Positions 1 to 64,000 of a DNA stretch of 64,000 bases are shown here, in pieces. A program made the position numbers and the translations under genes. Within the stretch, counting starts at the first letter, position 1. Each line of letters begins with the position of its first letter. The notes beneath the pieces are model-generated. The model had not been told where the DNA came from, made no database searches, and saw nothing but the letters and a program-made list of their open reading frames with translations. Source of the DNA: an uncultured Marivita sp. (GTDB lineage: Bacteria; Pseudomonadota; Alphaproteobacteria; Rhodobacterales; Rhodobacteraceae); the NCBI RefSeq assembly GCF_947488135.1, contig NZ_CANKYW010000001.1:496001-560000 (forward strand), given 5' to 3'.

Positions 1-308
1 CGCAGAAACTGATTGCCGAAGGCGACTGGTCGCGGAGTCTGCCCTCGTGCGCCAGCTGCCATGGGATCAATGAAGAGGACCGCGCGCGCCTCGCTCCGCG
101 TCTTCATGGCCATCCGGAGGGGTACCTTGCCCGCCAACTCCGCGCATATGCCGACGGAACGCGGCAATCGGATACGATGGGCCGGATGCGCAGCTTCGCA
201 TCGAGGCTGACAGACGCGGAAATCGCGGCTCTGGCCGCCTACTATGCCGCTTGGCGTGTGGAAGGCGCAGGCAGCACCGATGAAAACGAGGACCAGCCTG
301 ATGGATAA
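1..308 (+). CDS. c-type cytochrome, C-terminal part (5' end outside window)
   Basis: The reading frame is open from base 3 and ends with TAA at 306-308; the start lies upstream of the window. The visible ~101 residues contain one c-type heme site, CASCHG (48-65), and a C-terminal helix pattern (LTDAEIAALAAYYAAW) typical of class I cytochrome c domains. It is therefore a periplasmic electron carrier, possibly one domain of a multi-heme protein. The stop overlaps the start of the next gene by 8 bases, so the two are translationally coupled. Since that gene encodes the small subunit of an FAD-dependent sugar/polyol dehydrogenase, this is probably the cytochrome subunit that takes its electrons. 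The flavoprotein subunit, if present, is outside the window. Confidence 0.8.
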   Translation, partial: QKLIAEGDWSRSLPSCASCHGINEEDRARLAPRLHGHPEGYLARQLRAYADGTRQSDTMGRMRSFASRLTDAEIAALAAYYAAWRVEGAGSTDENEDQPDG

Positions 309-717
309 TTCGACGATCTTCTCGCGCCGAAGCTTCCTGGGGGGCGTGTCCGCTGCGGCGCTCTTGCCCGGGCTGGCCAAAGCGCAAACTCCGCTCACCT
401 TTGAAAGCTTCGCTGCCCGTGCGCGCGCTCTTTCTGGTTTTGACGCGATCCCTCGCGCACTTCTGAGCGGCGCGCGCTCGGCTTTGGCGGATACGGAAAT
501 AGACGCTTTTGTTTCGGAAGATGGCTCGTCCGACAACGCGGACAAAACCGTTTTGAAAGCCCTCTACACAGGTATGCATGCGCCTGCGGAGGGCACACCA
601 GAGCGGTTCGCTTACGCGCAAGCGCTCATGTACGCGACGATCGAAGACGCGGTGAATGTGCCCAGCTATTGCGGGGGGCTGCCGGGCTATTGGTCCGAGA
701 AACCCGACAACGTCTGA
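301..717 (+). CDS. Tat-exported small subunit of FAD-dependent sorbitol/sugar dehydrogenase (FAD-SLDH family)
   Basis: 138 residues from ATG 301, chosen because it follows the cytochrome gene with an 8-base overlap and gives a clean Tat signal: SRRSFLGG, a hydrophobic stretch, then a likely AKAQ cleavage region. The mature part ends in the block YAQALMYATIEDAVNVPSYC followed by GGLPGYWSEKPDN, which I recognise as characteristic of the membrane-bound D-sorbitol dehydrogenase small-subunit family. In known systems this small subunit partners a GMC-type FAD subunit and a cytochrome c to oxidise polyols in the periplasm and feed the respiratory chain. The convergent polyol operon next door supports a polyol substrate; the exact substrate is an inference. 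Confidence 0.75.
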   Translation: MDNSTIFSRRSFLGGVSAAALLPGLAKAQTPLTFESFAARARALSGFDAIPRALLSGARSALADTEIDAFVSEDGSSDNADKTVLKALYTGMHAPAEGTPERFAYAQALMYATIEDAVNVPSYCGGLPGYWSEKPDNV

Positions 718-766
718 ACGCGCCAAGACGAACGTTCAAACTAGCCCTGGCATTATGCAGAATGTT

Positions 767-2275
767 TCAGGGATTTTCGTTATCCACATAAGCGGCAAGC
801 GCCGCGCGGGTGCCGTCTTTCCAGATGCGCGAAAGCCAGGCGTCGAACGAGTCGGCGAAGGCTGCGTTGGTGTGCAGCTCGCCGTAGATATGCGACTGTT
901 CGAGCCAGACGCGCGGCGTTTCGCGGGCGCTTTGCGCGGCTGTGACGAGGTCGGACCAGATCGGGTCGTTGGGGTCGATCACGCTGCCGTCTTCGCGTGT
1001 GCCAAAGCACATCCGCGCCCAGAGCGCCTCGGTCAGGGCCAGACCCGAGATGCGGGTGTCGGCCGCCAGGGCATCGCGGACGATGGGCAGAAGGAAGCCC
1101 GCATGGCGGGACGCGCCGTCAAAGGCGACGCGGCGGGTGGTGTCGTGGATCTCTGGATTCGAGAAGCGTCGTTCGATCAAGCCCAGATAGGCCGCGGGCG
1201 TGATGCCGGGAACGGCGTCGACGTGGGGCGCGATTTCCTCAAGCTCTACCTTGCGGAAGAACGCGGCGATCTGCGGATCGCTCATGCAGGCGGCAATGGT
1301 CGGCACGCCCAGGATCTCGCCCGCATTGGCAAGTACCTGATGACCGGCATTGAGCATCCGGATCTTCATGGCTTCGTAGCTGTGCACGTGCGGTGTCAGC
1401 GTCGCGCCGACCTCTTCCCATTCGGGGCGTCCGGCGCAGAAATCGTCTTCGATCACCCACTGGCGATAATTCTCGTGCGTCACCGGCACGGCGTCATTCA
1501 CGCCAAGCGCGCGGGCGCGGGCCAGTTCTGCCTCTCCGGTCGCGGGAACGATGCAATCCACCATGGAATTGGGAAAGCTCGCATGCGTGTCGATCCAATC
1601 GGCAAGATCGGGATCGGTGGCCTTGGCCAGACCGACGACGGTCTGCCGAAGAATTGCGCCATTGCCCTGAAGGTTGTCGCAGGACTGGCCGGTGAACGGT
1701 CCGTGACCGGCGGCGCGGCGCGCGCGCAACGCCGCGACCATGGCACCGAACGCGGTGCGCGGGCTGTCGGGGTTGGCGATGTCGTGCTGAATGTCGGGGT
1801 GGGAGAGGTCAAGCGCGCCCTTCGCGTCCACGTAATAGCCGCCCTCGGTCACGGTGAGCGACACGATGCGGATCGCGGGATCGGACATGGAGGCGATCAG
1901 GGGGCCGTTGCCTTCGGCCACGGGCACGAAGTCGATCATCGAGCCGATGACCTCGGCCGATGTGCCTGCGGGATCAAGCTCGATCAGGGTTGTCAGGCAA
2001 TCCTGCGCCAAGAGCTTTTCACGCATCTTCGCGTCGCCCGGACGCACGCCTGCGCCGATGATTGCCCAGTCATGGGCAAGCCCCTTCTGCATCAGCCGGT
2101 GCAGATACCACGCCTGGTGGCCACGGTGGAAATTGCCCAGACCGATATGCACGATCCCGGCGCGCAGGGCGCTGCGGTCGTAGGTGGGGCGGGCAATTGC
2201 CCTGGGCAGTTTGTCCAGATTGGCCTGGCTCAGCGCCACGGCCTCGGTCTGGGTGTCTTGTTTCAGCTCATCCAT
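767..2275 (-). CDS. mtlK: mannitol 2-dehydrogenase
   Basis: 502 residues from ATG 2275 (MDELKQDTQ), the usual length for the long-chain polyol dehydrogenase family. It oxidises D-mannitol to D-fructose with NAD in the cytoplasm. The N-terminal Rossmann part has IVHIGLGNFHRGHQAWY. The C-terminal domain carries KIRMLNAGH, matching the family catalytic Lys-Asn-His arrangement. The start overlaps the end of smoS by 13 bases, so it is the last gene of the smo operon. D-arabinitol or other polyols are possible additional substrates. The operon upstream and the full length make the family assignment firm; mannitol as main substrate follows from similarity to the Rhodobacter smo/mtl locus. Confidence 0.9.
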   Translation of the reverse strand: MDELKQDTQTEAVALSQANLDKLPRAIARPTYDRSALRAGIVHIGLGNFHRGHQAWYLHRLMQKGLAHDWAIIGAGVRPGDAKMREKLLAQDCLTTLIELDPAGTSAEVIGSMIDFVPVAEGNGPLIASMSDPAIRIVSLTVTEGGYYVDAKGALDLSHPDIQHDIANPDSPRTAFGAMVAALRARRAAGHGPFTGQSCDNLQGNGAILRQTVVGLAKATDPDLADWIDTHASFPNSMVDCIVPATGEAELARARALGVNDAVPVTHENYRQWVIEDDFCAGRPEWEEVGATLTPHVHSYEAMKIRMLNAGHQVLANAGEILGVPTIAACMSDPQIAAFFRKVELEEIAPHVDAVPGITPAAYLGLIERRFSNPEIHDTTRRVAFDGASRHAGFLLPIVRDALAADTRISGLALTEALWARMCFGTREDGSVIDPNDPIWSDLVTAAQSARETPRVWLEQSHIYGELHTNAAFADSFDAWLSRIWKDGTRAALAAYVDNENP

Positions 2276-3032
2276 TGTCCGCCATCCACATTGTAGCATT
2301 GGGCGACGACATAATCTGCATCGTCGCTGGCAAGGAACACGGCCATGCCGGTCAGGTCTTCGGCGCGGCCCATTCGGCCATAGGGTACGGCTTCGCCGAC
2401 CTCGCGCTTTTTCTGGCCGGGGGCCTTGTTCTCGTATTTCGCAAAGAACGCATCGACACCGTCCCAGTGTTCGCCATCGACGACACCGGGCGAGATCGCG
2501 TTCACATTGATGCCGTGCTGGATCAGGTTGAGGCCTGCCGATTGGGTCAGCGAAATGATCGCCGCCTTGGTCGCACAGTAGACCGCCACCAAAGGCTCGC
2601 CGCGGCGGCCCGCCTGGCTCGCCATGTTGATGATACGCCCCTTGATCCCGGCGTCGATCATGTGCTTCGCGACCGCCTGAAGCGTGAAGAGCGTGCCCGC
2701 GACGTTGATGTCGAAGGTGCGGGCATAGTCTTCGCGCGTGATCTCGGTGATCGGGGCGGCGGTGAAGATCGCCGCGTTGTTGATCAGGATGTCGAGCCGG
2801 CCAAGCTGTTCGACGGTTGCGGCAACCGCGGCGTCGATGCTGGCTTGGTCTGTGACATCCATCTCGACCGCAATCGCGCTGTCGCCGATCTCGGACGCCG
2901 TCTGACGGGCGCGGGCGATATCGATATCCGCGATGGCGACACGTGCGCCTTCGCGGACATAAGCCTCGGCAAAGGCACGACCGATGCCGCGAGCGGCACC
3001 TGTGATCAATGCCGTCTTGCCGTCGAGCCGTT

Positions 3033-3036
<4 letters not shown>
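2263..3036 (-). CDS. smoS: sorbitol dehydrogenase (short-chain, L-iditol 2-dehydrogenase)
   Basis: 257-residue short-chain dehydrogenase. The N-terminal cofactor site is TGAARGIGR and the catalytic residues are the Ser in NMASQAG plus YCATK (YxxxK). The acidic residue after the second strand (IADIDIA) points to NAD rather than NADP. It converts D-sorbitol to D-fructose (galactitol is a common side substrate). It starts inside the end of smoK (4-base overlap, ATGA) and ends inside the start of mtlK, so three genes are translationally coupled. The assignment as polyol rather than generic SDR rests on the operon and on close resemblance to Rhodobacter SmoS. Confidence 0.88.
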
Positions 3037-4037
<1,001 letters not shown>

Positions 4038-4062
4038 GGGTCAGGTTCCTTATGTCAGGTCT

Positions 4063-4893
4063 TTATTTAACGGCGCCGAAGGTCAGGCCGCGGACAAGTT
4101 GTTTCTGGCTGAACCAGCCAAGGATGAGGATCGGTGCGATGGCCATGGTGGAGGCCGCGCTGAGTTTCGCGAAGAAGAGGCCCTCGGGGCTGGAGTAGCT
4201 CGCGATGAACGCTGTCAGAGGTGCCGCGTTTACGGCTGTCAGGTTCAGCGTCCAGAAGGCTTCGTTCCAGGCAAGGATGAAGTTCAAGAGCATCGTCGAC
4301 GCGATGCCCGGAATGGCCATCGGTGTCAGGATGTAGAGCACTTCTTCCTTGAGCGTGGCGCCATCCATCCGCGCCGCTTCGAGGATCTCGACCGGGATTT
4401 CGCGGAAGTAGGTGTAGAGCATCCAGACGATGATAGGCAGGTTGATCAGCATCATCACGATGACCAGACCGGCGCGGCTGTCCAAGAGACCCAGCTGAAT
4501 GAACAGCAGGTAGATCGGATAAAGCACGCCGACCGCGGGCAGCATCTTGGTCGAGAGCATCCAGAGCAGGATGTCCTTGGTCCGGCGCGAGGGCACGAAG
4601 GCCATCGACCAGGCCGCAGGAACCGCGACGATCAGGCCGAGGATGGTGGACCCACCCGCGATCAGGATCGAGTTCCAGAGGAAGCGGGCGTAGTTCGACC
4701 GCTCCATCACGACGCTGTAGTTCTCGAGCGTCCAGTCGAAGCCGAGAAAGATCGGCGGGCTGGCGATGGCCTGTGCTTCTGTCTTGAAGCTGGTCAGGAT
4801 CGTCCAGAGGATCGGGAAGAAGATCAGCAGGCCAACCGCCCAGGCAAGGCCGGTGTTGATCAGTTTGCGGCGGGGTGTAACAGCGCGAGCCAT
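4063..4893 (-). CDS. smoG: polyol ABC transporter permease
   Basis: 276-residue inner-membrane protein of the MalG family with about six hydrophobic segments. It has the EAA loop that contacts the ATPase: EAARMDGATLKEEVLYILTP near residue 190. It forms the translocation pore with SmoF. The start is two bases after the smoF stop, which fits coupled translation. The positively charged N-terminus (MARAVTPRRKLINTG) precedes the first membrane segment, so no cleavable signal is expected. Confidence 0.92.
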   Translation of the reverse strand: MARAVTPRRKLINTGLAWAVGLLIFFPILWTILTSFKTEAQAIASPPIFLGFDWTLENYSVVMERSNYARFLWNSILIAGGSTILGLIVAVPAAWSMAFVPSRRTKDILLWMLSTKMLPAVGVLYPIYLLFIQLGLLDSRAGLVIVMMLINLPIIVWMLYTYFREIPVEILEAARMDGATLKEEVLYILTPMAIPGIASTMLLNFILAWNEAFWTLNLTAVNAAPLTAFIASYSSPEGLFFAKLSAASTMAIAPILILGWFSQKQLVRGLTFGAVK

Positions 4894-4895
4894 GA

Positions 4896-5762
4896 TCAGT
4901 TATCCAGGTTCTTGCCGACGATCCGCATCAGGAAGATCGCGACGATGTTTGCGAGGATGATGGCGTAGACGCCACCGGCTGAGCCAAGTCCGACGTTCTG
5001 ACTTTCAAGCACACGCTGGAAGATCAGGTAGGACAGGGTACGGGTTCCGAACGCGCCGCCCGTTGTGACGAAGATCTCGGCAAAGATGGCCAGAAGGAAG
5101 ATCGTCTGGATCAGGATCACGATTGTGATCGCGCGGCTGAGGTGCGGAAGGATAATGAACCAGAACCGCTTGAGGTGCGGCGCGCCGTCCATTTCGGCGG
5201 CTTCGAGCTGTTCACTGTCGAGCGATTGTATCGCGGTCAGCAGGATCAGCGTCGCGAAGGGCAGCCACTGCCAGGAGACGATCATGATGATCGACGGCGT
5301 CGCTGCATCCGACAACCAGCTTACCGGATCGGCCCCGAAGAACCGCCACAGGTGCGAGAAAAGACCGTTCACGGGATCCATGAACATATTTTTCCAGACC
5401 AGCGCCGACACGGTCGGCATGACGAAGAACGGTGCGATGACGAGGATACGGACAACGCCCTGTCCCCACATCGGCTGGTCGAGAAGGATGGCAAGCACAA
5501 TACCAAGGCAGACCGTGATGATCAGAACACCGAGAACGATGACCAGGGTCGTCTGAACTGCAGGCCAGAACGCGCTGGAACTGACGAAGCGGACGTAGTT
5601 GTCGAAGCCTGCCCAGCCAAGGTCGCCACCACGCAGCGGCAGATAGGTTCTGAACGAGAACCAGAGTGTCATGATCAGCGGGACCAACATCCAGCCCAGG
5701 AGCAGGATAACTGCCGGGGCCATCATTAGTCGGGCCGCTGATCGGGATGCTTTCGTCGCCAT
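4896..5762 (-). CDS. smoF: polyol ABC transporter permease
   Basis: 288-residue inner-membrane permease of the MalF family, with six or more hydrophobic segments and an EAA loop (EAAEMDGAPHLKRFWFIILP). I prefer the start MATKASRSAAR at 5762: a GGAGG lies 10 bases upstream of it, but only 2 bases upstream of the alternative ATG at 5771 (MYPMATK). It pairs with SmoG in the sorbitol/mannitol importer. A strong hairpin separates it from smoE, a common way to hold the transporter subunits below the level of the binding protein. Confidence 0.9.
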   Translation of the reverse strand: MATKASRSAARLMMAPAVILLLGWMLVPLIMTLWFSFRTYLPLRGGDLGWAGFDNYVRFVSSSAFWPAVQTTLVIVLGVLIITVCLGIVLAILLDQPMWGQGVVRILVIAPFFVMPTVSALVWKNMFMDPVNGLFSHLWRFFGADPVSWLSDAATPSIIMIVSWQWLPFATLILLTAIQSLDSEQLEAAEMDGAPHLKRFWFIILPHLSRAITIVILIQTIFLLAIFAEIFVTTGGAFGTRTLSYLIFQRVLESQNVGLGSAGGVYAIILANIVAIFLMRIVGKNLDN

Positions 5763-5857
5763 TGGGTACATCTCCTCCGTTGCCAGCCCGCCTTAGGGTA
5801 CTGCGCTGCCAGAATTAGACCACAGTGAAGTGGGGATTTGTTTGGGGTATTCTGTGT

Positions 5858-5884
5858 CAGAGGGCGGCGCGGGGCCGCCCTCTG
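5858..5884 (-). other. intercistronic hairpin between smoE and smoF
   Basis: A perfect 11-bp inverted repeat, CAGAGGGCGGC and GCCGCCCTCTG, with a 5-base loop. It stands 17 bases downstream of the smoE stop on the minus strand. No run of T follows it, so it is more likely to protect the smoE transcript end or cause partial termination than to act as a full terminator. Confidence 0.7.
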
Positions 5885-5901
5885 GGGATCAAGACAAGCG
5901 C

Positions 5902-7209
5902 TTAGCGGTAGCCAGCGGCTTCCATTGTCTCGTTGGTAATCGCCTGGGCTTTCTCAAGCGCTTCTTCGACGGACTGCTGACCGGCGTAGGCGGCGGAGAA
6001 TTCCTGGCTGACTTCAGTTGCCATGCCGGCGAACTCCGGGATCGCGACGAACTGGATGCCAACATACGGCACCGGCTCTACGGTCGGGTTGTTCGGATCG
6101 GCAGCGTTGATGGAGTCCAGCGTCTTCTGTGCGAACGGAACTTCCTGATACTCAGGTGTCTCATAGAGAGACTTGCGTGCGCCCGGAGGAACGTTGGCCC
6201 AGCCTTCGTTTTCCGCAACCAGCTGGATGTATTCCTTGGATGTGGCCCACTCGATGAACTCTTTCGCGGCTGCTTCTTTCTGAGTACCCGCCGGGATGGC
6301 AAGTGCCCAGGCCCAGAGCCAGTTCGCGCGCTTTTCGACGCCTTCGGCGTTCGGTGCGAGTGCGAAGCCAACGCTGTCGGCCACGGTCGAGTCGTCCGGG
6401 TTGGTCACGAAGGATGCAGCAACGGTTGCGTCGATCCACATACCGCATTTGCCCTGCTGGAACAGGTTCAGGTTTTCGTTGAACCCGTTGGTCGCGTAAC
6501 CTTCAGGACCGTAGTCGTTCATCAGGTTGACGTAGAAGTTGATCGCTTCGGCCCATTCAGGCTGATCGAACTGAGCGTTCCACTCTTCGTCGAACCAACG
6601 TGCGCCGAACGAGTTGCCGGTCACTGTGATGAAGGCACCGCCTTCGCCCCAACCGGCCTTGCCACGCAGGCAGATGCCGTTGATTTCTTCTTCCGGGTTG
6701 TCCATCGCAGCAGCCGCTTCGCGGATGAACTGCCATGTCGGTGCGTCCGGCATTTCCAGACCTGCTTCTTCCATCAGGTCCGTGCGGTACATGATCATGG
6801 AGCTTTCGCCATAGAACGGTGCCGCATAAAGCGTGCCGTCGTGGCTCAGGCCGTTGCGCATCGCGGGCAGGATGTCATCGACATCATACTCTTCCGACAG
6901 ATCGTCCAACGGAACCAGCCAGCCGTTCGCACCCCAGATCGGGGTTTCGTACATGCCGATGGTCATGATGTCGAACTGGCCACCCTTGGTGGTGATGTCC
7001 GTGGTCACACGCTGGCGCAGCACGTTTTCCTCGAGGGTCACCCACTCGACTTCGTGGCCGGTCTTGGCCGTGAAGTCGTCGGTATAACCCTGCATGCGGA
7101 TCATGTCGCCGTTGTTGACTGTCGCGATGGTGATGGTCTCTGCCTGTGCGGCGCCGACCGAAATAAGCGACAGTGCTGTCGCTGCACGAAGTGCGGTACG
7201 AAGGTACAT
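5902..7209 (-). CDS. smoE: periplasmic polyol-binding protein
   Basis: 435 residues from ATG 7209. A longer frame to 7272 exists, but GGGAGGAA sits 7 bases before 7209 and the protein then begins with a clean Sec signal (MYLRTALRAATALSLISVG, cleaved after AQA). It is a family 1 extracellular solute-binding protein that captures sorbitol, mannitol or related polyols in the periplasm and hands them to SmoFG. As first gene of the transporter set, it lies directly behind two LacI-type operators and ahead of an mRNA hairpin, which together suggest it is the most abundant and most tightly controlled product of the operon. Confidence 0.9.
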   Translation of the reverse strand: MYLRTALRAATALSLISVGAAQAETITIATVNNGDMIRMQGYTDDFTAKTGHEVEWVTLEENVLRQRVTTDITTKGGQFDIMTIGMYETPIWGANGWLVPLDDLSEEYDVDDILPAMRNGLSHDGTLYAAPFYGESSMIMYRTDLMEEAGLEMPDAPTWQFIREAAAAMDNPEEEINGICLRGKAGWGEGGAFITVTGNSFGARWFDEEWNAQFDQPEWAEAINFYVNLMNDYGPEGYATNGFNENLNLFQQGKCGMWIDATVAASFVTNPDDSTVADSVGFALAPNAEGVEKRANWLWAWALAIPAGTQKEAAAKEFIEWATSKEYIQLVAENEGWANVPPGARKSLYETPEYQEVPFAQKTLDSINAADPNNPTVEPVPYVGIQFVAIPEFAGMATEVSQEFSAAYAGQQSVEEALEKAQAITNETMEAAGYR

Positions 7210-7258
7210 CCGATTCCTCCCTGGTGTTGGATACCTATGCATACAGAACACTATTTCG

Positions 7259-7293
7259 TTTACCCGCGTCAATAAAAAATTTACCCGCGTAAA
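7259..7293 (-). promoter_or_regulatory. tandem LacI-family operators upstream of smoE
   Basis: Two 14-base sites, TTTACCCGCGTCAA (7259-7272) and TTTACCCGCGTAAA (7280-7293), differ at one base and lie 21 bases apart, two turns of the helix. Each is a near-palindrome with a central CG, the usual LacI-family form. On the minus strand the inner copy contains TTGACG, a plausible -35 element, although no strong -10 follows at the right spacing. The adjacent LacI-type gene is the obvious ligand. Confidence 0.7.
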
Positions 7294-7299
7294 CTTTTG

Positions 7300-8331
7300 T
7301 CAGGCAGAGTCCCGCATGATGAGCCGGGCCGGAAACAGGGTCTCGGTGCGGGTGCCCAGATGCCCCCCGCTTTCGATCAGACGGAACAATGTGTCGACCG
7401 CGTGATCGGATACAGCGTTGTAATCATGGGCTGCCGTGGTCAGCGACGGGCAGGTGAACCGCGAGAACGGGTGGTCGTCATGCGAGGCCACGCGCAGTTG
7501 ACAGTCCGGCCCGCGCCCCACCTTCACACCGCTTTCGTAGCAGGCGGAAAGAAATCCGATGGCCAGACGATCATTGCTGCACAGCACGGTGTTCGTGGGA
7601 AGCGAATCGTCCGCGAGCACTTTGAGCCCACCTTGTTTGCCGATTTCCTCGAATCCCCACCCCGTACCTTCGACCTTGACCACATGCGGTTCCAGCCCGA
7701 GCCTTTCCATCATCGAAATATACGCGATGCGGCGTTTGTTGGCATTCGGGTTGGCGGGGGTCTTCATCTCGAAAAAGCAGGGCGATTCGCCCGTTCGGCT
7801 GAGATATTCGACCGTTTGGGACACGAAGCTGTGGTTGTCCGAGCCGATGAAGGCCTCGCCCATCCCGTCGAGATTGCTGTCGAACAGGACCGTGGGCACA
7901 TTCTTGCAGAAGGTCTCGATCGCCGACTTGTCCGATTGCCGTCCGAGCGGCGCCAGGAGGACACCAGCCGGTTTCATCGACCGCAAACTGTCGAGGATCT
8001 CGTTTTCATGCGCGGGATCGCCGTGCGAACTGAACAGGGACGGGGTAAACCCCGCCTCGATGCAGCGGCCTTCGATGACGCGGACGATTTCGGCAAAGAA
8101 CGGATCAGCGAGGTATGGAACCACGATGCCGATATTCTTGGTCAGCTTCCGGTTCTGGTTCATCGCGTAGATGTTCGGTCGGTAGTCGTACTTGTCCAAC
8201 GCCGCCTCGATCCGGCCCCGCGTGGATTTGCGGACGCTGTTGGGGTCATGGAAATACTTGGACACGGTCGGCCGCGAGATCCCGCTGACGGCCGCGAACT
8301 CTTCCATGTTCCTGATCTTGGTGTTTGACAT
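7300..8331 (-). CDS. LacI-family transcriptional regulator of polyol use
   Basis: 343 residues from ATG 8331 (MSNTKIRNMEEFAAVSG), preceded by AGAGG at 6 bases; a TTG start at 8346 is the less likely alternative. The N-terminal helix-turn-helix (VSGISRPTVSKYFHDPNSV) and hinge are followed by a periplasmic-binding-protein-like sugar domain (IGIVVPYLADPFFAEIV). It probably represses the smo operon and is released by a polyol or its ketose product. It lies between xylB and smoE on the same strand, and the two operators are within 90 bases of its stop codon. Confidence 0.88.
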   Translation of the reverse strand: MSNTKIRNMEEFAAVSGISRPTVSKYFHDPNSVRKSTRGRIEAALDKYDYRPNIYAMNQNRKLTKNIGIVVPYLADPFFAEIVRVIEGRCIEAGFTPSLFSSHGDPAHENEILDSLRSMKPAGVLLAPLGRQSDKSAIETFCKNVPTVLFDSNLDGMGEAFIGSDNHSFVSQTVEYLSRTGESPCFFEMKTPANPNANKRRIAYISMMERLGLEPHVVKVEGTGWGFEEIGKQGGLKVLADDSLPTNTVLCSNDRLAIGFLSACYESGVKVGRGPDCQLRVASHDDHPFSRFTCPSLTTAAHDYNAVSDHAVDTLFRLIESGGHLGTRTETLFPARLIMRDSA

Positions 8332-8491
8332 TCCGGACCTCTGCAAATCGCACCCGTCGAAACTTGACGTCTGCTTTACAGTTTCTTATCGCGCGCAAAA
8401 AATCAATAAGTCTTGTAAAAAAGCGCGTGGAGCGGCCAAAGCCGTGCAAGGATCGCCGGTTTATCAGGCAATACTCGGCGTAAGCCGTCCG

Positions 8492-9928
8492 TCAGTGGAG
8501 CGGTTTGACCGCACGGTAGAGCGCGCGATACCGTTCCAGCCTGTCGTCCAGACCCGGAATTTCCAGCAGATCGAACCAATCGGTGATCTCGGGTTCCTGC
8601 CCCAAATCGGACAGGGACAGCGCACCGATGCCACACCCGGCCAGACGCGCCGCACCCATCGCGGGGCCCGCGTCCGAACCCGTCGTGCGCCCGATGCGCA
8701 TCCCCGTCGCGGTCGCGATCAGGTGCAGCAGGAAGGGCGATCTGCTCCCGCCTCCGATCGCGGCGAGATGCGGCAGATCGGCGATGCTGTCGCCAAAACT
8801 TTCTGCGGCGTCCGCGAAGGTGAAGGCCACCGCTTCGAGAACGGCCCGGCACAGCGCTGCGCGGTCGGTGCTGTCTTCCAGCCCGAAGAACCCGGCGCGG
8901 ATATGCGGATCGCCATGCGGACTGCGCTCGCCCGTCAGGTAGGGCAGGAAGATGGGCACCCGCACCGGATCGGCGGTTTCGGCCAGCCCCACCACATCGC
9001 CCGCGCTGATCCCCAATTGTCCGGCCAGCCACGCGATGGGCCGCGCGCCGTTCAGCATCGCCGCCATCTGGTACCAGCGATCCGGCACCGTGTGGGCAAA
9101 GGCATGCACGAACTTGGCCGGGTTGGGCCGATAGACGTCACCCGCCACAAACAACTGTCCCGATGTGCCAAGCGAAATGAATCCGCGCCCCGCCTCTGTC
9201 GCCCCCAACGACACCGCGCCTGTTGCTGCGTCACCGCCACCCGCAACGACCGGAATACCCGCAGGCAAGCCGGTCTCGGACGCGGCATCGGCGGTCACAT
9301 GGCCAACGATGTCTTGCCCGTCGGCCAAAGGCGGCAGCCACTCCAACTCGGTAGCCGAAGCCTCAGCGACACGTGCGCTCCAGTCCCGCGCGGATTGGTC
9401 GAGCCACAATGTCCCGGCGGCATCCGAGCGATCCGTGGCAAGGGCACCGTGCAGGCAAAGACCGATGTAATCCTTGGGTAGCAGGACATGCGCGATGCGT
9501 GCGTGAATTTCAGGCTCTTCCCGCGCCACCCACATCAGTTTCGGCGCGGTGAAGCCGGGCAGGGGCAGCACGCCCGCGATCTCTCCGATCTCTGGCAGGG
9601 CCTCGCGCAACGTGGCGCAATCGCTCGTGGACCGGCTGTCATTCCAAAGGATCGCGGGGCGCAGAACGGTTTTCTGCGCATCCAACAGCACCGCACCGTG
9701 CATCTGACCGGACAGCCCGACGGCCGTGACCTGTGCCAGAGATACCGTCTTTCCGACCTCTGTGAGGGCCTTGCAGGTCGCCGCCCACCACGCGTTCGGG
9801 TCCTGCTCCGACCAGCCGGGTTGCGGCGATTGCACCGTCAGATCCGCGCTGGCCGAGCCATGAATCGTGCTGCCATCGGTGCAGATCACCTTGACCGCCG
9901 ATGTGCCTATGTCGATGCCCAAAAACAT
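8492..9928 (-). CDS. xylB: xylulokinase-type FGGY carbohydrate kinase
   Basis: 478 residues. Family landmarks are the N-terminal phosphate loop (MFLGIDIGTSAVKV), GLSGQMHG, and the C-terminal ATP-site glycines (AAIGGGSRSPFLL). It phosphorylates D-xylulose to D-xylulose 5-phosphate in the cytoplasm. In this setting it would serve pentitols such as D-arabinitol or xylitol after their oxidation by SmoS or MtlK. In known Rhodobacter loci xylB lies at the far end of the smo operon; here it stands in front of the regulator. No good ribosome site precedes ATG 9928. Confidence 0.85.
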   Translation of the reverse strand: MFLGIDIGTSAVKVICTDGSTIHGSASADLTVQSPQPGWSEQDPNAWWAATCKALTEVGKTVSLAQVTAVGLSGQMHGAVLLDAQKTVLRPAILWNDSRSTSDCATLREALPEIGEIAGVLPLPGFTAPKLMWVAREEPEIHARIAHVLLPKDYIGLCLHGALATDRSDAAGTLWLDQSARDWSARVAEASATELEWLPPLADGQDIVGHVTADAASETGLPAGIPVVAGGGDAATGAVSLGATEAGRGFISLGTSGQLFVAGDVYRPNPAKFVHAFAHTVPDRWYQMAAMLNGARPIAWLAGQLGISAGDVVGLAETADPVRVPIFLPYLTGERSPHGDPHIRAGFFGLEDSTDRAALCRAVLEAVAFTFADAAESFGDSIADLPHLAAIGGGSRSPFLLHLIATATGMRIGRTTGSDAGPAMGAARLAGCGIGALSLSDLGQEPEITDWFDLLEIPGLDDRLERYRALYRAVKPLH

Positions 9929-10042
9929 GCCGCAGCTTTACGTCAGCGCTAACAACGACGCAAGCCGGCTCCGGGCATAGGGATCTGGTGCGAGGCCGAA
10001 AGCCGGGATAGACAGAACGGGACCAACCGGGGGAGCGACATC

Positions 10043-11257
10043 ATGAGCAGTCTTGACGCGAAATTTGCACGGCTTGGCGCGGAGAACGCGCCGGGACAGG
10101 AGGTTCGGCAGAACGCGGACAGTTTGAAATCGGTGATGCGGGGGGATGTCCTTCCCGGCGTTCCGGTTGATTTCTCACATGGCGATGTGGATGCGTTCGA
10201 ACCCACGCCCGGCGCGCGGGCCGCCTGGGAAGAGGGGTTCGAGGCCGGTGCCGCGCAGGCCTATACCGAATACCGGGGTGCTGCCGCGATCCGCGAAGAC
10301 GTGGCCGCAAGCCTGGCGGGTTTCACCGGCGCGCCGGTCGATCCGGTGGACGAGCTGATTATCACCCCCGGCACACAAGGCGCGCTGTTCCTGGCGCTGG
10401 GCGCGACCGTGGATCGCGGCACCAAGGTGGCCATCATGGAGCCGGACTATTTCGCCAACCGCAAGCTGGTGGCGTTCTTCGGCGGAGAGATCCTGCCCGT
10501 CGCCCTGCATTACCAAGACGACGCGCCTCAGCGTGGACCGGACCTTGAGCAACTGGAAGCCGCGTTCAAGGCCGGGGCCGAGGTGCTGGTCTTTTCCACC
10601 CCGAACAACCCCACCGGCGTTGTCACACAAGAGGACGCGATCACTGCTATCGCCCGGCTTGCGGCGCAATACGATGTCACCGTGATCGTCGATCAGCTTT
10701 ACTCCCGGCTGCTCTATAGCGGTGAAACCTATACCCATCTGCGCGCCTGTGCGGAGCGACCCCGGAACCTCATCACCATTATGGGCCCGTCGAAGACCGA
10801 GTCGCTCAGCGGCTTCCGCCTTGGTGTTGCCTTCGGGTCGGCCCCGTTGATCGAACGGATGGAGAAATTGCAGGCCATCGTGTCCCTGCGCGCGGCTGGC
10901 TATTCCCAAGCCGCGCTCAAGACGTGGTTCCACGAACCCGAGGGCTGGATGGACACCCGCATCGCCCAGCACGAAGCGATCCGCGATGACCTATTGGCGA
11001 TCTTCCGCGCCGCTGGCTTTCCGACAGCCTGCCCGCAGGCGGGAAGCTATCTCTTCCCCGAATTGCCGGAACTGGTGGTCTCACCCGAGGATTTCGTGCG
11101 CCTGTTGCGCGTGCAAGCCGGGGTCACGGTCACACCGGGATCGGAATTCGCACCGCACACGGCAAACAGCGTGCGCCTGAACTTCTCGCAGGATCACGCG
11201 GCCTCGGTCGCCGCTGCGCATCGGATCGTCGAGATGGTCGAAAGGTACCGCGCATGA
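10043..11257 (+). CDS. PLP-dependent aminotransferase, class I/II
   Basis: 404 residues, with GGGGGAG 7 bases before the ATG. It has the fold-type I landmarks: NNPTG in the substrate loop, an Asp/Tyr pair in VIVDQLYSRLLY, the PLP lysine in PSKTESLSGFRLG, and a C-terminal carboxylate-binding Arg in SVRLNFS. It transfers an amino group between an amino acid and a 2-oxo acid. The following gene, an aspartate-dehydrogenase-like enzyme, overlaps it by 4 bases. The pair could therefore regenerate the amino donor or work in sequence on one substrate. The substrate cannot be read from the sequence; aspartate or a related acidic amino acid is an inference. Confidence 0.85.
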   Translation: MSSLDAKFARLGAENAPGQEVRQNADSLKSVMRGDVLPGVPVDFSHGDVDAFEPTPGARAAWEEGFEAGAAQAYTEYRGAAAIREDVAASLAGFTGAPVDPVDELIITPGTQGALFLALGATVDRGTKVAIMEPDYFANRKLVAFFGGEILPVALHYQDDAPQRGPDLEQLEAAFKAGAEVLVFSTPNNPTGVVTQEDAITAIARLAAQYDVTVIVDQLYSRLLYSGETYTHLRACAERPRNLITIMGPSKTESLSGFRLGVAFGSAPLIERMEKLQAIVSLRAAGYSQAALKTWFHEPEGWMDTRIAQHEAIRDDLLAIFRAAGFPTACPQAGSYLFPELPELVVSPEDFVRLLRVQAGVTVTPGSEFAPHTANSVRLNFSQDHAASVAAAHRIVEMVERYRA

Positions 11258-12057
11258 AGATCGGCATCGCAGGCATGGGCGCGATCGGGCTTCGGGTCGC
11301 GCAGGAACTGGATCGGGGCGGCATCCCCGGCTGTGAGTTGGCCGGGATCAGCGCCCGCAACGCCGACCGCGCCGCAGAGGCGAATGCAACGCTGTCCAAA
11401 CCCGCGCCGGTCTATGCGCTGGACGAGATTGCGGACCATTGCGATGTGGTGATCGAAGCCCTGCCGCCGCAGCTTTTCATGGACCTCGCGCAGCCGGTCG
11501 TGAAGGCGGGCAAGGAACTCGTGGTCCTGTCGGCAAGTCAGCTTCTTGGGCAGCAGGCGCTGTTCGATCTGGCCGCAGAGACCGGCGCGAGGATTGTCAT
11601 TCCGTCGGGCGCGATGCTCGGCCTCGACGCGATCAAGGGCGCGGCGGTGGGTGACTTGCACTCGGTCGTGATCGAAACCCGCAAACCCGTCGCGGGCCTC
11701 GCGAAAGCGCCTTACGTGGTGGACAACAAGATCGACCTGAGCAACCTGACCGAACCGATGCTCGTTCTGGGCGGAACCGTGACCGAGGTCGCCCGCGTGT
11801 TCCCGGCCAATGTCAATGTCGCCGCCGCTGTCAGCCTTGCGGGCTTTGGCCCCGACAGGACGCGGATGGAGGTTTGGGCCGATCCGGCGCTCGACAAGAA
11901 CAAGCACATTGTGCGGGTCACATCGGACAGCTCGGATTTCGAAATGACGATCCAAAACCGCCCTTCCGACGAAAACCCCGCAACCGGCAAGATCACCGCA
12001 CTGAGCGTGATAGCACTTTTGCGGCAGAAAACGTCGGTGCTTCAGGTCGGAACCTGA
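11254..12057 (+). CDS. aspartate dehydrogenase-like NAD(P)-dependent oxidoreductase
   Basis: 267 residues, the normal length for the NadX/aspartate dehydrogenase family. The N-terminal nucleotide site is KIGIAGMGAIGLRVA. The C-terminal domain has the family segment FPANVNVAAAVSLAGFG. Family members reversibly deaminate L-aspartate to oxaloacetate or release iminosuccinate for NAD synthesis. No nadA or nadC lies nearby, so an amino-acid catabolic role with the overlapping aminotransferase is more likely than NAD synthesis. It ends 5 bases before a convergent small gene. Confidence 0.8.
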   Translation: MKIGIAGMGAIGLRVAQELDRGGIPGCELAGISARNADRAAEANATLSKPAPVYALDEIADHCDVVIEALPPQLFMDLAQPVVKAGKELVVLSASQLLGQQALFDLAAETGARIVIPSGAMLGLDAIKGAAVGDLHSVVIETRKPVAGLAKAPYVVDNKIDLSNLTEPMLVLGGTVTEVARVFPANVNVAAAVSLAGFGPDRTRMEVWADPALDKNKHIVRVTSDSSDFEMTIQNRPSDENPATGKITALSVIALLRQKTSVLQVGT

Positions 12058-12062
12058 CAGGG

Positions 12063-12191
12063 TCAGTCCAGTCTGACATTCGACGGGGACGCGCCCTGCT
12101 CCTGGGCGCTCCATCCCATCTGGTCGAGGGTGAAATCTGCGCCAACGGCGATCACGGCGATGGCGACGAACCCAAACAACATGGCTTTCAC
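12063..12191 (-). CDS. 42-residue single-span membrane protein, coupled to the WD40/cytochrome gene
   Basis: A short frame starting at GTG 12191 (MKAMLFGFVAIAVIAVGADF) and ending at 12063. AGGAG lies 8 bases upstream, inside the end of the preceding gene, and the two overlap by the bases GTGA. The product has one hydrophobic N-terminal segment of about 15 residues followed by a short polar tail (LDQMGWSAQEQG). I do not recognise a family. The position at the end of the gamma-subunit/WD40-cytochrome unit suggests a small accessory or anchor of that complex. The good ribosome site and exact overlap are the main reasons to call it a gene. Confidence 0.55.
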   Translation of the reverse strand: MKAMLFGFVAIAVIAVGADFTLDQMGWSAQEQGASPSNVRLD

Positions 12192-13492
12192 TGCGAACTC
12201 TCCTTTGGCGCGGTTTCCCGACGCAGATAGGCCACGAGATCGGCGCGGTCCTGCGCGCCGGTGATCCTCTGCATCGGCATCTTGGTTCCCGGTATGTAAT
12301 GCTCTGGCCCGATATCGAAAAGAGCATCAATCGTGTCTTCGTCCCAGACGATCTCCGACCCGTTCAGAGCGTCGGAATAGCTGTAATCCTCGACCGTGCC
12401 CGCCTGTCTGCCGAACAGGTCGTAAAGGCTCGGCCCCGCGCGGCGGGCGCTGCCGGGGGTCAGCGTGTGGCAGATCGAACATTTGCGCATGAACTGCCGT
12501 TCGCCGTTGGGCATGGTGTCAGCATCGGCCAGAAAGCCGGGGGTTCCGGTGGCCATCGGATCGGCTTCTCCCATCGCGGCGATGGGCCATGAATACATCC
12601 GCGGATCAAGCCCGCCCGCGTGGATGTTGGTGCCGCCCTGCGAAAACGCCAGCGCCCAGACCGGCCCGCGTTCCGTCGCACGGAAATCACGCGCGATGCG
12701 CCAGTCCGGTGTTTCGACCACCATGATATACCCTTCGCCGTCTCCCACGGCGAGGAGGTCCCCATCCGGGCTTGTCGCCATCGACAGGATCGGGCGGCGT
12801 TCCAGCGTCAGGTCGGCCAGCGTGTCGCCTGTTCCCAGATCCAGCACCCGTGTGCCTCCATCGACTGCGCCATAGGCGAGCCAGCCTGCGGCCTCGTTCA
12901 GCTCAAGCTCGTTTACGCCGAACCCATGTTCGACCACGCGCTGACGCTCGCTTTTGGAGGCAAGATCCCAAAGCCGGATGCTGCCATCGGCTGAGGCCGA
13001 ATAAAGCGCGGTCCCATCGCGCGTGAACGCGACATCGTTCACTGGCCCGCTATGCCCGGTCAGGAACGCCGGGGCGCTGCCATCGGTGGGCCACAGCCCG
13101 ATGGTGCCATCCCAACTGGCCGATGCGACGGTCGCCCCATCGGGGGACAGGGCCAATGACACCACCTTGCCTTTGTGTCCGGTCCAGACGGCATGTTCGA
13201 TCCCGTCCGGGGACCAGACGCGCAGGGTGAAATCATCCCCGGCAGAATAGAGCGTGCCATCGGGGCCGAAGGCGACGGCGTTCACCGCCGCGTCATGCCC
13301 ATCGAACCAGACCGGATTGGACCCCGACCAAAGCCCCAATGCGTTGTCGAAACTGACCGTCGCGATCTGGTCCTCGTCGGACACGGCGATCCCCATGATC
13401 GGGCCGCCATGTCCCTGAAGCGTGAAGAATTCGTCCGCCGCGAGCGGCCCTGCGCAGAGCAGAGCCGCCGATGTAGCCAGAGCGGCGCGCAT
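12188..13492 (-). CDS. periplasmic WD40-repeat protein with C-terminal cytochrome c domain
   Basis: 434 residues from ATG 13492 (MRAALATSAALLCAGPLAADE), a clear Sec signal; the frame stays open to 13657 inside the gamma gene, but that part is out-of-frame shadow. Residues ~25-320 form about seven WD40-type blades (for example VNDVAFTRDGTALYSASADG). The last ~100 residues are a cytochrome c domain with CSICH at 338-342 and a likely Met ligand in GTKMPM. It is thus a heme-carrying propeller in the periplasm. It starts one base after the FDH gamma stop, so it is probably an electron-transfer or assembly partner of the FDH membrane subunit. That role is an inference. Confidence 0.8.
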   Translation of the reverse strand: MRAALATSAALLCAGPLAADEFFTLQGHGGPIMGIAVSDEDQIATVSFDNALGLWSGSNPVWFDGHDAAVNAVAFGPDGTLYSAGDDFTLRVWSPDGIEHAVWTGHKGKVVSLALSPDGATVASASWDGTIGLWPTDGSAPAFLTGHSGPVNDVAFTRDGTALYSASADGSIRLWDLASKSERQRVVEHGFGVNELELNEAAGWLAYGAVDGGTRVLDLGTGDTLADLTLERRPILSMATSPDGDLLAVGDGEGYIMVVETPDWRIARDFRATERGPVWALAFSQGGTNIHAGGLDPRMYSWPIAAMGEADPMATGTPGFLADADTMPNGERQFMRKCSICHTLTPGSARRAGPSLYDLFGRQAGTVEDYSYSDALNGSEIVWDEDTIDALFDIGPEHYIPGTKMPMQRITGAQDRADLVAYLRRETAPKESSQ

Positions 13493-13493
13493 C

Positions 13494-14744
13494 TTACTCG
13501 GCCGGGGTTGCACCGCTGGGCGCCTTGCCTTCGCGCTGCTTGACCTCTTCGACCCACAGGCTGTGGTGTTCCTTGGCCCATTGCTCTTCGACCATACCAT
13601 TGCCCATCGCATCGAACGCGCCTTCCATACCGATGGAGCCGATGTAGATATGCGCAAGAATGATCGCCATCAGAACGAAGCTGACGATGGCGTGCCACAA
13701 CTGCGCATATTGCATCTCTTCATGCGGTGTCATCGTTTCCGGCAACACGCCGAAGCCCAGCATCTCGGGCAAGCCGGTGGTGTTCAGAATGGCGAAGGTC
13801 TTGGCAAACAGCGGCAATTCGAAGGGAAACAGCAGCGAAAGGCCCGATACGGAAATCGACACGCCAAGCACGATGGTCGACCAGAAGATCAACTTTTGTC
13901 CCGCGTTGAATTTCTTGGCAGGCGGGTGCCCGCCACCGAAGAGGCCGCCGCCCTTGGCCAGCCACTTGAGGTCGGTCTTGTCGGGGAAGTTGTGGATCAC
14001 CCACATCACGAAGATCATCACCAACGCCAGCATGAACGCCCAGGAGACGTTGTTGTGGATCCATTTCGACCCGGTCGCGAGCCAGGCATAGGCTTCGTGC
14101 CCGAAAGCCGGGATCAGGAACTTGCGCCCCATGAGCGACACGAGGCCAGTGATCCCCAGGAGGATGAACGATCCCGCAAGCAGCCAATGGCCGAAGCGTT
14201 CGAAATTCTTGAACCGCTCGATGCGGCGACCGGTCTTTTCACCGTCGATGCGGACACGGCCGCGGATCAGGTAGAACAGGGCAAGAAAGCCGAGCGTGCC
14301 AAGAAGCAGATACCCGCCATAGGTCAGCAGCGGACCTTCGCGGAACTGCAACCACCACATGCCGCGATCCTGGATCAGCACCTCGGCGGCAGGGCCGCGC
14401 ACCTGCGTCGTGACATCCGCCGCGTTGAAACGCATCCCGCGCCACAGGTCGGGGTCGGACGCGCCGCCAAGGGTACCAAGCTGCTCGCTCAGCCCCGCTG
14501 CGGACTCTGGATTGCCGACATTCTCGGCGCGGTAGTCATTGTCGACGGGCAGGCCCTGTTGCCTGCGCATGATGTCCTCGAGCGTGGTCGCGCCGCCCGT
14601 TGCAGAGCGGTCGATTTCGGCCTCGGGGGCAACTGTTGTCGCCTCTTGCGCGTTGACTGATCCCGGGGTCATCCATGACATCAGGAACATGAAGGCCAGC
14701 ACGGCCATGATACAACCGAGGATGATCTTTCGTACGTCACGCAT
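13494..14744 (-). CDS. formate dehydrogenase gamma subunit (cytochrome b556)
   Basis: 416 residues, longer than E. coli FdnI (~217) because of an N-terminal extension of ~150 residues with a signal-like segment and a periplasmic stretch. The core has the four-helix cytochrome b pattern with candidate heme histidines in FERFGHWLLAGSFILLG, WVIHNF and QLWHAIVSFVLMAIILAHI. It anchors FDH in the membrane and passes electrons to quinone. Unusually, it is separated from the alpha and beta genes by ~2.8 kb carrying two plus-strand genes, and has its own promoter region. It is cotranscribed with the WD40/cytochrome gene. Confidence 0.88.
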   Translation of the reverse strand: MRDVRKIILGCIMAVLAFMFLMSWMTPGSVNAQEATTVAPEAEIDRSATGGATTLEDIMRRQQGLPVDNDYRAENVGNPESAAGLSEQLGTLGGASDPDLWRGMRFNAADVTTQVRGPAAEVLIQDRGMWWLQFREGPLLTYGGYLLLGTLGFLALFYLIRGRVRIDGEKTGRRIERFKNFERFGHWLLAGSFILLGITGLVSLMGRKFLIPAFGHEAYAWLATGSKWIHNNVSWAFMLALVMIFVMWVIHNFPDKTDLKWLAKGGGLFGGGHPPAKKFNAGQKLIFWSTIVLGVSISVSGLSLLFPFELPLFAKTFAILNTTGLPEMLGFGVLPETMTPHEEMQYAQLWHAIVSFVLMAIILAHIYIGSIGMEGAFDAMGNGMVEEQWAKEHHSLWVEEVKQREGKAPSGATPAE

Positions 14745-14834
14745 GTCAGTGCGTCCTCCCGTAATGAGCGTTCGTGACGCTCGGCCTTGCGAAACACGGT
14801 CTTATTGGGTCAGGTTTGACCAACTCAGATGGCT

Positions 14835-14866
14835 GTATGGCGACAAAAACATACGCCGACCATACG
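14835..14866. promoter_or_regulatory. CATACG repeats between FDH gamma and cls
   Basis: In the divergent gap 14745-14941, CATACG occurs at 14850-14855 and 14861-14866, one helical turn apart, with an inverted half-site GTATG at 14835-14839. The spacing suggests a protein-binding site, but I cannot name the protein and a chance arrangement is possible. Confidence 0.3.
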
Positions 14867-14941
14867 ACTTTTTAAGGATACTCAAGATGATGCCAACGGC
14901 AAGCCATTCCGACATTTCGGCGGCAGATGGGCCAAAGCGGC

Positions 14942-16345
14942 ATGAGTGATTTTCTGACCTTCTCGAATGCCGCCATCGCTGCCGTCCTCGGGCTGCTGGC
15001 CCTGGTCGCATCGTACCGCGCGTTGCTCACATCCCGGACACCGCAGGGATCGACCGCGTGGATTTTGCTGATCCTGCTTTTGCCGCTCGTCGGTACGCTG
15101 CTCTATCTCGTTTTCGGTCACGCGAATTACAAACGCTTCGAACGCGAACGCCGGAAGTCCGATGAAGACGTGTTCGACATGGCTTCAGGCGACCAGATCG
15201 TGCACGCGCCCTGTCGGTTGGACGCGTTCGCCAAGATCGCCCGGCTGCCCGTGACCGAGGGCAACGCGATGTCGCTGCTCATCGACGGGCAGGCGACTTA
15301 CGATGCGGTGCTCGAGGCCATCCGAAGTGCCGAAACGACGCTGTTCGTGCAGTTCTACACGATCAAGGATGACGATATCGGTGAAGCCTTGCGCGACGCC
15401 CTGATCGAACGGGCCAAGGCAGGTGTGTCTGTCTGGCTGCTGCATGATGAGCTGCCGTTCTTCGGGCTGCCGGGATACTTCAAGAAGCGGCTGGAGGACG
15501 CGGGCGTTCGCCTGGCCCGTCCGAAGGGGCCGCAACGGCTCTTGGGGCCGTTCCAGTTCAACTACCGCAATCACCGCAAACTGGTGGTGGTGGACAATAA
15601 GGTCGCGTTCACCGGCGGGTTGAACGTCTCGAAAACCTATGTCGGGCGTAATCCATCCATCGGCGCGTGGCGCGATACGTTTGCGCGCTTCGAAGGTCCC
15701 ATCGTGGCCCAGCTTGCCCTGCATTTCTCGTCCGACTGGATGTGGGCCACGGGCGAGGATTTGAGCCAGGTGGCCTCCGAAACACCGCCGCCTGCGGGCG
15801 ACCTCAAAGCGGTGGCGCTGGCGCCGTCACCGGCCGAGGAAATCGCGGCAGGCAATCTCTATTTCATCGCGCTCGCGCATGCGGCGCAGACACGCTTGTG
15901 GATCTCGACCCCCTATTTTGTACCGGACCGGGACGTTCTGACGGCGCTGCGCTTTGCGGCGCTGCGCGGGGTGGACGTGCGTATCCTCGTGCCGGGCCGC
16001 GCCGATCACTACATCACCTATTTCGCTGGGCTGGCCTATTTCGACGATCTGCGCTCGGTCGGCGGTGAGGTCTGGATGTACGATCCGGCCTTCGTGCATC
16101 AGAAGGTTGCACTGGTGGACGATGATCTGGCCTCGGTCGGCTCGATCAATCTGGATATCCGCTCGGGCCTTCTCAATTTCGAGATTACGGTCCTGACCGA
16201 GGGAAAAAGCGCCGCGTCGGAGGTGGAGGAGATGCTTGTCACCGATTTCGGCAATGCCACGCGGATCGATACCGACCTCGACGACCGCTCGATCTTCATC
16301 GGCATGGTGGCCCGTGTGGCCCGGCTGTTCGCCCCGGTGCTCTGA
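14942..16345 (+). CDS. cardiolipin synthase / phospholipase D family protein
   Basis: 467 residues from ATG 14942 (MSDFLTFSNAAIAAVLG); an ATG at 14927 would add five. Two N-terminal membrane segments and a short linker are followed by two PLD domains, each with an HKD motif: NHRKLVVVD near residue 210 and HQKVALVDDD near residue 385. Length and layout match bacterial Cls, which joins phosphatidyl groups to make cardiolipin at the inner membrane. The next gene starts on its last base. This pair interrupts the FDH gene group. Confidence 0.85.
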   Translation: MSDFLTFSNAAIAAVLGLLALVASYRALLTSRTPQGSTAWILLILLLPLVGTLLYLVFGHANYKRFERERRKSDEDVFDMASGDQIVHAPCRLDAFAKIARLPVTEGNAMSLLIDGQATYDAVLEAIRSAETTLFVQFYTIKDDDIGEALRDALIERAKAGVSVWLLHDELPFFGLPGYFKKRLEDAGVRLARPKGPQRLLGPFQFNYRNHRKLVVVDNKVAFTGGLNVSKTYVGRNPSIGAWRDTFARFEGPIVAQLALHFSSDWMWATGEDLSQVASETPPPAGDLKAVALAPSPAEEIAAGNLYFIALAHAAQTRLWISTPYFVPDRDVLTALRFAALRGVDVRILVPGRADHYITYFAGLAYFDDLRSVGGEVWMYDPAFVHQKVALVDDDLASVGSINLDIRSGLLNFEITVLTEGKSAASEVEEMLVTDFGNATRIDTDLDDRSIFIGMVARVARLFAPVL

Positions 16346-17022
16346 TGCGGATTGCGAGCTATAACATCCGCAAGGCGGTGGGTCTTGACTGGCGGCGCGA
16401 TCCGCTTCGGATCATCCGGGTGCTCGAAGGTCTCAACGCCGATGTCGTGGCGTTGCAGGAAGCCGACAAGCGGCTTGGCGCGCGGCCGGCTGTCCTGCCC
16501 GAAGACGCGCTATACGATCATACCGGCTTGCGGGTTCTCAACGTGACCAACGGACCGAGCTCTGGCTGGCACGGCAACGCGCTTCTGGTGCGCGACGGCT
16601 GGCGGATCGGCGCGACGGAGCGGCTCAGCCTGCCGGGGATCGAGCCGCGCGGGGCGCTCATCGCCGATCTGGAAGGGCCGTCGGAAAAACTGACGCTGGT
16701 CGGCACGCATCTGGGCCTGCGGCGCGGATGCCGCCAGTTGCAACTGGCTCATCTGCTCGAGGAATTGTCGGCCAAGACGGACCGCGCGGTGATCGCGGGG
16801 GATTTCAACGAATGGTCCCCGCGCGTCGGCTTCGACATTCTGGAACACGCCTTCGATGTGGTCAGCCCCGGGCGCAGCTTTCACGCCTCCCGGCCCGTCG
16901 CCCCGCTGGACCGCTTTGCCGTCGGGCGCGGTCTGCGCGTGGCGCGGGCGGGGGTGTTCGAGCAGGGGGAGGCGCGACGCGCGTCGGATCATCTGCCGAT
17001 CTGGATGGATCTCGCGGTCTGA
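16345..17022 (+). CDS. endonuclease/exonuclease/phosphatase family protein
   Basis: 225 residues. The fold is recognised from MRIASYNIRKAVG, VVALQEAD (metal-binding Glu), GTHLGLRR, AGDFNEW (catalytic Asp/Asn) and the C-terminal SDHLPIW (catalytic His). Such proteins hydrolyse phosphodiester or phosphomonoester bonds in nucleic acids or lipids. ATG overlaps the cls stop by one base (TGATG), so the two are coupled. A phosphodiesterase acting on a phospholipid head group would fit the cls partner, but a nuclease role cannot be excluded. Confidence 0.8.
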   Translation: MRIASYNIRKAVGLDWRRDPLRIIRVLEGLNADVVALQEADKRLGARPAVLPEDALYDHTGLRVLNVTNGPSSGWHGNALLVRDGWRIGATERLSLPGIEPRGALIADLEGPSEKLTLVGTHLGLRRGCRQLQLAHLLEELSAKTDRAVIAGDFNEWSPRVGFDILEHAFDVVSPGRSFHASRPVAPLDRFAVGRGLRVARAGVFEQGEARRASDHLPIWMDLAV

Positions 17023-17031
17023 GCGCCGTGG

Positions 17032-17081
17032 CCGCATTTTCGAAAATGCGGGGGCAAGCGGCTTCGAAGCCGCTTGCCCCC
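17032..17081. repeat. tandem double palindrome, convergent-gene junction type
   Basis: Two adjoining perfect palindromes, each centred on TTCGAA: a 20-base one (CCGCATTTTCGAAAATGCGG, 17032-17051) and a 32-base one (17050-17081, arms GGGGGCAAGCGGC). They begin 10 bases after the plus-strand gene's stop. Elements of the same design occur at 25460-25502 and 55383-55425. Likely a bidirectional transcription end. Confidence 0.8.
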
Positions 17082-17179
17082 CGACCGCACGCTGCGTTGC
17101 GATATCCTTAACCGGCACAACGGCATACCCCCGCCCACGATGCGCATCGAGCGGGAAGGGTCACTCCCATGCCGCGACA

Positions 17180-17325
17180 CTTGAACTGACATTCTCTTGA
17201 TCCCCTTTGTGGGAAGACCATGAGAAACCGGTTTCAGAAGGCCCCGACAGGGGTACAGGTCCCGGGACATCCCCGGCAGATAAGAGAACGGTCAGGCCCA
17301 CAAGAGCGGCGCCGCTTCTTTTCTA
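17180..17325 (+). ncRNA. candidate structured small RNA with intrinsic terminator
   Basis: The segment can pair its ends in two mutually exclusive ways: CTGACATTCTCTT (17186-17198) with AAGAGAACGGTCAG (17282-17295), or CTTTGTGGG (17205-17213) and GACC (17216-17219) with CCCACAAG (17297-17304) and GGTC (17290-17293). Inside are the palindrome GAAACCGGTTTC (17223-17234) and further hairpins (17242-17253; 17250-17275). It ends in AGCGGCGCCGCT followed by TCTTTTCT. I do not recognise the family and could not map a promoter; 6S-like RNA is one possibility. Confidence 0.45.
17305..17325 (+). terminator. intrinsic terminator of the RNA candidate
   Basis: Perfect 12-base palindrome AGCGGCGCCGCT (17305-17316), extendable by imperfect pairs on both sides, followed on the plus strand by TCTTTTCT. 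The plus-strand gene ends ~290 bases upstream and already has a double palindrome after it, so this terminator probably belongs to a separate transcript. Confidence 0.55.
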
Positions 17326-17333
17326 ATTCAACC

Positions 17334-17399
17334 GTCATCCTCGGGCTTGACCCGAGGACCTCGGGCCAAAGAGATCCTCGGGTCAAGCCCGAGGATGAC
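17334..17399. repeat. dispersed inverted repeat, copy 1
   Basis: Two 25-base arms (17334-17358 and 17375-17399) are perfect reverse complements; each arm itself holds the stem CCTCGGG/CCCGAGG. The arms are identical to those at 28845-28910. From memory, closely similar sequence is common between genes in Rhodobacteraceae and other alphaproteobacteria. It sits between convergent genes. Confidence 0.85.
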
Positions 17400-17492
17400 G
17401 ATCTCGCATGTCATGCCGAAACTCGGGGCCAGCGAGAATCTTGGGCATGTCCAACTCTTCCAAGACCTGGCTTCAGCCCGGCACGCCCAAAG

Positions 17493-17523
17493 AAAAAAGC
17501 CCCGGAGACAAATCCGGGGCTTT
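17493..17523 (-). terminator. intrinsic terminator of the FDH alpha-beta operon
   Basis: AAGCCCCGG (17497-17505) and CCGGGGCTT (17514-17522) form a 9-bp stem with an 8-base loop. On the minus strand the stem runs into TTTTTT. It stands ~30 bases after the beta-subunit stop and shows that the alpha-beta operon ends before the distant gamma gene. Confidence 0.85.
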
Positions 17524-17551
17524 CCAACTGTCACTTGATCAGACTGACGGA

Positions 17552-18145
17552 TCAGCCGTCCTTCTGGTCGTAGGCCGTTCCCCAGCCCCAGGCGCCCGAT
17601 CCGAAACCGCGCGCCACGACGCGTTCGCGGTAGATCGCCGACACCACGTCACCGTCACCGGCGAGCAGGGCCTTGGTGGCGCACATTTCCGCGCAGATCG
17701 GCAGCTTGCCTTCGTCGATGCGGTTGCGGCCGTACTTGGCGAATTCGGCTGTGGAGTGGTTCTCTTCCGGGCCACCGGCGCAGAAGGTGCACTTGTCCAT
17801 CTTGCCGCGCGACCCGAAATTGCCCGCTTGTGGGTATTGCGGTGCGCCAAAGGGGCAGGCGTAGAAGCAGTAGCCGCAGCCGATGCAGAGGTCCTTGGAG
17901 TGCAGGACCACACCCTCTTCGTTCTGGTAGAAGCAATCCACTGGGCAGACGGCCATGCAGGGCGCGTCGGAACAGTGCATGCAAGCCACCGAGATCGACC
18001 GTTCGCCGGGCTTGCCGTCGTTGATCGTGACCACCTTGCGGCGGTTGATCCCCCACGGAACCTCATGCTCGTTCTTACAGGCCGTGACGCAGGCGTTGCA
18101 TTCGATGCAGCGTTCGGCGTCGACCAGGAATTTAGCTCGTGCCAT
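17552..18145 (-). CDS. fdh3B: formate dehydrogenase beta (iron-sulfur) subunit
   Basis: 197 residues with four cysteine groups for [4Fe-4S] clusters: [14 protein letters not shown] near residue 13, [14 protein letters not shown] near 55, [14 protein letters not shown] near 87, and CTFC with later Cys in [10 protein letters not shown]. It carries electrons from the molybdopterin subunit to the cytochrome b subunit. It lacks the C-terminal membrane helix of E. coli FdnH/FdoH and is correspondingly shorter, like the FDH3-type beta subunits. It starts 14 bases after the alpha stop, and its transcript ends at the terminator at 17493-17523. Confidence 0.9.
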
Positions 18146-18159
18146 GTTTCAGGTCCTCC

Positions 18160-21126
18160 TCAAGCTGCCATGATTTTGCAAAGGGTGGCTTTGGTTTCCT
18201 GCATCTGGGTCACCGAGTCATACCCGTAGGTCTGCGCGGTGTTGGTCGACTCACCCAGGACGTAGGGATCGGCGCCTTCCGGGTACTTGGACCGCTGGTC
18301 CTCGCCCTGGAAATGCCCGCCGAAGTGGAAGGGCATGAAGGCCACGCCCGGTGCGACCCTTTCGGTCAGCATGGCCATGACCTTGACCTTGCCGCCCTCG
18401 GGGCCTTCCACCCAGACCTGCGCCCCGTCACGCACACCCAGATCGTTTGCGTCGCGCGGGTTGATCTCGATGAACATGTCCTGCTGCAGCTCGGCCAGCC
18501 ACGGGTTCGACCGTGTCTCGTCGCCGCCGCCCTCGTATTCGACCAGACGGCCGGAGGTGAGGATGATCGGGTAGTCCTTCGAGAAGTCGTTGGCCTGGAT
18601 CGACTTGTACATCGTCGGCACGCGCCAGAACTTCTTGTCCTCGTAGGTCGGGTAGTCGGCCACGAGGTCGTAGCGGTTGGTGTAGAGCGGTTCGCGGTGC
18701 AGCGGCACCGGATCCGGGAAGGTCCACACGACGGCACGGGCCTTGGCGTTGCCGAAGGGCGCGCATTCGTGCTTGATCGCCACCCGCTGGATGCCGCCCG
18801 ACAGGTCGGTCTTCCAGTTCACGCCGCCCACCTTGGCCGCGTAATCAGACGGGATTTCGCCCGTCTGCGACTGCTCGCCGGTCTCGGTCTGGCCGGGGCT
18901 GACATAGCCAGCGACCTTTTCGATCGACGCGCGTTCCTCGTCGGTCAGATCACCGTCCCATCCAAGGTCGATGAGCATCTGCATGGTGAATTCCGGATAT
19001 CCGTCCTGAATTTCGGAATTCGCAGAGGCCACGCCCTCGGCCAGAAGGTTGTCGCCGTCCTTTTCCACGCCGAAACGGGCGCGGAAGGTCAGGCCACCTT
19101 TGGAAACCGGCAGCGACATGTCGTAGAGGTTCGGCGTGCCGGGATGGTTCATCTCGGCGGTGCCCCAGCAGGGCCACGGCATACCGTAGTAATCGCCATC
19201 TGCCGGACCACCCACGGCCTGCAACGTCGTGCGGTCGAAGGTGTGCTGGTTCGCCATGTGCAGCTTGAGCCGCTCGGGCGACTGGCCGGTATAGCCGATC
19301 GTCCACATGCCCTTGTTGAACTCGCGGGTGAGGTCTTCGACCACCGGCGTCACGCCGTCGTCTTCCAGCGCGATGTTGCGGAAAATGCGGTCGTGGAAGC
19401 CGAATTTCTGCGCAAACAGACCCATGATCTCGTGATCGGTCTTCGATTCAAACATCGGTGCCATGACCTGATCGCGCCATTGGATCGACCGGTTCGACGC
19501 CGTGACAGAGCCACGGGTTTCGAACTGCGTCGTTGCCGGCAGCAGGTACACGCCATCGGTCCGGTCATGCAGCACGGCAGAGACGGTCGGGAACGGGTCG
19601 ATCACGACCAGCGTGTCGAGCTTTTCCATCGCCGTCTTCATTTCCGGCAAACGGGTCTGCGAGTTGGGCGCGTGGCCCCACAGAACCATCACACGGGTGT
19701 TGTCGGGCTGATCGAGGTTTTCCTTGTCCTCCAGAACACCGTCGATCCAGCGCGACACCGGGATGCCCGTCAGGTTCATCATCGGTGTATCGCCGACCAT
19801 CTCCTGTGAGAACTGCGCCTTGAGCCAATCGAGGTCTTCTTCCCAGACGCGCGCCCAGTGGGCCCACGATCCTTCGGCCAGACCGTAATAGCCGGGCAGG
19901 GTGTCGGCGAGAACGCCAAGGTCAGTTGCGCCCTGCACGTTGTCGTGGCCGCGGAAGATGTTGGTGCCGCCACCGGCCTGACCCATGTTGCCAAGCGCAA
20001 GCTGAAGCACGCAATAGGCGCGAGTGTTGTTGTTACCGTTGGTGTGCTGGGTGCCGCCCATGCACCAGATCACGGTGCCGGGACGGTTGTTGGCCAGCGT
20101 GCGCGCAACCCGCTCAAGCTGCGAACCGGGGGTGCCGGTGACGCGCTCGACCTCTTCGGGGTTCCACTTGGCGACTTCTTCCTTGATCTGGTCCATGCCC
20201 CAGACACGGGTGCGGATGAACTCCTTGTCCTCCCATCCGTTTTCGAAGATGTGCCAGAGGATGCCCCAGACCAGCGCCACGTCGGTGCCGGGACGGAAGC
20301 GGACATATTCATCCGCATGCGCCGCGGTGCGTGTGAAACGCGGGTCGCAGACGATGACCGGCGCGTTGTTCTGCTCTTTCGCCTTGAGGATGTGGAGCAA
20401 GGACACCGGGTGCGCTTCGGCCGGGTTGCCGCCGATCAGGAAGATCGCGCGCGACTTGTGGATGTCGTTGTAGCTGTTGGTCATGGCGCCGTAGCCCCAT
20501 GTGTTCGCCACACCCGCAACCGTGGTCGAGTGACAGATCCGCGCCTGGTGGTCGATGTTGTTCGTGCCCCAATAGGCGGCGAACTTGCGCATCAGGTAGG
20601 CTTGTTCGTTGTTGTGCTTGGCCGATCCCAGCCAGTAGACCGAATCCGGGCCGCTTTCCTCGCGGACCTCGAGCATCTTGTCACCGATTTCGTTGATCGC
20701 CTGCTCCCAGGAGATGCGCTTCCACTCACCGCCCTCTTTCTTCATCGGGTACTTGAGGCGGCGTTCCCCATGGGCGTGCTCGCGGACGGCGGCCCCTTTG
20801 GCGCAGTGGGCACCCAGGTTGAACGGGCTGTCCCAGCCGGGTTCCTGGCCGATCCAGACGCCATTGCTGACTTCGGCGACGACGGTACAGCCGACGGAAC
20901 AGTGCGTGCAGACCGATTTGACGGTTTCGACCGCGCCGTTGACGGCGGATTGCGCGCTGGCTTGCGTGACCGCGCCACCCGTGGCGCTGATGGCTGCAAG
21001 GCCACCGATGGCAAGGCCCGATCCGCGCAGGAACGAGCGGCGGTCGACGGATTTGTGAGCGACTTCCGAGATCAGGCCTGTCCGCGCAGCGCGTCGGGTC
21101 AGCCCTCCGGTTTTCTTTCTTAGCAT
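18160..21126 (-). CDS. fdhA: formate dehydrogenase alpha (Mo/W-bis-MGD) subunit, Cys type
   Basis: 988 residues. A Tat signal (DRRSFLRGSGLAIGG) follows ~28 extra residues, so the protein is exported folded. The N-terminal [4Fe-4S] site is CTHCSVGCTVVAE with a fourth Cys in GAHCAKG. The metal ligand is the Cys in ARICHSTTVAG, where E. coli FdnG has selenocysteine; no in-frame TGA is needed. The flanking His is kept. It oxidises formate to CO2. The TorD-like chaperone, DUF3305/3306 and the 63-residue Tat protein upstream on the same strand form its expression unit. Formate as substrate is well supported by subunit set and neighbours. Confidence 0.92.
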   Translation of the reverse strand: MLRKKTGGLTRRAARTGLISEVAHKSVDRRSFLRGSGLAIGGLAAISATGGAVTQASAQSAVNGAVETVKSVCTHCSVGCTVVAEVSNGVWIGQEPGWDSPFNLGAHCAKGAAVREHAHGERRLKYPMKKEGGEWKRISWEQAINEIGDKMLEVREESGPDSVYWLGSAKHNNEQAYLMRKFAAYWGTNNIDHQARICHSTTVAGVANTWGYGAMTNSYNDIHKSRAIFLIGGNPAEAHPVSLLHILKAKEQNNAPVIVCDPRFTRTAAHADEYVRFRPGTDVALVWGILWHIFENGWEDKEFIRTRVWGMDQIKEEVAKWNPEEVERVTGTPGSQLERVARTLANNRPGTVIWCMGGTQHTNGNNNTRAYCVLQLALGNMGQAGGGTNIFRGHDNVQGATDLGVLADTLPGYYGLAEGSWAHWARVWEEDLDWLKAQFSQEMVGDTPMMNLTGIPVSRWIDGVLEDKENLDQPDNTRVMVLWGHAPNSQTRLPEMKTAMEKLDTLVVIDPFPTVSAVLHDRTDGVYLLPATTQFETRGSVTASNRSIQWRDQVMAPMFESKTDHEIMGLFAQKFGFHDRIFRNIALEDDGVTPVVEDLTREFNKGMWTIGYTGQSPERLKLHMANQHTFDRTTLQAVGGPADGDYYGMPWPCWGTAEMNHPGTPNLYDMSLPVSKGGLTFRARFGVEKDGDNLLAEGVASANSEIQDGYPEFTMQMLIDLGWDGDLTDEERASIEKVAGYVSPGQTETGEQSQTGEIPSDYAAKVGGVNWKTDLSGGIQRVAIKHECAPFGNAKARAVVWTFPDPVPLHREPLYTNRYDLVADYPTYEDKKFWRVPTMYKSIQANDFSKDYPIILTSGRLVEYEGGGDETRSNPWLAELQQDMFIEINPRDANDLGVRDGAQVWVEGPEGGKVKVMAMLTERVAPGVAFMPFHFGGHFQGEDQRSKYPEGADPYVLGESTNTAQTYGYDSVTQMQETKATLCKIMAA

Positions 21127-21228
21127 GGTATCCCTCTTAAGCTACCTCGGGCAGGGTGTGCCGTCGGCTGGGTTGTGTCCTGTGACCGGACCGTGTCCGA
21201 TCCGCAGGGGGGAGGTGATGTACGTGGT

Positions 21229-21420
21229 TTAGAACCGGGTACTGGCGAGATAGGCGCGGGTATGCGCGGTGTCCTGCATCTTGCCGTCCGCCTTGGGCGT
21301 TTCCGCGGCTTCAGCCTGGGTGCCTGACACGGCGACTGCTGCCACGGCAGCGGGTGCTGCGGTGCCTGCCAGTTTCAGAAAATCACGGCGACTTGCGGAC
21401 GCCTTTGTTTTCTCAGTCAT
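21229..21420 (-). CDS. small twin-arginine signal protein of formate dehydrogenase operons
   Basis: 63 residues, with GGGAGGAA 9 bases before the ATG. It is little more than a Tat signal (SASRRDFLKLAGTAAPAAVA) and a ~25-residue tail. Proteins of this kind are recurrently found just upstream of FDH alpha genes (formate dehydrogenase region TAT target family). Their role is not established to my knowledge. Placed 102 bases before fdhA and after the chaperone gene. Confidence 0.8.
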   Translation of the reverse strand: MTEKTKASASRRDFLKLAGTAAPAAVAAVAVSGTQAEAAETPKADGKMQDTAHTRAYLASTRF

Positions 21421-21499
21421 GGAAGGTTCCTCCCTTCTTAGTGTTTGGTGCGGCGGGTCTGCCGCTGGATGACGGTCACCCGCCAGGTTCTATCCCGGC

Positions 21500-22114
21500 T
21501 CAGGCCGGGGTCAGTCTGAACGCTTCGCGTTCGATCTTCATGAATGCCTTTCCGACCGATCCGACCGCGCTGTAGAGCATCGCGGTCTTTGCGGTTTCCA
21601 GGTCGGCATAGAAATGGCCTGCCCACGGGGCGATGTGCCGGTTGAAGAAAGTCTTTTGATCCTCGAGCGTCGATGGCGTGGAAAACCGCCCGACGATCAG
21701 CCCGCCCATCACTTCCATGAGCGTCGCAATGTTGTCCTCGGGTTCATAGACATTGGGCGCGCGTTCGATCCGGCGCGCCGACAGGTCGCTGCGCAGCACG
21801 GCCAACGGCTTTTCGTGCAGGAAGCCCGTCAGGTAGAAGCTCGCATAGGGCAGCAATTCGCCACGGCCCAGACCGATGAACAGCTTGTTGAACTCGCGTT
21901 CGGCTTGCTGCGGCGTGGTGGTTTTCGCGCAATCGGCAAGCCGGGTGATCGCCTGACCCAGGTCAGTGTCGTCGCCGGTCAGGCCAGCGGTCTGCGACAA
22001 CAGAAGTTCGTCGGGCGGAGCCGACAGGATCAGGCCGAGATAGTTGTAAAGATCCGCGCGAAGGCGGTCCTCTTCCGACACCGATGGCGTAGCCTCAGCC
22101 GCGCTCATTGTCAT
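21500..22114 (-). CDS. TorD-family chaperone for formate dehydrogenase
   Basis: 204 residues, largely helical. The family motif is seen as EFNKLFIGLGRGELLPYASF (E-x3-LF-G-G-x4-P-ASFYL) and EPEDNIATLMEVMGGLI. Such cytoplasmic chaperones hold molybdoenzymes and their Tat signals until the cofactor is inserted. An ATG two codons downstream (MSAAEATPS) is an alternative start. It overlaps the DUF3306 gene by 4 bases and lies two genes ahead of its presumed client, fdhA. Confidence 0.85.
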   Translation of the reverse strand: MTMSAAEATPSVSEEDRLRADLYNYLGLILSAPPDELLLSQTAGLTGDDTDLGQAITRLADCAKTTTPQQAEREFNKLFIGLGRGELLPYASFYLTGFLHEKPLAVLRSDLSARRIERAPNVYEPEDNIATLMEVMGGLIVGRFSTPSTLEDQKTFFNRHIAPWAGHFYADLETAKTAMLYSAVGSVGKAFMKIEREAFRLTPA

Positions 22115-22794
22115 CCTGTCTCGCTTTCTATTCTGAAACGCATCCGGCGAGGACGCGCAGGTTCCTCTGCCATTGTATCCAAAGGTGTGCCGTCGGCATA
22201 TTCATCGGCGTCGCGATCATCTTCTACCTTAGTCGTAGATGCAGGTGCAGAAATTGCATGATCCTGCATATTTTCCGGAATTGATGTTTTTTCCGGCGAT
22301 CTTTCCGGGGTCTGGTCGCTCAAGGCGATTTCCGACAGATTCTCTGGGGTATCAATGCCTTCGCCCGCTTGGGCCGCGATCTTCGACCGTTCCTGTTCTT
22401 CCAATGCCTGTACGTGACGCAGCAATCCCTTGCCCACCTGGTAGGCCGTTTTCACCCCCGGCGCGTCGGTCGCCGCATTGGTGAAATCGCCGTCGTAATC
22501 GTTGAGCCCATCCAGATTGGCGAGCACGGGATTGAGCTTCCACAACTGCCGCATCGCGCGTCTGCGGAGGCGTTCGGGCACCGCCTTGTGCATGAACCCC
22601 GCGATATCCTGTCCGGGCTCGAGACTGTCCGGGTCTGGCAGGCCGAACTCTTCGAGGATCTCGGCGTCGGTCTTTTCTTCAAGCTGCTGTTGCGCCGCGC
22701 GGGTTTCGACCTCTTCGGCGCGTCGAGCCTCCTCGGCTTGCTCGGCCTCCACCCGCGCCTTGCGGCGGGACCAGAAATCCGATCCCCGGCTCAT
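22111..22794 (-). CDS. DUF3306 family FDH accessory protein
   Basis: 227 residues from ATG 22794 (MSRGSDFWSRRKARVEAEQA); the frame is open further upstream but that part covers DUF3305. A highly charged coiled segment (residues ~10-55) precedes the conserved core PERLRRRAMRQLWKLNPVLA near residue 75, then DGLNDYDGDF; the C-terminal ~100 residues are acidic and low in complexity. The family occurs next to DUF3305 in FDH operons and its function is not known to me. It overlaps genes on both sides by 4 bases, so it is made together with DUF3305 and the chaperone. Confidence 0.8.
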   Translation of the reverse strand: MSRGSDFWSRRKARVEAEQAEEARRAEEVETRAAQQQLEEKTDAEILEEFGLPDPDSLEPGQDIAGFMHKAVPERLRRRAMRQLWKLNPVLANLDGLNDYDGDFTNAATDAPGVKTAYQVGKGLLRHVQALEEQERSKIAAQAGEGIDTPENLSEIALSDQTPERSPEKTSIPENMQDHAISAPASTTKVEDDRDADEYADGTPLDTMAEEPARPRRMRFRIESETG

Positions 22795-23357
22795 GACGGG
22801 CGGGCCTTTCGGGCGCTCGTGGGCGCGCGGTAGACATCGCTCACCTGCGCGATGCGCGGATCGCCCTTGCCGTCCTCGACCTTTTCCTCGTGATACCGCT
22901 TGCGCTTGCGCTTCACGAACGGCTCTTCGACGAAGTGCCGGTCGGTCCATTCCTGCACCCAGGCCACGAGGGCGGGGGGCATCGGCACCTTTTCCACCAC
23001 ATCCTCGCCGCCATCTGCGTATTGCATGGCTTCGTGCGGGTTGGCGGTGATCAGTTTCACCTTGAAGGGCCATTCGTCGTCGCCCGGTTGAAGCACGACA
23101 TAGGCACAGACCACCGGCTCGGCGAGGCCGATGCGATAGGCTTCGGCATCGGTGCGCCAGAGCGTCAGGTTACGCGTGCCGACATGGTACTCGGTCACAT
23201 CCCCGTCCTCGCGCAGCAGTTTCCAATGCGCCGGACCTGCGCCCGGCAACAGTGCTGTTGGGGAATACGCCCATTTCTGCCAACGGGTCACGCCCGGCCG
23301 GCGCTGCATCACAACGCCCACCGGCAGTTCGATCGAACGGCTGTCAGACTTGGTCAA
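22791..23357 (-). CDS. DUF3305 family FDH accessory protein
   Basis: 188 residues and the first gene of the minus-strand FDH operon. The core contains VVMQRRPGVTRWQKWAYSP and WPFKVKLITANPHEAMQYAD; the C-terminus is rich in Lys and Arg (VKRKRKRYHEEKV). No signal or membrane segment is visible, so it should be cytoplasmic. DUF3305 and DUF3306 travel together with Mo/W formate dehydrogenases; a role in maturation is inferred from that association only. It is divergent from the ferredoxin gene at 23484, with a 126-base shared promoter region. Confidence 0.8.
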   Translation of the reverse strand: MTKSDSRSIELPVGVVMQRRPGVTRWQKWAYSPTALLPGAGPAHWKLLREDGDVTEYHVGTRNLTLWRTDAEAYRIGLAEPVVCAYVVLQPGDDEWPFKVKLITANPHEAMQYADGGEDVVEKVPMPPALVAWVQEWTDRHFVEEPFVKRKRKRYHEEKVEDGKGDPRIAQVSDVYRAPTSARKARPS

Positions 23358-23483
23358 ACTGGGCTCCTCCCGGGTCCGGCCTCACGGGCGCGGTTGACAT
23401 CTGCCTAGCATAGCCCTTGGGTATGTCAAAACATCAAACCTCCGAAAAGAGACCACGCAGGCACCCGCCGCGAAAGGGCCGAC

Positions 23484-25454
23484 ATGGGAACCAGATTGCT
23501 TCTTTGCGACTGCCTTGGCAGTCAAACCGTCGACGCCACAGCCATCGGCGCTGCGACATCGCTCGAACCGTCCAAAGTCTACACGAACCTCTGCGGCGCG
23601 CAGGCGGAAACCACCGCCAAGGCGATCGAGGCGGGCGATGTGATGATCGCCTGTGCGCAGGAAAGCGCGTTTTTCGAGATGCTGGCCGAAGAGCTGGGCG
23701 TCGATGCGCCCGCGCTGGTCGATATCCGCGACCGCGCCGGTTGGAGCGATCAGGCCGCCAAGGCAGGCCCGAAACAGGCCGCGCTTGCGGCTGAGGCGGT
23801 GCTGAACCTGCCGGTGCCCAAGGTTATCGACGTGGTCAGCGAAGGCACCTGCCTGATCGTGGGCGCGGGTGACGCGGTGTTCGCGGCGGCGGCGCAGCTG
23901 TGCGACACGCTGGCGGTGACGGTGTTACAGACTGATGGGTCGGACGTGCCGGTGGACCGCCGCTTTGACGTGGTGCGGGGGCGGGTGCGCAACCTGACCG
24001 GCGCCTTGGGCCAGTTCGAGGTGCGGATCGACGGGTTTTCGCAGCTTCTTCCCGGCGGGCGCGGCGCGTTTGCGTTCAGCGATCCCAAGGACGGGGCGGT
24101 GTCGGAATGCGATCTGGTGATCGACCTCACTGGCGATCCCGCGATGGTGCCCGCGCCGCACAAGCGCGAAGGCTACCTGCGCGCCGATCCGCGTCGGCCG
24201 GTCGCCGTGGCAGCAGCGCTGGCCGAGGCCGCGCAGATGGTCGGCACGTTCGAAAAGCCGCTCTATATCGCGCTGGAACCCGCACTCTGCGCCCACAGCC
24301 GCGCAGAACAGACCGGCTGTTCCAAATGCCTCAACATCTGTCCCACCGGCGCGATCACATCGGCGGGCGATCATGTTGCCATCGACCCGATGATCTGCGC
24401 GGGCTGTGGCGCGTGCGCGGCGCTTTGCCCGTCGGGGGCCATCGCCTATGACGCGCCGCCGGTGTCGGCGGTATTCCGGCGGCTGGACGCGCTGTCGTCG
24501 ACCTACCGCAAGGCTGGTGGCACCGCGCCGCGCCTGCTGGTGCATGACGCCGACCACGGGGTCGAGATGATCGGCCTTGCCGCCCGCTTCGGTCGGGGCT
24601 TGCCCGCCGACGTGATCCCCTTCGCGACGGACAGCCTCGCCGCCTTCGGTCATGCCGAGATGATGGCTGCGCTGAGCTGCGGTTTCGCGTCGGTCGATGT
24701 CCTATTGGCCCCGCGCACCGAACGCGATACGCCCGAACATGAGGCCGCATTGGCCAACGCGCTGTCGGGTGGCGGCCGGGTGCAGGTGCTCGACATGGTC
24801 GATCCCGATGCGCTCAGTGATCATCTTTATGGCGGCGAGACACCGAAGCCCGTCGCCACCCCGAGCCTGCCCATCGGCACCCGCCGCCAGGTGGCCCGCG
24901 TCGCCGCCAAGGCGATGATGCCCGAGGCCGAATTGCTGCCGCTGCCGGAAAGTGCCCCCTACGGCGCGGTTCTGGTGGACAAAGAGGCTTGCACGCTGTG
25001 CCTGAGCTGCGTGTCGCTCTGCCCCTCCGGCGCGTTGGGCGACAACCCGGATCTGCCGCAGCTTCTGTTCCAGGAGGACGCCTGCCTGCAATGCGGGATC
25101 TGCGCCACCATCTGCCCGGAGACCGCGATCACGCTGGAGCCGCGCATGAACCTCACCGACGCGGCGTTCAATCAAGTGGTGCTGAACGAGGAAGAGCCGT
25201 TTGCCTGCATCGAATGCGGCGCGCTGTTCGGGGTGAAATCGACCATCGAGAAGATCACCGAAAAGCTTGCGGGCAAACATTCCATGTTCGCGACAAGCGA
25301 TGCGGCGAAGATGATTCAGATGTGCGACAATTGCCGCATCCAGGCGCAGTACCATTCGCAGAACAACCCGTTTGCAATGGGCGCGCCACGCATCCCCCGC
25401 ACGACGGATGATTACCTGAAAGAAACGCCCTACTCGAAACGCAAGGATCATTGA
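23484..25454 (+). CDS. large multi-cluster 4Fe-4S ferredoxin-like protein of FDH cluster
   Basis: 656 residues. Four classical [4Fe-4S] motifs are visible: CSKCLNICPTG and CAGCGACAALCPSG near residues 275-320, and CTLCLSCVSLCPSG and CLQCGICATICPET near 505-550. Extra Cys pairs follow in CIECG and CDNC. The N-terminal part has LLLCDCLG and NLCGAQ and an LIVGAG stretch that could bind a nucleotide. No signal is seen, so it is cytoplasmic. It could carry electrons between FDH-linked reactions or act in cluster and cofactor assembly. It is divergently arranged from the FDH operon and ends at a double palindrome. Confidence 0.75.
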   Translation: MGTRLLLCDCLGSQTVDATAIGAATSLEPSKVYTNLCGAQAETTAKAIEAGDVMIACAQESAFFEMLAEELGVDAPALVDIRDRAGWSDQAAKAGPKQAALAAEAVLNLPVPKVIDVVSEGTCLIVGAGDAVFAAAAQLCDTLAVTVLQTDGSDVPVDRRFDVVRGRVRNLTGALGQFEVRIDGFSQLLPGGRGAFAFSDPKDGAVSECDLVIDLTGDPAMVPAPHKREGYLRADPRRPVAVAAALAEAAQMVGTFEKPLYIALEPALCAHSRAEQTGCSKCLNICPTGAITSAGDHVAIDPMICAGCGACAALCPSGAIAYDAPPVSAVFRRLDALSSTYRKAGGTAPRLLVHDADHGVEMIGLAARFGRGLPADVIPFATDSLAAFGHAEMMAALSCGFASVDVLLAPRTERDTPEHEAALANALSGGGRVQVLDMVDPDALSDHLYGGETPKPVATPSLPIGTRRQVARVAAKAMMPEAELLPLPESAPYGAVLVDKEACTLCLSCVSLCPSGALGDNPDLPQLLFQEDACLQCGICATICPETAITLEPRMNLTDAAFNQVVLNEEEPFACIECGALFGVKSTIEKITEKLAGKHSMFATSDAAKMIQMCDNCRIQAQYHSQNNPFAMGAPRIPRTTDDYLKETPYSKRKDH

Positions 25455-25459
25455 GCGGG

Positions 25460-25502
25460 CAAGCGCGTTCGAACGCGCTTGTTTCGCGATTTCGAAATCG
25501 CG
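25460..25502. repeat. tandem double palindrome, convergent-gene junction type
   Basis: A 22-base palindrome (25460-25481, arms CAAGCGCGTTC) and an 18-base one (CGCGATTTCGAAATCGCG, 25485-25502), both centred on TTCGAA. They begin 5 bases after a plus-strand stop and end 30 bases before the convergent gene's stop. Same design as 17032-17081. Confidence 0.8.
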
Positions 25503-25532
25503 GTGCAACGCCATCGGAGGGGCGTTCCCGCG

Positions 25533-26294
25533 TCAATCCTGCATCGACTGGATCGGACGCCCCAGATCAGCCGGGGCGATGCCCTGCACGAAGGCCATGA
25601 TGTTCTCCAGATCGCCAAGTGTCATTTCCACGGCGTGGATCGGAGAGGGGCGGGTCGCATCAAAAGGCTCGGTCACATCCGCGATTTGCGTAAAGGCCGG
25701 ATGCGGGTTCAGCACGTAGAACGCCTGGAACCGATCCTCCCAATCGCGCAGCGTGCGCAGAACGGCGAAGGAGGGCGTCGATCCGATGGAGTTCATGCGG
25801 TTCTTGTCGCTCACCACGTGGCAGCGGCCGCAATGGGACAGCGACACCTCTTCCCCCCGCAGGGCGTCGCCGTCATAGGACACCTCGACCACGACCTTTT
25901 GGACCTCCACTTCGGAGGTGAAGACCGTCGCGCCGTCGATCTCGTAGCTGTCCACGGTGTTGCGCCCCACGTCCGAGCGCAGCCAGTCGGCAAAGCGCTG
26001 CGCGTCGGGATCCTCTCCGGCATCGAAGCGCCAGACCCTGTCCAGCCCTTCGAAGGCGATGATCCCCGACTCCCCGAACCGGGCATCGGCAGGTGCATCC
26101 GGGCCGGTCAGCGTGATCCGTGTCTGGGTCTTGAGCGTGAAGCGCGGCAGGATGTAGCCCAGCAATCCGCTTTCGACGAGCGCTGCGGGCGCGTGCAGGG
26201 TGAACGCCTTGTCCTGCGCCTTTGCGGGCAGGGCAAGCGCAAGGCTCGCCATCGCGCCGAGGACAAAAGCCGGAATAGATCGGGTCGCGGTCAT
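25533..26294 (-). CDS. exported heme protein with solute-binding-like N-terminus
   Basis: 253 residues with a Sec signal (IPAFVLGAMASLALALPAKA). Residues ~30-130 (FTLHAPAALVESGLLGYILP, then FTLKTQTRITLTG) resemble the start of tungstate/molybdate-type periplasmic binding proteins. Residues 155-159 are CGRCH, a c-type heme site, with candidate distal Met residues after it (DKNRMNSIGS, MTLGDLENIM). The protein therefore seems to fuse a shortened binding lobe to a cytochrome. It is convergent with the ferredoxin and divergent from the DUF6494-ApbC genes. A metal-sensing or electron-transfer role for FDH is conjecture. Confidence 0.6.
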   Translation of the reverse strand: MTATRSIPAFVLGAMASLALALPAKAQDKAFTLHAPAALVESGLLGYILPRFTLKTQTRITLTGPDAPADARFGESGIIAFEGLDRVWRFDAGEDPDAQRFADWLRSDVGRNTVDSYEIDGATVFTSEVEVQKVVVEVSYDGDALRGEEVSLSHCGRCHVVSDKNRMNSIGSTPSFAVLRTLRDWEDRFQAFYVLNPHPAFTQIADVTEPFDATRPSPIHAVEMTLGDLENIMAFVQGIAPADLGRPIQSMQD

Positions 26295-26393
26295 TCTGGT
26301 GCGCCTCCTCGCTTGAAAGCCTAAAGGCGGTGGCTTACACCCGTCAACGCTCTAGCTCGCCGATAAAGAGCGGATGCCCAAGGGAGAAAACCG

Positions 26394-26585
26394 ATGAGCG
26401 ACGATTTCAACATGTCCATGCGCAAGTTCCTCAAGCAGGTTGGGGTCACCTCCCAGCAGGCGATCGAAGAGGCGATGCGCAACGCCGAGACCAGCGGCAA
26501 GACCTTTGACGCCAAGGTGGTGCTGACCATCGACGGTCTGGACCTCGAGCATGTCGTGACCGGTACGATCAAGGGACAAGACTGA
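26394..26585 (+). CDS. DUF6494 family small protein
   Basis: 63 residues (MSDDFNMSMRKFLKQVGVTS), with no membrane segment or cysteine. It matches my recollection of the DUF6494 family found in FDH accessory clusters. Its stop is 2 bases before the ApbC gene, making it first in a four-gene unit with ApbC, the DUF4444 protein and DUF6505. Function unknown. Confidence 0.7.
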   Translation: MSDDFNMSMRKFLKQVGVTSQQAIEEAMRNAETSGKTFDAKVVLTIDGLDLEHVVTGTIKGQD

Positions 26586-26587
26586 CC

Positions 26588-27652
26588 GTGGCACTGACGC
26601 GTGATGCGGTTCTGGCCGCACTGAAAGCCGTGACCGATCCGGTCTCGGGACAGGATATCGTGGCCGCAGGTGTCGTGCGGGCGCTCAATGTAGATGGCGA
26701 CGCGGTGCGTTTCGTGGTCGAAGTGGCCCCGGACAAGGCCGAAGCCTACGGCTGGGTGCGCCAAGCCGCCGAGGATGCGGTCAAGGCGCTGGGTGCGGCC
26801 AGCGTGTCGGCGGTGATGACCGCCCATTCCGCGCCGAAACCGCCGCCTGACCTCAAGGGCGGGGCCAAGCCGAAACCGGCGGGGCCAGAGAAAATCCCCG
26901 GTGTGGATCGCATCATCGCCATTGCCTCTGGCAAGGGCGGCGTGGGCAAATCCACCGTGTCGGCGAACCTTGCCTGCGCGCTCGCCGCCGAAGGGCGGCG
27001 CGTCGGGTTGCTGGATGCGGATGTCTACGGACCCAGCCAGCCACGGATGCTGGGCGTCTCGGGGCGCCCTGCCAGCCCGGATGGCAAGACCATCCTGCCG
27101 ATGCGCAATTTCGGCGTGACGATGATGTCGATGGGTCTGATGGTGAACGAAGGTCAGGCCGTCGTCTGGCGCGGACCGATGCTCATGGGTGCGTTGCAGC
27201 AGATGTTGATGCAGGTGCAATGGGGCGCGCTGGATGTGCTTCTGGTGGACCTGCCGCCCGGCACCGGCGATGTGCAGATGACCCTGTCGCAGAAGGCGCA
27301 TGTTGATGGGGCGGTTGTCGTTTCGACCCCGCAGGACGTGGCCTTGATGGATGCGCGCAAGGGGATCGACATGTTCAACCAGATGAACGTGCCGATTGTC
27401 GGACTTATCGAGAATATGTCCACACATATCTGCTCCAATTGCGGCCATGAGGAACACATCTTCGGCCACGGCGGCGTTGCGGCAGAGGCGGCGAAACTCG
27501 GCGTACCTTTGCTGGCCGAAATCCCGCTGCACCTCGACATCCGCAAGGCGGCTGATGGCGGCGCTCCCATCGTCGTGTCGAAACCCGACAGCGCACAGGC
27601 GCAGGCATTCCGCGATCTGGCGCGCAAACTGATCGACGCTGGCAAGGCATGA
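26588..27652 (+). CDS. apbC: Mrp/ApbC family iron-sulfur carrier ATPase
   Basis: 354 residues. An N-terminal MIP18-type domain (LKAVTDPVSGQDIVAAGVVR, residues ~10-80) is joined to a P-loop ATPase with the deviant Walker A ASGKGGVGKSTVSANLA near residue 115. A conserved CSNCGHEEHIFG near residue 278 supplies the bridging Cys pair. Family members bind a [4Fe-4S] cluster and pass it to target enzymes in the cytoplasm. It overlaps the next gene by 4 bases. The FDH surroundings suggest that the cluster-rich FDH subunits or the large ferredoxin are its clients. Confidence 0.9.
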   Translation: MALTRDAVLAALKAVTDPVSGQDIVAAGVVRALNVDGDAVRFVVEVAPDKAEAYGWVRQAAEDAVKALGAASVSAVMTAHSAPKPPPDLKGGAKPKPAGPEKIPGVDRIIAIASGKGGVGKSTVSANLACALAAEGRRVGLLDADVYGPSQPRMLGVSGRPASPDGKTILPMRNFGVTMMSMGLMVNEGQAVVWRGPMLMGALQQMLMQVQWGALDVLLVDLPPGTGDVQMTLSQKAHVDGAVVVSTPQDVALMDARKGIDMFNQMNVPIVGLIENMSTHICSNCGHEEHIFGHGGVAAEAAKLGVPLLAEIPLHLDIRKAADGGAPIVVSKPDSAQAQAFRDLARKLIDAGKA

Positions 27653-28356
27653 CATCAGGCCCGTCGTTTCCGCCCCTGATGCAGGGCATCAACGCGGCGG
27701 GGGCGGACCCGTTCGAGGCGGCCTGCGCCGAGGCGGCGGCGGGCTGCGACGCGGGCACGATCCTGTATGACGCATCGCCGGATCGGGTGCGTGCCGCGAT
27801 CGTTTTGGCGCCCGAAGTGCCGCTGGCGGATGCGGCGGCGATGCTGCCGCTGACCGGGGTGGCGGTGCAGAACGCGCTGGGCGCGCTTGGTCCGTCAGAG
27901 CTTGCCGTGCATCTGTGCTGGGACGGGCCGATCCGGGTGAACAGAGGTCTCTGTGGCACGGTGCGCGGGGCGACGGATACCTCGGATACAGGGACAGAGC
28001 CGGGATGGCTTGTCACCGGGTTCGAACTGATCTTCGCGCGCGAAAGCACTGCGGGTGGCGAAACGCCCGACGAGACCGACCTGATGAGCGAGGGCTGCGG
28101 CGACCTGACCCCAGTCGATCTGCTGGAAAGCTGGTCGCGGCATCTGCTCAACTGGATCAGCCGCTGGGAGAGCGAGGGCATGGGGCCGCTCCACGCCGAA
28201 TGGTCCGGTCTGGCGCATGGGATAGGGCAGGACGGCACGTTTCTGGGCCGCTCGGGCCATTTCCTTGGCCTCGACGAAAAGCTTGGCCTCTTGCTTCGCA
28301 CCGGCGGGCAGACCATGCTTCTGCCGGTGACCGACCTTCTGGAGATCCGTTCATGA
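27649..28356 (+). CDS. degenerate biotin/lipoate-ligase-like protein (DUF4444 type)
   Basis: 235 residues. The N-terminal ~150 residues follow the biotin/lipoate ligase fold, seen in the strand pair around LAVHLCWDGPIRVNRGLCGT. At the place where active ligases have Lys-Leu-Ala-Gly (or Lys-x-x-Gly) this protein has Gly-Leu-Cys-Gly, so the substrate-contacting lysine is missing. The arginine-rich glycine loop of LplA is also absent. The C-terminal ~70 residues (LLESWSRHLLNWISRW) would be the DUF4444 part. It is coupled by 4-base overlaps to ApbC and DUF6505. I infer a binding or scaffold role, not ligation. Confidence 0.65.
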   Translation: MTSGPSFPPLMQGINAAGADPFEAACAEAAAGCDAGTILYDASPDRVRAAIVLAPEVPLADAAAMLPLTGVAVQNALGALGPSELAVHLCWDGPIRVNRGLCGTVRGATDTSDTGTEPGWLVTGFELIFARESTAGGETPDETDLMSEGCGDLTPVDLLESWSRHLLNWISRWESEGMGPLHAEWSGLAHGIGQDGTFLGRSGHFLGLDEKLGLLLRTGGQTMLLPVTDLLEIRS

Positions 28357-28832
28357 ACCTCGCCCGTGCCATCCATTTCGACGAAAGCGACCAGCGCGTG
28401 TTTCATTCCCCGGCGCGGACAGGGGAGTGGTGCATCTCGGGCGGGTTCGAGTTTTCCAACTGGTCGGAGGCCGATCTCGAGGGCCGCGCGAAGCAGGCGT
28501 TCACCAATGGCTGGCTGGGGGCCGAGACCTTTGGCCGGGTCAGCTTCGTTGCCGTGACGCAGATGGAACCGGCAGAGCATAAGGCTTTGGTGCAGGGCCT
28601 CGCGCAGCATTTCGTCGATATGTACGGCGCGCCGTCGGTCGACGCCGCGCGTCCGGTGGCCGAGGCGGAGATCGCCCATATGGCCGAGCTGTGCGACGAA
28701 CACGCGCCGAACACGCTGCTGACCGTGAGCCGTGAATTGACCGAGGCGGGAGTGAAAGAGGCGTTCCGCGTGATCGAACCGCAAGAGGCGGACATGACGC
28801 TGCTCGCGGTGCACGGCTCTCTGGACGAGTAG
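28353..28832 (+). CDS. DUF6505 family protein
   Basis: 159 residues from ATG 28353, overlapping the previous stop (ATGA). It begins MNLARAIHFDESDQRVF and contains GEWCISGGFEFSNW. No signal or membrane segment is present. It matches my recollection of the DUF6505 family of FDH accessory clusters. It is last in the DUF6494-apbC-DUF4444-DUF6505 unit and is followed by a long inverted repeat. Function unknown. Confidence 0.7.
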   Translation: MNLARAIHFDESDQRVFHSPARTGEWCISGGFEFSNWSEADLEGRAKQAFTNGWLGAETFGRVSFVAVTQMEPAEHKALVQGLAQHFVDMYGAPSVDAARPVAEAEIAHMAELCDEHAPNTLLTVSRELTEAGVKEAFRVIEPQEADMTLLAVHGSLDE

Positions 28833-28844
28833 AATAAGCGAGCG

Positions 28845-28910
28845 GTCATCCTCGGGCTTGACCCGAGGATCTCATGGGCCAGGGGTCCTCGGGTCAAGCC
28901 CGAGGATGAC
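28845..28910. repeat. dispersed inverted repeat, copy 2
   Basis: Arms of 25 bases at 28845-28869 and 28886-28910 are perfect reverse complements and identical to those of copy 1 at 17334-17399; only the 16-base middle differs. It begins 12 bases after the DUF6505 stop and ends 6 bases before the convergent gene's stop, so both transcripts probably end in it. Confidence 0.88.
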
Positions 28911-28916
28911 GTGCAC

Positions 28917-29621
28917 TTAACGCATCCCCGCCACATCCCGCGTTGGCATCTGCCCCGAGATCTCGAGGATCAGCTTCCGCTTCACCGCTTCGGCAAAGGA
29001 ATCGCGGTTTTCGGCCGTTACGACGAACGCCCCCAGCCCCCCGATGATCTGCGCCTCGTATTGCGCCTCGAGCCCGCCTTGCGCGCGGCCCGGATCGTCG
29101 GGGCGCAGGATCGGCAAAGCGTTGATCGTCACACCGGCTGCGACCACGGTCTCGCGCGCCTCGGCGATGGATGGCCCGGAGAAATTGCCTACCGAGTCGC
29201 CGGAAAAGTCGATCACCCGCCGCCATCCGTCGAAATCGTTGGTGTCCATGAGCCGCAACCCTTCCAAAAGGGCCGCCCCGATGGCGTTGCGGCCATAGGC
29301 CTGACGCGGCTTGTTGAGCAGTTCGGCAGCAAAAAGCGTCGCGCTGTCCGGCCCGTCGATGAGCGTCCAGTCGGCGACCACGGCCTGATTGGCGGCCCAT
29401 TCCACGTAGGTGACGGCGATTGATCCATAGGCGGTGCTGGCGATCGCCGCCAGAACCTCGGGGTCGGTGATCGCCTGCGCATAGCCCTGACGCTGGAAAT
29501 CGATCTCGCGCTGGTCGATGGAGCCGGAGGCATCGGCCAGCAGCACCAGTTCGAGATCGGTATCTTGCGCGAACGCGGGCGTGGACAGGCAGAACAACAG
29601 GGCAAAAAGGAAATAGCGCAT
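28917..29621 (-). CDS. exported VWA-like protein (DUF1194)
   Basis: 234 residues from ATG 29621 (MRYFLFALLFCLSTPAFAQD), a clear signal peptide with AGGA 8 bases upstream; the frame extends to 29696 but that region holds an FNR box. Residues ~25-35 have LLADASGSID, the DxSxS metal site of von Willebrand A domains, and RVIDFSGDSVGN follows later. It is a periplasmic protein probably engaged in metal-dependent protein contacts. The divergent cytochrome c gene and shared FNR-type box point to expression under low oxygen. Not part of the FDH set by any direct evidence. Confidence 0.8.
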   Translation of the reverse strand: MRYFLFALLFCLSTPAFAQDTDLELVLLADASGSIDQREIDFQRQGYAQAITDPEVLAAIASTAYGSIAVTYVEWAANQAVVADWTLIDGPDSATLFAAELLNKPRQAYGRNAIGAALLEGLRLMDTNDFDGWRRVIDFSGDSVGNFSGPSIAEARETVVAAGVTINALPILRPDDPGRAQGGLEAQYEAQIIGGLGAFVVTAENRDSFAEAVKRKLILEISGQMPTRDVAGMR

Positions 29622-29682
29622 TGACGGATCCTCATGACTGACTTGGCCAAAGCTAGCGCGTTCCAGCCGGACCGCAAAAGGC

Positions 29683-29696
29683 TTGATCCGGATCAA
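29683..29696. promoter_or_regulatory. FNR/FnrL-type binding site
   Basis: TTGATCCGGATCAA matches the FNR-family consensus TTGAT-N4-ATCAA at all ten conserved positions. It lies in the divergent gap between the VWA gene (start 29621) and the cytochrome c gene (start 29758), 62 bases from each start. It probably controls one or both in response to low oxygen. Confidence 0.8.
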
Positions 29697-29757
29697 CGCG
29701 GAATTGTGCGCGGTCTGTCAGGCTTTGCTTGAAACTGCGACATTTGGAGGACCTCCC

Positions 29758-30165
29758 ATGCGACATGCCCTTGCTTGCCTTGCCCTTTTCGGACTGACCG
29801 CAACGCCGCTGGCGGCGCAGGATGTCGATCATGGCCGCAGCCTGTTCCAGACCCATTGTGCGAATTGCCATGGGGCGGATGCCAACGGGCAGGGGCCGCT
29901 TGCCCCGGCGCTGGTGCTGCAACCGGTGGACCTGACGAGGCTGGCATCGCGCCACGACGGTGAGTTCCCGTTGGAGCGCGTGCTCAACCGGATCGACGGC
30001 ACCGATCCGCTGGTCAGCCACGGATCGCCGATGCCGGTCTACGGGCCCTATTTCGAGGGCGTGGCCAACACGCCGATGAAACTACCCAGCGGTCAGCCGA
30101 TTCTGGTGTCAGAGCCGATTGCCGATCTGGTGGGATACCTGCAATCGGTGCAGGTCACCGAATAG
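29758..30165 (+). CDS. small periplasmic cytochrome c
   Basis: 135 residues from ATG 29758, with GGAGG 7 bases upstream; a longer frame from 29683 would run through the FNR box and is rejected. A signal peptide (MRHALACLALFGLTATPLAA) precedes the heme site CANCHG near residue 38, with likely Met ligands in SPMPVYG and the C-terminal helix IADLVGYLQSV. It is a class I cytochrome c domain. The FNR-type box upstream suggests a role in low-oxygen respiration. Its stop is 1 base from the convergent pepT stop. Confidence 0.85.
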   Translation: MRHALACLALFGLTATPLAAQDVDHGRSLFQTHCANCHGADANGQGPLAPALVLQPVDLTRLASRHDGEFPLERVLNRIDGTDPLVSHGSPMPVYGPYFEGVANTPMKLPSGQPILVSEPIADLVGYLQSVQVTE

Positions 30166-30166
30166 A

Positions 30167-31405
30167 TCACACAGGCGTTGCTGCGCGTTCGGCAATGCGC
30201 AGGCAGAGCGCCGTGGCCTGTGCCATGTCCTGCACCGATACCCATTCCAGTGGGCCGTGGATGTTCTGCATGCCCGTGAAGAGGTTGGGGCAGGGCACGC
30301 CCATCTCGGTCAGGCGCGATCCATCGGTGCCGCCCCGGATCGGGACGGATTTTTCGGGTATCTCGAGATCCGTCAGCGCCGCGCGGGCAAGCTCGACCGG
30401 GGTCATGTCCTTTTCCAGCCAGTAGCGCATGTTGCGATATTGCGGTGTGATGGTGCAGGTGATCCCGGCGCGGGGTTCGGTCGCCGCGATGGTGTCGCAG
30501 ACCTGCCGCAAAAGCGCGCCCTTGTCCTCCAGCCCGTCCCGTTCGAAATCGCGCAGGATGAAGCGCAGCACCATCCTGTCGGCGTTGCCCTGCATGTCGA
30601 CCGCGTGGATGAAGCCCTCGGTTCCGTCGGTGGTTTCGGGTGTCATGCTGACATGCGGCAGCGTGTCCACGATTTTCGACGCTAAGTGGATCGCGTTGAC
30701 CAGCTTGCCCTTGGCGTTGCCGGGATGGATGGACACACCTTCCACCGTCACGACCGCGAAATCCGCCGAAAAGGTCTCGTATACGATTTCGCCAAGCTCT
30801 TGCCCGTCGAAGGTATAGGCGAAATCCACACCCAGATCGGCGGGCAGGTTCGCATCTACGCCGCGGCCGATTTCTTCGTCCGGGGTGAAGGCGATGCGGA
30901 TCGTCGGGCGCTGGATTTCCGGCGTGTTCAGAAGATGCCGCGCTGCGGTCATGACGATCGCCATCCCCGCCTTGTCATCCGCGCCAAGCAGGGTCAGCCC
31001 CGAGGCCGTGACGATATCATCCCCGACCTTTTCCGCCAGATAGGGGGAGTCCTGAGGTGTGAGCACCAGTTCGGGGTCGTCGGGAAAGGTGATGTCACCG
31101 CCGTTATAGCCCTCGATCACGCGTGGCTTGACGCCGGTTGCGTTGAACTGCGGTGCCGTGTCGACATGGGCCAGGAACCCGATCGTCGGACCGGGCGCCG
31201 TGCCTGGAATCGTGGCAATGACGGTGCCATAGCTGGTCTTCGTCACGTCGGAGGCACCGATCTCGGTCAGTTCCTTGACCATCAGGTTCAGCAGCGCGTG
31301 CTGACACTCAGTCGAGGGCGTCGACGCGCTGTCCATGTTCGACTGGGTGTCGATGGCGCAATAGCGGATGAGACGGGATTTCAGCTCTTCGTGGAAGGTG
31401 TGCAT
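30167..31405 (-). CDS. pepT: peptidase T (tripeptide aminopeptidase)
   Basis: 412 residues from ATG 31405 (MHTFHEELKSRLIRYCAID), with AGGAG 6 bases upstream. It is an M20-type di-zinc enzyme: GFLAHVDTAP supplies the first His, LLGADDKAG the bridging Asp, FTPDEEIGRG the catalytic Glu and zinc ligand, and NIHGPLEWV the last His. It removes N-terminal residues from tripeptides in the cytoplasm. Length and all metal ligands match the family. It stands alone; both neighbours are separated by gaps or convergent. Confidence 0.92.
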   Translation of the reverse strand: MHTFHEELKSRLIRYCAIDTQSNMDSASTPSTECQHALLNLMVKELTEIGASDVTKTSYGTVIATIPGTAPGPTIGFLAHVDTAPQFNATGVKPRVIEGYNGGDITFPDDPELVLTPQDSPYLAEKVGDDIVTASGLTLLGADDKAGMAIVMTAARHLLNTPEIQRPTIRIAFTPDEEIGRGVDANLPADLGVDFAYTFDGQELGEIVYETFSADFAVVTVEGVSIHPGNAKGKLVNAIHLASKIVDTLPHVSMTPETTDGTEGFIHAVDMQGNADRMVLRFILRDFERDGLEDKGALLRQVCDTIAATEPRAGITCTITPQYRNMRYWLEKDMTPVELARAALTDLEIPEKSVPIRGGTDGSRLTEMGVPCPNLFTGMQNIHGPLEWVSVQDMAQATALCLRIAERAATPV

Positions 31406-31546
31406 GGGCGGCTCCTGTCGCTTCGGCAAATTAGGGGCCGGAGGGGCGGGGGAGAGTCAAGAGGTGTGCGCAGGAGAGCGGGACTTTGCTGCCGTCTAAC
31501 CAGACCTGATTAATGGCTTCTTTCGATCCGAACTGCGTCTAAGCGC

Positions 31547-32098
31547 TTACCCAAAGTGCAGATACGAGTATCCCCTGGTTTCCGCGATGATCTCTTTCGC
31601 AATGGAACACGGTGTCGGCCAGCTAGGGTGTAAGACTGCTTCAACAGTCTCACAGTCAACCAGGAGCCGCGCATTATGCTTCGCTGCGAGATGGCGCATG
31701 TGGCTGTTATCCTTCAAACACATCATTTCAATTGTCATCACACCCCTATTCCGCGCCATTGCGAACATCTGTTCAAAGAGGGCATCGCCAATCCCGATGC
31801 TTTGCCACTCTGCCTCGACAGAGAAGGCGGCTTCGGTCCTTGATGGCCAGGCATGAAAGAGGCCGCGCAGCTCCACAATTCCCCTCAGATGCCCAGAGAC
31901 AAATGCGCCACATGCGATGCTGTCGTACCGAAGAAGGTTTCGGGCGTATCTCAGGACCGACTCATCGCTCGCGCCGCCGCAAAACCTTGCCCGGCGCGTC
32001 TGAACATCCAGCCGAAGAAAATGCTCGCAAATATCTTCTTGGTCGGCGGAACGGAGTCGACGGACCACGAGGTCCTGTGGGGTTCTCTTATCGCGCAT
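31547..32098 (-). CDS. GNAT family N-acetyltransferase
   Basis: 183 residues from ATG 32098 (MRDKRTPQDLVVRRLRSADQ), with GGAG 9 bases upstream. The acetyl-CoA loop region reads AEWQSIGIGDALFEQM, and the strand before it (EAAFSVEAE) is typical of GNAT proteins. It resembles the GNAT domain seen alone or in CoA-ligase fusions. Substrate unknown; lysine acetylation or a small-molecule substrate are both possible. It lies at the edge of a segment with lower G+C than the surroundings. Confidence 0.75.
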   Translation of the reverse strand: MRDKRTPQDLVVRRLRSADQEDICEHFLRLDVQTRRARFCGGASDESVLRYARNLLRYDSIACGAFVSGHLRGIVELRGLFHAWPSRTEAAFSVEAEWQSIGIGDALFEQMFAMARNRGVMTIEMMCLKDNSHMRHLAAKHNARLLVDCETVEAVLHPSWPTPCSIAKEIIAETRGYSYLHFG

Positions 32099-32281
32099 CC
32101 TTCGGGGCTCCTGCTTGGCAGGTTGGTTCGGGCCAGCACCCTCGGGAGGAGATGAAGACGCTGGCTCTCTTTGCGTTGGCGCTCCCTTTTGATGTGTTCG
32201 CCACCGCCTGTGCTGGCTTACTCTGGGAGGAGCGAGAACCAGCACGTTTCGTGTCTGCTTCTGACTTGAAGGCGTGCGCCT

Positions 32282-32509
32282 TTATTCGTCAGCCATCAGT
32301 TTCTCGGCATATGCCGGGATTTCGGATCGGGAGATACCGATCTGAGCGAGCTGGTAGTCGCTCATATGCGAAAGCGTGGAGAGCATTCGAGCCATTTGAA
32401 GCGCCTTCAAGGCCGCCTTCGCCTTGTTCCCAACCCACGCCAACAGCGCGATTGATGTAACGACGACGCGACCGCGTTCAGGTCCGGCTGTATGGGTGCT
32501 AAAGGCCAT
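32282..32509 (-). CDS. DUF1127 family small basic protein
   Basis: 75 residues. The C-terminal half carries the DUF1127 pattern LSHMSDYQLAQIGISRSEI, i.e. a helix, L-x2-M-(S/D)-D-x2-L-x2-I-G-(I/L)-x-R. Short proteins of this type in alphaproteobacteria influence RNA turnover and carbon or phosphate metabolism. It overlaps the second DUF1127 gene by 11 bases. Confidence 0.85.
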   Translation of the reverse strand: MAFSTHTAGPERGRVVVTSIALLAWVGNKAKAALKALQMARMLSTLSHMSDYQLAQIGISRSEIPAYAEKLMADE

Positions 32510-32723
32510 AGGCCGCCTCCATCGCCACTCTTTGGATATTGCCGCGCGGAATGCCCAGATCTCTCAGATCACGGTCGGACAGGACCGAGAGTTCGTGACA
32601 GGTTGCGCGATAGACCCGCCGCTTGGCCTGTGCCTTGCGAAAGTGATCCAGTTTTTGATGAAAGAACGTGCGGCCAGCATCGAAAACGACATCCAGCCCA
32701 CTGTTTGATCGTGTGATTGCCAT
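32499..32723 (-). CDS. DUF1127 family small basic protein
   Basis: 74 residues, upstream partner of the previous gene. DUF1127 motif: ELSVLSDRDLRDLGIPRGNI near residue 45, preceded by an Arg/Lys-rich stretch (KAQAKRRVYRATCH). The two are divergently oriented to a LysR-type regulator with a 130-base gap, so they are candidate targets of it. The two copies differ in sequence outside the motif, so this is an old duplication or independent recruitment. Confidence 0.85.
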   Translation of the reverse strand: MAITRSNSGLDVVFDAGRTFFHQKLDHFRKAQAKRRVYRATCHELSVLSDRDLRDLGIPRGNIQRVAMEAAYGL

Positions 32724-32853
32724 GATAGTGCCTCGTATATTGCCGCAGCGCAGTATTTATGCTGCACTGCAGAAGTACGCGCATTTGGTAGCGCTCACAA
32801 TCTGGCGACTTGGCAATACCCCCATGCCGGATTGGAACAGCAAAGGGCATGAC

Positions 32854-33765
32854 ATGGACATTTCTGCACAAATGCTGATCTTTGCGACAGTCGTCGAGCA
32901 CGGTAGTATTTCTGCTGCTGCGAGATCAATGGGGCAGACGCCTTCGGCCGTCAGCAAACAGATCGGACTCCTTGAGGATCAGGTTCATTACCGCCTGCTC
33001 AATCGGACAAGCATCGGTGTATCGCCGACGCAAGAGGGCCAAGAGTTCTACGAAAAATGCAAGGCCATGGCTGAAAAGTTCAGAGAGGCCGAAGCGATGA
33101 TCCACAACCTGGATGGTGTACCGCGCGGAGAACTCAAAATCGCATCCACAGTTGCGTTCGGTAAGTCCCAACTGATCCCTGTGCTGCCTGAGTTCATGGA
33201 AGAGTACCCGGAGGTTCAGGTCTCGTTGGACCTGACGGATAGGGAAATCGATCTTCCTGCTGAAGGATTCGACGCGGCCATTTGCTTTGCTGAGCAACGC
33301 AAGCATCCCGATATGGTTGTAAGGCGCATCATGCAGAGTCGCAGGGTGCTTTGCGCCTCGCCAACGTACCTTGAGCGGTTTGGCGTACCAACAAATTTCG
33401 CCGAACTGTCCGGACACAATTGCCTTAGAGTTGCGGGTAAAAGCCAAAGGAACGCCTGGAACAGTGTTGAACCGATGACCGGAGACAGGTTTGAAGCAAA
33501 TGGGAATTTTGAGGGCAACAGCACTGATGTTGTCTTTCGGGCCGCGCTTGCAGGGATCGGGATCGCGCGACTGCCCTGCTACATGGCAAATCGGAAGTTT
33601 GAGACCGGCGAACTCGTCCATGTCATGCCAGAATATGCGCCGCCCAGCACGGATATCGTTGTGATGTTTGCCGACAGGCGCAATCTCGCTCCGAAAACGC
33701 GGGCATTTGTTGATTATCTGGTGCGGCGATTTAACAACTTCGACGCCTACCGAATGACTGGGTAA
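32854..33765 (+). CDS. LysR-family transcriptional regulator
   Basis: 303 residues from ATG 32854 (MDISAQMLIFATVVEHGSIS), with AAGGG ~7 bases upstream; the frame from 32668 is rejected because it adds an unconserved stretch. The winged-helix DNA-binding part (AARSMGQTPSAVSKQIGLLE) is followed by a substrate-binding domain (GELKIASTVAFGKSQLIPVL). LysR proteins usually control the divergent gene, here the DUF1127 pair. Codon use and base composition are less G+C-rich than in the genes on either side. Confidence 0.88.
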   Translation: MDISAQMLIFATVVEHGSISAAARSMGQTPSAVSKQIGLLEDQVHYRLLNRTSIGVSPTQEGQEFYEKCKAMAEKFREAEAMIHNLDGVPRGELKIASTVAFGKSQLIPVLPEFMEEYPEVQVSLDLTDREIDLPAEGFDAAICFAEQRKHPDMVVRRIMQSRRVLCASPTYLERFGVPTNFAELSGHNCLRVAGKSQRNAWNSVEPMTGDRFEANGNFEGNSTDVVFRAALAGIGIARLPCYMANRKFETGELVHVMPEYAPPSTDIVVMFADRRNLAPKTRAFVDYLVRRFNNFDAYRMTG

Positions 33766-34000
33766 TATGCGATTGAAGCATTCGGTGGTCTTCGAACTAA
33801 TCGGCCCCCAATTGCCGGGAATGGTCAAAAGAGCGTCGAAGTTGCAAGAGAACTGACCGAACACCGCAATCCAATAGCGTACATTGGTCGGTTGTGAAGC
33901 ATCCGTTGTTCCGGGCTCATTTTGGACCTTCGCCGCCTTCTGAATGAATGTCATCGAACCGACGGCACCGAACGGTCATCTCGGCTCCCTGTCTCAACGC

Positions 34001-34028
34001 AAAAACGCCCGAGGTTTCCCCCGGGCGC
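34001..34028 (-). terminator. intrinsic terminator after the purine transporter operon
   Basis: On the minus strand a hairpin with arms CGCCCGGGG and CCTCGGGCG (one mismatch) is followed by TTTTT. It stands ~27 bases downstream of the BMP-family gene stop at 34055 and marks the end of the xdh-nup transcript. Confidence 0.8.
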
Positions 34029-34054
34029 TGTCGTCCTTCAATGACCTGTCGAAA

Positions 34055-35155
34055 TCAGTTCGGAATATCGCCGGTGATGCCTTCGATGTAGAAGTTCATG
34101 CCCAAGAGCGTGCCGTCATCGGCGGTCTCACCCTCGGCGAGCCATGCGCTTCCGTCCTGCTTGTTGATCGGGCCGGTGAAGGGGTGGTACTCGCCTGCGG
34201 TGATGGCGTCGATCATCGCCTGTGCCTCGGCCTTCACGTCCTCGGGGATGGCGTCGTTCATCTCGCCGATCACGACTTCGCCCTCCGGCATCCCGGCCCA
34301 GCTGTCGACCTGCTCGTAGGTGCCGTCCATCAAAGCGCCGACGCGCTTGACGTAGTAGGGCGACCATTCGTCGATGATCGAGGCCACGCGCGGACCCGGT
34401 GTGCCGTCGTCGTTGGTGGTGAAGGCAGCCATGTCGGATGCCTGGCCAAAGCCCCAGGCGCTGCCGCCTTCCTTAGCGATCTCGGCCAGCGGCGCGGTGG
34501 AGTCGGTATGCGCGGTGATCACGTCAACGCCCTGATCGAGCATCGCGCGGGCGGCGTCGGCCTCTTTCGCGGGGTCGAACCATGTGTAGGCCCAGGTCAC
34601 GACCAGTTCCACATCCGGGTTCGCCATCTTGGCGTGGTGATAATAGGAGTTGATGCCCATGATCACTTCGGGGATCGGGAAGGACGCGATATAGCCGATC
34701 TTGTTGGTCTCGGTCATCTTGCCCGCGATATGGCCCACCACGGCACGGCCTTCGTAGAAGCGTGCGTTATAGGTGGAGACGTTCGGATGCTCGCGCTTGT
34801 AGCCGGTGGCGTGTTCGAACTTCACGTCCGGGAACTTGGCGGCAACGGTATTGGTCGCGTCCATGTAGCCGAAGGAGGTGGTGAAGATGATGTCACAGCC
34901 GGAAATCGCCATCTGGGTGATCACACGCTCGGCGTCGGCGCCTTCGGGCACACTCTCTTGCCAGCGGATGTTGACGGCATCCCCGTATTCTTCTTTCACG
35001 GCCAGCGCGCCCTGGTGGTGCTGGTAGGTCCAGCCGCCATCGCCGATCGGGCCGACATAGACGAAACACGCCTCAAGCGGGTCCTGCGCAAAGGCGGGGG
35101 CAGCGGCCAGCGTGGCGGCCGCGGCTGCGGTGGCAAGCAGAGTTCTGCGGATCAT
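34055..35155 (-). CDS. BMP-family nucleoside/purine-binding periplasmic protein
   Basis: 366 residues with a signal peptide (MIRRTLLATAAAAATLAAAP, then AFAQ). The mature N-terminus FVYVGPIGDGGWTYQHHQGA is typical of the BMP (basic membrane protein/PnrA) family of nucleoside receptors. It captures nucleosides or purine bases for the ABC importer encoded upstream on the same strand. Last gene before the operon terminator. The xdhABC genes at the start of the operon point to hypoxanthine/xanthine or their nucleosides as cargo. Confidence 0.88.
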   Translation of the reverse strand: MIRRTLLATAAAAATLAAAPAFAQDPLEACFVYVGPIGDGGWTYQHHQGALAVKEEYGDAVNIRWQESVPEGADAERVITQMAISGCDIIFTTSFGYMDATNTVAAKFPDVKFEHATGYKREHPNVSTYNARFYEGRAVVGHIAGKMTETNKIGYIASFPIPEVIMGINSYYHHAKMANPDVELVVTWAYTWFDPAKEADAARAMLDQGVDVITAHTDSTAPLAEIAKEGGSAWGFGQASDMAAFTTNDDGTPGPRVASIIDEWSPYYVKRVGALMDGTYEQVDSWAGMPEGEVVIGEMNDAIPEDVKAEAQAMIDAITAGEYHPFTGPINKQDGSAWLAEGETADDGTLLGMNFYIEGITGDIPN

Positions 35156-35217
35156 AGATGGTCTCCCGGTTGGTGGGGGCGGCAGATGCCCCGTTGGTAT
35201 GGCAGCGCCCGCTTTTC

Positions 35218-36150
35218 CTAGCGGGTCGCGTGAAAGGTTTGTCCAAGGTTCGCCGGCGCGTCATGGCTGCTGCGCTTGCGGTTGGACGAGATGAAAACAA
35301 GCACGAGGATCGTTATCAGATATGGCGACATCGACAAGTACTGCACGCCCCATGTCAATCCGGCGGCTTGCAGATTCAGCTGCAACACGGTGATGCCGCC
35401 GAAAAGATAGGCTCCGACCAGAACGCGCCCCGCGCGCCAGCTTGCGAAGACCACGATGGCAAGCGCGATCCAGCCTGCACCGGCGGTCATGCCTTCCGTC
35501 CATTGCGGCACGCGCACGAGGCTCAGATACGCGCCTCCCAGTCCGGCACAGGCCCCGCCGAACATGATCGCGGCAAGGCGTACGCGGATTACCTTGTAGC
35601 CAAGCGCATGGGCGCTTTCGTGGCTTTCGCCGACGGCCCGCAGGATCAGCCCGGCACGGGTGAACTTCAGAAACGCCCAGACCGCGATGACGATGCCGAG
35701 GCTGATATAGACCATGATGTCATGGCTGAAGAACATGCGCCCCACCACCGGCAGGTCACTCAGGATCGGGATATCGAGCTTAGGTAGCGTGACGGTCTTC
35801 ATGCCCTCGTAGGGCTTGCCCAGCAGCGACGACAGGCCGAGCCCCACCAGCGTAAGGCCGAGCCCGGTGGCCACCTGGTTCGACAGGAACACCTGTGTGA
35901 GCACGCCAAAGGACAGCGACAGAACCGCGCCTGCCATTGCCGCCGTGACGAACCCAAGCAAAGGCGCGCCGGTGTTGATGGCGACGATGAAGCCGATCAC
36001 CGCACCGGTGATCATCATGCCCTCGACGCCGAGGTTCAGGACACCGGATTTCTCGACCACCATTTCCCCGATGGCCGCCAACAGGATCGGCGTGGCCGAA
36101 ATCATGATGGAGGCGACCAGAAGGATAGGGTTGATGTTGCTCAGGTCCAT
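35218..36150 (-). CDS. nucleoside/purine ABC transporter permease (NupQ type)
   Basis: 310-residue inner-membrane protein with ~8-10 hydrophobic segments. Family landmarks are EKSGVLNLGVEGMMITGAVI near residue 35 and RAVGESHESAHALGY near 165. It is the second permease of the BMP-type nucleoside importer. Its gene begins 3 bases after the stop of the small membrane-protein gene. Confidence 0.9.
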   Translation of the reverse strand: MDLSNINPILLVASIMISATPILLAAIGEMVVEKSGVLNLGVEGMMITGAVIGFIVAINTGAPLLGFVTAAMAGAVLSLSFGVLTQVFLSNQVATGLGLTLVGLGLSSLLGKPYEGMKTVTLPKLDIPILSDLPVVGRMFFSHDIMVYISLGIVIAVWAFLKFTRAGLILRAVGESHESAHALGYKVIRVRLAAIMFGGACAGLGGAYLSLVRVPQWTEGMTAGAGWIALAIVVFASWRAGRVLVGAYLFGGITVLQLNLQAAGLTWGVQYLSMSPYLITILVLVFISSNRKRSSHDAPANLGQTFHATR

Positions 36151-36153
36151 GGG

Positions 36154-36408
36154 TCAGCCCTCCAGAAATGTGGCAAGGTTGAAGCCTAGGACGGCCCAGA
36201 TCATCGCCATCTGAACCCGCCAGAGACCCGGTGTGTAGCGGGCTCGTGAAAAACGGGTCTTGGCAAAGATCCAACCGAAGATCGACAAGGTGAGGACGAG
36301 CATCGCCAGGATGGGCAAGTTTCCGAGCCAGACGGCTGAAAGCCGCAGTGCGACTCCGGCCAGAAATGCGCTGACACCCTCTAGGATGTTGGTCCAAATC
36401 TGGGTCAT
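36154..36408 (-). CDS. 84-residue membrane protein within the purine transporter operon
   Basis: ATG 36408 (MTQIWTNILEGVSAFLAGVA) overlaps the preceding permease stop by 4 bases, and the next permease starts 3 bases after its stop. Three hydrophobic stretches are visible: residues ~10-30, WLGNLPILAMLVLTLSIFGW, and MAMIWAVLGFNLATFL. The frame is open in both directions around it as part of a longer shadow, but the overlaps and hydrophobic pattern support this start. I do not recognise a family. Being locked between the two permeases suggests a subunit or assembly factor of the importer. Confidence 0.65.
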   Translation of the reverse strand: MTQIWTNILEGVSAFLAGVALRLSAVWLGNLPILAMLVLTLSIFGWIFAKTRFSRARYTPGLWRVQMAMIWAVLGFNLATFLEG

Positions 36409-37493
36409 GCCCGCACCTCGCCACTGCCGAACCGCACCCGGTAGTTGGTGAGCACATCGACCCCCAGCAGGAAGAAAAGCAGCATCCCCTGGAACAACTG
36501 GATCGACGCGCCCGGAACGCCGAGCATCAATTGCGCCAACTCGCCACCGATATAGGTGAGCGCCATCAACAAGCCCGCCAGCAGGATGCCCACCGGGTGC
36601 AAACGGCCCAGGAAGGCCACGATGATCGCGGTGAAGCCGTAGCCCGAGCCGAAGTCGATGGTGATCTGACCGGCCGGACCCGTCACTTCGAACAGCCCGG
36701 CCATCCCGGCCAACGCACCCGCCAGGCCAAGGCAGAACAGGACCGTGCGGGCTGGCGACACCCCCGCGAATTTCGCCGCGCGCGGGGCTTCGCCGGTCAG
36801 GCGGATGTTGAAGCCCTGGATGTGACGCGTCAGCAAGACGTAGGCCAAGATCACCGCGATGAAGGCGGTCAGGACCCCGAGATGCATCCCCGTATTCGGG
36901 ATCAGTTCGAGGTTCTGCGACGACGACCATTGTGCGAGGTTGCGTGAACCGGGAAAGCCCATGCCTTCGGGGTTGCGCAGGATGCCGGATGATACCGAGG
37001 CTAGCAGGTTCTCGGCGACGTAGACCAGCATCAGCGACACGAGGATTTCATTGGTGCCGAACTTCACCTTGAGAAGCGCCGGGATCATCGCCCAGGCCCA
37101 GCCACCCAATGCCCCTGCGAGGATCATCAGCGGCAGGATCAGCACCGACTCCATCGGGTAGAGCGCGAGCCCCGCACCCGCCCCGAAGATCGCGCCCATG
37201 ATGTACTGGCCCTCGGCCCCGATATTCCAGATGCCTGCACGAAAGCCGATGGATAGCCCGATGGCGATCAGGATCAGCGGCCCCGCTTTCACCAGAAGCT
37301 GCGGCCGCGAAAACGCGGCGAACGTCGGATCGAACAGCGGATCCCAAAAGATCGTGCGGATCGCCTCGAAAGGGGACGTGCCGATCAGGCCGAACATGAT
37401 GCCGCCGAAGATCATAGTCAGAATCACGGCAAGAATCGGTGTCGCCACGGTCCACGCCTTCGATGGTTGTGGGCGCTTTTCCAGACGGATCAT
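36405..37493 (-). CDS. nucleoside/purine ABC transporter permease (NupP type)
   Basis: 362 residues with ~10 hydrophobic segments. Family landmarks: GFRAGIWNIGAEGQYIMGAI near residue 85 and IRLTGEAPRAAKFAGVSP near 230. It forms the pore with the 35218-36150 permease. It follows the ATPase gene after 153 bases that hold an imperfect inverted repeat. Confidence 0.9.
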   Translation of the reverse strand: MIRLEKRPQPSKAWTVATPILAVILTMIFGGIMFGLIGTSPFEAIRTIFWDPLFDPTFAAFSRPQLLVKAGPLILIAIGLSIGFRAGIWNIGAEGQYIMGAIFGAGAGLALYPMESVLILPLMILAGALGGWAWAMIPALLKVKFGTNEILVSLMLVYVAENLLASVSSGILRNPEGMGFPGSRNLAQWSSSQNLELIPNTGMHLGVLTAFIAVILAYVLLTRHIQGFNIRLTGEAPRAAKFAGVSPARTVLFCLGLAGALAGMAGLFEVTGPAGQITIDFGSGYGFTAIIVAFLGRLHPVGILLAGLLMALTYIGGELAQLMLGVPGASIQLFQGMLLFFLLGVDVLTNYRVRFGSGEVRA

Positions 37494-37535
37494 TGGATGC
37501 TCCCGCGATGCAGGACGTGGCAGGTGTTGGGCCGT

Positions 37536-37604
37536 GCATATTTGGAAAAAGAAGAAACCTGGGGGGCAGCGCGAGCATCACGCTTCTTCTTTTCAAAAAT
37601 ATGC
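37536..37604. repeat. imperfect inverted repeat between ATPase and permease genes
   Basis: GCATATTTGGAAAAAGAAG (37536-37554) pairs with the reverse complement of the arm ending at 37604 (ATATGC at its end), with a G-rich middle (CCTGGGGGGCAGCG). The order of a G-run, an A/T-rich TATTT block and GAAG resembles the elements inside xdhA and xdhB, so this may be a diverged copy. Confidence 0.5.
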
Positions 37605-37646
37605 AAATTCGACTTTGCAGATTTGCAAGGATACCGGCCTGTCGCG

Positions 37647-39170
37647 TCAACCGTCCACATGGGCCACCTCCATGTCATGCGCGCCGCCCATCATCAGACC
37701 GATTTCTTCGATGCTCAGATCCGCCACAGGCCTCAGGGCCGACAGCCGCCCTTCGTTGAGCGCGCCGAAACGGTCCGCGATTTCAAGCAGTTCGTCGAGA
37801 TCCTGGCTCACCACGAGGATCGCGGCTCCTTTGGAGGCGAGATCAAGCAGCGCCTGCCGGATCGCCGCCGCGGCGGCCGCATCCACCCCCCAGGTCGGCT
37901 GGTTGACGACGAGGATATCCGGGTCCTGCGCCACCTCGCGTCCGATGACGAATTTCTGAAGGTTGCCACCGGAAAGCGCGCGCGCCGCGACATGGGTGCC
38001 GGGGGTGCGCACGTCGAAACGCTTGATCACGTCGGCGGCGAACCGGTCCGCGCGGGTCCAGTTGATGAAGCCGTTTTTCACCAACTTCTGCCGCCTCCCC
38101 GCCGTCAGCACCGCGTTTTCGGTCAGGCTCATGTTGGGCGCGGCGGCATGGCCCAAGCGTTCCTCCGGTGCCGTCAGGAACCCGGCCGCGCGCCTGTCCA
38201 CCGGCCCGTCGCGGCTCACATCCGCGCCCTTGACCCAGATCGTGCCGCGCGGGCTGGTTCGTTCGCCCGACAGCGCCAGCAGCAATTCGTCCTGCCCGTT
38301 GCCGGCCACGCCGCCAAAGCCGAGCACTTCCCCCGCGCGCAGCTCAAAGCTGATGCCGCGCAGCGGTGTGCCGAAAGCGCCGGGCGCGGGCATGGTCAGG
38401 TTGTCCACCCGCAGGAGCACGTCTCCGGGCGTCAGGTGTTTTGACGCAGGCGACGCAAAGCTCGACCCGATCATCATTTCCGCCATTGCCCGCGCCGTGG
38501 TCTCGGACGGGGTGCAAGTGGCCACCTTCTTGCCCAGCCGCAGGATCGTCGCGTGATCGCACAGTGCGCGGATCTCTTCGAGCTTGTGGCTGATATAAAG
38601 GATCGCCGTGCCTTCGGATTTCAGCTTGCGCAGGGTCTCGAACAGGATCTCGACCTCTTGCGGCGTCAGCACCGAAGTCGGCTCATCCATGATAAGCAGC
38701 TGGGGGTTCTGCAACAGGCAGCGGATGATCTCGACACGCTGCCGTTCGCCCGCCGACAGCGTGCCCACGGTGCGCGACGGATCGAGCGGCAGGCCGTAGG
38801 TTTCCGATACCTCGCGGATTTGGCGGGCCAGATCGCGGCGGGGTGGAGGGGTTTCCATCCCCAGCGCGACATTCTCGGCCACGTCCAGCGCGTCGAAGAG
38901 CGAGAAATGCTGGAACACCATCGCCACGCCGGACTTTCGCGCGGCACTCGGCTCGGGCGGCGCATAGGGGGCGCCGCGCAGGGTCATCGTGCCGCTGTCG
39001 GGTTTCACCAACCCGTAGATCATCTTGACCAGCGTGGACTTGCCCGCGCCGTTCTCGCCCAGCAACGCGTGGATCTCGCCCTCGCGAATGTCGAAGGACA
39101 CGTCGTCATTGGCGACGACACCGGGATAGGCTTTGGTCAGGCCCGAGAGGCTGAGAAGTGAGTTGGACAA
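37647..39170 (-). CDS. nucleoside/purine ABC transporter ATP-binding protein (two ABC modules)
   Basis: 507 residues if started at TTG 39170 (then SNSLLSLSGLTKAYPGV); no ATG precedes the conserved start of the first ABC domain, and AGG lies 6 bases upstream. Module 1 has GENGAGKST and the signature TLSAGERQRVEI; module 2 has GGVAGNGQDELL and ALSGGNLQKF, the degenerate form normal in this family. It energises the BMP-type importer. The start lies 34 bases inside the end of xdhC, an unusually long overlap. Confidence 0.88.
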   Translation of the reverse strand: MSNSLLSLSGLTKAYPGVVANDDVSFDIREGEIHALLGENGAGKSTLVKMIYGLVKPDSGTMTLRGAPYAPPEPSAARKSGVAMVFQHFSLFDALDVAENVALGMETPPPRRDLARQIREVSETYGLPLDPSRTVGTLSAGERQRVEIIRCLLQNPQLLIMDEPTSVLTPQEVEILFETLRKLKSEGTAILYISHKLEEIRALCDHATILRLGKKVATCTPSETTARAMAEMMIGSSFASPASKHLTPGDVLLRVDNLTMPAPGAFGTPLRGISFELRAGEVLGFGGVAGNGQDELLLALSGERTSPRGTIWVKGADVSRDGPVDRRAAGFLTAPEERLGHAAAPNMSLTENAVLTAGRRQKLVKNGFINWTRADRFAADVIKRFDVRTPGTHVAARALSGGNLQKFVIGREVAQDPDILVVNQPTWGVDAAAAAAIRQALLDLASKGAAILVVSQDLDELLEIADRFGALNEGRLSALRPVADLSIEEIGLMMGGAHDMEVAHVDG

Positions 39171-40078
39171 TCGGCACCTGCTTTGGTCGTTGATAAGCTC
39201 AATAGCTGCGCTGCGACCCCGACAGCAATCGCTTGCGGGTGTTTGCCAAGGGATTTTTGCCCAATCGGACAGCAAATGCGAGATATTTGAGCGTCGGAAT
39301 GGCCCAGCTTGCGCAAACGCGAGTCAAACCGCGCCCATTTCGTGTCCGACCCGATCAGCCCGGCGAAGCCGAAGCCATGCCGCAGCAGGGCGTCGCACAG
39401 GCTCAGGTCGAGGGCGTGGGAATAGGTGACGATGATATGGGCGGCATCGCTCGGCGCGTGTTGCACGACGCGCAGCGGATCGCTGGCGGGCAGGGCGTTC
39501 ACGCCGTCTGGGATCGTGTCGGGAAACCGGTTCGGCGCGGTATCGACCCAGGTGAGGCTGAATTCCGGGATTGGCTCCAGTACGTCGACCAAAGCTCGCC
39601 CCACATGCCCGGCACCCCAGATCCAAACGGGGCGCATGGGCCGCGCCAAGGGCTCGACGAACCAGCCCTGCACCATGCGCGGGCGCAGATCGACGCCCTG
39701 ATTGCGGGCGCAGGTTGTCAGCCGCTTGACGGCCAATGGCATCTCGCCCGGACCGCGCGCGATGATGGTTTCCCCGTCAAGCGCGGCGAGGCGATCCGCG
39801 TCATAGATTTCGGTCAGAAGCGTCACCGCGCCGCCACAGCACTGGCCGAGTTCGGGACCAAGCGGATGACGGCTGAACCCTTCGCGGTGGAACGCCAGAC
39901 CCGCCGCCTGATACTCCAAGGCACCGCCGCCGATGGTCCCCGACTGCCCGTCGTCCCAGACCAGCATCGCGGCACCCACCTCGCGGGGGGAGGACCCCTG
40001 AACCTCGGCAATCACCACCCGGGCAACGCGCCCATGTGCGTCGACGGCGGCGCGCAAGGCATTGAGATCAAAGGCCAT
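39137..40078 (-). CDS. xdhC: xanthine dehydrogenase accessory protein XdhC
   Basis: 313 residues from ATG 40078 (MAFDLNALRAAVDAHGRVAR). The N-terminal domain has VQGSSPREVGAAMLVW and GQCCGGAV; the C-terminal Rossmann domain has IWGAGHVGRALVDVL. XdhC binds molybdenum cofactor, promotes its sulfuration and inserts it into XdhB. It overlaps xdhB by 11 bases and the ABC ATPase by 34 bases, which ties enzyme maturation to substrate uptake. Confidence 0.92.
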   Translation of the reverse strand: MAFDLNALRAAVDAHGRVARVVIAEVQGSSPREVGAAMLVWDDGQSGTIGGGALEYQAAGLAFHREGFSRHPLGPELGQCCGGAVTLLTEIYDADRLAALDGETIIARGPGEMPLAVKRLTTCARNQGVDLRPRMVQGWFVEPLARPMRPVWIWGAGHVGRALVDVLEPIPEFSLTWVDTAPNRFPDTIPDGVNALPASDPLRVVQHAPSDAAHIIVTYSHALDLSLCDALLRHGFGFAGLIGSDTKWARFDSRLRKLGHSDAQISRICCPIGQKSLGKHPQAIAVGVAAQLLSLSTTKAGADCPTHFSASRA

Positions 40079-42479
40079 CGCGCACCCGTGTGATGGCGGC
40101 CAGCACCCGTTCCGGCGTCGCCGGTGCGTCAAGCGCCGGGTATCCCTCACCACAGGACGCAATCGCATCCGACAGCGCCAGGAACACGGACATGCCCAGC
40201 ATGAAGGGCGGCTCGCCCACCGCCTTCGAGCGATAGATCGTGTCCTCCCGATTGCGTCCGTCCCACAGCGCCACGTTGAACACGCGCGGCCGGTCCGAAC
40301 AGGCGGGGATTTTGTAAGTCGACGGTGCATGCGTGCGCAGCCGGCCTGCCTCGTCCCAGACCAGTTCCTCGGTTGTCAGCCAACCCGCACCCTGCACGAA
40401 GCCGCCTTCGACCTGCCCGATATCGAGCGCCGGGTTCAGCGATGATCCCGCGTCATGCAGGATGTCGGTGCGCAGGATGCGGTACTCGCCGGTCAGCGTG
40501 TCCACCGCCACCTCGCTCACGGCGGCACCGTAGGCGAAATAGTAGAACGGCCTTCCCTGACCCTTGATCCGGTCCCAGCTCAGCTTCGGCGTGCGGTAGA
40601 ACCCGGTCGCGGACAGGCTGACGCGCGCTTCGTATGTCAGTTGCGCGACCTGCGCGAAGCTGTAGCTTTCGCCCTGCACGGTCACATTGCCGTCAGCGAA
40701 GTCCACATCGCGCGCGTCGCATTGATGCAAACTGGCCAGATGATTGGCCATCCTGTCGCGGATCGTGTCGCAGGCGGCCCTGACCGCCATGCCGTTCAGG
40801 TCCGATCCGCTTGATGCCGCCGTGGCCGATGTATTCGGCACCTTGCCCGTATCCGTGGCCGTGATCTTCACCATCTCCAGCGGCACGCCAAAGCGATCGG
40901 CGGCCACCTGCGCCACCTTTTGGAACAGACCCTGTCCCATCTCGGTGCCGCCGTGGTTCATGTGGATCGAACCGTCCTGGTACACATGTACCAACGCACC
41001 GGCCTGGTTGAGATGCGTGAGCGTAAACGAAATCCCAAACTTCACCGGCGAAAAGGCGAGCCCTTTTCTGATCACCGCGTTTCCCGCGTTCCACTCCGCC
41101 ACAGCCGCGCGCCGTGCGTCGTAGTCCGACGAGGCCAGCAACCGGTCCGTCAGGTCGCCGAGAATGAAATCCTCGACCACCTGGCCGTAAGGCGTGGTCT
41201 GCGGCGCGTCGGCGGCCTGGGCTCCGGTGTTCTCGACAAGCTCCTCCGATCCGCGGGAGGCGATGTCCTGCTCCTTCATCTTGCCCGGTAAACTCCCGGG
41301 GGGCGCCGCAGGCGCGGGGGGCTGGCCCCCCTCGACCTCAGCCGCATAGTAATTCGCCCGCCGTACCGCGACCGAATCCAGACCCAGCTCATGCGCGATG
41401 TGGTCCATCACCCGCTCGATCCCGAGCATCCCCTGCGGCCCTCCGAAACCGCGAAAGGCGGTTGCGCTCTGGGTGTTGGTCTTGAGCCGGTGGCTCTCGA
41501 TCCGAACATGGGGCAGGTGATAGGCGTTGTCGGCGTGCAGCATCGCGCGGTCGGCCACCGGCAGGGACAGATCCTGCGCCCAGCCGCACCTTGTGTAGTG
41601 TTCGAACTCGATCCCGGAAATCACGCCCCGATCATCGAAACCGACGCGGTATTCGACGCGGAAATCGTGCCGTTTGCCCGTGATCATGAAATCATCGTCG
41701 CGGTCATAGCGCATCTTGGCGGGCTTGCCGGTTGCCGCCGCTACCACGGCGCAGGCGATGGCCAAGGCGTTGCCCTGGCTTTCCTTGCCACCGAAGCCGC
41801 CGCCCATGCGACGGGTCTCCACCCGAACCGCATGCATCGGAAGGTGCAGCGCGTGCGCCACCTTGTGCTGTATCTCGGTTGGGTGCTGGGTCGAGGCGTG
41901 CACCACCATGTCGCCGCCTTCCTGCGGCAGCGCCATGGCGGATTGGCCTTCGAGATAGAAATGCTCCTGTCCGCCCATCTCGATCACGCCGCTGATCTGG
42001 CGGGGGGCGGTGTCGATGGCCTCTCCCGGATCGCCCTTTTCCCAGATGCGCGGCCCGTCCTCGAACCGGCTATCGGCGGCCATCGCCTCTTCGATGGTGA
42101 GGATCGCGTCGCGTTCGGCATAGGTGATCTTGCCCAGACGCGCCGCCTTGCGCGCGGCGAGGTGACTGGTGGCGGCGACCAGGAACACGGGCTGGCCCAG
42201 GTACTGGATCGTATTGCCCGACAGCATCGGCTCGTCGTGGTTCGAGGGCGAACAATCGCAATCGCTTGGCAGGTCCTTCGCTTCCCAGACGCCCGCGACA
42301 CCGGGTGCCGCGCGCACCGCGTCGAGGTCGATGGTGGTGATGCGCCCGGCGGCGATGGTGCTCAGCCCGAAGGCCAGGTGAAGCGTGGCCCTGGGCGTCG
42401 GGATGTCGTCGACATAGCGGGCTTGCCCGGTCACGTGCAGCCGCGCGGCGTCGTGGGGCAGGGGTTTCGAAATACTCAT
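40068..42479 (-). CDS. xdhB: xanthine dehydrogenase molybdopterin-binding subunit
   Basis: 803 residues from ATG 42479 (MSISKPLPHDAARLHVTGQA). Moco-binding landmarks: TRRMGGGFGGKESQGNALA near residue 225, TAFRGFGGPQGMLG near 345, and the catalytic Glu in KAVGEPPFMLG near 755. It oxidises hypoxanthine to xanthine and urate together with XdhA. Residues ~382-402 (PPAPAAPPGSLPGKMKEQ) are a Pro/Gly-rich insert encoded by a palindromic repeat in frame, which makes the protein longer than usual (~770). The domain order and catalytic residue are intact, so it should be functional. Confidence 0.92.
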   Translation of the reverse strand: MSISKPLPHDAARLHVTGQARYVDDIPTPRATLHLAFGLSTIAAGRITTIDLDAVRAAPGVAGVWEAKDLPSDCDCSPSNHDEPMLSGNTIQYLGQPVFLVAATSHLAARKAARLGKITYAERDAILTIEEAMAADSRFEDGPRIWEKGDPGEAIDTAPRQISGVIEMGGQEHFYLEGQSAMALPQEGGDMVVHASTQHPTEIQHKVAHALHLPMHAVRVETRRMGGGFGGKESQGNALAIACAVVAAATGKPAKMRYDRDDDFMITGKRHDFRVEYRVGFDDRGVISGIEFEHYTRCGWAQDLSLPVADRAMLHADNAYHLPHVRIESHRLKTNTQSATAFRGFGGPQGMLGIERVMDHIAHELGLDSVAVRRANYYAAEVEGGQPPAPAAPPGSLPGKMKEQDIASRGSEELVENTGAQAADAPQTTPYGQVVEDFILGDLTDRLLASSDYDARRAAVAEWNAGNAVIRKGLAFSPVKFGISFTLTHLNQAGALVHVYQDGSIHMNHGGTEMGQGLFQKVAQVAADRFGVPLEMVKITATDTGKVPNTSATAASSGSDLNGMAVRAACDTIRDRMANHLASLHQCDARDVDFADGNVTVQGESYSFAQVAQLTYEARVSLSATGFYRTPKLSWDRIKGQGRPFYYFAYGAAVSEVAVDTLTGEYRILRTDILHDAGSSLNPALDIGQVEGGFVQGAGWLTTEELVWDEAGRLRTHAPSTYKIPACSDRPRVFNVALWDGRNREDTIYRSKAVGEPPFMLGMSVFLALSDAIASCGEGYPALDAPATPERVLAAITRVRDGL
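41273..41333. repeat. GC-rich palindromic repeat inserted in frame in xdhB
   Basis: Sequence of the type CTTCATCTTGCCC, AAACTCCCGGGGGG, then G/C-rich inverted segments (GGGGGG...CCCCCC) around 41314-41331. The arrangement matches the element in xdhA on the opposite orientation. Reading stays open through it in the xdhB frame and adds a Pro/Gly/Ala-rich patch. Confidence 0.6.
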
Positions 42480-42501
42480 CTGCAAACCTCTGGTTTGACC
42501 G

Positions 42502-43902
42502 TCATGCCGAGACCTCCAGAACATTCGATCGGGTGCCCTGATCCTCGTGCCAGTAGCGCAGCAGCATGTTTTCGGCCGTGTGCAGACGATAGCCGGCAGA
42601 GGCGCGCATGTCCGACAGCGGGGTGAAATCCTCGGCCATTTTCGCCATCGCGGCGCGCACGGTTTTCTCGGACCAGGTGGCACCGGTCAGGGCGGCTTCG
42701 ACGGCGCTGGCGCGCTTGGGGATGCCTGCCATGCCGCCGAAAGCGATGCGCGCCTGCGCAACCGAGCCATCCGTCACAGTGATATTGACCGCGCCGCAGA
42801 CGGCGGAGATGTCCTGATCGAACCGTTTGGACAGCTTGTAGACCTTCAGCCTCGGTGCGTGACGCGGGATCGTGACCGCTTCCACGAATTCGCCCTTGGC
42901 GCGGTCCTGCTTGCCGTAGTCGAAAAAGAAATCCTCGAGCGGCATGTCGCGCGTGTGATCGCCCGCGCGAAGGTGCAGCGTGGCCCCCATCGCGATCAGC
43001 GCGGGCGGGTTGTCCCCGATGGGAGAGCCGTTGGCGATGTTGCCGCCGATCGTCGCCGCCGCGCGCACCTGGGCCGAGCCGTAGCGGCGGATCATTTCGG
43101 CGTAGGACGGGTTCAGATCGCGCACGGCGTCCAGCACCCGGTCCATCGTCACACCGGCACCGATGCGCAGGCTGTGGTCGCTTTCCGTGATCTGCTGCAA
43201 GTCGGCGCAGCGGTTGAGGAAGATCACGTCCTCCAGTTCGCGCAGCGATTTCGTCACCCAAAGCCCCAAATCCGTCGCCCCGGCGATCAGGGTCGCGTCG
43301 GGTCGCGCTGCGTAGAGCGTGGCCAGTTCGTCCAGCGTTTCCGGGGCGTCGAGGCCGGGGGGCTGTCTGCCCCCCGGACCCCCCGAAGGTATTTTTCGGC
43401 CCAAAGAAGCAGGGGGTGTGTCCGTCATCCAATCGGGGACGGGTGTGTCGGCAGCGGCCTCTGCCGCGCGGATGATCGGGGCGTAGCCGGTGCAGCGGCA
43501 CAGGTTGCCCGCCAGCGCGTCGTCGTGGTTGCGGTCGCCGTTGAGATGCGCGACAGCCATCTGCACCACGAAGCCCGGCGTGCAAAAGCCGCATTGTGAG
43601 CCGTGATGCGCGATCATCGTCTCCTGCACCGGGTGCAGCGTGCCGTCCGCGCCGCCGATGCCTTCGACCGTGCGCACGGCGCAGCCGTCGATCTGCGGCA
43701 GGAACAGGATGCAGGCGTTGAGCCCGCGTGCGCCGCGCGCATCCGTGACCATCACCGTGCAGGCCCCGCAATCGCCTTCGTTGCAGCCTTCCTTGGTGCC
43801 GGTCAGGCCGCGCTCTTCGCGCAGCCAGTCAAGCAGCGTCGCCGTGGGGGACACGTTCCGCAGCTCCACGCTCTCTCCGTTCAGAAGAAAGGTGATATCC
43901 AT
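42502..43902 (-). CDS. xdhA: xanthine dehydrogenase iron-sulfur/FAD subunit
   Basis: 466 residues. The first [2Fe-2S] site is CNEGDCGAC near residue 40; the second uses QCGFCTPGF near 103 and [12 protein letters not shown] near 135. The FAD domain follows ([13 protein letters not shown], then [14 protein letters not shown]). It passes electrons from the Moco subunit to NAD. Between the two domains, residues ~164-183 ([19 protein letters not shown]) are encoded by a palindromic repeat of the same family as the one in xdhB. The insert lies in the linker, where it should do little harm. First gene of the purine operon. Confidence 0.92.
43355..43410. repeat. GC-rich palindromic repeat inserted in frame in xdhA
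   Basis: CCGGGGGGC (43355-43363) and GCCCCCCGG (43369-43377) form a 9-bp stem with a 5-base loop, followed by CCCCCCGAAGGTATTTTTCG and AAAGAAG. From memory this composite (G-run palindrome, TATTTTT, GAAG end) is a frequent intergenic repeat in Rhodobacteraceae. Here it lies inside the coding frame of xdhA. Confidence 0.65.
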
Positions 43903-44104
43903 GTGAAATAACCTGCCGCCTTACCATCATGCCCCGGTATCAGCGCGCCCTCGATGCGGCGTAGAAGGTGCGCGGGGTATCCCTGTTATGGTGGCAGGCT
44001 AGGCAAGGGGATGCCAGTTTGGCAAGTCGAATCTGCGGACAAGGGCGTCGGAGTGCCGGTCGCTGCCCGAATTCGCGGCGAAGAGAACCTGCGCTTTTGC
44101 CCGC

Positions 44105-44566
44105 TTATCCGAAAGCGCCGTCCGCGATGAGCCGCTCCAACCGGTCCAGCCCGCTGGTCCATCCCTGCTGGAAATCCGAGAGCATATCGCCGTCGGTCAG
44201 CGGTGCGAGGCCGACATCGACGGTGAGCGTCGTGCCGCCATTTGATGCGGACAAGGTGTACCTCACCAATGTCACCGCAAAGCGGATGCCGCCCGCGCTG
44301 ATGGTTTCGGTAAAACAGGCGAGGTCTGGCGCGGCGAGGTGATACCAATGCGTGTGCACCACGAATTCGGGGTTATCTGCCGGTCCGCATCGGTGGCGTT
44401 CTTGTCCACCATCGCGCAAATCCGCCTTGTCCAGCACAAGAACGGCGTCGTCCGATGGCCCACCCCACACTTCGCGGGCTTTCGGGTCGGTCAGCAATGA
44501 CCACAACCGATCCCGAGGGACGTTGATGCTGCGAGTCAATTGAAAATGGGCACCTGGCTGGGTCAT
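44105..44566 (-). CDS. SRPBCC (AHSA1-type) domain protein
   Basis: 153 residues starting MTQPGAHFQLTRSINVPRDR, with LWSLLTDPKAREVWG and a C-terminal helix FQQGWTSGLDRLERLIA, the normal layout of the START-like AHSA1 family. These small cytoplasmic proteins form a hydrophobic pocket; the ligand is unknown here. It overlaps the ArsR-type repressor gene by 4 bases. This two-gene arrangement is widespread, and the repressor normally controls both genes. Confidence 0.85.
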   Translation of the reverse strand: MTQPGAHFQLTRSINVPRDRLWSLLTDPKAREVWGGPSDDAVLVLDKADLRDGGQERHRCGPADNPEFVVHTHWYHLAAPDLACFTETISAGGIRFAVTLVRYTLSASNGGTTLTVDVGLAPLTDGDMLSDFQQGWTSGLDRLERLIADGAFG

Positions 44567-44892
44567 TGTGGATTCCTCTCAAGGGTTTCTGCGAGCGCTT
44601 GCAGACGGTCCAGCCGGCCCTCCCAGAGTTTGCGTTGACGGCTCAACCAGTCTTCTGCCGCGCGCATCGGGGCGGCTTCGATGTGGATCATCCGGGTGCG
44701 TCCCGTCTTTTGCGACGTGACGAGCCCCGCGTCTTCCAGCTTGCGGATATGTTTCAGGAAGGACGGCAGCGCCATGTCATGCGTGGCGTGCAGGTCGGAC
44801 ACCGAGGCCGGGCCGTCGAGCAACCGTTCGATCACGGCCCGACGCGTCGGGTCGGCCATTGCGGAAAAAACGGAGTCAAGTTGGTTAGCCAT
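44563..44892 (-). CDS. ArsR-family winged-helix repressor
   Basis: 109 residues. The helix-turn-helix reads SVSDLHATHDMALPSFLKHI and the start (LDSVFSAMADPTRRAVIERL) is typical of ArsR proteins paired with SRPBCC partners. No metal-binding Cys pair is seen in the recognition helix, so it probably senses an organic ligand or acts with its partner. One operator covers its own start codon and another lies 50 bases upstream, indicating tight self-repression. Confidence 0.88.
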   Translation of the reverse strand: MANQLDSVFSAMADPTRRAVIERLLDGPASVSDLHATHDMALPSFLKHIRKLEDAGLVTSQKTGRTRMIHIEAAPMRAAEDWLSRQRKLWEGRLDRLQALAETLERNPQ

Positions 44893-44948
44893 GTGGCTAA
44901 GTAATCTATCCGGCGCTTCGCGTCAAGATTTACCTAGCCATATGGCTA
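44885..44948 (-). promoter_or_regulatory. promoter and twin palindromic operators of the ArsR gene
   Basis: TTAGCCATGTGGCTAA (44885-44900) and TAGCCATATGGCTA (44935-44948) are palindromes of one motif, TAGCCA-N2-TGGCTA. On the minus strand TTGACG (44921-44926) and TACTTA (44898-44903) are spaced 17 bases, a plausible -35/-10 pair. The first operator overlaps both the -10 and the ATG. Confidence 0.75.
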
Positions 44949-44964
44949 ACAATCGTGAAACCGT

Positions 44965-45279
44965 TCAGAACGGCAAGAACCCGTCACCAAGCTCGTAGGA
45001 TTTGACCGCCAGAAGCGGCTGCGCACCATCGTAGGAAAACACAAAGACATGCGCCATCTCCGCCGCCAGCGTCATGCGGCAGAAATTCGCGTCACTGTCG
45101 AAGTCCACGGGGCAGGTGGCAAGATCGACATGCTCGATCGACGCCTCGAAGACGTCGTAGGTCAGCGCGCCATTGGCGAGATAATTGCTGCCGGTGTGGT
45201 GCGTTTCGCCAGGGCCCGAAGCCATGGCTGCGCTGCTGAGTGCGAGGGTTGTGATGAGGGGGAACACTGTCCTGTGCAT
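44965..45279 (-). CDS. exported protein of unknown function
   Basis: 104 residues with a signal peptide (MHRTVFPLITTLALSSAAMA, cleaved near ASG). The mature ~83 residues contain two cysteines (DLATCPVDF and ANFCRMTLA) that could form a disulfide in the periplasm. I do not recognise a family. It stands alone between the ArsR operator region and the divergent MscS-type gene. Confidence 0.6.
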   Translation of the reverse strand: MHRTVFPLITTLALSSAAMASGPGETHHTGSNYLANGALTYDVFEASIEHVDLATCPVDFDSDANFCRMTLAAEMAHVFVFSYDGAQPLLAVKSYELGDGFLPF

Positions 45280-45453
45280 AATCCTGATTCCTTTTGTCGG
45301 ATTTATGCGCGTATTTCTTACTTTTTTAATCGGAATTGCAAGTTCAAAAAATATCAGGCTGTTTCGGGCGTCTCTTTACCCGGAGGTGTGACGGCAACCG
45401 GGAACGCAGCGCGGTCGGGTGCGTTTGCCCGTAAGTCATTGTGAAAACGAGGT

Positions 45454-47130
45454 TTGAATTTGCGAAGCGCGATTATCCTGCTCTTGGTCTGGTGGGCATG
45501 TTTTTTGCCCGAGGATGCAACGGCTCAGGAAACGGTGTTCGAAGTCGAGGAATTGAATGCGGGTTTGCCTGTCAGGCCTGACGGGCTCGACATCCTGACC
45601 CCGCAAACGGCGCTTGAGGCCTTTCTGAGCGCGGCCGATCGAAATGATTTCGATACCGCGCGCCACGTGCTCAATCTCAATGGCATCGATCCAAGCGCCC
45701 AGGCGATCCGGGGCTATGACCTTGCGCGCAAGCTCGATGCGATCATCGACAGGAAACTTGTCATCTCGTGGCAAGCGTTGCTGGAACGACCCGACTCGCT
45801 CGATGCCAACGCGCCCTCGGAGAACGTGATGGCCGGGCAGCCGCGGCGCAGTTTGCTGCTTGGCGTGCTGGAACTGTCCGACAGGCCGGTTGCGGTTCGC
45901 CTCAATCGGGTCCAGCCCGCTGACGGCCCGGCAGTCTGGGTGTTCTCGAGGCAGACCGTCGATGTCATCGACCCGCTTTTCGACCGCTTCGGTCCATCGG
46001 CGCTGGAGCAGGCGCTCCCGGAAGCGATACGGGCGAAGGGACCGCTTGGGCTTTTCTGGTGGGAAGTGATCGGTATCCCGGTGCTCGTCATCGCAGCGGG
46101 TGCCGTCGGGCTGGCGGTCTGGTCCGGATTCACAAGGATCGGACAACGGGTGGGGCACAGTTTCGCCGCGGGCGTCGTTCGAGGCCTGCGGCTGCCGATG
46201 ACGTTGTTCGTCGTGGCCGGTCTTGTCTGGGCGTCGACCTCGTATGTGTTCATCGTGTCGGGTCTATTGTCGAACATTCTGGAACCTTTCGTCGTGCTGG
46301 CCTTCGTCGGCGGCGTGTTGGCGATGATCGTGAATGTCATCGACGCAGCCCTCGATCGGATCATGATCGCGCGGGTCGAAGAGCTGAGCTCGCCCGAGAA
46401 CGAGAACAGACGGGCCTATGCGACAACCATCCTCGCCTTGCGTCGTCTGGTGGTCGTCAACGCCGTGATCGCGGCGGCGGGGATCACCTTGACCGTGGCG
46501 AACGTCTTTCAAACGCTCGGCTTTTCGCTTCTGGCCGGGGCCGGGGCGCTGACGCTGGTTCTTGGCTTCGCGGCGCGAGAGGCCTTGGGCAATATCCTGG
46601 GCAGCCTTCAGATCTCGCTCAACCGGTCTGCGCGGGTGGGCGATCAACTGATCTTCCGCGACACGCTTTGCACCGTGGAGCGCATTCAGTTCACCTTCGT
46701 GCAGCTCAAGGTGTGGGACGACACACGCCTGATCGTGCCGGTTCTGGATTTCATCAAGAACAGTTTTGTGAATCGCACGCTCGTGGACAACGGGATGACA
46801 CGGCAGGTCGTGCTGACCTTGTCTCCGCGCGCCGATGTGGAGGCCCTGCGCACGCATTATCTGGACTGGGCGAAGGCGGATCCGCGCATCGGACCGGATG
46901 ACGGCCTTGAGTGCTACGTCATCGGACAGGATGAATTCGGGATGAAGGTGCGGTTCTTGGCGCCGGTAAGCGATCCGCGGGACGGTTGGAATGTCGAATG
47001 CGCGATGCGGGAAGAAATGATCTCCGCGGCGCGCGGATTGTCAGACGATACCGGTCTGGACCTTCTACCTCATCTCGGGACCGCGGATGATGGCGAAGGT
47101 GCTTTCAGCGCGGACAGTGATACCGCCTGA
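45454..47130 (+). CDS. MscS-family mechanosensitive channel
   Basis: 558 residues if started at TTG 45454; a second TTG at 45460 is better placed behind GAGG (7 bases) and gives MRSAIILLLVWWACF, so the true start is one of these two. A signal peptide precedes a ~170-residue periplasmic domain. Then come about four to five membrane segments, and the MscS pore helix region with GAGALTLVLGFAAREALGNI near residue 365. The cytoplasmic beta and alpha/beta parts follow. It should gate ions under membrane tension. Single gene, 75 bases before dnaE. Confidence 0.82.
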   Translation: MNLRSAIILLLVWWACFLPEDATAQETVFEVEELNAGLPVRPDGLDILTPQTALEAFLSAADRNDFDTARHVLNLNGIDPSAQAIRGYDLARKLDAIIDRKLVISWQALLERPDSLDANAPSENVMAGQPRRSLLLGVLELSDRPVAVRLNRVQPADGPAVWVFSRQTVDVIDPLFDRFGPSALEQALPEAIRAKGPLGLFWWEVIGIPVLVIAAGAVGLAVWSGFTRIGQRVGHSFAAGVVRGLRLPMTLFVVAGLVWASTSYVFIVSGLLSNILEPFVVLAFVGGVLAMIVNVIDAALDRIMIARVEELSSPENENRRAYATTILALRRLVVVNAVIAAAGITLTVANVFQTLGFSLLAGAGALTLVLGFAAREALGNILGSLQISLNRSARVGDQLIFRDTLCTVERIQFTFVQLKVWDDTRLIVPVLDFIKNSFVNRTLVDNGMTRQVVLTLSPRADVEALRTHYLDWAKADPRIGPDDGLECYVIGQDEFGMKVRFLAPVSDPRDGWNVECAMREEMISAARGLSDDTGLDLLPHLGTADDGEGAFSADSDTA

Positions 47131-47205
47131 GCGCGACCCGCAAATATCGGGTCATACACGCATCTAGGGGTTTCTATCGCCGCACGCCCTGCATATCGTC
47201 GGTGC

Positions 47206-50706
<3,501 letters not shown>

Positions 50707-50780
50707 CCCCGACCGCCGACGGCCGCTGGACGGTCTTTCCGGCGCCCGATAGGGTGCCGGCAGGGAGTATGAGGGAATCC

Positions 50781-51659
50781 ATGAGTCGTTTCGCTGCGAT
50801 CCTTTTCGCTGCAAGCCTGCTTGCAGGCTGTGCCACCGATCCCCTGCGTGATGTGCCGCGCTTGTCGGAGGCGGATGTCAGCGACGCCGATGCTCAGGCC
50901 GCCATCCGCGCAGAGCCCGGGGACACTCCGCTTGCCGAGACATCGACGGGTTCTGCGCAGGACAGCGCCATCGGCGGTGCCGCGCCTGACGCGCCGCGCG
51001 GCGGCTTGCTCGGCTTCCTCAGCCGCGCCGCCCGCGAGGCGCAAACGCCCGAGGGCGAGGATGCCACAGACGTCGCCGCCATCCCACCGCAAACCCAAAG
51101 CGATGCTCCCGCACCGGGACTGTTCGGCGGTGGTCGCTCTTCCAACGGCCCCAAGCCCGGAGACCCGGATTACCAGATCGTCGAGATGGGAACTGTGCTG
51201 CCCTACGGCACATTGGCGCGGGTCTGTAATGTCCCGACGCGCCAATTGGGAACGCGCGTGGAACGGTATCCCGAACGCCGGAGCACCTACGCGATATACG
51301 ATTCCCAACCGGGCAACACCGCGCCGCACACCTTCTACGTGACGGGGTTCGATGACGGCTGCGCGCGCCAGTTCACTGCCGCTTTGGCGATGTTCGGCAG
51401 TCCCGAAACCCATGAACAGCTGCGCTACGGCCTGCCGTCGCAGGTTCAGCCCTATTCATCGACCGACGCCGCCTACGAGACCCTCAAATCGCGGGTTTGC
51501 CGGGTCGGCAAGGGAAAGCCTTGCGGGTCGGCCATGTCCCGACTGGCGCGGGATACCGTGTTCGTCAGTGTCTACGAACGGTTCGGATCGAACCCGGTCT
51601 GGAAGACGATCCTGCTGCATGACGGCGAAGTGGTCGAAACGGATATCCGCGGCAACTGA
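50781..51659 (+). CDS. predicted outer-membrane lipoprotein, conserved hypothetical
   Basis: 292 residues from ATG 50781, with GAGG 6 bases upstream. The lipobox is LLAGC (MSRFAAILFAASLLAGCATD), so the mature protein is lipid-anchored at Cys 18. A disordered Ala/Pro/Asp-rich stretch covers residues ~20-130. The C-terminal ~160 residues are a compact domain (YQIVEMGTVLPYGTLARVCN) with several Cys, probably periplasmic. I do not recognise a function. It stands alone after dnaE. Confidence 0.75.
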   Translation: MSRFAAILFAASLLAGCATDPLRDVPRLSEADVSDADAQAAIRAEPGDTPLAETSTGSAQDSAIGGAAPDAPRGGLLGFLSRAAREAQTPEGEDATDVAAIPPQTQSDAPAPGLFGGGRSSNGPKPGDPDYQIVEMGTVLPYGTLARVCNVPTRQLGTRVERYPERRSTYAIYDSQPGNTAPHTFYVTGFDDGCARQFTAALAMFGSPETHEQLRYGLPSQVQPYSSTDAAYETLKSRVCRVGKGKPCGSAMSRLARDTVFVSVYERFGSNPVWKTILLHDGEVVETDIRGN

Positions 51660-51691
51660 GACCGGGCCTTGTTCGGAACTCGACGCCGCGC

Positions 51692-51892
51692 CTAGTAATG
51701 CGGGGGGCGCTCGTCCCCGAGCACGATCCCGCCGCTTCCTTCCGCCTCGCGATGTGCCTCACGCTGCATCAGCATCTCGACCCGCGCGGTCAGGCGGTCG
51801 ATCTCGCGCGCCTGCGCGGCAACGGTTTCGGACAGGTCGTCGGTGACGCGCAGCAGATGCGCGATGCGTTCTTCGAGGGCGGTCATATCCAT
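51692..51892 (-). CDS. slyX: SlyX-like coiled-coil protein
   Basis: 66 residues from ATG 51892 (MDMTALEERIAHLLRVTDDL); ATG 51886 is an alternative. The middle is a continuous heptad pattern (LSETVAAQAREIDRLTARVE) and the C-terminus ends in DERPPHY, the conserved SlyX tail. The family's function is not established. The frame continues upstream to 51976 without conserved features. Confidence 0.75.
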   Translation of the reverse strand: MDMTALEERIAHLLRVTDDLSETVAAQAREIDRLTARVEMLMQREAHREAEGSGGIVLGDERPPHY

Positions 51893-52105
51893 GCCCGACA
51901 GATGCGCATCCGCGCGGCCCTTGGCAAGGGGCAAATAGGTCAGCATCCGCACCCCATTGTTTCGCGCGCGAAACATTGGGTCCGAACCGGGCCTATTTCC
52001 GTTTAGTTAACCCTCTCGCACGGCCCGCACCCGCGCCGCTGCTTGCCCCGCTGGGTTCCAGCGTTTAGAGGAAGCGCGACACCCCAGCCCAGACGGGAAT
52101 TGACC

Positions 52106-53590
52106 ATGGCCAAAGAGAAAAAAGCCCCCAAGCCCAAGGCACAGACGCCCAAGGGCTTCCGCGATTATTTCGGCACCGAGGTGACCGAACGCGCCGAGAT
52201 GCTGACGCAGATCGCCGGGGTCTATCATCGCTATGGCTTCGACGCGCTGGAAAGCGCGGCGGTCGAGACGGTCGAGGCGCTGGGCAAGTTTCTTCCCGAC
52301 GTGGATCGCCCGAACGAGGGCGTGTTCGCCTGGCAGGAGGACGAGGACGACGGCAAGGGCGATTGGCTGGCCCTGCGCTATGACCTGACCGCCCCTCTGG
52401 CGCGGGTTTACGCGCAGCACCGCAACGACCTGCCGCTGCCCTATCGGCGCTACGCGATGGGTCCGGTCTGGCGCAACGAAAAGCCGGGGCCGGGGCGGTA
52501 TCGCCAGTTTTATCAATGTGATGCGGATACGGTCGGGGCTGCGTCGGTGGCGGCTGATGCCGAGATCTGCGCGATGCTTGCCGATTGTCTAGAGACCGTG
52601 GGCATCCCGCGCGGGGACTACATCGTTCGGGTGAACAACCGGAAGGTTCTGAACGGTGTTCTGGAGTCGATGGGCCTGAATGACGATGGCCAACGCGACG
52701 CGGTTCTGCGCACCATCGACAAGTTCGACAAGGTGGGAGAGGCCGGGGTGCGCGAGCTTTTGGGCAAGGGGCGACTGGATGCCTCTGGGGCCTATATCGA
52801 CGGTGTGGGCCTGAGTGACGGACAGGCCGAGCCTGTTATCGCGTTCTTAACCTCCAAGGGTGAGACTGCCGCGCAGACGATTGAGAATTTAAAGGCGGCG
52901 GTTGGTGACAGCGCGATTGGGGCAGAAGGTGTGGCAGAGCTTGAGCAGATCGCTGATCTGCTGGCTGCTGGCGGCTATGGCCCCGACCGGATCGAGATTG
53001 ATCCATCCGTGGTGCGCGGCCTTGGCTATTACACCGGGCCGGTGTTCGAGGCCGAGCTTACCTTTGACATCATTGACGAAAAAGGCCGCAAGCGGCAGTT
53101 CGGTTCGGTCGCGGGCGGTGGCCGCTATGACGACCTGGTCAAGCGCTTCACCGGACAGGCGGTGCCTGCCACGGGTGTCAGCATCGGTGTGGATCGTCTT
53201 CTTGCCGCGCTGCGCGAAAAGGGCCGTATTGGCAGCCAGAGCCATGGCCCAGTGGTGGTCACGGTCATGGACCGCGACCGGATGGGCGACTATCAGGCGA
53301 TGGTGGCGGAGCTGCGCAACGCAGGCATCCGGGCCGAGGTCTATCTGGGGAACCCGAAGAATTTTGGCAACCAGCTGAAATACGCGGATAAGCGCGAGTC
53401 TCCGGTCGCGGTGATCGAGGGCGGCGATGAAAAGGCCAATGGTATGGTGCAGATCAAGGACCTGATCCTTGGCGCCAAGATCGCCGAGAGCGCCAGCCTT
53501 GAGGAATGGCAGGACCGCCCCAACCAGTTCGAGGTACCGCGCGATCAATTGGTCGCGAAGGTGCGCGAGATCCTCGAAAGCTATGCCTGA
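52106..53590 (+). CDS. hisS: histidyl-tRNA synthetase
   Basis: 494 residues from ATG 52106 ([20 protein letters not shown]), with GGGA 8 bases upstream. Class II landmarks: motif 2 in [20 protein letters not shown] near residue 120, the histidine-specific [14 protein letters not shown] near 308, and motif 3 in [11 protein letters not shown] near 360. A C-terminal anticodon domain follows. It charges tRNA-His. The stop shares bases with the hisZ start (TGATG), linking charging to histidine synthesis. Confidence 0.95.
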
Positions 53591-54687
53591 TGCCCGTGGT
53601 CGCCCCTGACAAATCGCGTGTCCGGCACGCGGCGGAACGGATTTGCGACGGGTTCGTCGCAGAGGGCGCTGCGCGGTTCGAGACCGATATCCTGCTGTCT
53701 GCCGAGGTGCTTCTGGACCTCTACGGCGAGGACATCCGCGCGCGGGCCTACGTGACGTCGGACCCGGATAAGGGCGAGATGATGCTGCGTCCGGATTTCA
53801 CCGTTCCGGTGGTTCAGTATCACATGCAGGGCGATGGCGCGCCCGCGCGCTACACCTATTTCGGAGAAGTGTTCCGCAAACAGGAAGACCATCCCGAGCG
53901 GCGCAGCGAATTCCTGCAAGTCGGGTACGAGCAATTCGGCGATACCGATCCCGCCGAGGCCGATGCCGAGGTTTTCGGTCGGTTCTCCGACGTGCTCGCT
54001 CCGCTCGGTCTCAGGGCCGCCACGGGCGATATCGGCATCCTGATCGCCATGGTGGACGGCCTGTCGACCACCGAGGACCGCCGCGCGGCGTTGATGCGGC
54101 ACATCTGGCGCCCGGCGCGGTTTACCGCGCTGGTCAAGCGCTTTGCCGGCCTTGCCCCGGTGCCCGCGTCCCGCACGGCGCTGCTGGCCGCGGAGGACCC
54201 GATGCAGGACACCGGCGTCATGATCGGCCTGCGCAGCGAGCGCGAGATCGCGGCTCGGATCGACGCTTTACGCGCGGATGCGGCGGAGGCACCAATGAGC
54301 GAGGACGAAGTCGCTCTGATTTCGGCGGTGCTCGGCGTCTCGGAGACCTGCCCGAACGCATTGGAACACTTGCGCGACATCGCGGTGGACATGCCGGGCC
54401 TGCTGCCCGCGCTCGACCGGTTCGAGGCGCGGTGTGACGCGATGGCGCGACGCGGCGTCGATGTGGAAAACCTGCCCTTCGAGGCGTCCTACGGGCGCAC
54501 GTCGATGGAATATTACAACGGCTTCGTCTTCGGCTTTTACTCCGAAGCGCGTCCTGATCTGCCTCCGGTCGCGACCGGTGGGCGGTATGACGCGCTGACC
54601 CGCCGATTGGGGCAAGGGCGCGAAATCCCGGCGGTGGGCGGGGTGATCCGGCCCGATCTGGTGCTCGATCTCGGGGGGCTGCCATGA
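53590..54687 (+). CDS. hisZ: ATP phosphoribosyltransferase regulatory subunit
   Basis: 365 residues from ATG 53590, overlapping the hisS stop by one base. It is a HisS paralogue lacking the anticodon domain, with MLRPDFTVPVVQYHM, FGEVFRKQEDHPERRSEFLQ and a C-terminal EYYNGFVFGFYSEA in place of the histidine-specific loop. It forms a hetero-octamer with short HisG and confers histidine feedback. It overlaps hisG by 4 bases. Confidence 0.92.
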   Translation: MPVVAPDKSRVRHAAERICDGFVAEGAARFETDILLSAEVLLDLYGEDIRARAYVTSDPDKGEMMLRPDFTVPVVQYHMQGDGAPARYTYFGEVFRKQEDHPERRSEFLQVGYEQFGDTDPAEADAEVFGRFSDVLAPLGLRAATGDIGILIAMVDGLSTTEDRRAALMRHIWRPARFTALVKRFAGLAPVPASRTALLAAEDPMQDTGVMIGLRSEREIAARIDALRADAAEAPMSEDEVALISAVLGVSETCPNALEHLRDIAVDMPGLLPALDRFEARCDAMARRGVDVENLPFEASYGRTSMEYYNGFVFGFYSEARPDLPPVATGGRYDALTRRLGQGREIPAVGGVIRPDLVLDLGGLP

Positions 54688-55376
54688 CGATCAAGCTGGG
54701 CGTGCCGTCCAAGGGGCGGCTGATGGAAAAGACGTTCGACTGGTTTGGCGCACGAGGCGTAACCCTGACGCGGACCGGATCGGAGCGCGAATACGCCGGC
54801 GCGGTCGAGGGGGTCGAGGGGGTCGATCTCGTCCTGTTGTCGGCAGGTGAAATCCCGCGTGAACTGGCGGCGGGACGCATTCACCTTGGCGTGACGGGCA
54901 ACGATCTGATCCAGGAGAAACTGGTCCAATGGGATCAGAAGGTCGAACCTCTTGCGGCGCTGGGGTTCGGTCACGCGAACCTGATCGTCGCGGTCCCGCA
55001 ATGTTGGGTCGATGTCGACACGCTCGACGATCTTGATGGCGCCGCGGCGGCGTTCCGGGCCCGGCACGGGTTCCGTATGCGGATCGCGACCAAATATCAC
55101 CGGCTTGTGCGGGACTACCTGCGGCGCGGCGGTGTGGCGGATTACCAGTTGGTCGACAGCCAAGGCGCGACGGAGGGCACGGTCAAGAACCTGACCGCCG
55201 AGGCCATCGCGGACATCACTTCCACCGGTGAGACGTTGCGCGCGAACCACCTGAAAATCCTTGATGAGCCGCCGGTTCTGGAAAGCCAGGCGACCCTGTT
55301 TCGAAGCCGTGTGGCTGAACAATCCGACGATGAGCGCGCCGCCTTGCGGGGGCTGATCGATCAGCTTAAGGTATAG
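54684..55376 (+). CDS. hisG: ATP phosphoribosyltransferase, short form
   Basis: 230 residues, the short form that needs HisZ and lacks the C-terminal histidine-binding domain. It starts MTIKLGVPSKGRLMEKTFDW; the family catalytic segment is seen in VDLVLLSAGEIPRELAAGRI, HLGVTGNDLI and ADITSTGETLRAN (PRPP loop). It performs the first step of histidine synthesis, joining ATP and PRPP. Last gene of the hisS-hisZ-hisG operon and followed by a double hairpin. Confidence 0.93.
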   Translation: MTIKLGVPSKGRLMEKTFDWFGARGVTLTRTGSEREYAGAVEGVEGVDLVLLSAGEIPRELAAGRIHLGVTGNDLIQEKLVQWDQKVEPLAALGFGHANLIVAVPQCWVDVDTLDDLDGAAAAFRARHGFRMRIATKYHRLVRDYLRRGGVADYQLVDSQGATEGTVKNLTAEAIADITSTGETLRANHLKILDEPPVLESQATLFRSRVAEQSDDERAALRGLIDQLKV

Positions 55377-55382
55377 CGCGGG

Positions 55383-55425
55383 CAAATCCTTGAAAGGATT
55401 TGGCAAAACGCGTTTTCGCGTTTTG
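55383..55425. repeat. tandem double hairpin between hisG and ABC1 kinase gene
   Basis: CAAATCCT-TGAA-AGGATTTG (55383-55402) is followed by CAAAACGCG-TTTT-CGCGTTTTG (55404-55425). They fill the 54-base gap between two convergent stops almost completely. Same design as 17032-17081 and 25460-25502; probably ends both transcripts. Confidence 0.8.
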
Positions 55426-55430
55426 GCGCG

Positions 55431-56750
55431 TTACCGGTAGTGTTGGAACAAATCCCGCAGGTTGACCTGCGCGCGCAGTCGGGTGGCAAGCAAGAACAGC
55501 CCGGCTGCCTTGCGCTGAAGGTAGAGCACGTCCGTCGGCGGAATGTGCTGGATCGATCTATCCCGGCCCAGGGCCATGCCACGGTCCCGTAGGTCGGATA
55601 CGAGCGACGTGTCGCCGAAATCGAAACCTGCCGGATCCAGCATCGGAGCGTTGGCGCGGGCGACCATGTCCATGATCTCGGCGCGGGTGTTTTCGGGCAA
55701 CGCGTCGGCCAAGAGGCCAAGCCCCTTGAGCGCCTCGGCAAGCGCAGTCAGGTCATTGGCGAGAGCGGGTTGCAGGATGTCGCGCGCGCGCGAGACGAGG
55801 TCGGGCGACAGGCGGCGCGTTGCTCCGAAGTCGAGAAGCACCAGTTTGCCCGTATCGGGTTGCCACCGGAAATTCGCGAAGTTGGGATCGGACTGGACGA
55901 GGTGAAAGCTGAACACCTCTCGCATCATCAGGGCGATCAGGCGCTCTGCCATTCGGTTGCGCGTGTCCTGATCGGCATCCTCCAGCGTGTCGATCGGCTC
56001 TGACGGAACGAAATCCATCGCGAGGATGTCACGGTTGGAGAGGTCGTCGTGGACCGTGGGCACAATGAAATCTGGGTCGTCCTTCAGCAGATCGCCGAAC
56101 TGGCGCAGACTGCACGCCTCCTGATCGTAATCGGCCTCTTCGTGCAGTTGCTGGCGTGCGTCTTCGAGCAGGGGCTTGAGGTCGAGCTCCTTGGGCACCA
56201 TCCCGGACAGACGCATCAGGCTGGCAAGGTTGCTGAGGTCGCTGTCGATGCTGTCGCGGATGCCGGGATACTGGACCTTGATGGCGAGGTCGCGGCCGTC
56301 GCGGGTCTGGGCCCGGTGGACCTGCCCGATGGAGGCGGCGGCGATGGGGCGAACGTCGAATTTTTTGAACCGTTTGGTAAAATCTGCGCCCCATGCGGTG
56401 GTGAGAACCGTTTTGAGCTGCGCGGGCGGCATGAAATGCGCTTGCGACTGAAGCGGACGCAGGACCGCGGCAAGCTCGGGCGTCAGCAGATCGCCCGCTT
56501 CGAGAGACAGCAATTGTCCCATCTTCATCGCGGCGCCACGCATCTGGGACAGCTGTTGCGTCAGGCGGTGCGCGTTCGAGGGCGTGAGGAACATATCGCG
56601 CGGCGTCGGACGCCGCCCTTGCAAGAGCTGTTTCGCGCCCGCTGCGGCGGCAGAGCCGAGCAATCCGCCCGCCAAGCCTCCCATCCGGGCGGCGCGGGCG
56701 GCGCGACCCGTGGGGACGGCACGGCTTCGGGGATCATCAGCGTCGGTCAT
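55431..56750 (-). CDS. ABC1/AarF/UbiB family atypical kinase
   Basis: 439 residues. Family motifs: the KxGQ motif in AAMKMGQLLSLEAGDLLTPE near residue 75, the alanine-rich loop AAASIGQVHRA near 137, the lysine strand LAIKVQYPG near 155, the conserved EEADYDQE near 216, QSDPNFANFRW near 288 and LLDFGATRRL near 307. Members act as ATPases in quinone synthesis or lipid homeostasis at the membrane. It has an N-terminal Ala/Gly-rich stretch and no C-terminal membrane pair like that of UbiB, so a general ABC1 role is safer than UbiB. Confidence 0.85.
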   Translation of the reverse strand: MTDADDPRSRAVPTGRAARAARMGGLAGGLLGSAAAAGAKQLLQGRRPTPRDMFLTPSNAHRLTQQLSQMRGAAMKMGQLLSLEAGDLLTPELAAVLRPLQSQAHFMPPAQLKTVLTTAWGADFTKRFKKFDVRPIAAASIGQVHRAQTRDGRDLAIKVQYPGIRDSIDSDLSNLASLMRLSGMVPKELDLKPLLEDARQQLHEEADYDQEACSLRQFGDLLKDDPDFIVPTVHDDLSNRDILAMDFVPSEPIDTLEDADQDTRNRMAERLIALMMREVFSFHLVQSDPNFANFRWQPDTGKLVLLDFGATRRLSPDLVSRARDILQPALANDLTALAEALKGLGLLADALPENTRAEIMDMVARANAPMLDPAGFDFGDTSLVSDLRDRGMALGRDRSIQHIPPTDVLYLQRKAAGLFLLATRLRAQVNLRDLFQHYR

Positions 56751-56791
56751 GCGCGGAAAGGTAAGCCCCGCCGCGCATTCGGCAATGCAGG

Positions 56792-57574
56792 TCAGGCGGA
56801 CTTTTTCTGCATCTCGCCGACCATTTTCAGAACGGTCCGGCGCGGCAGCATCGGCATGACCCAGTTCATCATGAAGCTGACCTTGGGATCATTCACCGTG
56901 ACCAATTCCCCCCGGCGCATGGCATCGTAGCCGTGTTTGGCCACATCCCTGGCCGTTGCACCACCAGAGGAGACAAGCTTTGTGCCGTTCAGGTTGGCGC
57001 GGTCCGCGAATTCGGTTTCGACGTAGCCCGGCGCAAGAACCGTACAGGTCACGCCCTTGTCGCGCATTTCCTGATCGATGGCCTGGCTGAAGGAATTTAC
57101 AAAAGCCTTGGTCGCGAAGTAGACGGCCTGGTTCGGACCCGGCGCAAAACCAGCGGTCGAGCCGACATTCAGGATGCGGCCTCCGCCCTGTGCTGCCATC
57201 CTTGTGGCAAAGCTGTGGGTCAGGGTGACGAGGGCCTTGACGTTCAGGTCGATCATCGCGTGCTCGTCCTCCAGATCGCGATCGACATGCGCACCCTGTC
57301 CGCCGAATCCGGCGTTGTTGATGAGAATGCCAACGGTGAGGCCCGCCGCGTCGATCCGCTCGACCAGATCGGATGGGCCATCGGCTGAGGCAAGGTCGGC
57401 CGGGAAGACATGAGCGGTGATGCCCTGCTTGTCTTCCAACTCGGCCTTGAGTTCCTTGAGCGCGTCCTCACGACGGGCCGTCAGGATGACGTCACCGCCT
57501 TTGGAGGCGTGATAGCGGGCAAATTCCTTGCCGATGCCCGAGGAGGCACCGGTGATCAGGGCTGTCTTGGTCAT
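56792..57574 (-). CDS. short-chain dehydrogenase/reductase
   Basis: 260 residues. Cofactor loop TGASSGIGKEFARYHAS, the NAG motif INNAGFGGQG, and catalytic YFATK (YxxxK) with Ser in NVGSTAG. The Arg after the second strand (ILTARRED) favours NADP. The C-terminal part ends with a hydrophobic FMMNWVMPMLPRRTV region. Substrate unknown. It lies between the ABC1 kinase and a glutathione transferase gene on the same strand, with gaps of 41 and 75 bases. Confidence 0.85.
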   Translation of the reverse strand: MTKTALITGASSGIGKEFARYHASKGGDVILTARREDALKELKAELEDKQGITAHVFPADLASADGPSDLVERIDAAGLTVGILINNAGFGGQGAHVDRDLEDEHAMIDLNVKALVTLTHSFATRMAAQGGGRILNVGSTAGFAPGPNQAVYFATKAFVNSFSQAIDQEMRDKGVTCTVLAPGYVETEFADRANLNGTKLVSSGGATARDVAKHGYDAMRRGELVTVNDPKVSFMMNWVMPMLPRRTVLKMVGEMQKKSA

Positions 57575-57649
57575 GGGACGGGTGTCCTTTCAATTTCATT
57601 GTCATTGTCAGTGGTGTTGACAGGACAATGCGCGACAGCCCGTTCCGTT

Positions 57650-58516
57650 TCATTCCGCGGCTTTGATCTTGTCCTGTGTCCGCGTTTTGAAATCGGACGC
57701 GTCATGGCGTTCGTGCAGTTGTTCGCTGGGATCACCGGACACGCGGTTGACCATACGACCCCGCTTCACCGGCTCACGCGCGTCGATGCTTTCGGCCCAC
57801 CGCAGGACGTTGGTGTAGCTGGTCACGTCGAGGAATTCGGCCGCGTCGTAGAGACGGCCCAGGACGAGCCCGCCATACCAGGGCCAGATCGCCATGTCGG
57901 CGATGGTGTAGTCCGGGCCGCTGATGAAGTCGCGGTCGGCCAGTTGCCGGTCGAGCACGTCGAGCTGGCGCTTTGTTTCCATCGCGAAGCGGTTGATTGG
58001 GTATTCCATCGGTTCCGGCGCGTAAGCGTAGAAATGGCCGAACCCCCCGCCCAGATAGGGCGCGCTGCCCATTTGCCAGAAGAGCCAGCTCAGCATCTCG
58101 GCGCGATTTTCCTTTGGCCCGAGGAAGGCGTCGAATTTCTCGGCCAGGTGCATCAGGATCGCGGCGGATTCGAAGACGCGTACGGGCGTGTCGCCGGACC
58201 GGTCCATCAGCGCCGGGATCTTGGAGTTCGGGTTGATGTCGACAAAGCTCGATCCGAACTGGTCGCCATCGCCGATCTTGATGAGCCACGCGTCGTATTC
58301 GGCGCCCGAGTGCCCGGCGGCCAACAGCTCTTCGAACAGGATCGTGACCTTTTGCCCGTTCGGTGTCGCAAGGCTGTAGAGCTGGAACGGGTGCTTGCCG
58401 ACCGGCAGATCCTTCTCGTGGGTTGGGCCTGCGATGGGGCGGTTGGTGCTGGCGAACTTTCCGCCGTTTTCCTTGTCCCATGTCCAGACTTTGGGTGGAG
58501 TATAGCTGTCGGTCAT
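57650..58516 (-). CDS. yghU: YghU-type glutathione S-transferase / disulfide reductase
   Basis: 288 residues, the length of the Nu-class YghU/YfcG-like proteins rather than the ~210 of ordinary GSTs. The N-terminal extension (YTPPKVWTWDKENGGKFAST, then NRPIAG) is diagnostic and contributes to binding two glutathiones. FVDINPNSKIPALMD lies in the thioredoxin-like domain. Members reduce small disulfides and peroxides. Single gene. Confidence 0.88.
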   Translation of the reverse strand: MTDSYTPPKVWTWDKENGGKFASTNRPIAGPTHEKDLPVGKHPFQLYSLATPNGQKVTILFEELLAAGHSGAEYDAWLIKIGDGDQFGSSFVDINPNSKIPALMDRSGDTPVRVFESAAILMHLAEKFDAFLGPKENRAEMLSWLFWQMGSAPYLGGGFGHFYAYAPEPMEYPINRFAMETKRQLDVLDRQLADRDFISGPDYTIADMAIWPWYGGLVLGRLYDAAEFLDVTSYTNVLRWAESIDAREPVKRGRMVNRVSGDPSEQLHERHDASDFKTRTQDKIKAAE

Positions 58517-58611
58517 GTGCTGTATCCTGTTGTCAGATGCGTGGATGCAAACCTATGCCTTGTGCCCGGAAACACCAGTGCGCGTGTCCGCAGGGTGTGT
58601 GTGCGACCCGT

Positions 58612-59043
58612 TCAGAGCACGCCGATTTCGGCGAGCGCCCCTGCAAGCTCCGGGGGCAAGGTGTCATCGTTCAGGCGCGATTTGCCAAGGTCGGGCGGCG
58701 CGTCTTCGGGTTTGAGATAGCGCCAGCCCTGGAACGGGCGTTTCGGCGCGGTCGCGGTGCGGATGATTTCGGGATCGAGAACGATGCCGCAGCGGCGGAT
58801 GCCATCGTCGCCGATGATCTCTTGCAGTCCGATGATCCGCTGGCGGGCCTGTAGCAAGCCTTTGACAACCCAGTAGATCGAGCCGCCGTTCAGCAGTTCG
58901 ACCTCGCGTTTGGGCCACATGCGGGTGAGGTGATAGTATTGGCCATTCGCACGCTGTTTCGAGCGATGTTTCTGCCAATCCTCGATCTGCTCTACGCTGT
59001 CGGATCCGACCGAGAGTTTGATGAGATGAATGGTCCCTGCCAT
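58612..59043 (-). CDS. DUF1489 family protein
   Basis: 143 residues from ATG 59043 (MAGTIHLIKLSVGSDSVEQI). Conserved core: RMWPKREVELLNGGSIYWVV and CGIVLDPEIIRTATAPKRPF, then FQGWRYL. No signal or membrane segment. The family is common in alphaproteobacteria and of unknown function; the basic, strand-rich core suggests nucleic-acid contact, but this is a guess. Confidence 0.8.
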   Translation of the reverse strand: MAGTIHLIKLSVGSDSVEQIEDWQKHRSKQRANGQYYHLTRMWPKREVELLNGGSIYWVVKGLLQARQRIIGLQEIIGDDGIRRCGIVLDPEIIRTATAPKRPFQGWRYLKPEDAPPDLGKSRLNDDTLPPELAGALAEIGVL

Positions 59044-59123
59044 GACGTCTGCCCCCTGCATCGTAGGATCATAGCGGGCTACAGGGCGGGTTCAAGCCGC
59101 GTGCTGCGACCGGGCGCTGAGGC

Positions 59124-59351
59124 TCAGCCCTGTGTCTTGCGCGCGCGCGGTTTTGCCTTGGGCGCGGGTGCTTCGTCGGGCGCGGAGGCTTCGCGTTCCA
59201 GCCGGGTCTTGCGCAGGCGCTGGGTCTTCGCCTCGCGCTGTTCGGTTTCGGTGTCGAGCATCTCGCGGACGATGCGGGTGGTCTTGTCCATCACGGTTTC
59301 CGCCCGTGTCTGGGTTGCCTTGAAAAGTGTGTCTTTGTTCAGCTTGGCCAT
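59124..59351 (-). CDS. small basic hypothetical protein
   Basis: 75 residues starting MAKLNKDTLFKATQTRAETV. It is predicted helical with many Arg, Lys and Glu, then a Pro/Ala/Lys-rich tail (APDEAPAPKAKPRARKTQG). No known domain is recognised. A nucleic-acid-binding or structural role is possible. GGAG lies shortly upstream (rc of CTCC at 59359-59362), which supports translation. Confidence 0.6.
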   Translation of the reverse strand: MAKLNKDTLFKATQTRAETVMDKTTRIVREMLDTETEQREAKTQRLRKTRLEREASAPDEAPAPKAKPRARKTQG

Positions 59352-59416
59352 CGTTCAGTCTCCTTGACGGTGGGCGGCGCTGGGGCCGGGCCCGGATGGT
59401 TGGGGGGTGCGCAACG

Positions 59417-59449
59417 AAAAACGGGCGCAGTCCAAGGACCGCGCCCGCT
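59417..59449 (-). terminator. intrinsic terminator of the cold-shock gene
   Basis: Arms 59422-59433 (CGGGCGCAGTCC) and 59436-59447 (GGACCGCGCCCG) form a long stem with one mismatch; on the minus strand it is followed by TTTTT. It lies 22 bases after the csp stop. Confidence 0.85.
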
Positions 59450-59471
59450 TATCAGTCAATCAAGCAGTGGC

Positions 59472-59678
59472 TTATACCAGAGCAAGATTTGTCGCGCTTT
59501 CGCGGCCGTCGCGGCCACTTTCGATGTCGAAGGTCACAGCCTGACCATCGTCAAGCTGGTGCAGACCAGCGCGTTCGAGCGCGGAAATGTGAACGAAGAT
59601 GTCCTTCGAGCCATGCTCGGGTGCGATGAAGCCAAAGCCTTTTTGGCCGTTGAACCATTTCACGGTGCCATTTGCCAT
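59472..59678 (-). CDS. cold-shock domain protein
   Basis: 68 residues. RNP1 is KGFGFIAPE and RNP2 is DIFVHISAL, the two nucleic-acid-binding strands of the CspA fold; it opens [12 protein letters not shown]. It binds single-stranded RNA/DNA and acts as an RNA chaperone. GGAG lies 8 bases before the ATG. It has a strong terminator and is divergent from nrdJ. Confidence 0.93.
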
Positions 59679-60013
59679 CGTGTTGTCTCCTAGTATTTAG
59701 TCGCCACCCGCAACATGCGATGGCCCGGCTCAGTGTCGTCGTAGGATCGCCTGAGGCCGTTAGGAAACAGAAGGTCATCGGAAGAATCTTTGCCCAACGG
59801 ATATGGGCGCTTTGGAAGCGGAATACAAGGACTGTCCTGTGTCGGGCCGAAATGAGTGCGCGCCGGGCAGGGTGTTGTGCCTTCATTTATCCACAAGGTT
59901 CTCCACAGATGGCGCAGGATGTGGTAGGGTCTTCATCCGGCCAATCTAGACGTTGTGGATTTGCCAAGACTTGCGCTATCTTGTCCGTCTGCCGCCACAG
60001 GGGAATCGCTGAC
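59679..60013. other. 335-base divergent gap between csp and nrdJ
   Basis: No protein gene is supported. It must hold the csp leader and promoter (minus strand) and the nrdJ promoter (plus strand). The only clear signals are three DnaA-box-like sites at 59887-59962. I looked for, and did not see, a convincing cobalamin riboswitch or NrdR box. Confidence 0.6.
59887..59962. promoter_or_regulatory. cluster of DnaA boxes upstream of nrdJ
   Basis: TTATCCACA (59887-59895) is a perfect DnaA box. TTCTCCACA (59899-59907) and, inverted, TGTGGATTT (59954-59962) each differ at one position. They lie 50-130 bases before the nrdJ start. DnaA control of ribonucleotide reductase genes is known in other bacteria. 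Confidence 0.55.
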
Positions 60014-62305
60014 ATGTCTCGCTTTACCGCTCCGATTGCTGAACAGATCTGGGATATGAAATACCGCCTGAAAGAGGCGAATGGCACCGCTTTGGACAGC
60101 ACGGTCGAGGACACGTGGCGGCGCATCGCGCGATCCTTGGCTGAGGTCGAGGCAGAACCGGAGGTCTGGGAAGAGCGGTTCTACGGCGCGTTGGAAGATT
60201 TCAAATACCTGCCCGCCGGGCGGATCACCGCCGGTGCAGGTACGGCGCGGTCGGTGACGTTGTTCAACTGCTTTGTCATGGGCACGATCCCCGACAGCAT
60301 GGGCGGCATCTTCGAGATGTTGAAAGAGGCGGCGCTGACCATGCAGCAGGGCGGCGGGATCGGATACGATTTCAGCACCATCCGGCCCAAGGGCGCCGAT
60401 GTGAAGGGTGTGGCGGCGGATGCGTCCGGGCCATTGTCGTTCATGGATGTCTGGGACGCGATGTGCCGCACGATCATGTCGGCGGGCAGCAGGCGCGGCG
60501 CGATGATGGCGACGATGCGCTGCGATCACCCGGATATTGAGGATTTCATCGGGGCCAAATCCGACGCCGCGCGGTTGCGGATGTTCAACCTGTCGGTGCT
60601 GGTGACGGATGCCTTCATGGAGGCGGTGAAAGCGGACGGGTCGTGGGATCTCCAGTTCGACGGAACCGTCTACCGCACGGTACAGGCGCGGGATCTCTGG
60701 AACCGCATCATGCGCGCGACTTATGATTATGCCGAACCGGGCGTCATCTTCATTGACCGCATCAATCAGGCCAACAACCTGAGCTACGTCGAAACCATCG
60801 CCGCGACCAACCCGTGCGGCGAACAACCCTTGCCGCCCTATGGGGCGTGTCTGCTTGGGTCGATCAACATGGCGCGACTGGTCACGGACCCGTTCGGGGA
60901 CGCGGCGGCCTTGGATGTGGACGCGTTGAACGAGTTGGTCGCGACCGCCGTGCGAATGATGGACAACGTGGTGGATGCGTCACGCTTTCCTCTGGAGGCG
61001 CAGCGGGCAGAAGCGCAGGCCAAGCGGCGGATCGGGTTGGGTGTAACCGGCTTGGCCGATGCGCTGTTGATGCTGGGCCTGCGCTACGGGTCCGATGAGG
61101 CGGCGGCACAGACCGAGGCGTGGCTGCACGCCATCGCCCGCGCTGCGTATCTGGCGTCGGTCGATCTGGCCAAGGAGAAGGGACCGTTCCCGCTTTTCGA
61201 TGCCGACAAATATCTTGCGTCCGGCACCATGCAGTTGATGGACGACGATGTGCGTGACGCGATCCGCGAACACGGTATCCGCAATGCGTTGCTCACGTCG
61301 ATCGCGCCCACGGGAACGATCAGCCTTTATGCCGGGAACGTCTCGTCGGGGATCGAGCCGGTCTTTGCCTATGCCTATACGCGCAAGGTCTTGCAGAAGG
61401 ACGGCACGCGCACCGAGGAAGAGGTGGTCGATTACGCCGTGCAGATGTGGCGCGAGAAATTCGGCGACCGGGAGCTCCCGGACTATTTCGTGAACGCCCA
61501 AACGCTGGCCCCGCTGGAGCACGTGAAGATGCAGGCGGCGGCGCAGAAATGGGTGGATTCGTCGATCTCCAAGACGATCAACTGCCCCGAGGACATTTCC
61601 TTCGAGGCGTTCAAGGACGTCTACATGGAGGCGTTCGAGACCGGGTGCAAAGGTTGCACCACGTACCGTCCGAACGATGTGACCGGATCGGTGCTCAGTG
61701 TGTCCGAGGACAAAAAGGCCGATGCGCCCGAAGTGGTGGCGTCGTCCGAAGAAGAGCCGCAGCAGCCGCATGGTGACGTGATCTATATGTCCGAACCTCT
61801 GGATCGGCCCAAAGCGCTGGAAGGCGCGACCTACAAGCTCAAGTGGCCCGACAGCGAACATGCGATCTACCTGACGATCAACGATATCATCGTCGGCGGA
61901 CATCGGCGGCCCTTCGAGGTGTTCATCAATTCCAAGAACATGGAGCATTTTGCCTGGACCGTGGCGCTGACGCGGATGATCTCGGCGGTGTTCCGGCGCG
62001 GGGGCGATGTGTCCTTCGTGGTCGAGGAGCTCAAGGCGGTGTTCGATCCGCGCGGTGGGGCCTGGGTCAATGGCAAATACATCCCGTCGATCCTGGCCGC
62101 CATCGGCGGGGTGATCGAGCAGCACATGATCGCCATCGGCTTTCTTGCTGGCGAAGGGATGGGCCTCAAATCCGATCCGCAGGCGCAGGTGGTGAATCTG
62201 GCCGGCGGACGCGGGAAGGCGTGCCCGTCCTGTGGTCAGTACGACATGCGGATGATCGAGGGTTGCATGACGTGTGGGTCCTGCGGTCACAGCAAGTGCG
62301 GGTGA
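60014..62305 (+). CDS. nrdJ: adenosylcobalamin-dependent ribonucleotide reductase (class II)
   Basis: 763 residues from ATG 60014 (MSRFTAPIAEQIWDMKYRLK), with GGGGA ~9 bases upstream; the open frame to 59672 is non-coding. Landmarks: the reductive-cycle Cys in TLFNCFVMG near residue 80, the thiyl Cys and Glu in ATNPCGEQPLPPYGACLLG near 265, the second Cys region in ETGCKGCTTYRPN near 545, and a C-terminal Cys-rich tail (CPSCGQYDMRMIEGCMTCGS) for re-reduction. It makes deoxyribonucleotides using vitamin B12 coenzyme and works with or without oxygen. Confidence 0.94.
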   Translation: MSRFTAPIAEQIWDMKYRLKEANGTALDSTVEDTWRRIARSLAEVEAEPEVWEERFYGALEDFKYLPAGRITAGAGTARSVTLFNCFVMGTIPDSMGGIFEMLKEAALTMQQGGGIGYDFSTIRPKGADVKGVAADASGPLSFMDVWDAMCRTIMSAGSRRGAMMATMRCDHPDIEDFIGAKSDAARLRMFNLSVLVTDAFMEAVKADGSWDLQFDGTVYRTVQARDLWNRIMRATYDYAEPGVIFIDRINQANNLSYVETIAATNPCGEQPLPPYGACLLGSINMARLVTDPFGDAAALDVDALNELVATAVRMMDNVVDASRFPLEAQRAEAQAKRRIGLGVTGLADALLMLGLRYGSDEAAAQTEAWLHAIARAAYLASVDLAKEKGPFPLFDADKYLASGTMQLMDDDVRDAIREHGIRNALLTSIAPTGTISLYAGNVSSGIEPVFAYAYTRKVLQKDGTRTEEEVVDYAVQMWREKFGDRELPDYFVNAQTLAPLEHVKMQAAAQKWVDSSISKTINCPEDISFEAFKDVYMEAFETGCKGCTTYRPNDVTGSVLSVSEDKKADAPEVVASSEEEPQQPHGDVIYMSEPLDRPKALEGATYKLKWPDSEHAIYLTINDIIVGGHRRPFEVFINSKNMEHFAWTVALTRMISAVFRRGGDVSFVVEELKAVFDPRGGAWVNGKYIPSILAAIGGVIEQHMIAIGFLAGEGMGLKSDPQAQVVNLAGGRGKACPSCGQYDMRMIEGCMTCGSCGHSKCG

Positions 62306-62640
62306 GGTGCTTACGCGTGCGGAAAAATGGGAGTTGTGCGTCAATTCAAGAGCGTTGATCGCGCCCTGGTTGTCGCCGGTTTTTGGGCTTCGCGCACGAT
62401 TTCTATACTTCGAGACGCAGATGCATGATCGCGAATCGTAATGTGAACTCAATACCGGCCAATCGAAGCTCCGGCCGGTTTCCGCCGGGTTTCAGACTGC
62501 CAGACTGCCCTGAACCGCTTATTTTGCCTCAACTTTCTGCCTTTCGCATCAACGCCAAGGTTTCCGTCTCGATCAGTCCTGCGTATACTCCCGGCGTGGA
62601 CCAGCGTGGAATAAGCGCGCGATCAGGGGGATGCGAGACG
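62306..62640. other. 335-base gap between nrdJ and ihfB
   Basis: No gene is supported. It should contain the end of the nrdJ transcript and the ihfB promoter; a promoter candidate is given at 62561-62589. No clear terminator hairpin with a T-run was seen after nrdJ. Confidence 0.5.
62561..62589 (+). promoter_or_regulatory. candidate promoter of ihfB
   Basis: TTTCCG (62561-62566) and TATACT (62584-62589) are spaced 17 bases; the -10 matches 5 of 6 consensus bases, the -35 is weak. It would give a leader of about 45 bases. Confidence 0.35.
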
Positions 62641-62922
62641 ATGATACGGTCTGAATTGATTCAAAAAATTGCCGACGATAATCCGCATTTGTATCAACGC
62701 GATGTCGAGCGCATTGTGAACACGATCTTCGAAGAGATCATCGACGCCATGGCGCGCGGCGACCGGGTTGAACTGCGCGGCTTCGGCGCGTTCTCGGTCA
62801 AGAAACGCGACGCACGTATCGGGCGCAATCCGCGCACCGGTGAGGCGGTCGAGGTAGAGGAAAAGCACGTGCCGTTTTTCAAGACCGGAAAACTGCTACG
62901 GGACAGGTTAAACGGGAAGTAA
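62641..62922 (+). CDS. ihfB: integration host factor beta subunit
   Basis: 93 residues from ATG 62641 ([20 protein letters not shown]). The DNA-bending arm region has [20 protein letters not shown] with the intercalating proline in RNPRTG. It pairs with IHF alpha to bend DNA in recombination, replication and transcription. It is 6 bases upstream of lapA, an order common in alphaproteobacteria. Confidence 0.93.
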
Positions 62923-62928
62923 ACTCTG

Positions 62929-63279
62929 ATGCGATACATCCGCTATGCATTTCTTGCGGCGCTGGCCATTGTGCTGGTGTCGGTGGCTCTGGCCAATCGC
63001 GGCATGGTCACGCTGCAACTCTTGCCGTCAGGTCTGGCTGATCTGATCGGTATGAACCGATCCATCGAGCTGCCGCTTTTCATCGTGATCTTCGGCGGGA
63101 TCGTCGCGGGGTTGCTGATCGGTTTTGTCTGGGAATGGCTGCGCGAGCACAAGCACCGCGCCGCAGCGGCCCAGCGTCAGGCGGAGGTCAAGAAGCTCGA
63201 GCGCGAATTGCGCCGGACCAAGGCGGAGCGGGACAAGGACAAGGACGAGGTCCTCGCGCTCCTGGACGAGGCGAGCTGA
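62929..63279 (+). CDS. lapA: LapA-domain (DUF1049) inner-membrane protein
   Basis: 116 residues. Two membrane segments (YAFLAALAIVLVSVALANRG and LPLFIVIFGGIVAGLLIGFV) are followed by a charged coiled coil (RQAEVKKLERELRRTKAERD). In E. coli LapA works with LapB in controlling lipopolysaccharide synthesis. It lies between ihfB and trpF with short gaps, so the three are probably cotranscribed. Confidence 0.82.
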   Translation: MRYIRYAFLAALAIVLVSVALANRGMVTLQLLPSGLADLIGMNRSIELPLFIVIFGGIVAGLLIGFVWEWLREHKHRAAAAQRQAEVKKLERELRRTKAERDKDKDEVLALLDEAS

Positions 63280-63288
63280 GCAAGTCCC

Positions 63289-63930
63289 ATGCCCTCTGAC
63301 ATTCGTGTGAAAATCTGCGGGCTGACCCGGCCCGAAGACGTGACTGCCTGTGCGACTGCCGGTGCGGCCTATATCGGGTTGAACTTCTTTCCCAAAAGCC
63401 CGCGGTTCGTTTCGTTTGAAACGGCGCGCGACCTGGCCGTGGATGTGCCCATCGGCGTTGGCAAGGTCGGTCTTGTGGTGAATGCGGATGATGCGTTTCT
63501 CGATGAGCTGATCGCCAAGGTGCCGCTCGATTTCATCCAGCTGCACGGCAGCGAGCCTCCGGAGCGTGTGGCAGACGTGCGCGAACGCTACGGCTTGCCG
63601 GTGATCAAGGCGGTGGGCGTCGCGGATGCAGAGGACGTTGCGGCGCTTGATACATTTGCCGATGTTGCGGATCAGCTTCTTGTCGATGCCAAGCCGCCAA
63701 AGAACGCGGTTATGCCCGGTGGCAACGGTGTCGCCTTTGACTGGCGATTGATTTCCGCGCGGCGGTGGTCTGTGCCCTGGCTTCTGGCGGGTGGTCTGAC
63801 ACCCGACAATGTTGCCGAGGCGATTGCCCTGACCGGCACGCGACAGGTGGATGTGTCCTCGGGGGTCGAGTCCGCGCCGGGGATCAAGGATGCCGGATTG
63901 ATCCGTCGGTTTGTCGAGGCCGCGCGTTAG
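63289..63930 (+). CDS. trpF: phosphoribosylanthranilate isomerase
   Basis: 213 residues. TIM-barrel enzyme with the catalytic Cys in [12 protein letters not shown] near residue 8, [13 protein letters not shown] near 80, the catalytic Asp in LLVDAKPP near 128, and the phosphate loop [10 protein letters not shown] and [14 protein letters not shown] near 165-195. It performs the third step of tryptophan synthesis. trpB is expected just beyond the window. Confidence 0.95.
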
Positions 63931-63946
63931 GGAATGTGTCGCTGAC

Positions 63947-63960
63947 TTCCGTTTACGGAA
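63947..63960. other. small palindrome after trpF
   Basis: TTCCGTTTACGGAA is a 5-bp inverted repeat with a 4-base loop, 17 bases after the trpF stop. No T-run follows, so it may be a short hairpin before the next gene rather than a terminator. Confidence 0.3.
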
Positions 63961-64000
63961 AATAGGCAGCCTTGCCCGAGTTAATTTCGAACCAGAGAGT

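Follow-up and report, generated by a model that had tools for sequence, protein, structure and literature searches.

What do the genes that surround the formate dehydrogenase (FDH) of this locus contribute to the enzyme, and do they belong to it at all? An earlier note on this DNA had described an FDH alpha-beta pair flanked by accessory genes and had proposed that these form a dedicated assembly line for the Fe-S and Mo/W centres of the FDH. Profile searches of the open reading frames of the window (the whole stretch of 64,000 nucleotides that was analysed) recovered all of the genes named there, each where it had been placed, and the sequence shows four 4-base overlaps: TorD/DUF3306, DUF3306/DUF3305, Mrp/ligase-like, and ligase-like/DUF6505 (Table 1). 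Both the alpha and the beta subunit are present; they are not the whole enzyme, since a gamma subunit is encoded farther along. The cassette is therefore longer than the stretch first noted and takes in the gamma and WD40-cytochrome c genes at 12188-14744, a part separated from the beta gene by two opposite-strand genes. The cassette consists of an FDH and approximately 10 uncharacterised helper genes that travel together, also on plasmids: all 14 cassette genes, in the same order, lie on a 106-kb plasmid of Sagittula stellata (checked by sequence), and 78 plasmid records contain DUF6505 and 89 contain DUF3305. We see a roughly even chance that the locus is a transferable FDH3 cassette, encoding a Tat-exported, three-subunit FDH that probably contains tungsten, together with its own cytoplasmic maturation set.

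Table 1. Cassette genes in the window and the profile matches by which they were recognised.
Product	Length (aa)	Position	Strand	Profile evidence
WD40-repeat protein with C-terminal cytochrome c domain	434	12188..13492	-	WD40 8e-41; Cytochrom_C 4e-9
FDH gamma, cytochrome b type	416	13494..14744	-	TIGR01583 2.5e-38, above cut-off; PF01292
FDH3 beta subunit, Fe-S protein		17552..18145	-	NF038355, 338 bits (cut-off 240)
FDH alpha	988	18160..21126	-	PF00384 2e-53; PF01568; PF04879
Tat protein of FDH operons	63	21229..21420	-	TIGR02811, 33 bits, under cut-off 48
TorD/NarJ-family chaperone		21500..22114	-	PF02613 4e-29
DUF3306 protein		22111..22794	-	PF11748 7e-21 (score from the longer reading 22111-22842); 4-base overlap with both neighbours
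DUF3305 protein		22791..23357	-	PF11749 1.4e-40
HdrA-like polyferredoxin	656	23484..25454	+	Fer4 3.5e-18, four stretches
Cytochrome c (CGRCH) fused to remnant of one TupA lobe	253	25533..26294	-	no Pfam match above cut-off
DUF6494 protein	63	26394..26585	+	PF20104 4e-30
Mrp/ApbC cassette paralogue		26588..27652	+	PF10609 2e-101
Biotin/lipoate ligase-like pseudo-enzyme with DUF4444 tail		27649..28356	+	PF16917 9e-68; PF14563 1e-10
DUF6505 protein		28353..28832	+	PF20115 3e-81

The enzyme is of the FDH3 type, in that its beta subunit scores above the NF038355 cut-off and a cytochrome b gamma subunit is present. A gamma homologue is found in all 22 loci that hold FDH alpha (the window counted), and 16 of these 22 also have a match to the WD40-cytochrome c protein, with CxxCH retained in the same open frame in 13 of the 16; this protein is likely a periplasmic partner of the FDH. 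The alpha subunit falls under the cut-offs of both TIGR01591 and TIGR01553, its N-terminus looks Tat-like by eye, and in its motif ARICHSTT a Cys occupies what we take to be the metal-ligand position. As to the metal, TupA is present in 22 of the 23 FDH3 genomes among 144 alphaproteobacterial genomes, against 29 of the 121 others, and this co-occurrence suggests that the metal of FDH3 is tungsten. On the contrary, those 29 FDH3-less genomes also hold TupA, a few of them at approximately 30% identity, which counts against the tungsten reading.

The same 144 genomes, of which 23 encode FDH3 beta, were surveyed for the helper families with E-value limits of 1e-30 for FDH3 beta, 1e-15 for TupA, 1e-5 for DUF6352, and 0.001 for the rest. 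At 0.001, PF16917 matched 100 of the 144 genomes, mostly through true biotin ligases; the limit of 125 bits for the ligase-like family was fixed after the scores had been seen, and the first match below it (G072, 114.7 bits) keeps both ligase motifs. Judged by Fisher tests in which genomes are treated as independent, association with FDH3 is found for DUF3305 (24 genomes, 23 of them with FDH3, i.e. every FDH3 genome; p = 9e-26), DUF6352 (18 of 19 genomes; p = 2e-17), ligase-like proteins of at least 125 bits (16/16; p = 4e-16), and DUF6505 (14/16; p = 9e-12), and DUF3306 accompanies DUF3305 in the loci read. The occurrences outside FDH3 genomes are DUF6505 in G101 (diverged) and G076 (below the cut-off), DUF6352 in G006, and DUF3305 in G107. 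A search with DUF6505 gave 80 named loci, one of them from a Ruegeria pomeroyi strain; the ligase-like protein and Mrp are each present in all 80, FDH alpha in 75, and relatives of the 63-residue Tat protein in 75; the "FDHb" labels in this set are cross-matches of the polyferredoxin and were left out of the counts. The co-occurrence with FDH on which the earlier note had made its proposal depend was thus found for DUF3305, the ligase-like family, and DUF6505, and failed for DUF6494.

DUF6494 occurs in 26 of the 144 genomes, 18 with FDH3 and eight without, and in the latter its neighbours (named by eye from the sequence) vary: an Fe(III)-type ABC transporter in G007 and G122, sdhB in G071, a malate dehydrogenase-like gene in G014, and ccm-like genes in G107. 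With eight carrier genomes lacking FDH3 and such mixed surroundings, we rejected it as an FDH-specific factor; by its distribution, it appears to be a general alphaproteobacterial protein that was recruited to the cassette. DUF6494 may also fit the idea that the helper genes have tasks unrelated to the FDH and were merely dragged along by selection for it, as may the two unrelated genes that part gamma from beta in the window. For the set as a whole, we consider such hitch-hiking highly unlikely, because in many families of the class the other helpers stay associated with FDH, show a conserved gene order and 4-base overlaps, and occur jointly on plasmids.

DUF3305 lies no farther than 20 kb from FDH3 beta in 21 of the 23 genomes, the ligase-like family in 13 of 16, DUF6505 in 10 of 14, and DUF6352 in 10 of 18 (the G020 locus is cut by contig ends). 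In G023, G041, G072, G089, G109, G116, and G133, at least one of the last three sits on a different contig or beyond 20 kb, and in draft assemblies the true distance may differ. Among the 23 FDH3 genomes, DUF6505 is absent from nine, the ligase-like family from seven, and DUF6352 from five, and therefore none of the three is indispensable across the class. It is possible, if somewhat doubtful, that the cassette is really two modules often found side by side: a cofactor-finishing core (DUF3305, DUF3306, polyferredoxin, fdhD, and mobA) and a group of ligase-like protein, DUF6505, and DUF6352 or Mrp that serves the FDH in some other way, for instance in folding, regulation, or Fe-S repair. Contigs without FDH3 beta group the ligase-like, DUF6505, and DUF6352 genes in G116 and the ligase-like, DUF6352, and DUF6494 genes in G089; conversely, G107 has fdhD, mobA, DUF3305, DUF3306, and the polyferredoxin, with no FDH3 beta, DUF6505, or ligase-like protein of at least 125 bits, and 10 Azospirillum plasmid records carry DUF3305, none of them reported with DUF6505. 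However, no FDH3-less genome among the 144 yielded the ligase-like module, the exceptions being the weak or diverged DUF6505 proteins and the single DUF6352 mentioned above.

One clue to a maturation set concerns DUF3305 and DUF3306. In four genomes (G041, G107, G109, and G133), fdhD, mobA, DUF3305, and DUF3306 form a single run, with fdhD-mobA-DUF3305 on one strand, which supports a place for the two families in cofactor finishing; fdhD adjoins mobA elsewhere in the host's own genome. DUF3305 also matches the MobA-DUF3305 profile NF011058 (positions 216-375, 87 bits). A read-through MobA-DUF3305 fusion was sought in 385 genomes with NF011058 at E ≤1e-50 and was rejected: just two genomes, G107 and G230, gave a match over both domains, and in each a stop lies between them, so that the genes are simply adjacent. 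The structure model of DUF3305 (pLDDT 83) matched no PDB fold at E ≤0.001 (best E 0.3), and a sequence search of the PDB likewise gave no useful relative. The TorD-like chaperone is under the NCBIfam cut-offs for both TorD (52.9 vs 132 bits) and DmsD. The polyferredoxin resembles HdrA of the methanogen heterodisulfide reductase in its N-terminal domain, a 271-position profile of which matches HdrA 8rvv (E 2.9e-6), whereas its Rossmann-like region has diverged, with GxG kept (by eye); neither HdrB nor HdrC was seen at the locus. A sigma-54-like motif was present in one of 76 spacers between DUF3305 and the polyferredoxin.

The ligase-like protein had been said to lack its key lysine, and this is borne out and extends to the nucleotide-binding loop: none of 16 diverse cassette homologues has the GxGRxG loop or the KWPND lysine (two have an arginine at the lysine position), whereas 14 of 14 control biotin ligases (lower-scoring PF16917 matches that came with a locus) have both motifs intact. 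The motif patterns are likewise found in none of 80 Rhodobacterales copies. With both catalytic motifs gone, an active ligase is rejected. So is the idea that another conserved residue has replaced the lysine, because the residue before the conserved W varies: across the 80 copies it is G in 38, D in 11, E in 10, C in five, T in four, Q in two, and A and M in one each, and eight do not fit the pattern. The PDB entry 3bfm, a "biotin protein ligase-like protein of unknown function", belongs to the same family over nearly the full length (E 3.7e-111); it was deposited without a function, and its listing shows no link to FDH. DUF6505 gave a poor structure model (pLDDT 54) and, by sequence, just weak PDB matches to designed proteins and a ribosomal protein. 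As for Mrp, a second copy in the host genome (G000:C5) is 60% identical to the cassette copy, and the 12 cassette copies sampled group in a single clade (support 0.98); the Mrp of the cassette is a second paralogue, a duplicate specific to it. The GKGGVGKST Walker A motif and the C-terminal CxxC are present in the window Mrp and throughout the tree set of 29 sequences, 20 of which are genome copies chosen by GKGGVGK, so that only CxxC is a free test for those. In other lineages, DUF6352 lies nearby in place of Mrp.

BirA also acts as a regulator in some bacteria. With this precedent, the pseudo-ligase might bind a small molecule and the TupA-cytochrome might sense redox or tungstate, the set governing when the FDH is made and not how. 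That the relative 3bfm has no assigned function and that the cytochrome bears part of an oxyanion-binding protein would agree with such a role, but the ligase-like protein has no DNA-binding domain match and its ligand loop is deleted, and we judge a regulatory or sensing set very improbable.

The fate of the TupA part weighs in the same direction. The "unusual cytochrome" assigned to the assembly set is a real gene, and it encodes a c-type cytochrome with a degenerate piece of TupA as its N-terminal half; an assembly role for it is unsupported. A profile of the cytochrome picks up TupA 3lr1 and 3muq (7e-4) as well as, with a weak score (E 0.04), the tail of 5my5, and 69 of 71 cytochrome homologues have the N-terminal remnant. 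With one pattern applied to both sets, TT[ST] within the first 60 residues occurs in none of the 71 cytochromes and in 12 of 13 TupAs (a looser pattern matches one of the 71), and RGD, around R118, in two of 71 against 13 of 13. In TupA, lobe B holds R118, T124, and D170 (PMC5517513); compared with that protein, the cassette cytochrome keeps two recognisable stretches of lobe A, the N-terminal segment and (with weak similarity) the C-terminal tail, lacks lobe B and the tungstate ligands, and has gained a cytochrome c domain. The loss of the TTTS motif and of lobe B with these three residues led us to reject it as a tungstate binder and also argues against the sensing role. On this evidence, its role would be electron transfer and not assembly, the tungstate-binding remnant being dead.

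How might a maturation set of this kind work? MobA and FdhD, whose genes lie elsewhere in the host genome, would complete the cofactor (W- or Mo-bis-MGD). Directly after them, DUF3305 and DUF3306 would accept or dock it and hand it over to the alpha precursor, while the HdrA-like polyferredoxin would hold the transfer step and the Fe-S clusters in a reduced state. TorD would retain the Tat precursor of FDH alpha until loading is done, the dedicated Mrp would serve as Fe-S cluster carrier, and the pseudo-ligase with DUF6505 would be its non-catalytic scaffold or adaptor. After Tat export, gamma would deliver electrons to quinone and the WD40- and TupA-cytochromes would be electron partners in the periplasm, DUF6494 being an optional general protein. 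We infer that the helpers form an assembly line for the Fe-S and Mo/W centres, with two amendments to the original proposal: "dedicated" fits most members, by the co-occurrence counts, and does not fit DUF6494; "assembly line" is plausible for the DUF3305/DUF3306/polyferredoxin core, a mere possibility for the pseudo-ligase, DUF6505, and Mrp, and unsupported for the cytochrome. A more specific version, in which one complex loads cofactor and Fe-S clusters before Tat export, with DUF3305, DUF3306, and the polyferredoxin taking tungsten-bis-MGD from MobA/FdhD and the dead ligase-DUF6505 adaptor docking Mrp (or DUF6352) on the same apo-FDH, seems to us unlikely.

FDHs are wanted as CO2-reducing catalysts, and maturation limits their production in foreign hosts. 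A compact, plasmid-moved cassette provides a defined gene list for transfer and deletion, and gives testable roles to DUF3305, DUF3306, DUF6505, DUF6352, and the DUF4444 ligase-like family. For FDH1 of Methylorubrum extorquens, the title of PMC13396061 gives maturation of the alpha subunit as the major bottleneck. According to PMC13197769, that enzyme is a W-bis-MGD formate dehydrogenase for which FdhD is essential, and a moeA1-mobB-tupBCA cluster couples tungsten uptake to the cofactor; a word search of its main text gave neither "DUF" nor "Mrp", and the cassette helpers are not among the genes deleted in the Results section consulted. FDH1 is a different, alpha-beta enzyme, in contrast to the three-subunit FDH3 here. 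Among the PMC papers searched, where subscription papers are largely missing, no relevant paper was found for DUF6494, DUF6505, DUF6352, DUF4444, or PF16917; for DUF3305 and DUF3306, one paper is relevant (Bay et al. 2015, PMC4464133), the string DUF3306 otherwise appearing in an unrelated immunology paper. The sections of Bay et al. consulted describe TorD-fdh and DmsD-fdh operons, note fdhD/fdhE in trans, and term DUF3305 and DUF3306 putative membrane proteins with no mechanism given. Unlike the cassette, the operons in those sections come with no mention of a ligase-like protein, DUF6505, DUF6494, DUF6352, a dedicated Mrp, a WD40-cytochrome, or a TupA-cytochrome; what they have in common with it is a TorD/DmsD chaperone, DUF3305, DUF3306, a Tat protein, and a ferredoxin beside the FDH genes.

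The helper genes that an earlier note placed around the formate dehydrogenase (FDH) of this stretch form a real and conserved set. All of the named genes lie where they were said to lie, with strong family matches except for the Tat protein, which scores below its own family cut-off, and the cytochrome, which has no Pfam match above cut-off; 4-base overlaps between neighbours were seen in four pairs. The beta subunit scores above the FDH3 family cut-off. The cassette is larger than the note had it, and also includes the genes for the gamma subunit and a WD40-cytochrome c (see the table); of the 22 loci surveyed that carry FDH alpha, the window included, all have gamma and 16 have a WD40-cytochrome match. 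In the window, gamma and beta are split by two opposite-strand genes, one phospholipase D-like and one endonuclease/exonuclease-like, whereas they adjoin in five plasmid cassettes. Downstream of the cassette are genes for a DUF1194 protein and a small cytochrome c. At the gamma/cytochrome end, the next gene in the window is aspartate dehydrogenase-like, on the other strand; on three plasmids (L298 from Sagittula stellata, L301, and L302), a sigma-54-dependent regulator lies directly beyond this end. The genome belongs to the Rhodobacterales, close to Marivita, and several Marivita records share 94-95% identity with its DUF6505.

Coordinates of the cassette features and adjacent genes in the window
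Feature	Position	Strand	Remark
WD40-cytochrome c gene	12188-13492	-	part of cassette
FDH gamma subunit	13494-14744	-	part of cassette
Phospholipase D-like and endonuclease/exonuclease-like genes	14927-17022		between gamma and beta
Polyferredoxin	23484-25454	+	656 aa
TupA-cytochrome	25533-26294	-	253 aa
DUF1194 protein and small cytochrome c	28917-30165		downstream of cassette

A scan with a DUF6505 alignment confirmed 587 relatives, the best 80 of which (70-95% identity to the window) are a close and redundant sample. In these 80 loci, the ligase-like protein and Mrp are each found 80 times, the polyferredoxin 76, FDH alpha, TorD, the Tat protein, DUF3305, and DUF3306 75 each, the cytochrome 71, and DUF6494 54; DUF6352 is found in none of them. 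FDH alpha is missing from five loci: four (L218, L225, L248, and L284) have less than 4 kb of upstream sequence, and the fifth, L287, has no copy within its 10 kb upstream.

Seven families were each surveyed in one common set of 144 alphaproteobacterial genomes (133 genera, completeness at least 90; G000 is the window's own). FDH3 beta occurs in 23. DUF3305 is found in 24 genomes, 23 with FDH3 (exception G107); DUF6505 in 16, 14 with FDH3 (exceptions G076, below cut-off, and G101, a diverged copy); and DUF6352, which is absent from the window and in relatives sits next to the gene for DUF6505 or the ligase-like protein, in 19, 18 with FDH3 (exception G006). The ligase-like protein was counted from 125 bits, because the whole Pfam family, true biotin ligases included, matches 100 genomes; at this limit it occurs in 16, all with FDH3. 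The Fisher tests on these co-occurrences assume independent genomes, an independence that is not complete. A distance of 20 kb or less from FDH3 beta is seen for DUF3305 in 21/23 genomes, the ligase-like gene in 13/16, DUF6505 in 10/14, DUF6352 in 10/18, DUF6494 in 13/18, and TupA in 8/22, with G020 cut by contig ends. Dedication to FDH3 is well supported for most members of the set. It fails for DUF6494 as a family, because just 18 of its 26 genomes have FDH3; in those that lack FDH3, its neighbours differ from genome to genome, and an iron link of the general family is possible. By eye, DUF6494 follows an Fe(III) ABC transporter-like operon in two small AT-rich genomes (G007, L142 9423-12377; G122, L143 3086-7063), and the diverged DUF6505 relative of G101 (L016, no FDH3 beta) adjoins a GGDEF-like protein. 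The proposed assembly mechanism for the FDH metal centres is putative.

Four genomes (G041, G107, G109, and G133) have fdhD, mobA, DUF3305, and DUF3306 consecutively on the same strand. The DUF3305 and mobA genes share 4 bases in G109 and G133 and 19 in G041 (longest reading); in G107, a gap of 9 bases separates them. FDH3 beta is missing from G107, which has this run and a polyferredoxin; its 18.5-kb locus contains no gene labelled as TorD or Tat protein. The window's DUF3305 matches the DUF3305 part of the NCBIfam MobA-DUF3305 family. From this gene run and family match, we infer that DUF3305/DUF3306 would act at the guanylylation and sulfuration stage or directly after it, in other words in cofactor finishing. 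The window's genome carries fdhD and mobA side by side on a different contig.

Among 16 genomes searched, five (G000, G018, G131, G081, and G128) have two Mrp copies and 11 have one; the second copy in the window's genome shows 60% identity. The cassette Mrps of G000, G018, G131, and G081 form, with those of sampled named loci, one clade of 12 sequences (support 0.98), apparently nearest to three Rhodobacteraceae housekeeping copies in a midpoint-rooted tree. We read this clade as a probable duplicate committed to the cassette. The second Mrp of G128, encoded near its FDH, is not part of it, and the sole Mrp of G116 and of G046 lies near cassette genes. DUF6352 is absent from the same four genomes and present in 18 of the 19 other FDH3 genomes; as their cassette Mrps all fall in one clade, this pattern may reflect a single event.

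The cassette also occurs on plasmids: 78 of 72,556 plasmid records carry DUF6505 and 89 carry DUF3305, 47 of each from Pseudosulfitobacter, many near-identical. Most are from Rhodobacterales, others from Sinorhizobium, Bradyrhizobium, Methylobacterium, and further genera. By gene-by-gene check, a 106-kb plasmid of Sagittula stellata E-37 holds all 14 cassette genes in the same order; beside it, at L298 16510-24622, are a gene for a cache-domain protein and genes resembling type VI secretion components (VgrG, DUF4123, PAAR). The set on Pseudosulfitobacter and Alloyangia plasmids is nearly the same but lacks the TupA-cytochrome, and each plasmid has a TupA gene nearby; the Pseudosulfitobacter plasmid also lacks the WD40-cytochrome. 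The DUF6352 version is found on a Bradyrhizobium plasmid and a Sinorhizobium meliloti plasmid, the latter with tupA, mobA, fdhD, and molybdopterin genes near the cassette.

The N-terminus of the cytochrome profile matches TupA structures 3lr1 and 3muq (E about 7e-4), and its C-terminal tail weakly matches 5my5 (E 0.04), recorded simply as an ABC transporter substrate-binding protein. By the lobe boundaries published in PMC5517513, the TupA part corresponds to a portion of lobe A, and lobe B is missing. Among the best 80 of 587 DUF6505 relatives, 69 of 71 cytochrome homologues keep this remnant (exceptions L293 and L261), and TT[ST] near the N-terminus occurs in 0/71 cytochromes versus 12/13 TupAs. 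Related bare cytochromes occur in G081 (144 aa) and G091 (126 aa). TupA itself is found in 51 of the 144 genomes, that is, in 22/23 with FDH3 versus 29/121 others, and in the available flank of 13 of the best 80 of 587 loci. Because of this co-occurrence, and because M. extorquens FDH1 (PMC13197769) is a precedent for a W-specific route with FdhD in an aerobic bacterium, tungsten is the favoured candidate for the FDH metal. The polyferredoxin has four ferredoxin-type stretches and an HdrA-related N-terminal domain, with cysteines 8, 10, 37, and 57 invariant in 19 aligned sequences, and may be a source of low-potential electrons.

The absence of the key lysine from the ligase-like protein, a PF16917 member, was borne out and goes further. 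Both the KWPND lysine and the GxGRxG loop of about 15 residues are absent in 16/16 diverse cassette homologues and present in all 14 same-class biotin ligases of the alignment; L129 and L154 have arginine at the lysine position. A ligase motif search found none in 80 Rhodobacterales copies (best 80 of 587 DUF6505 relatives). With both catalytic motifs missing, acyl-adenylate formation appears very unlikely, and we infer a scaffold. Its solved relative, 3bfm, is deposited as a biotin protein ligase-like protein without a known function.
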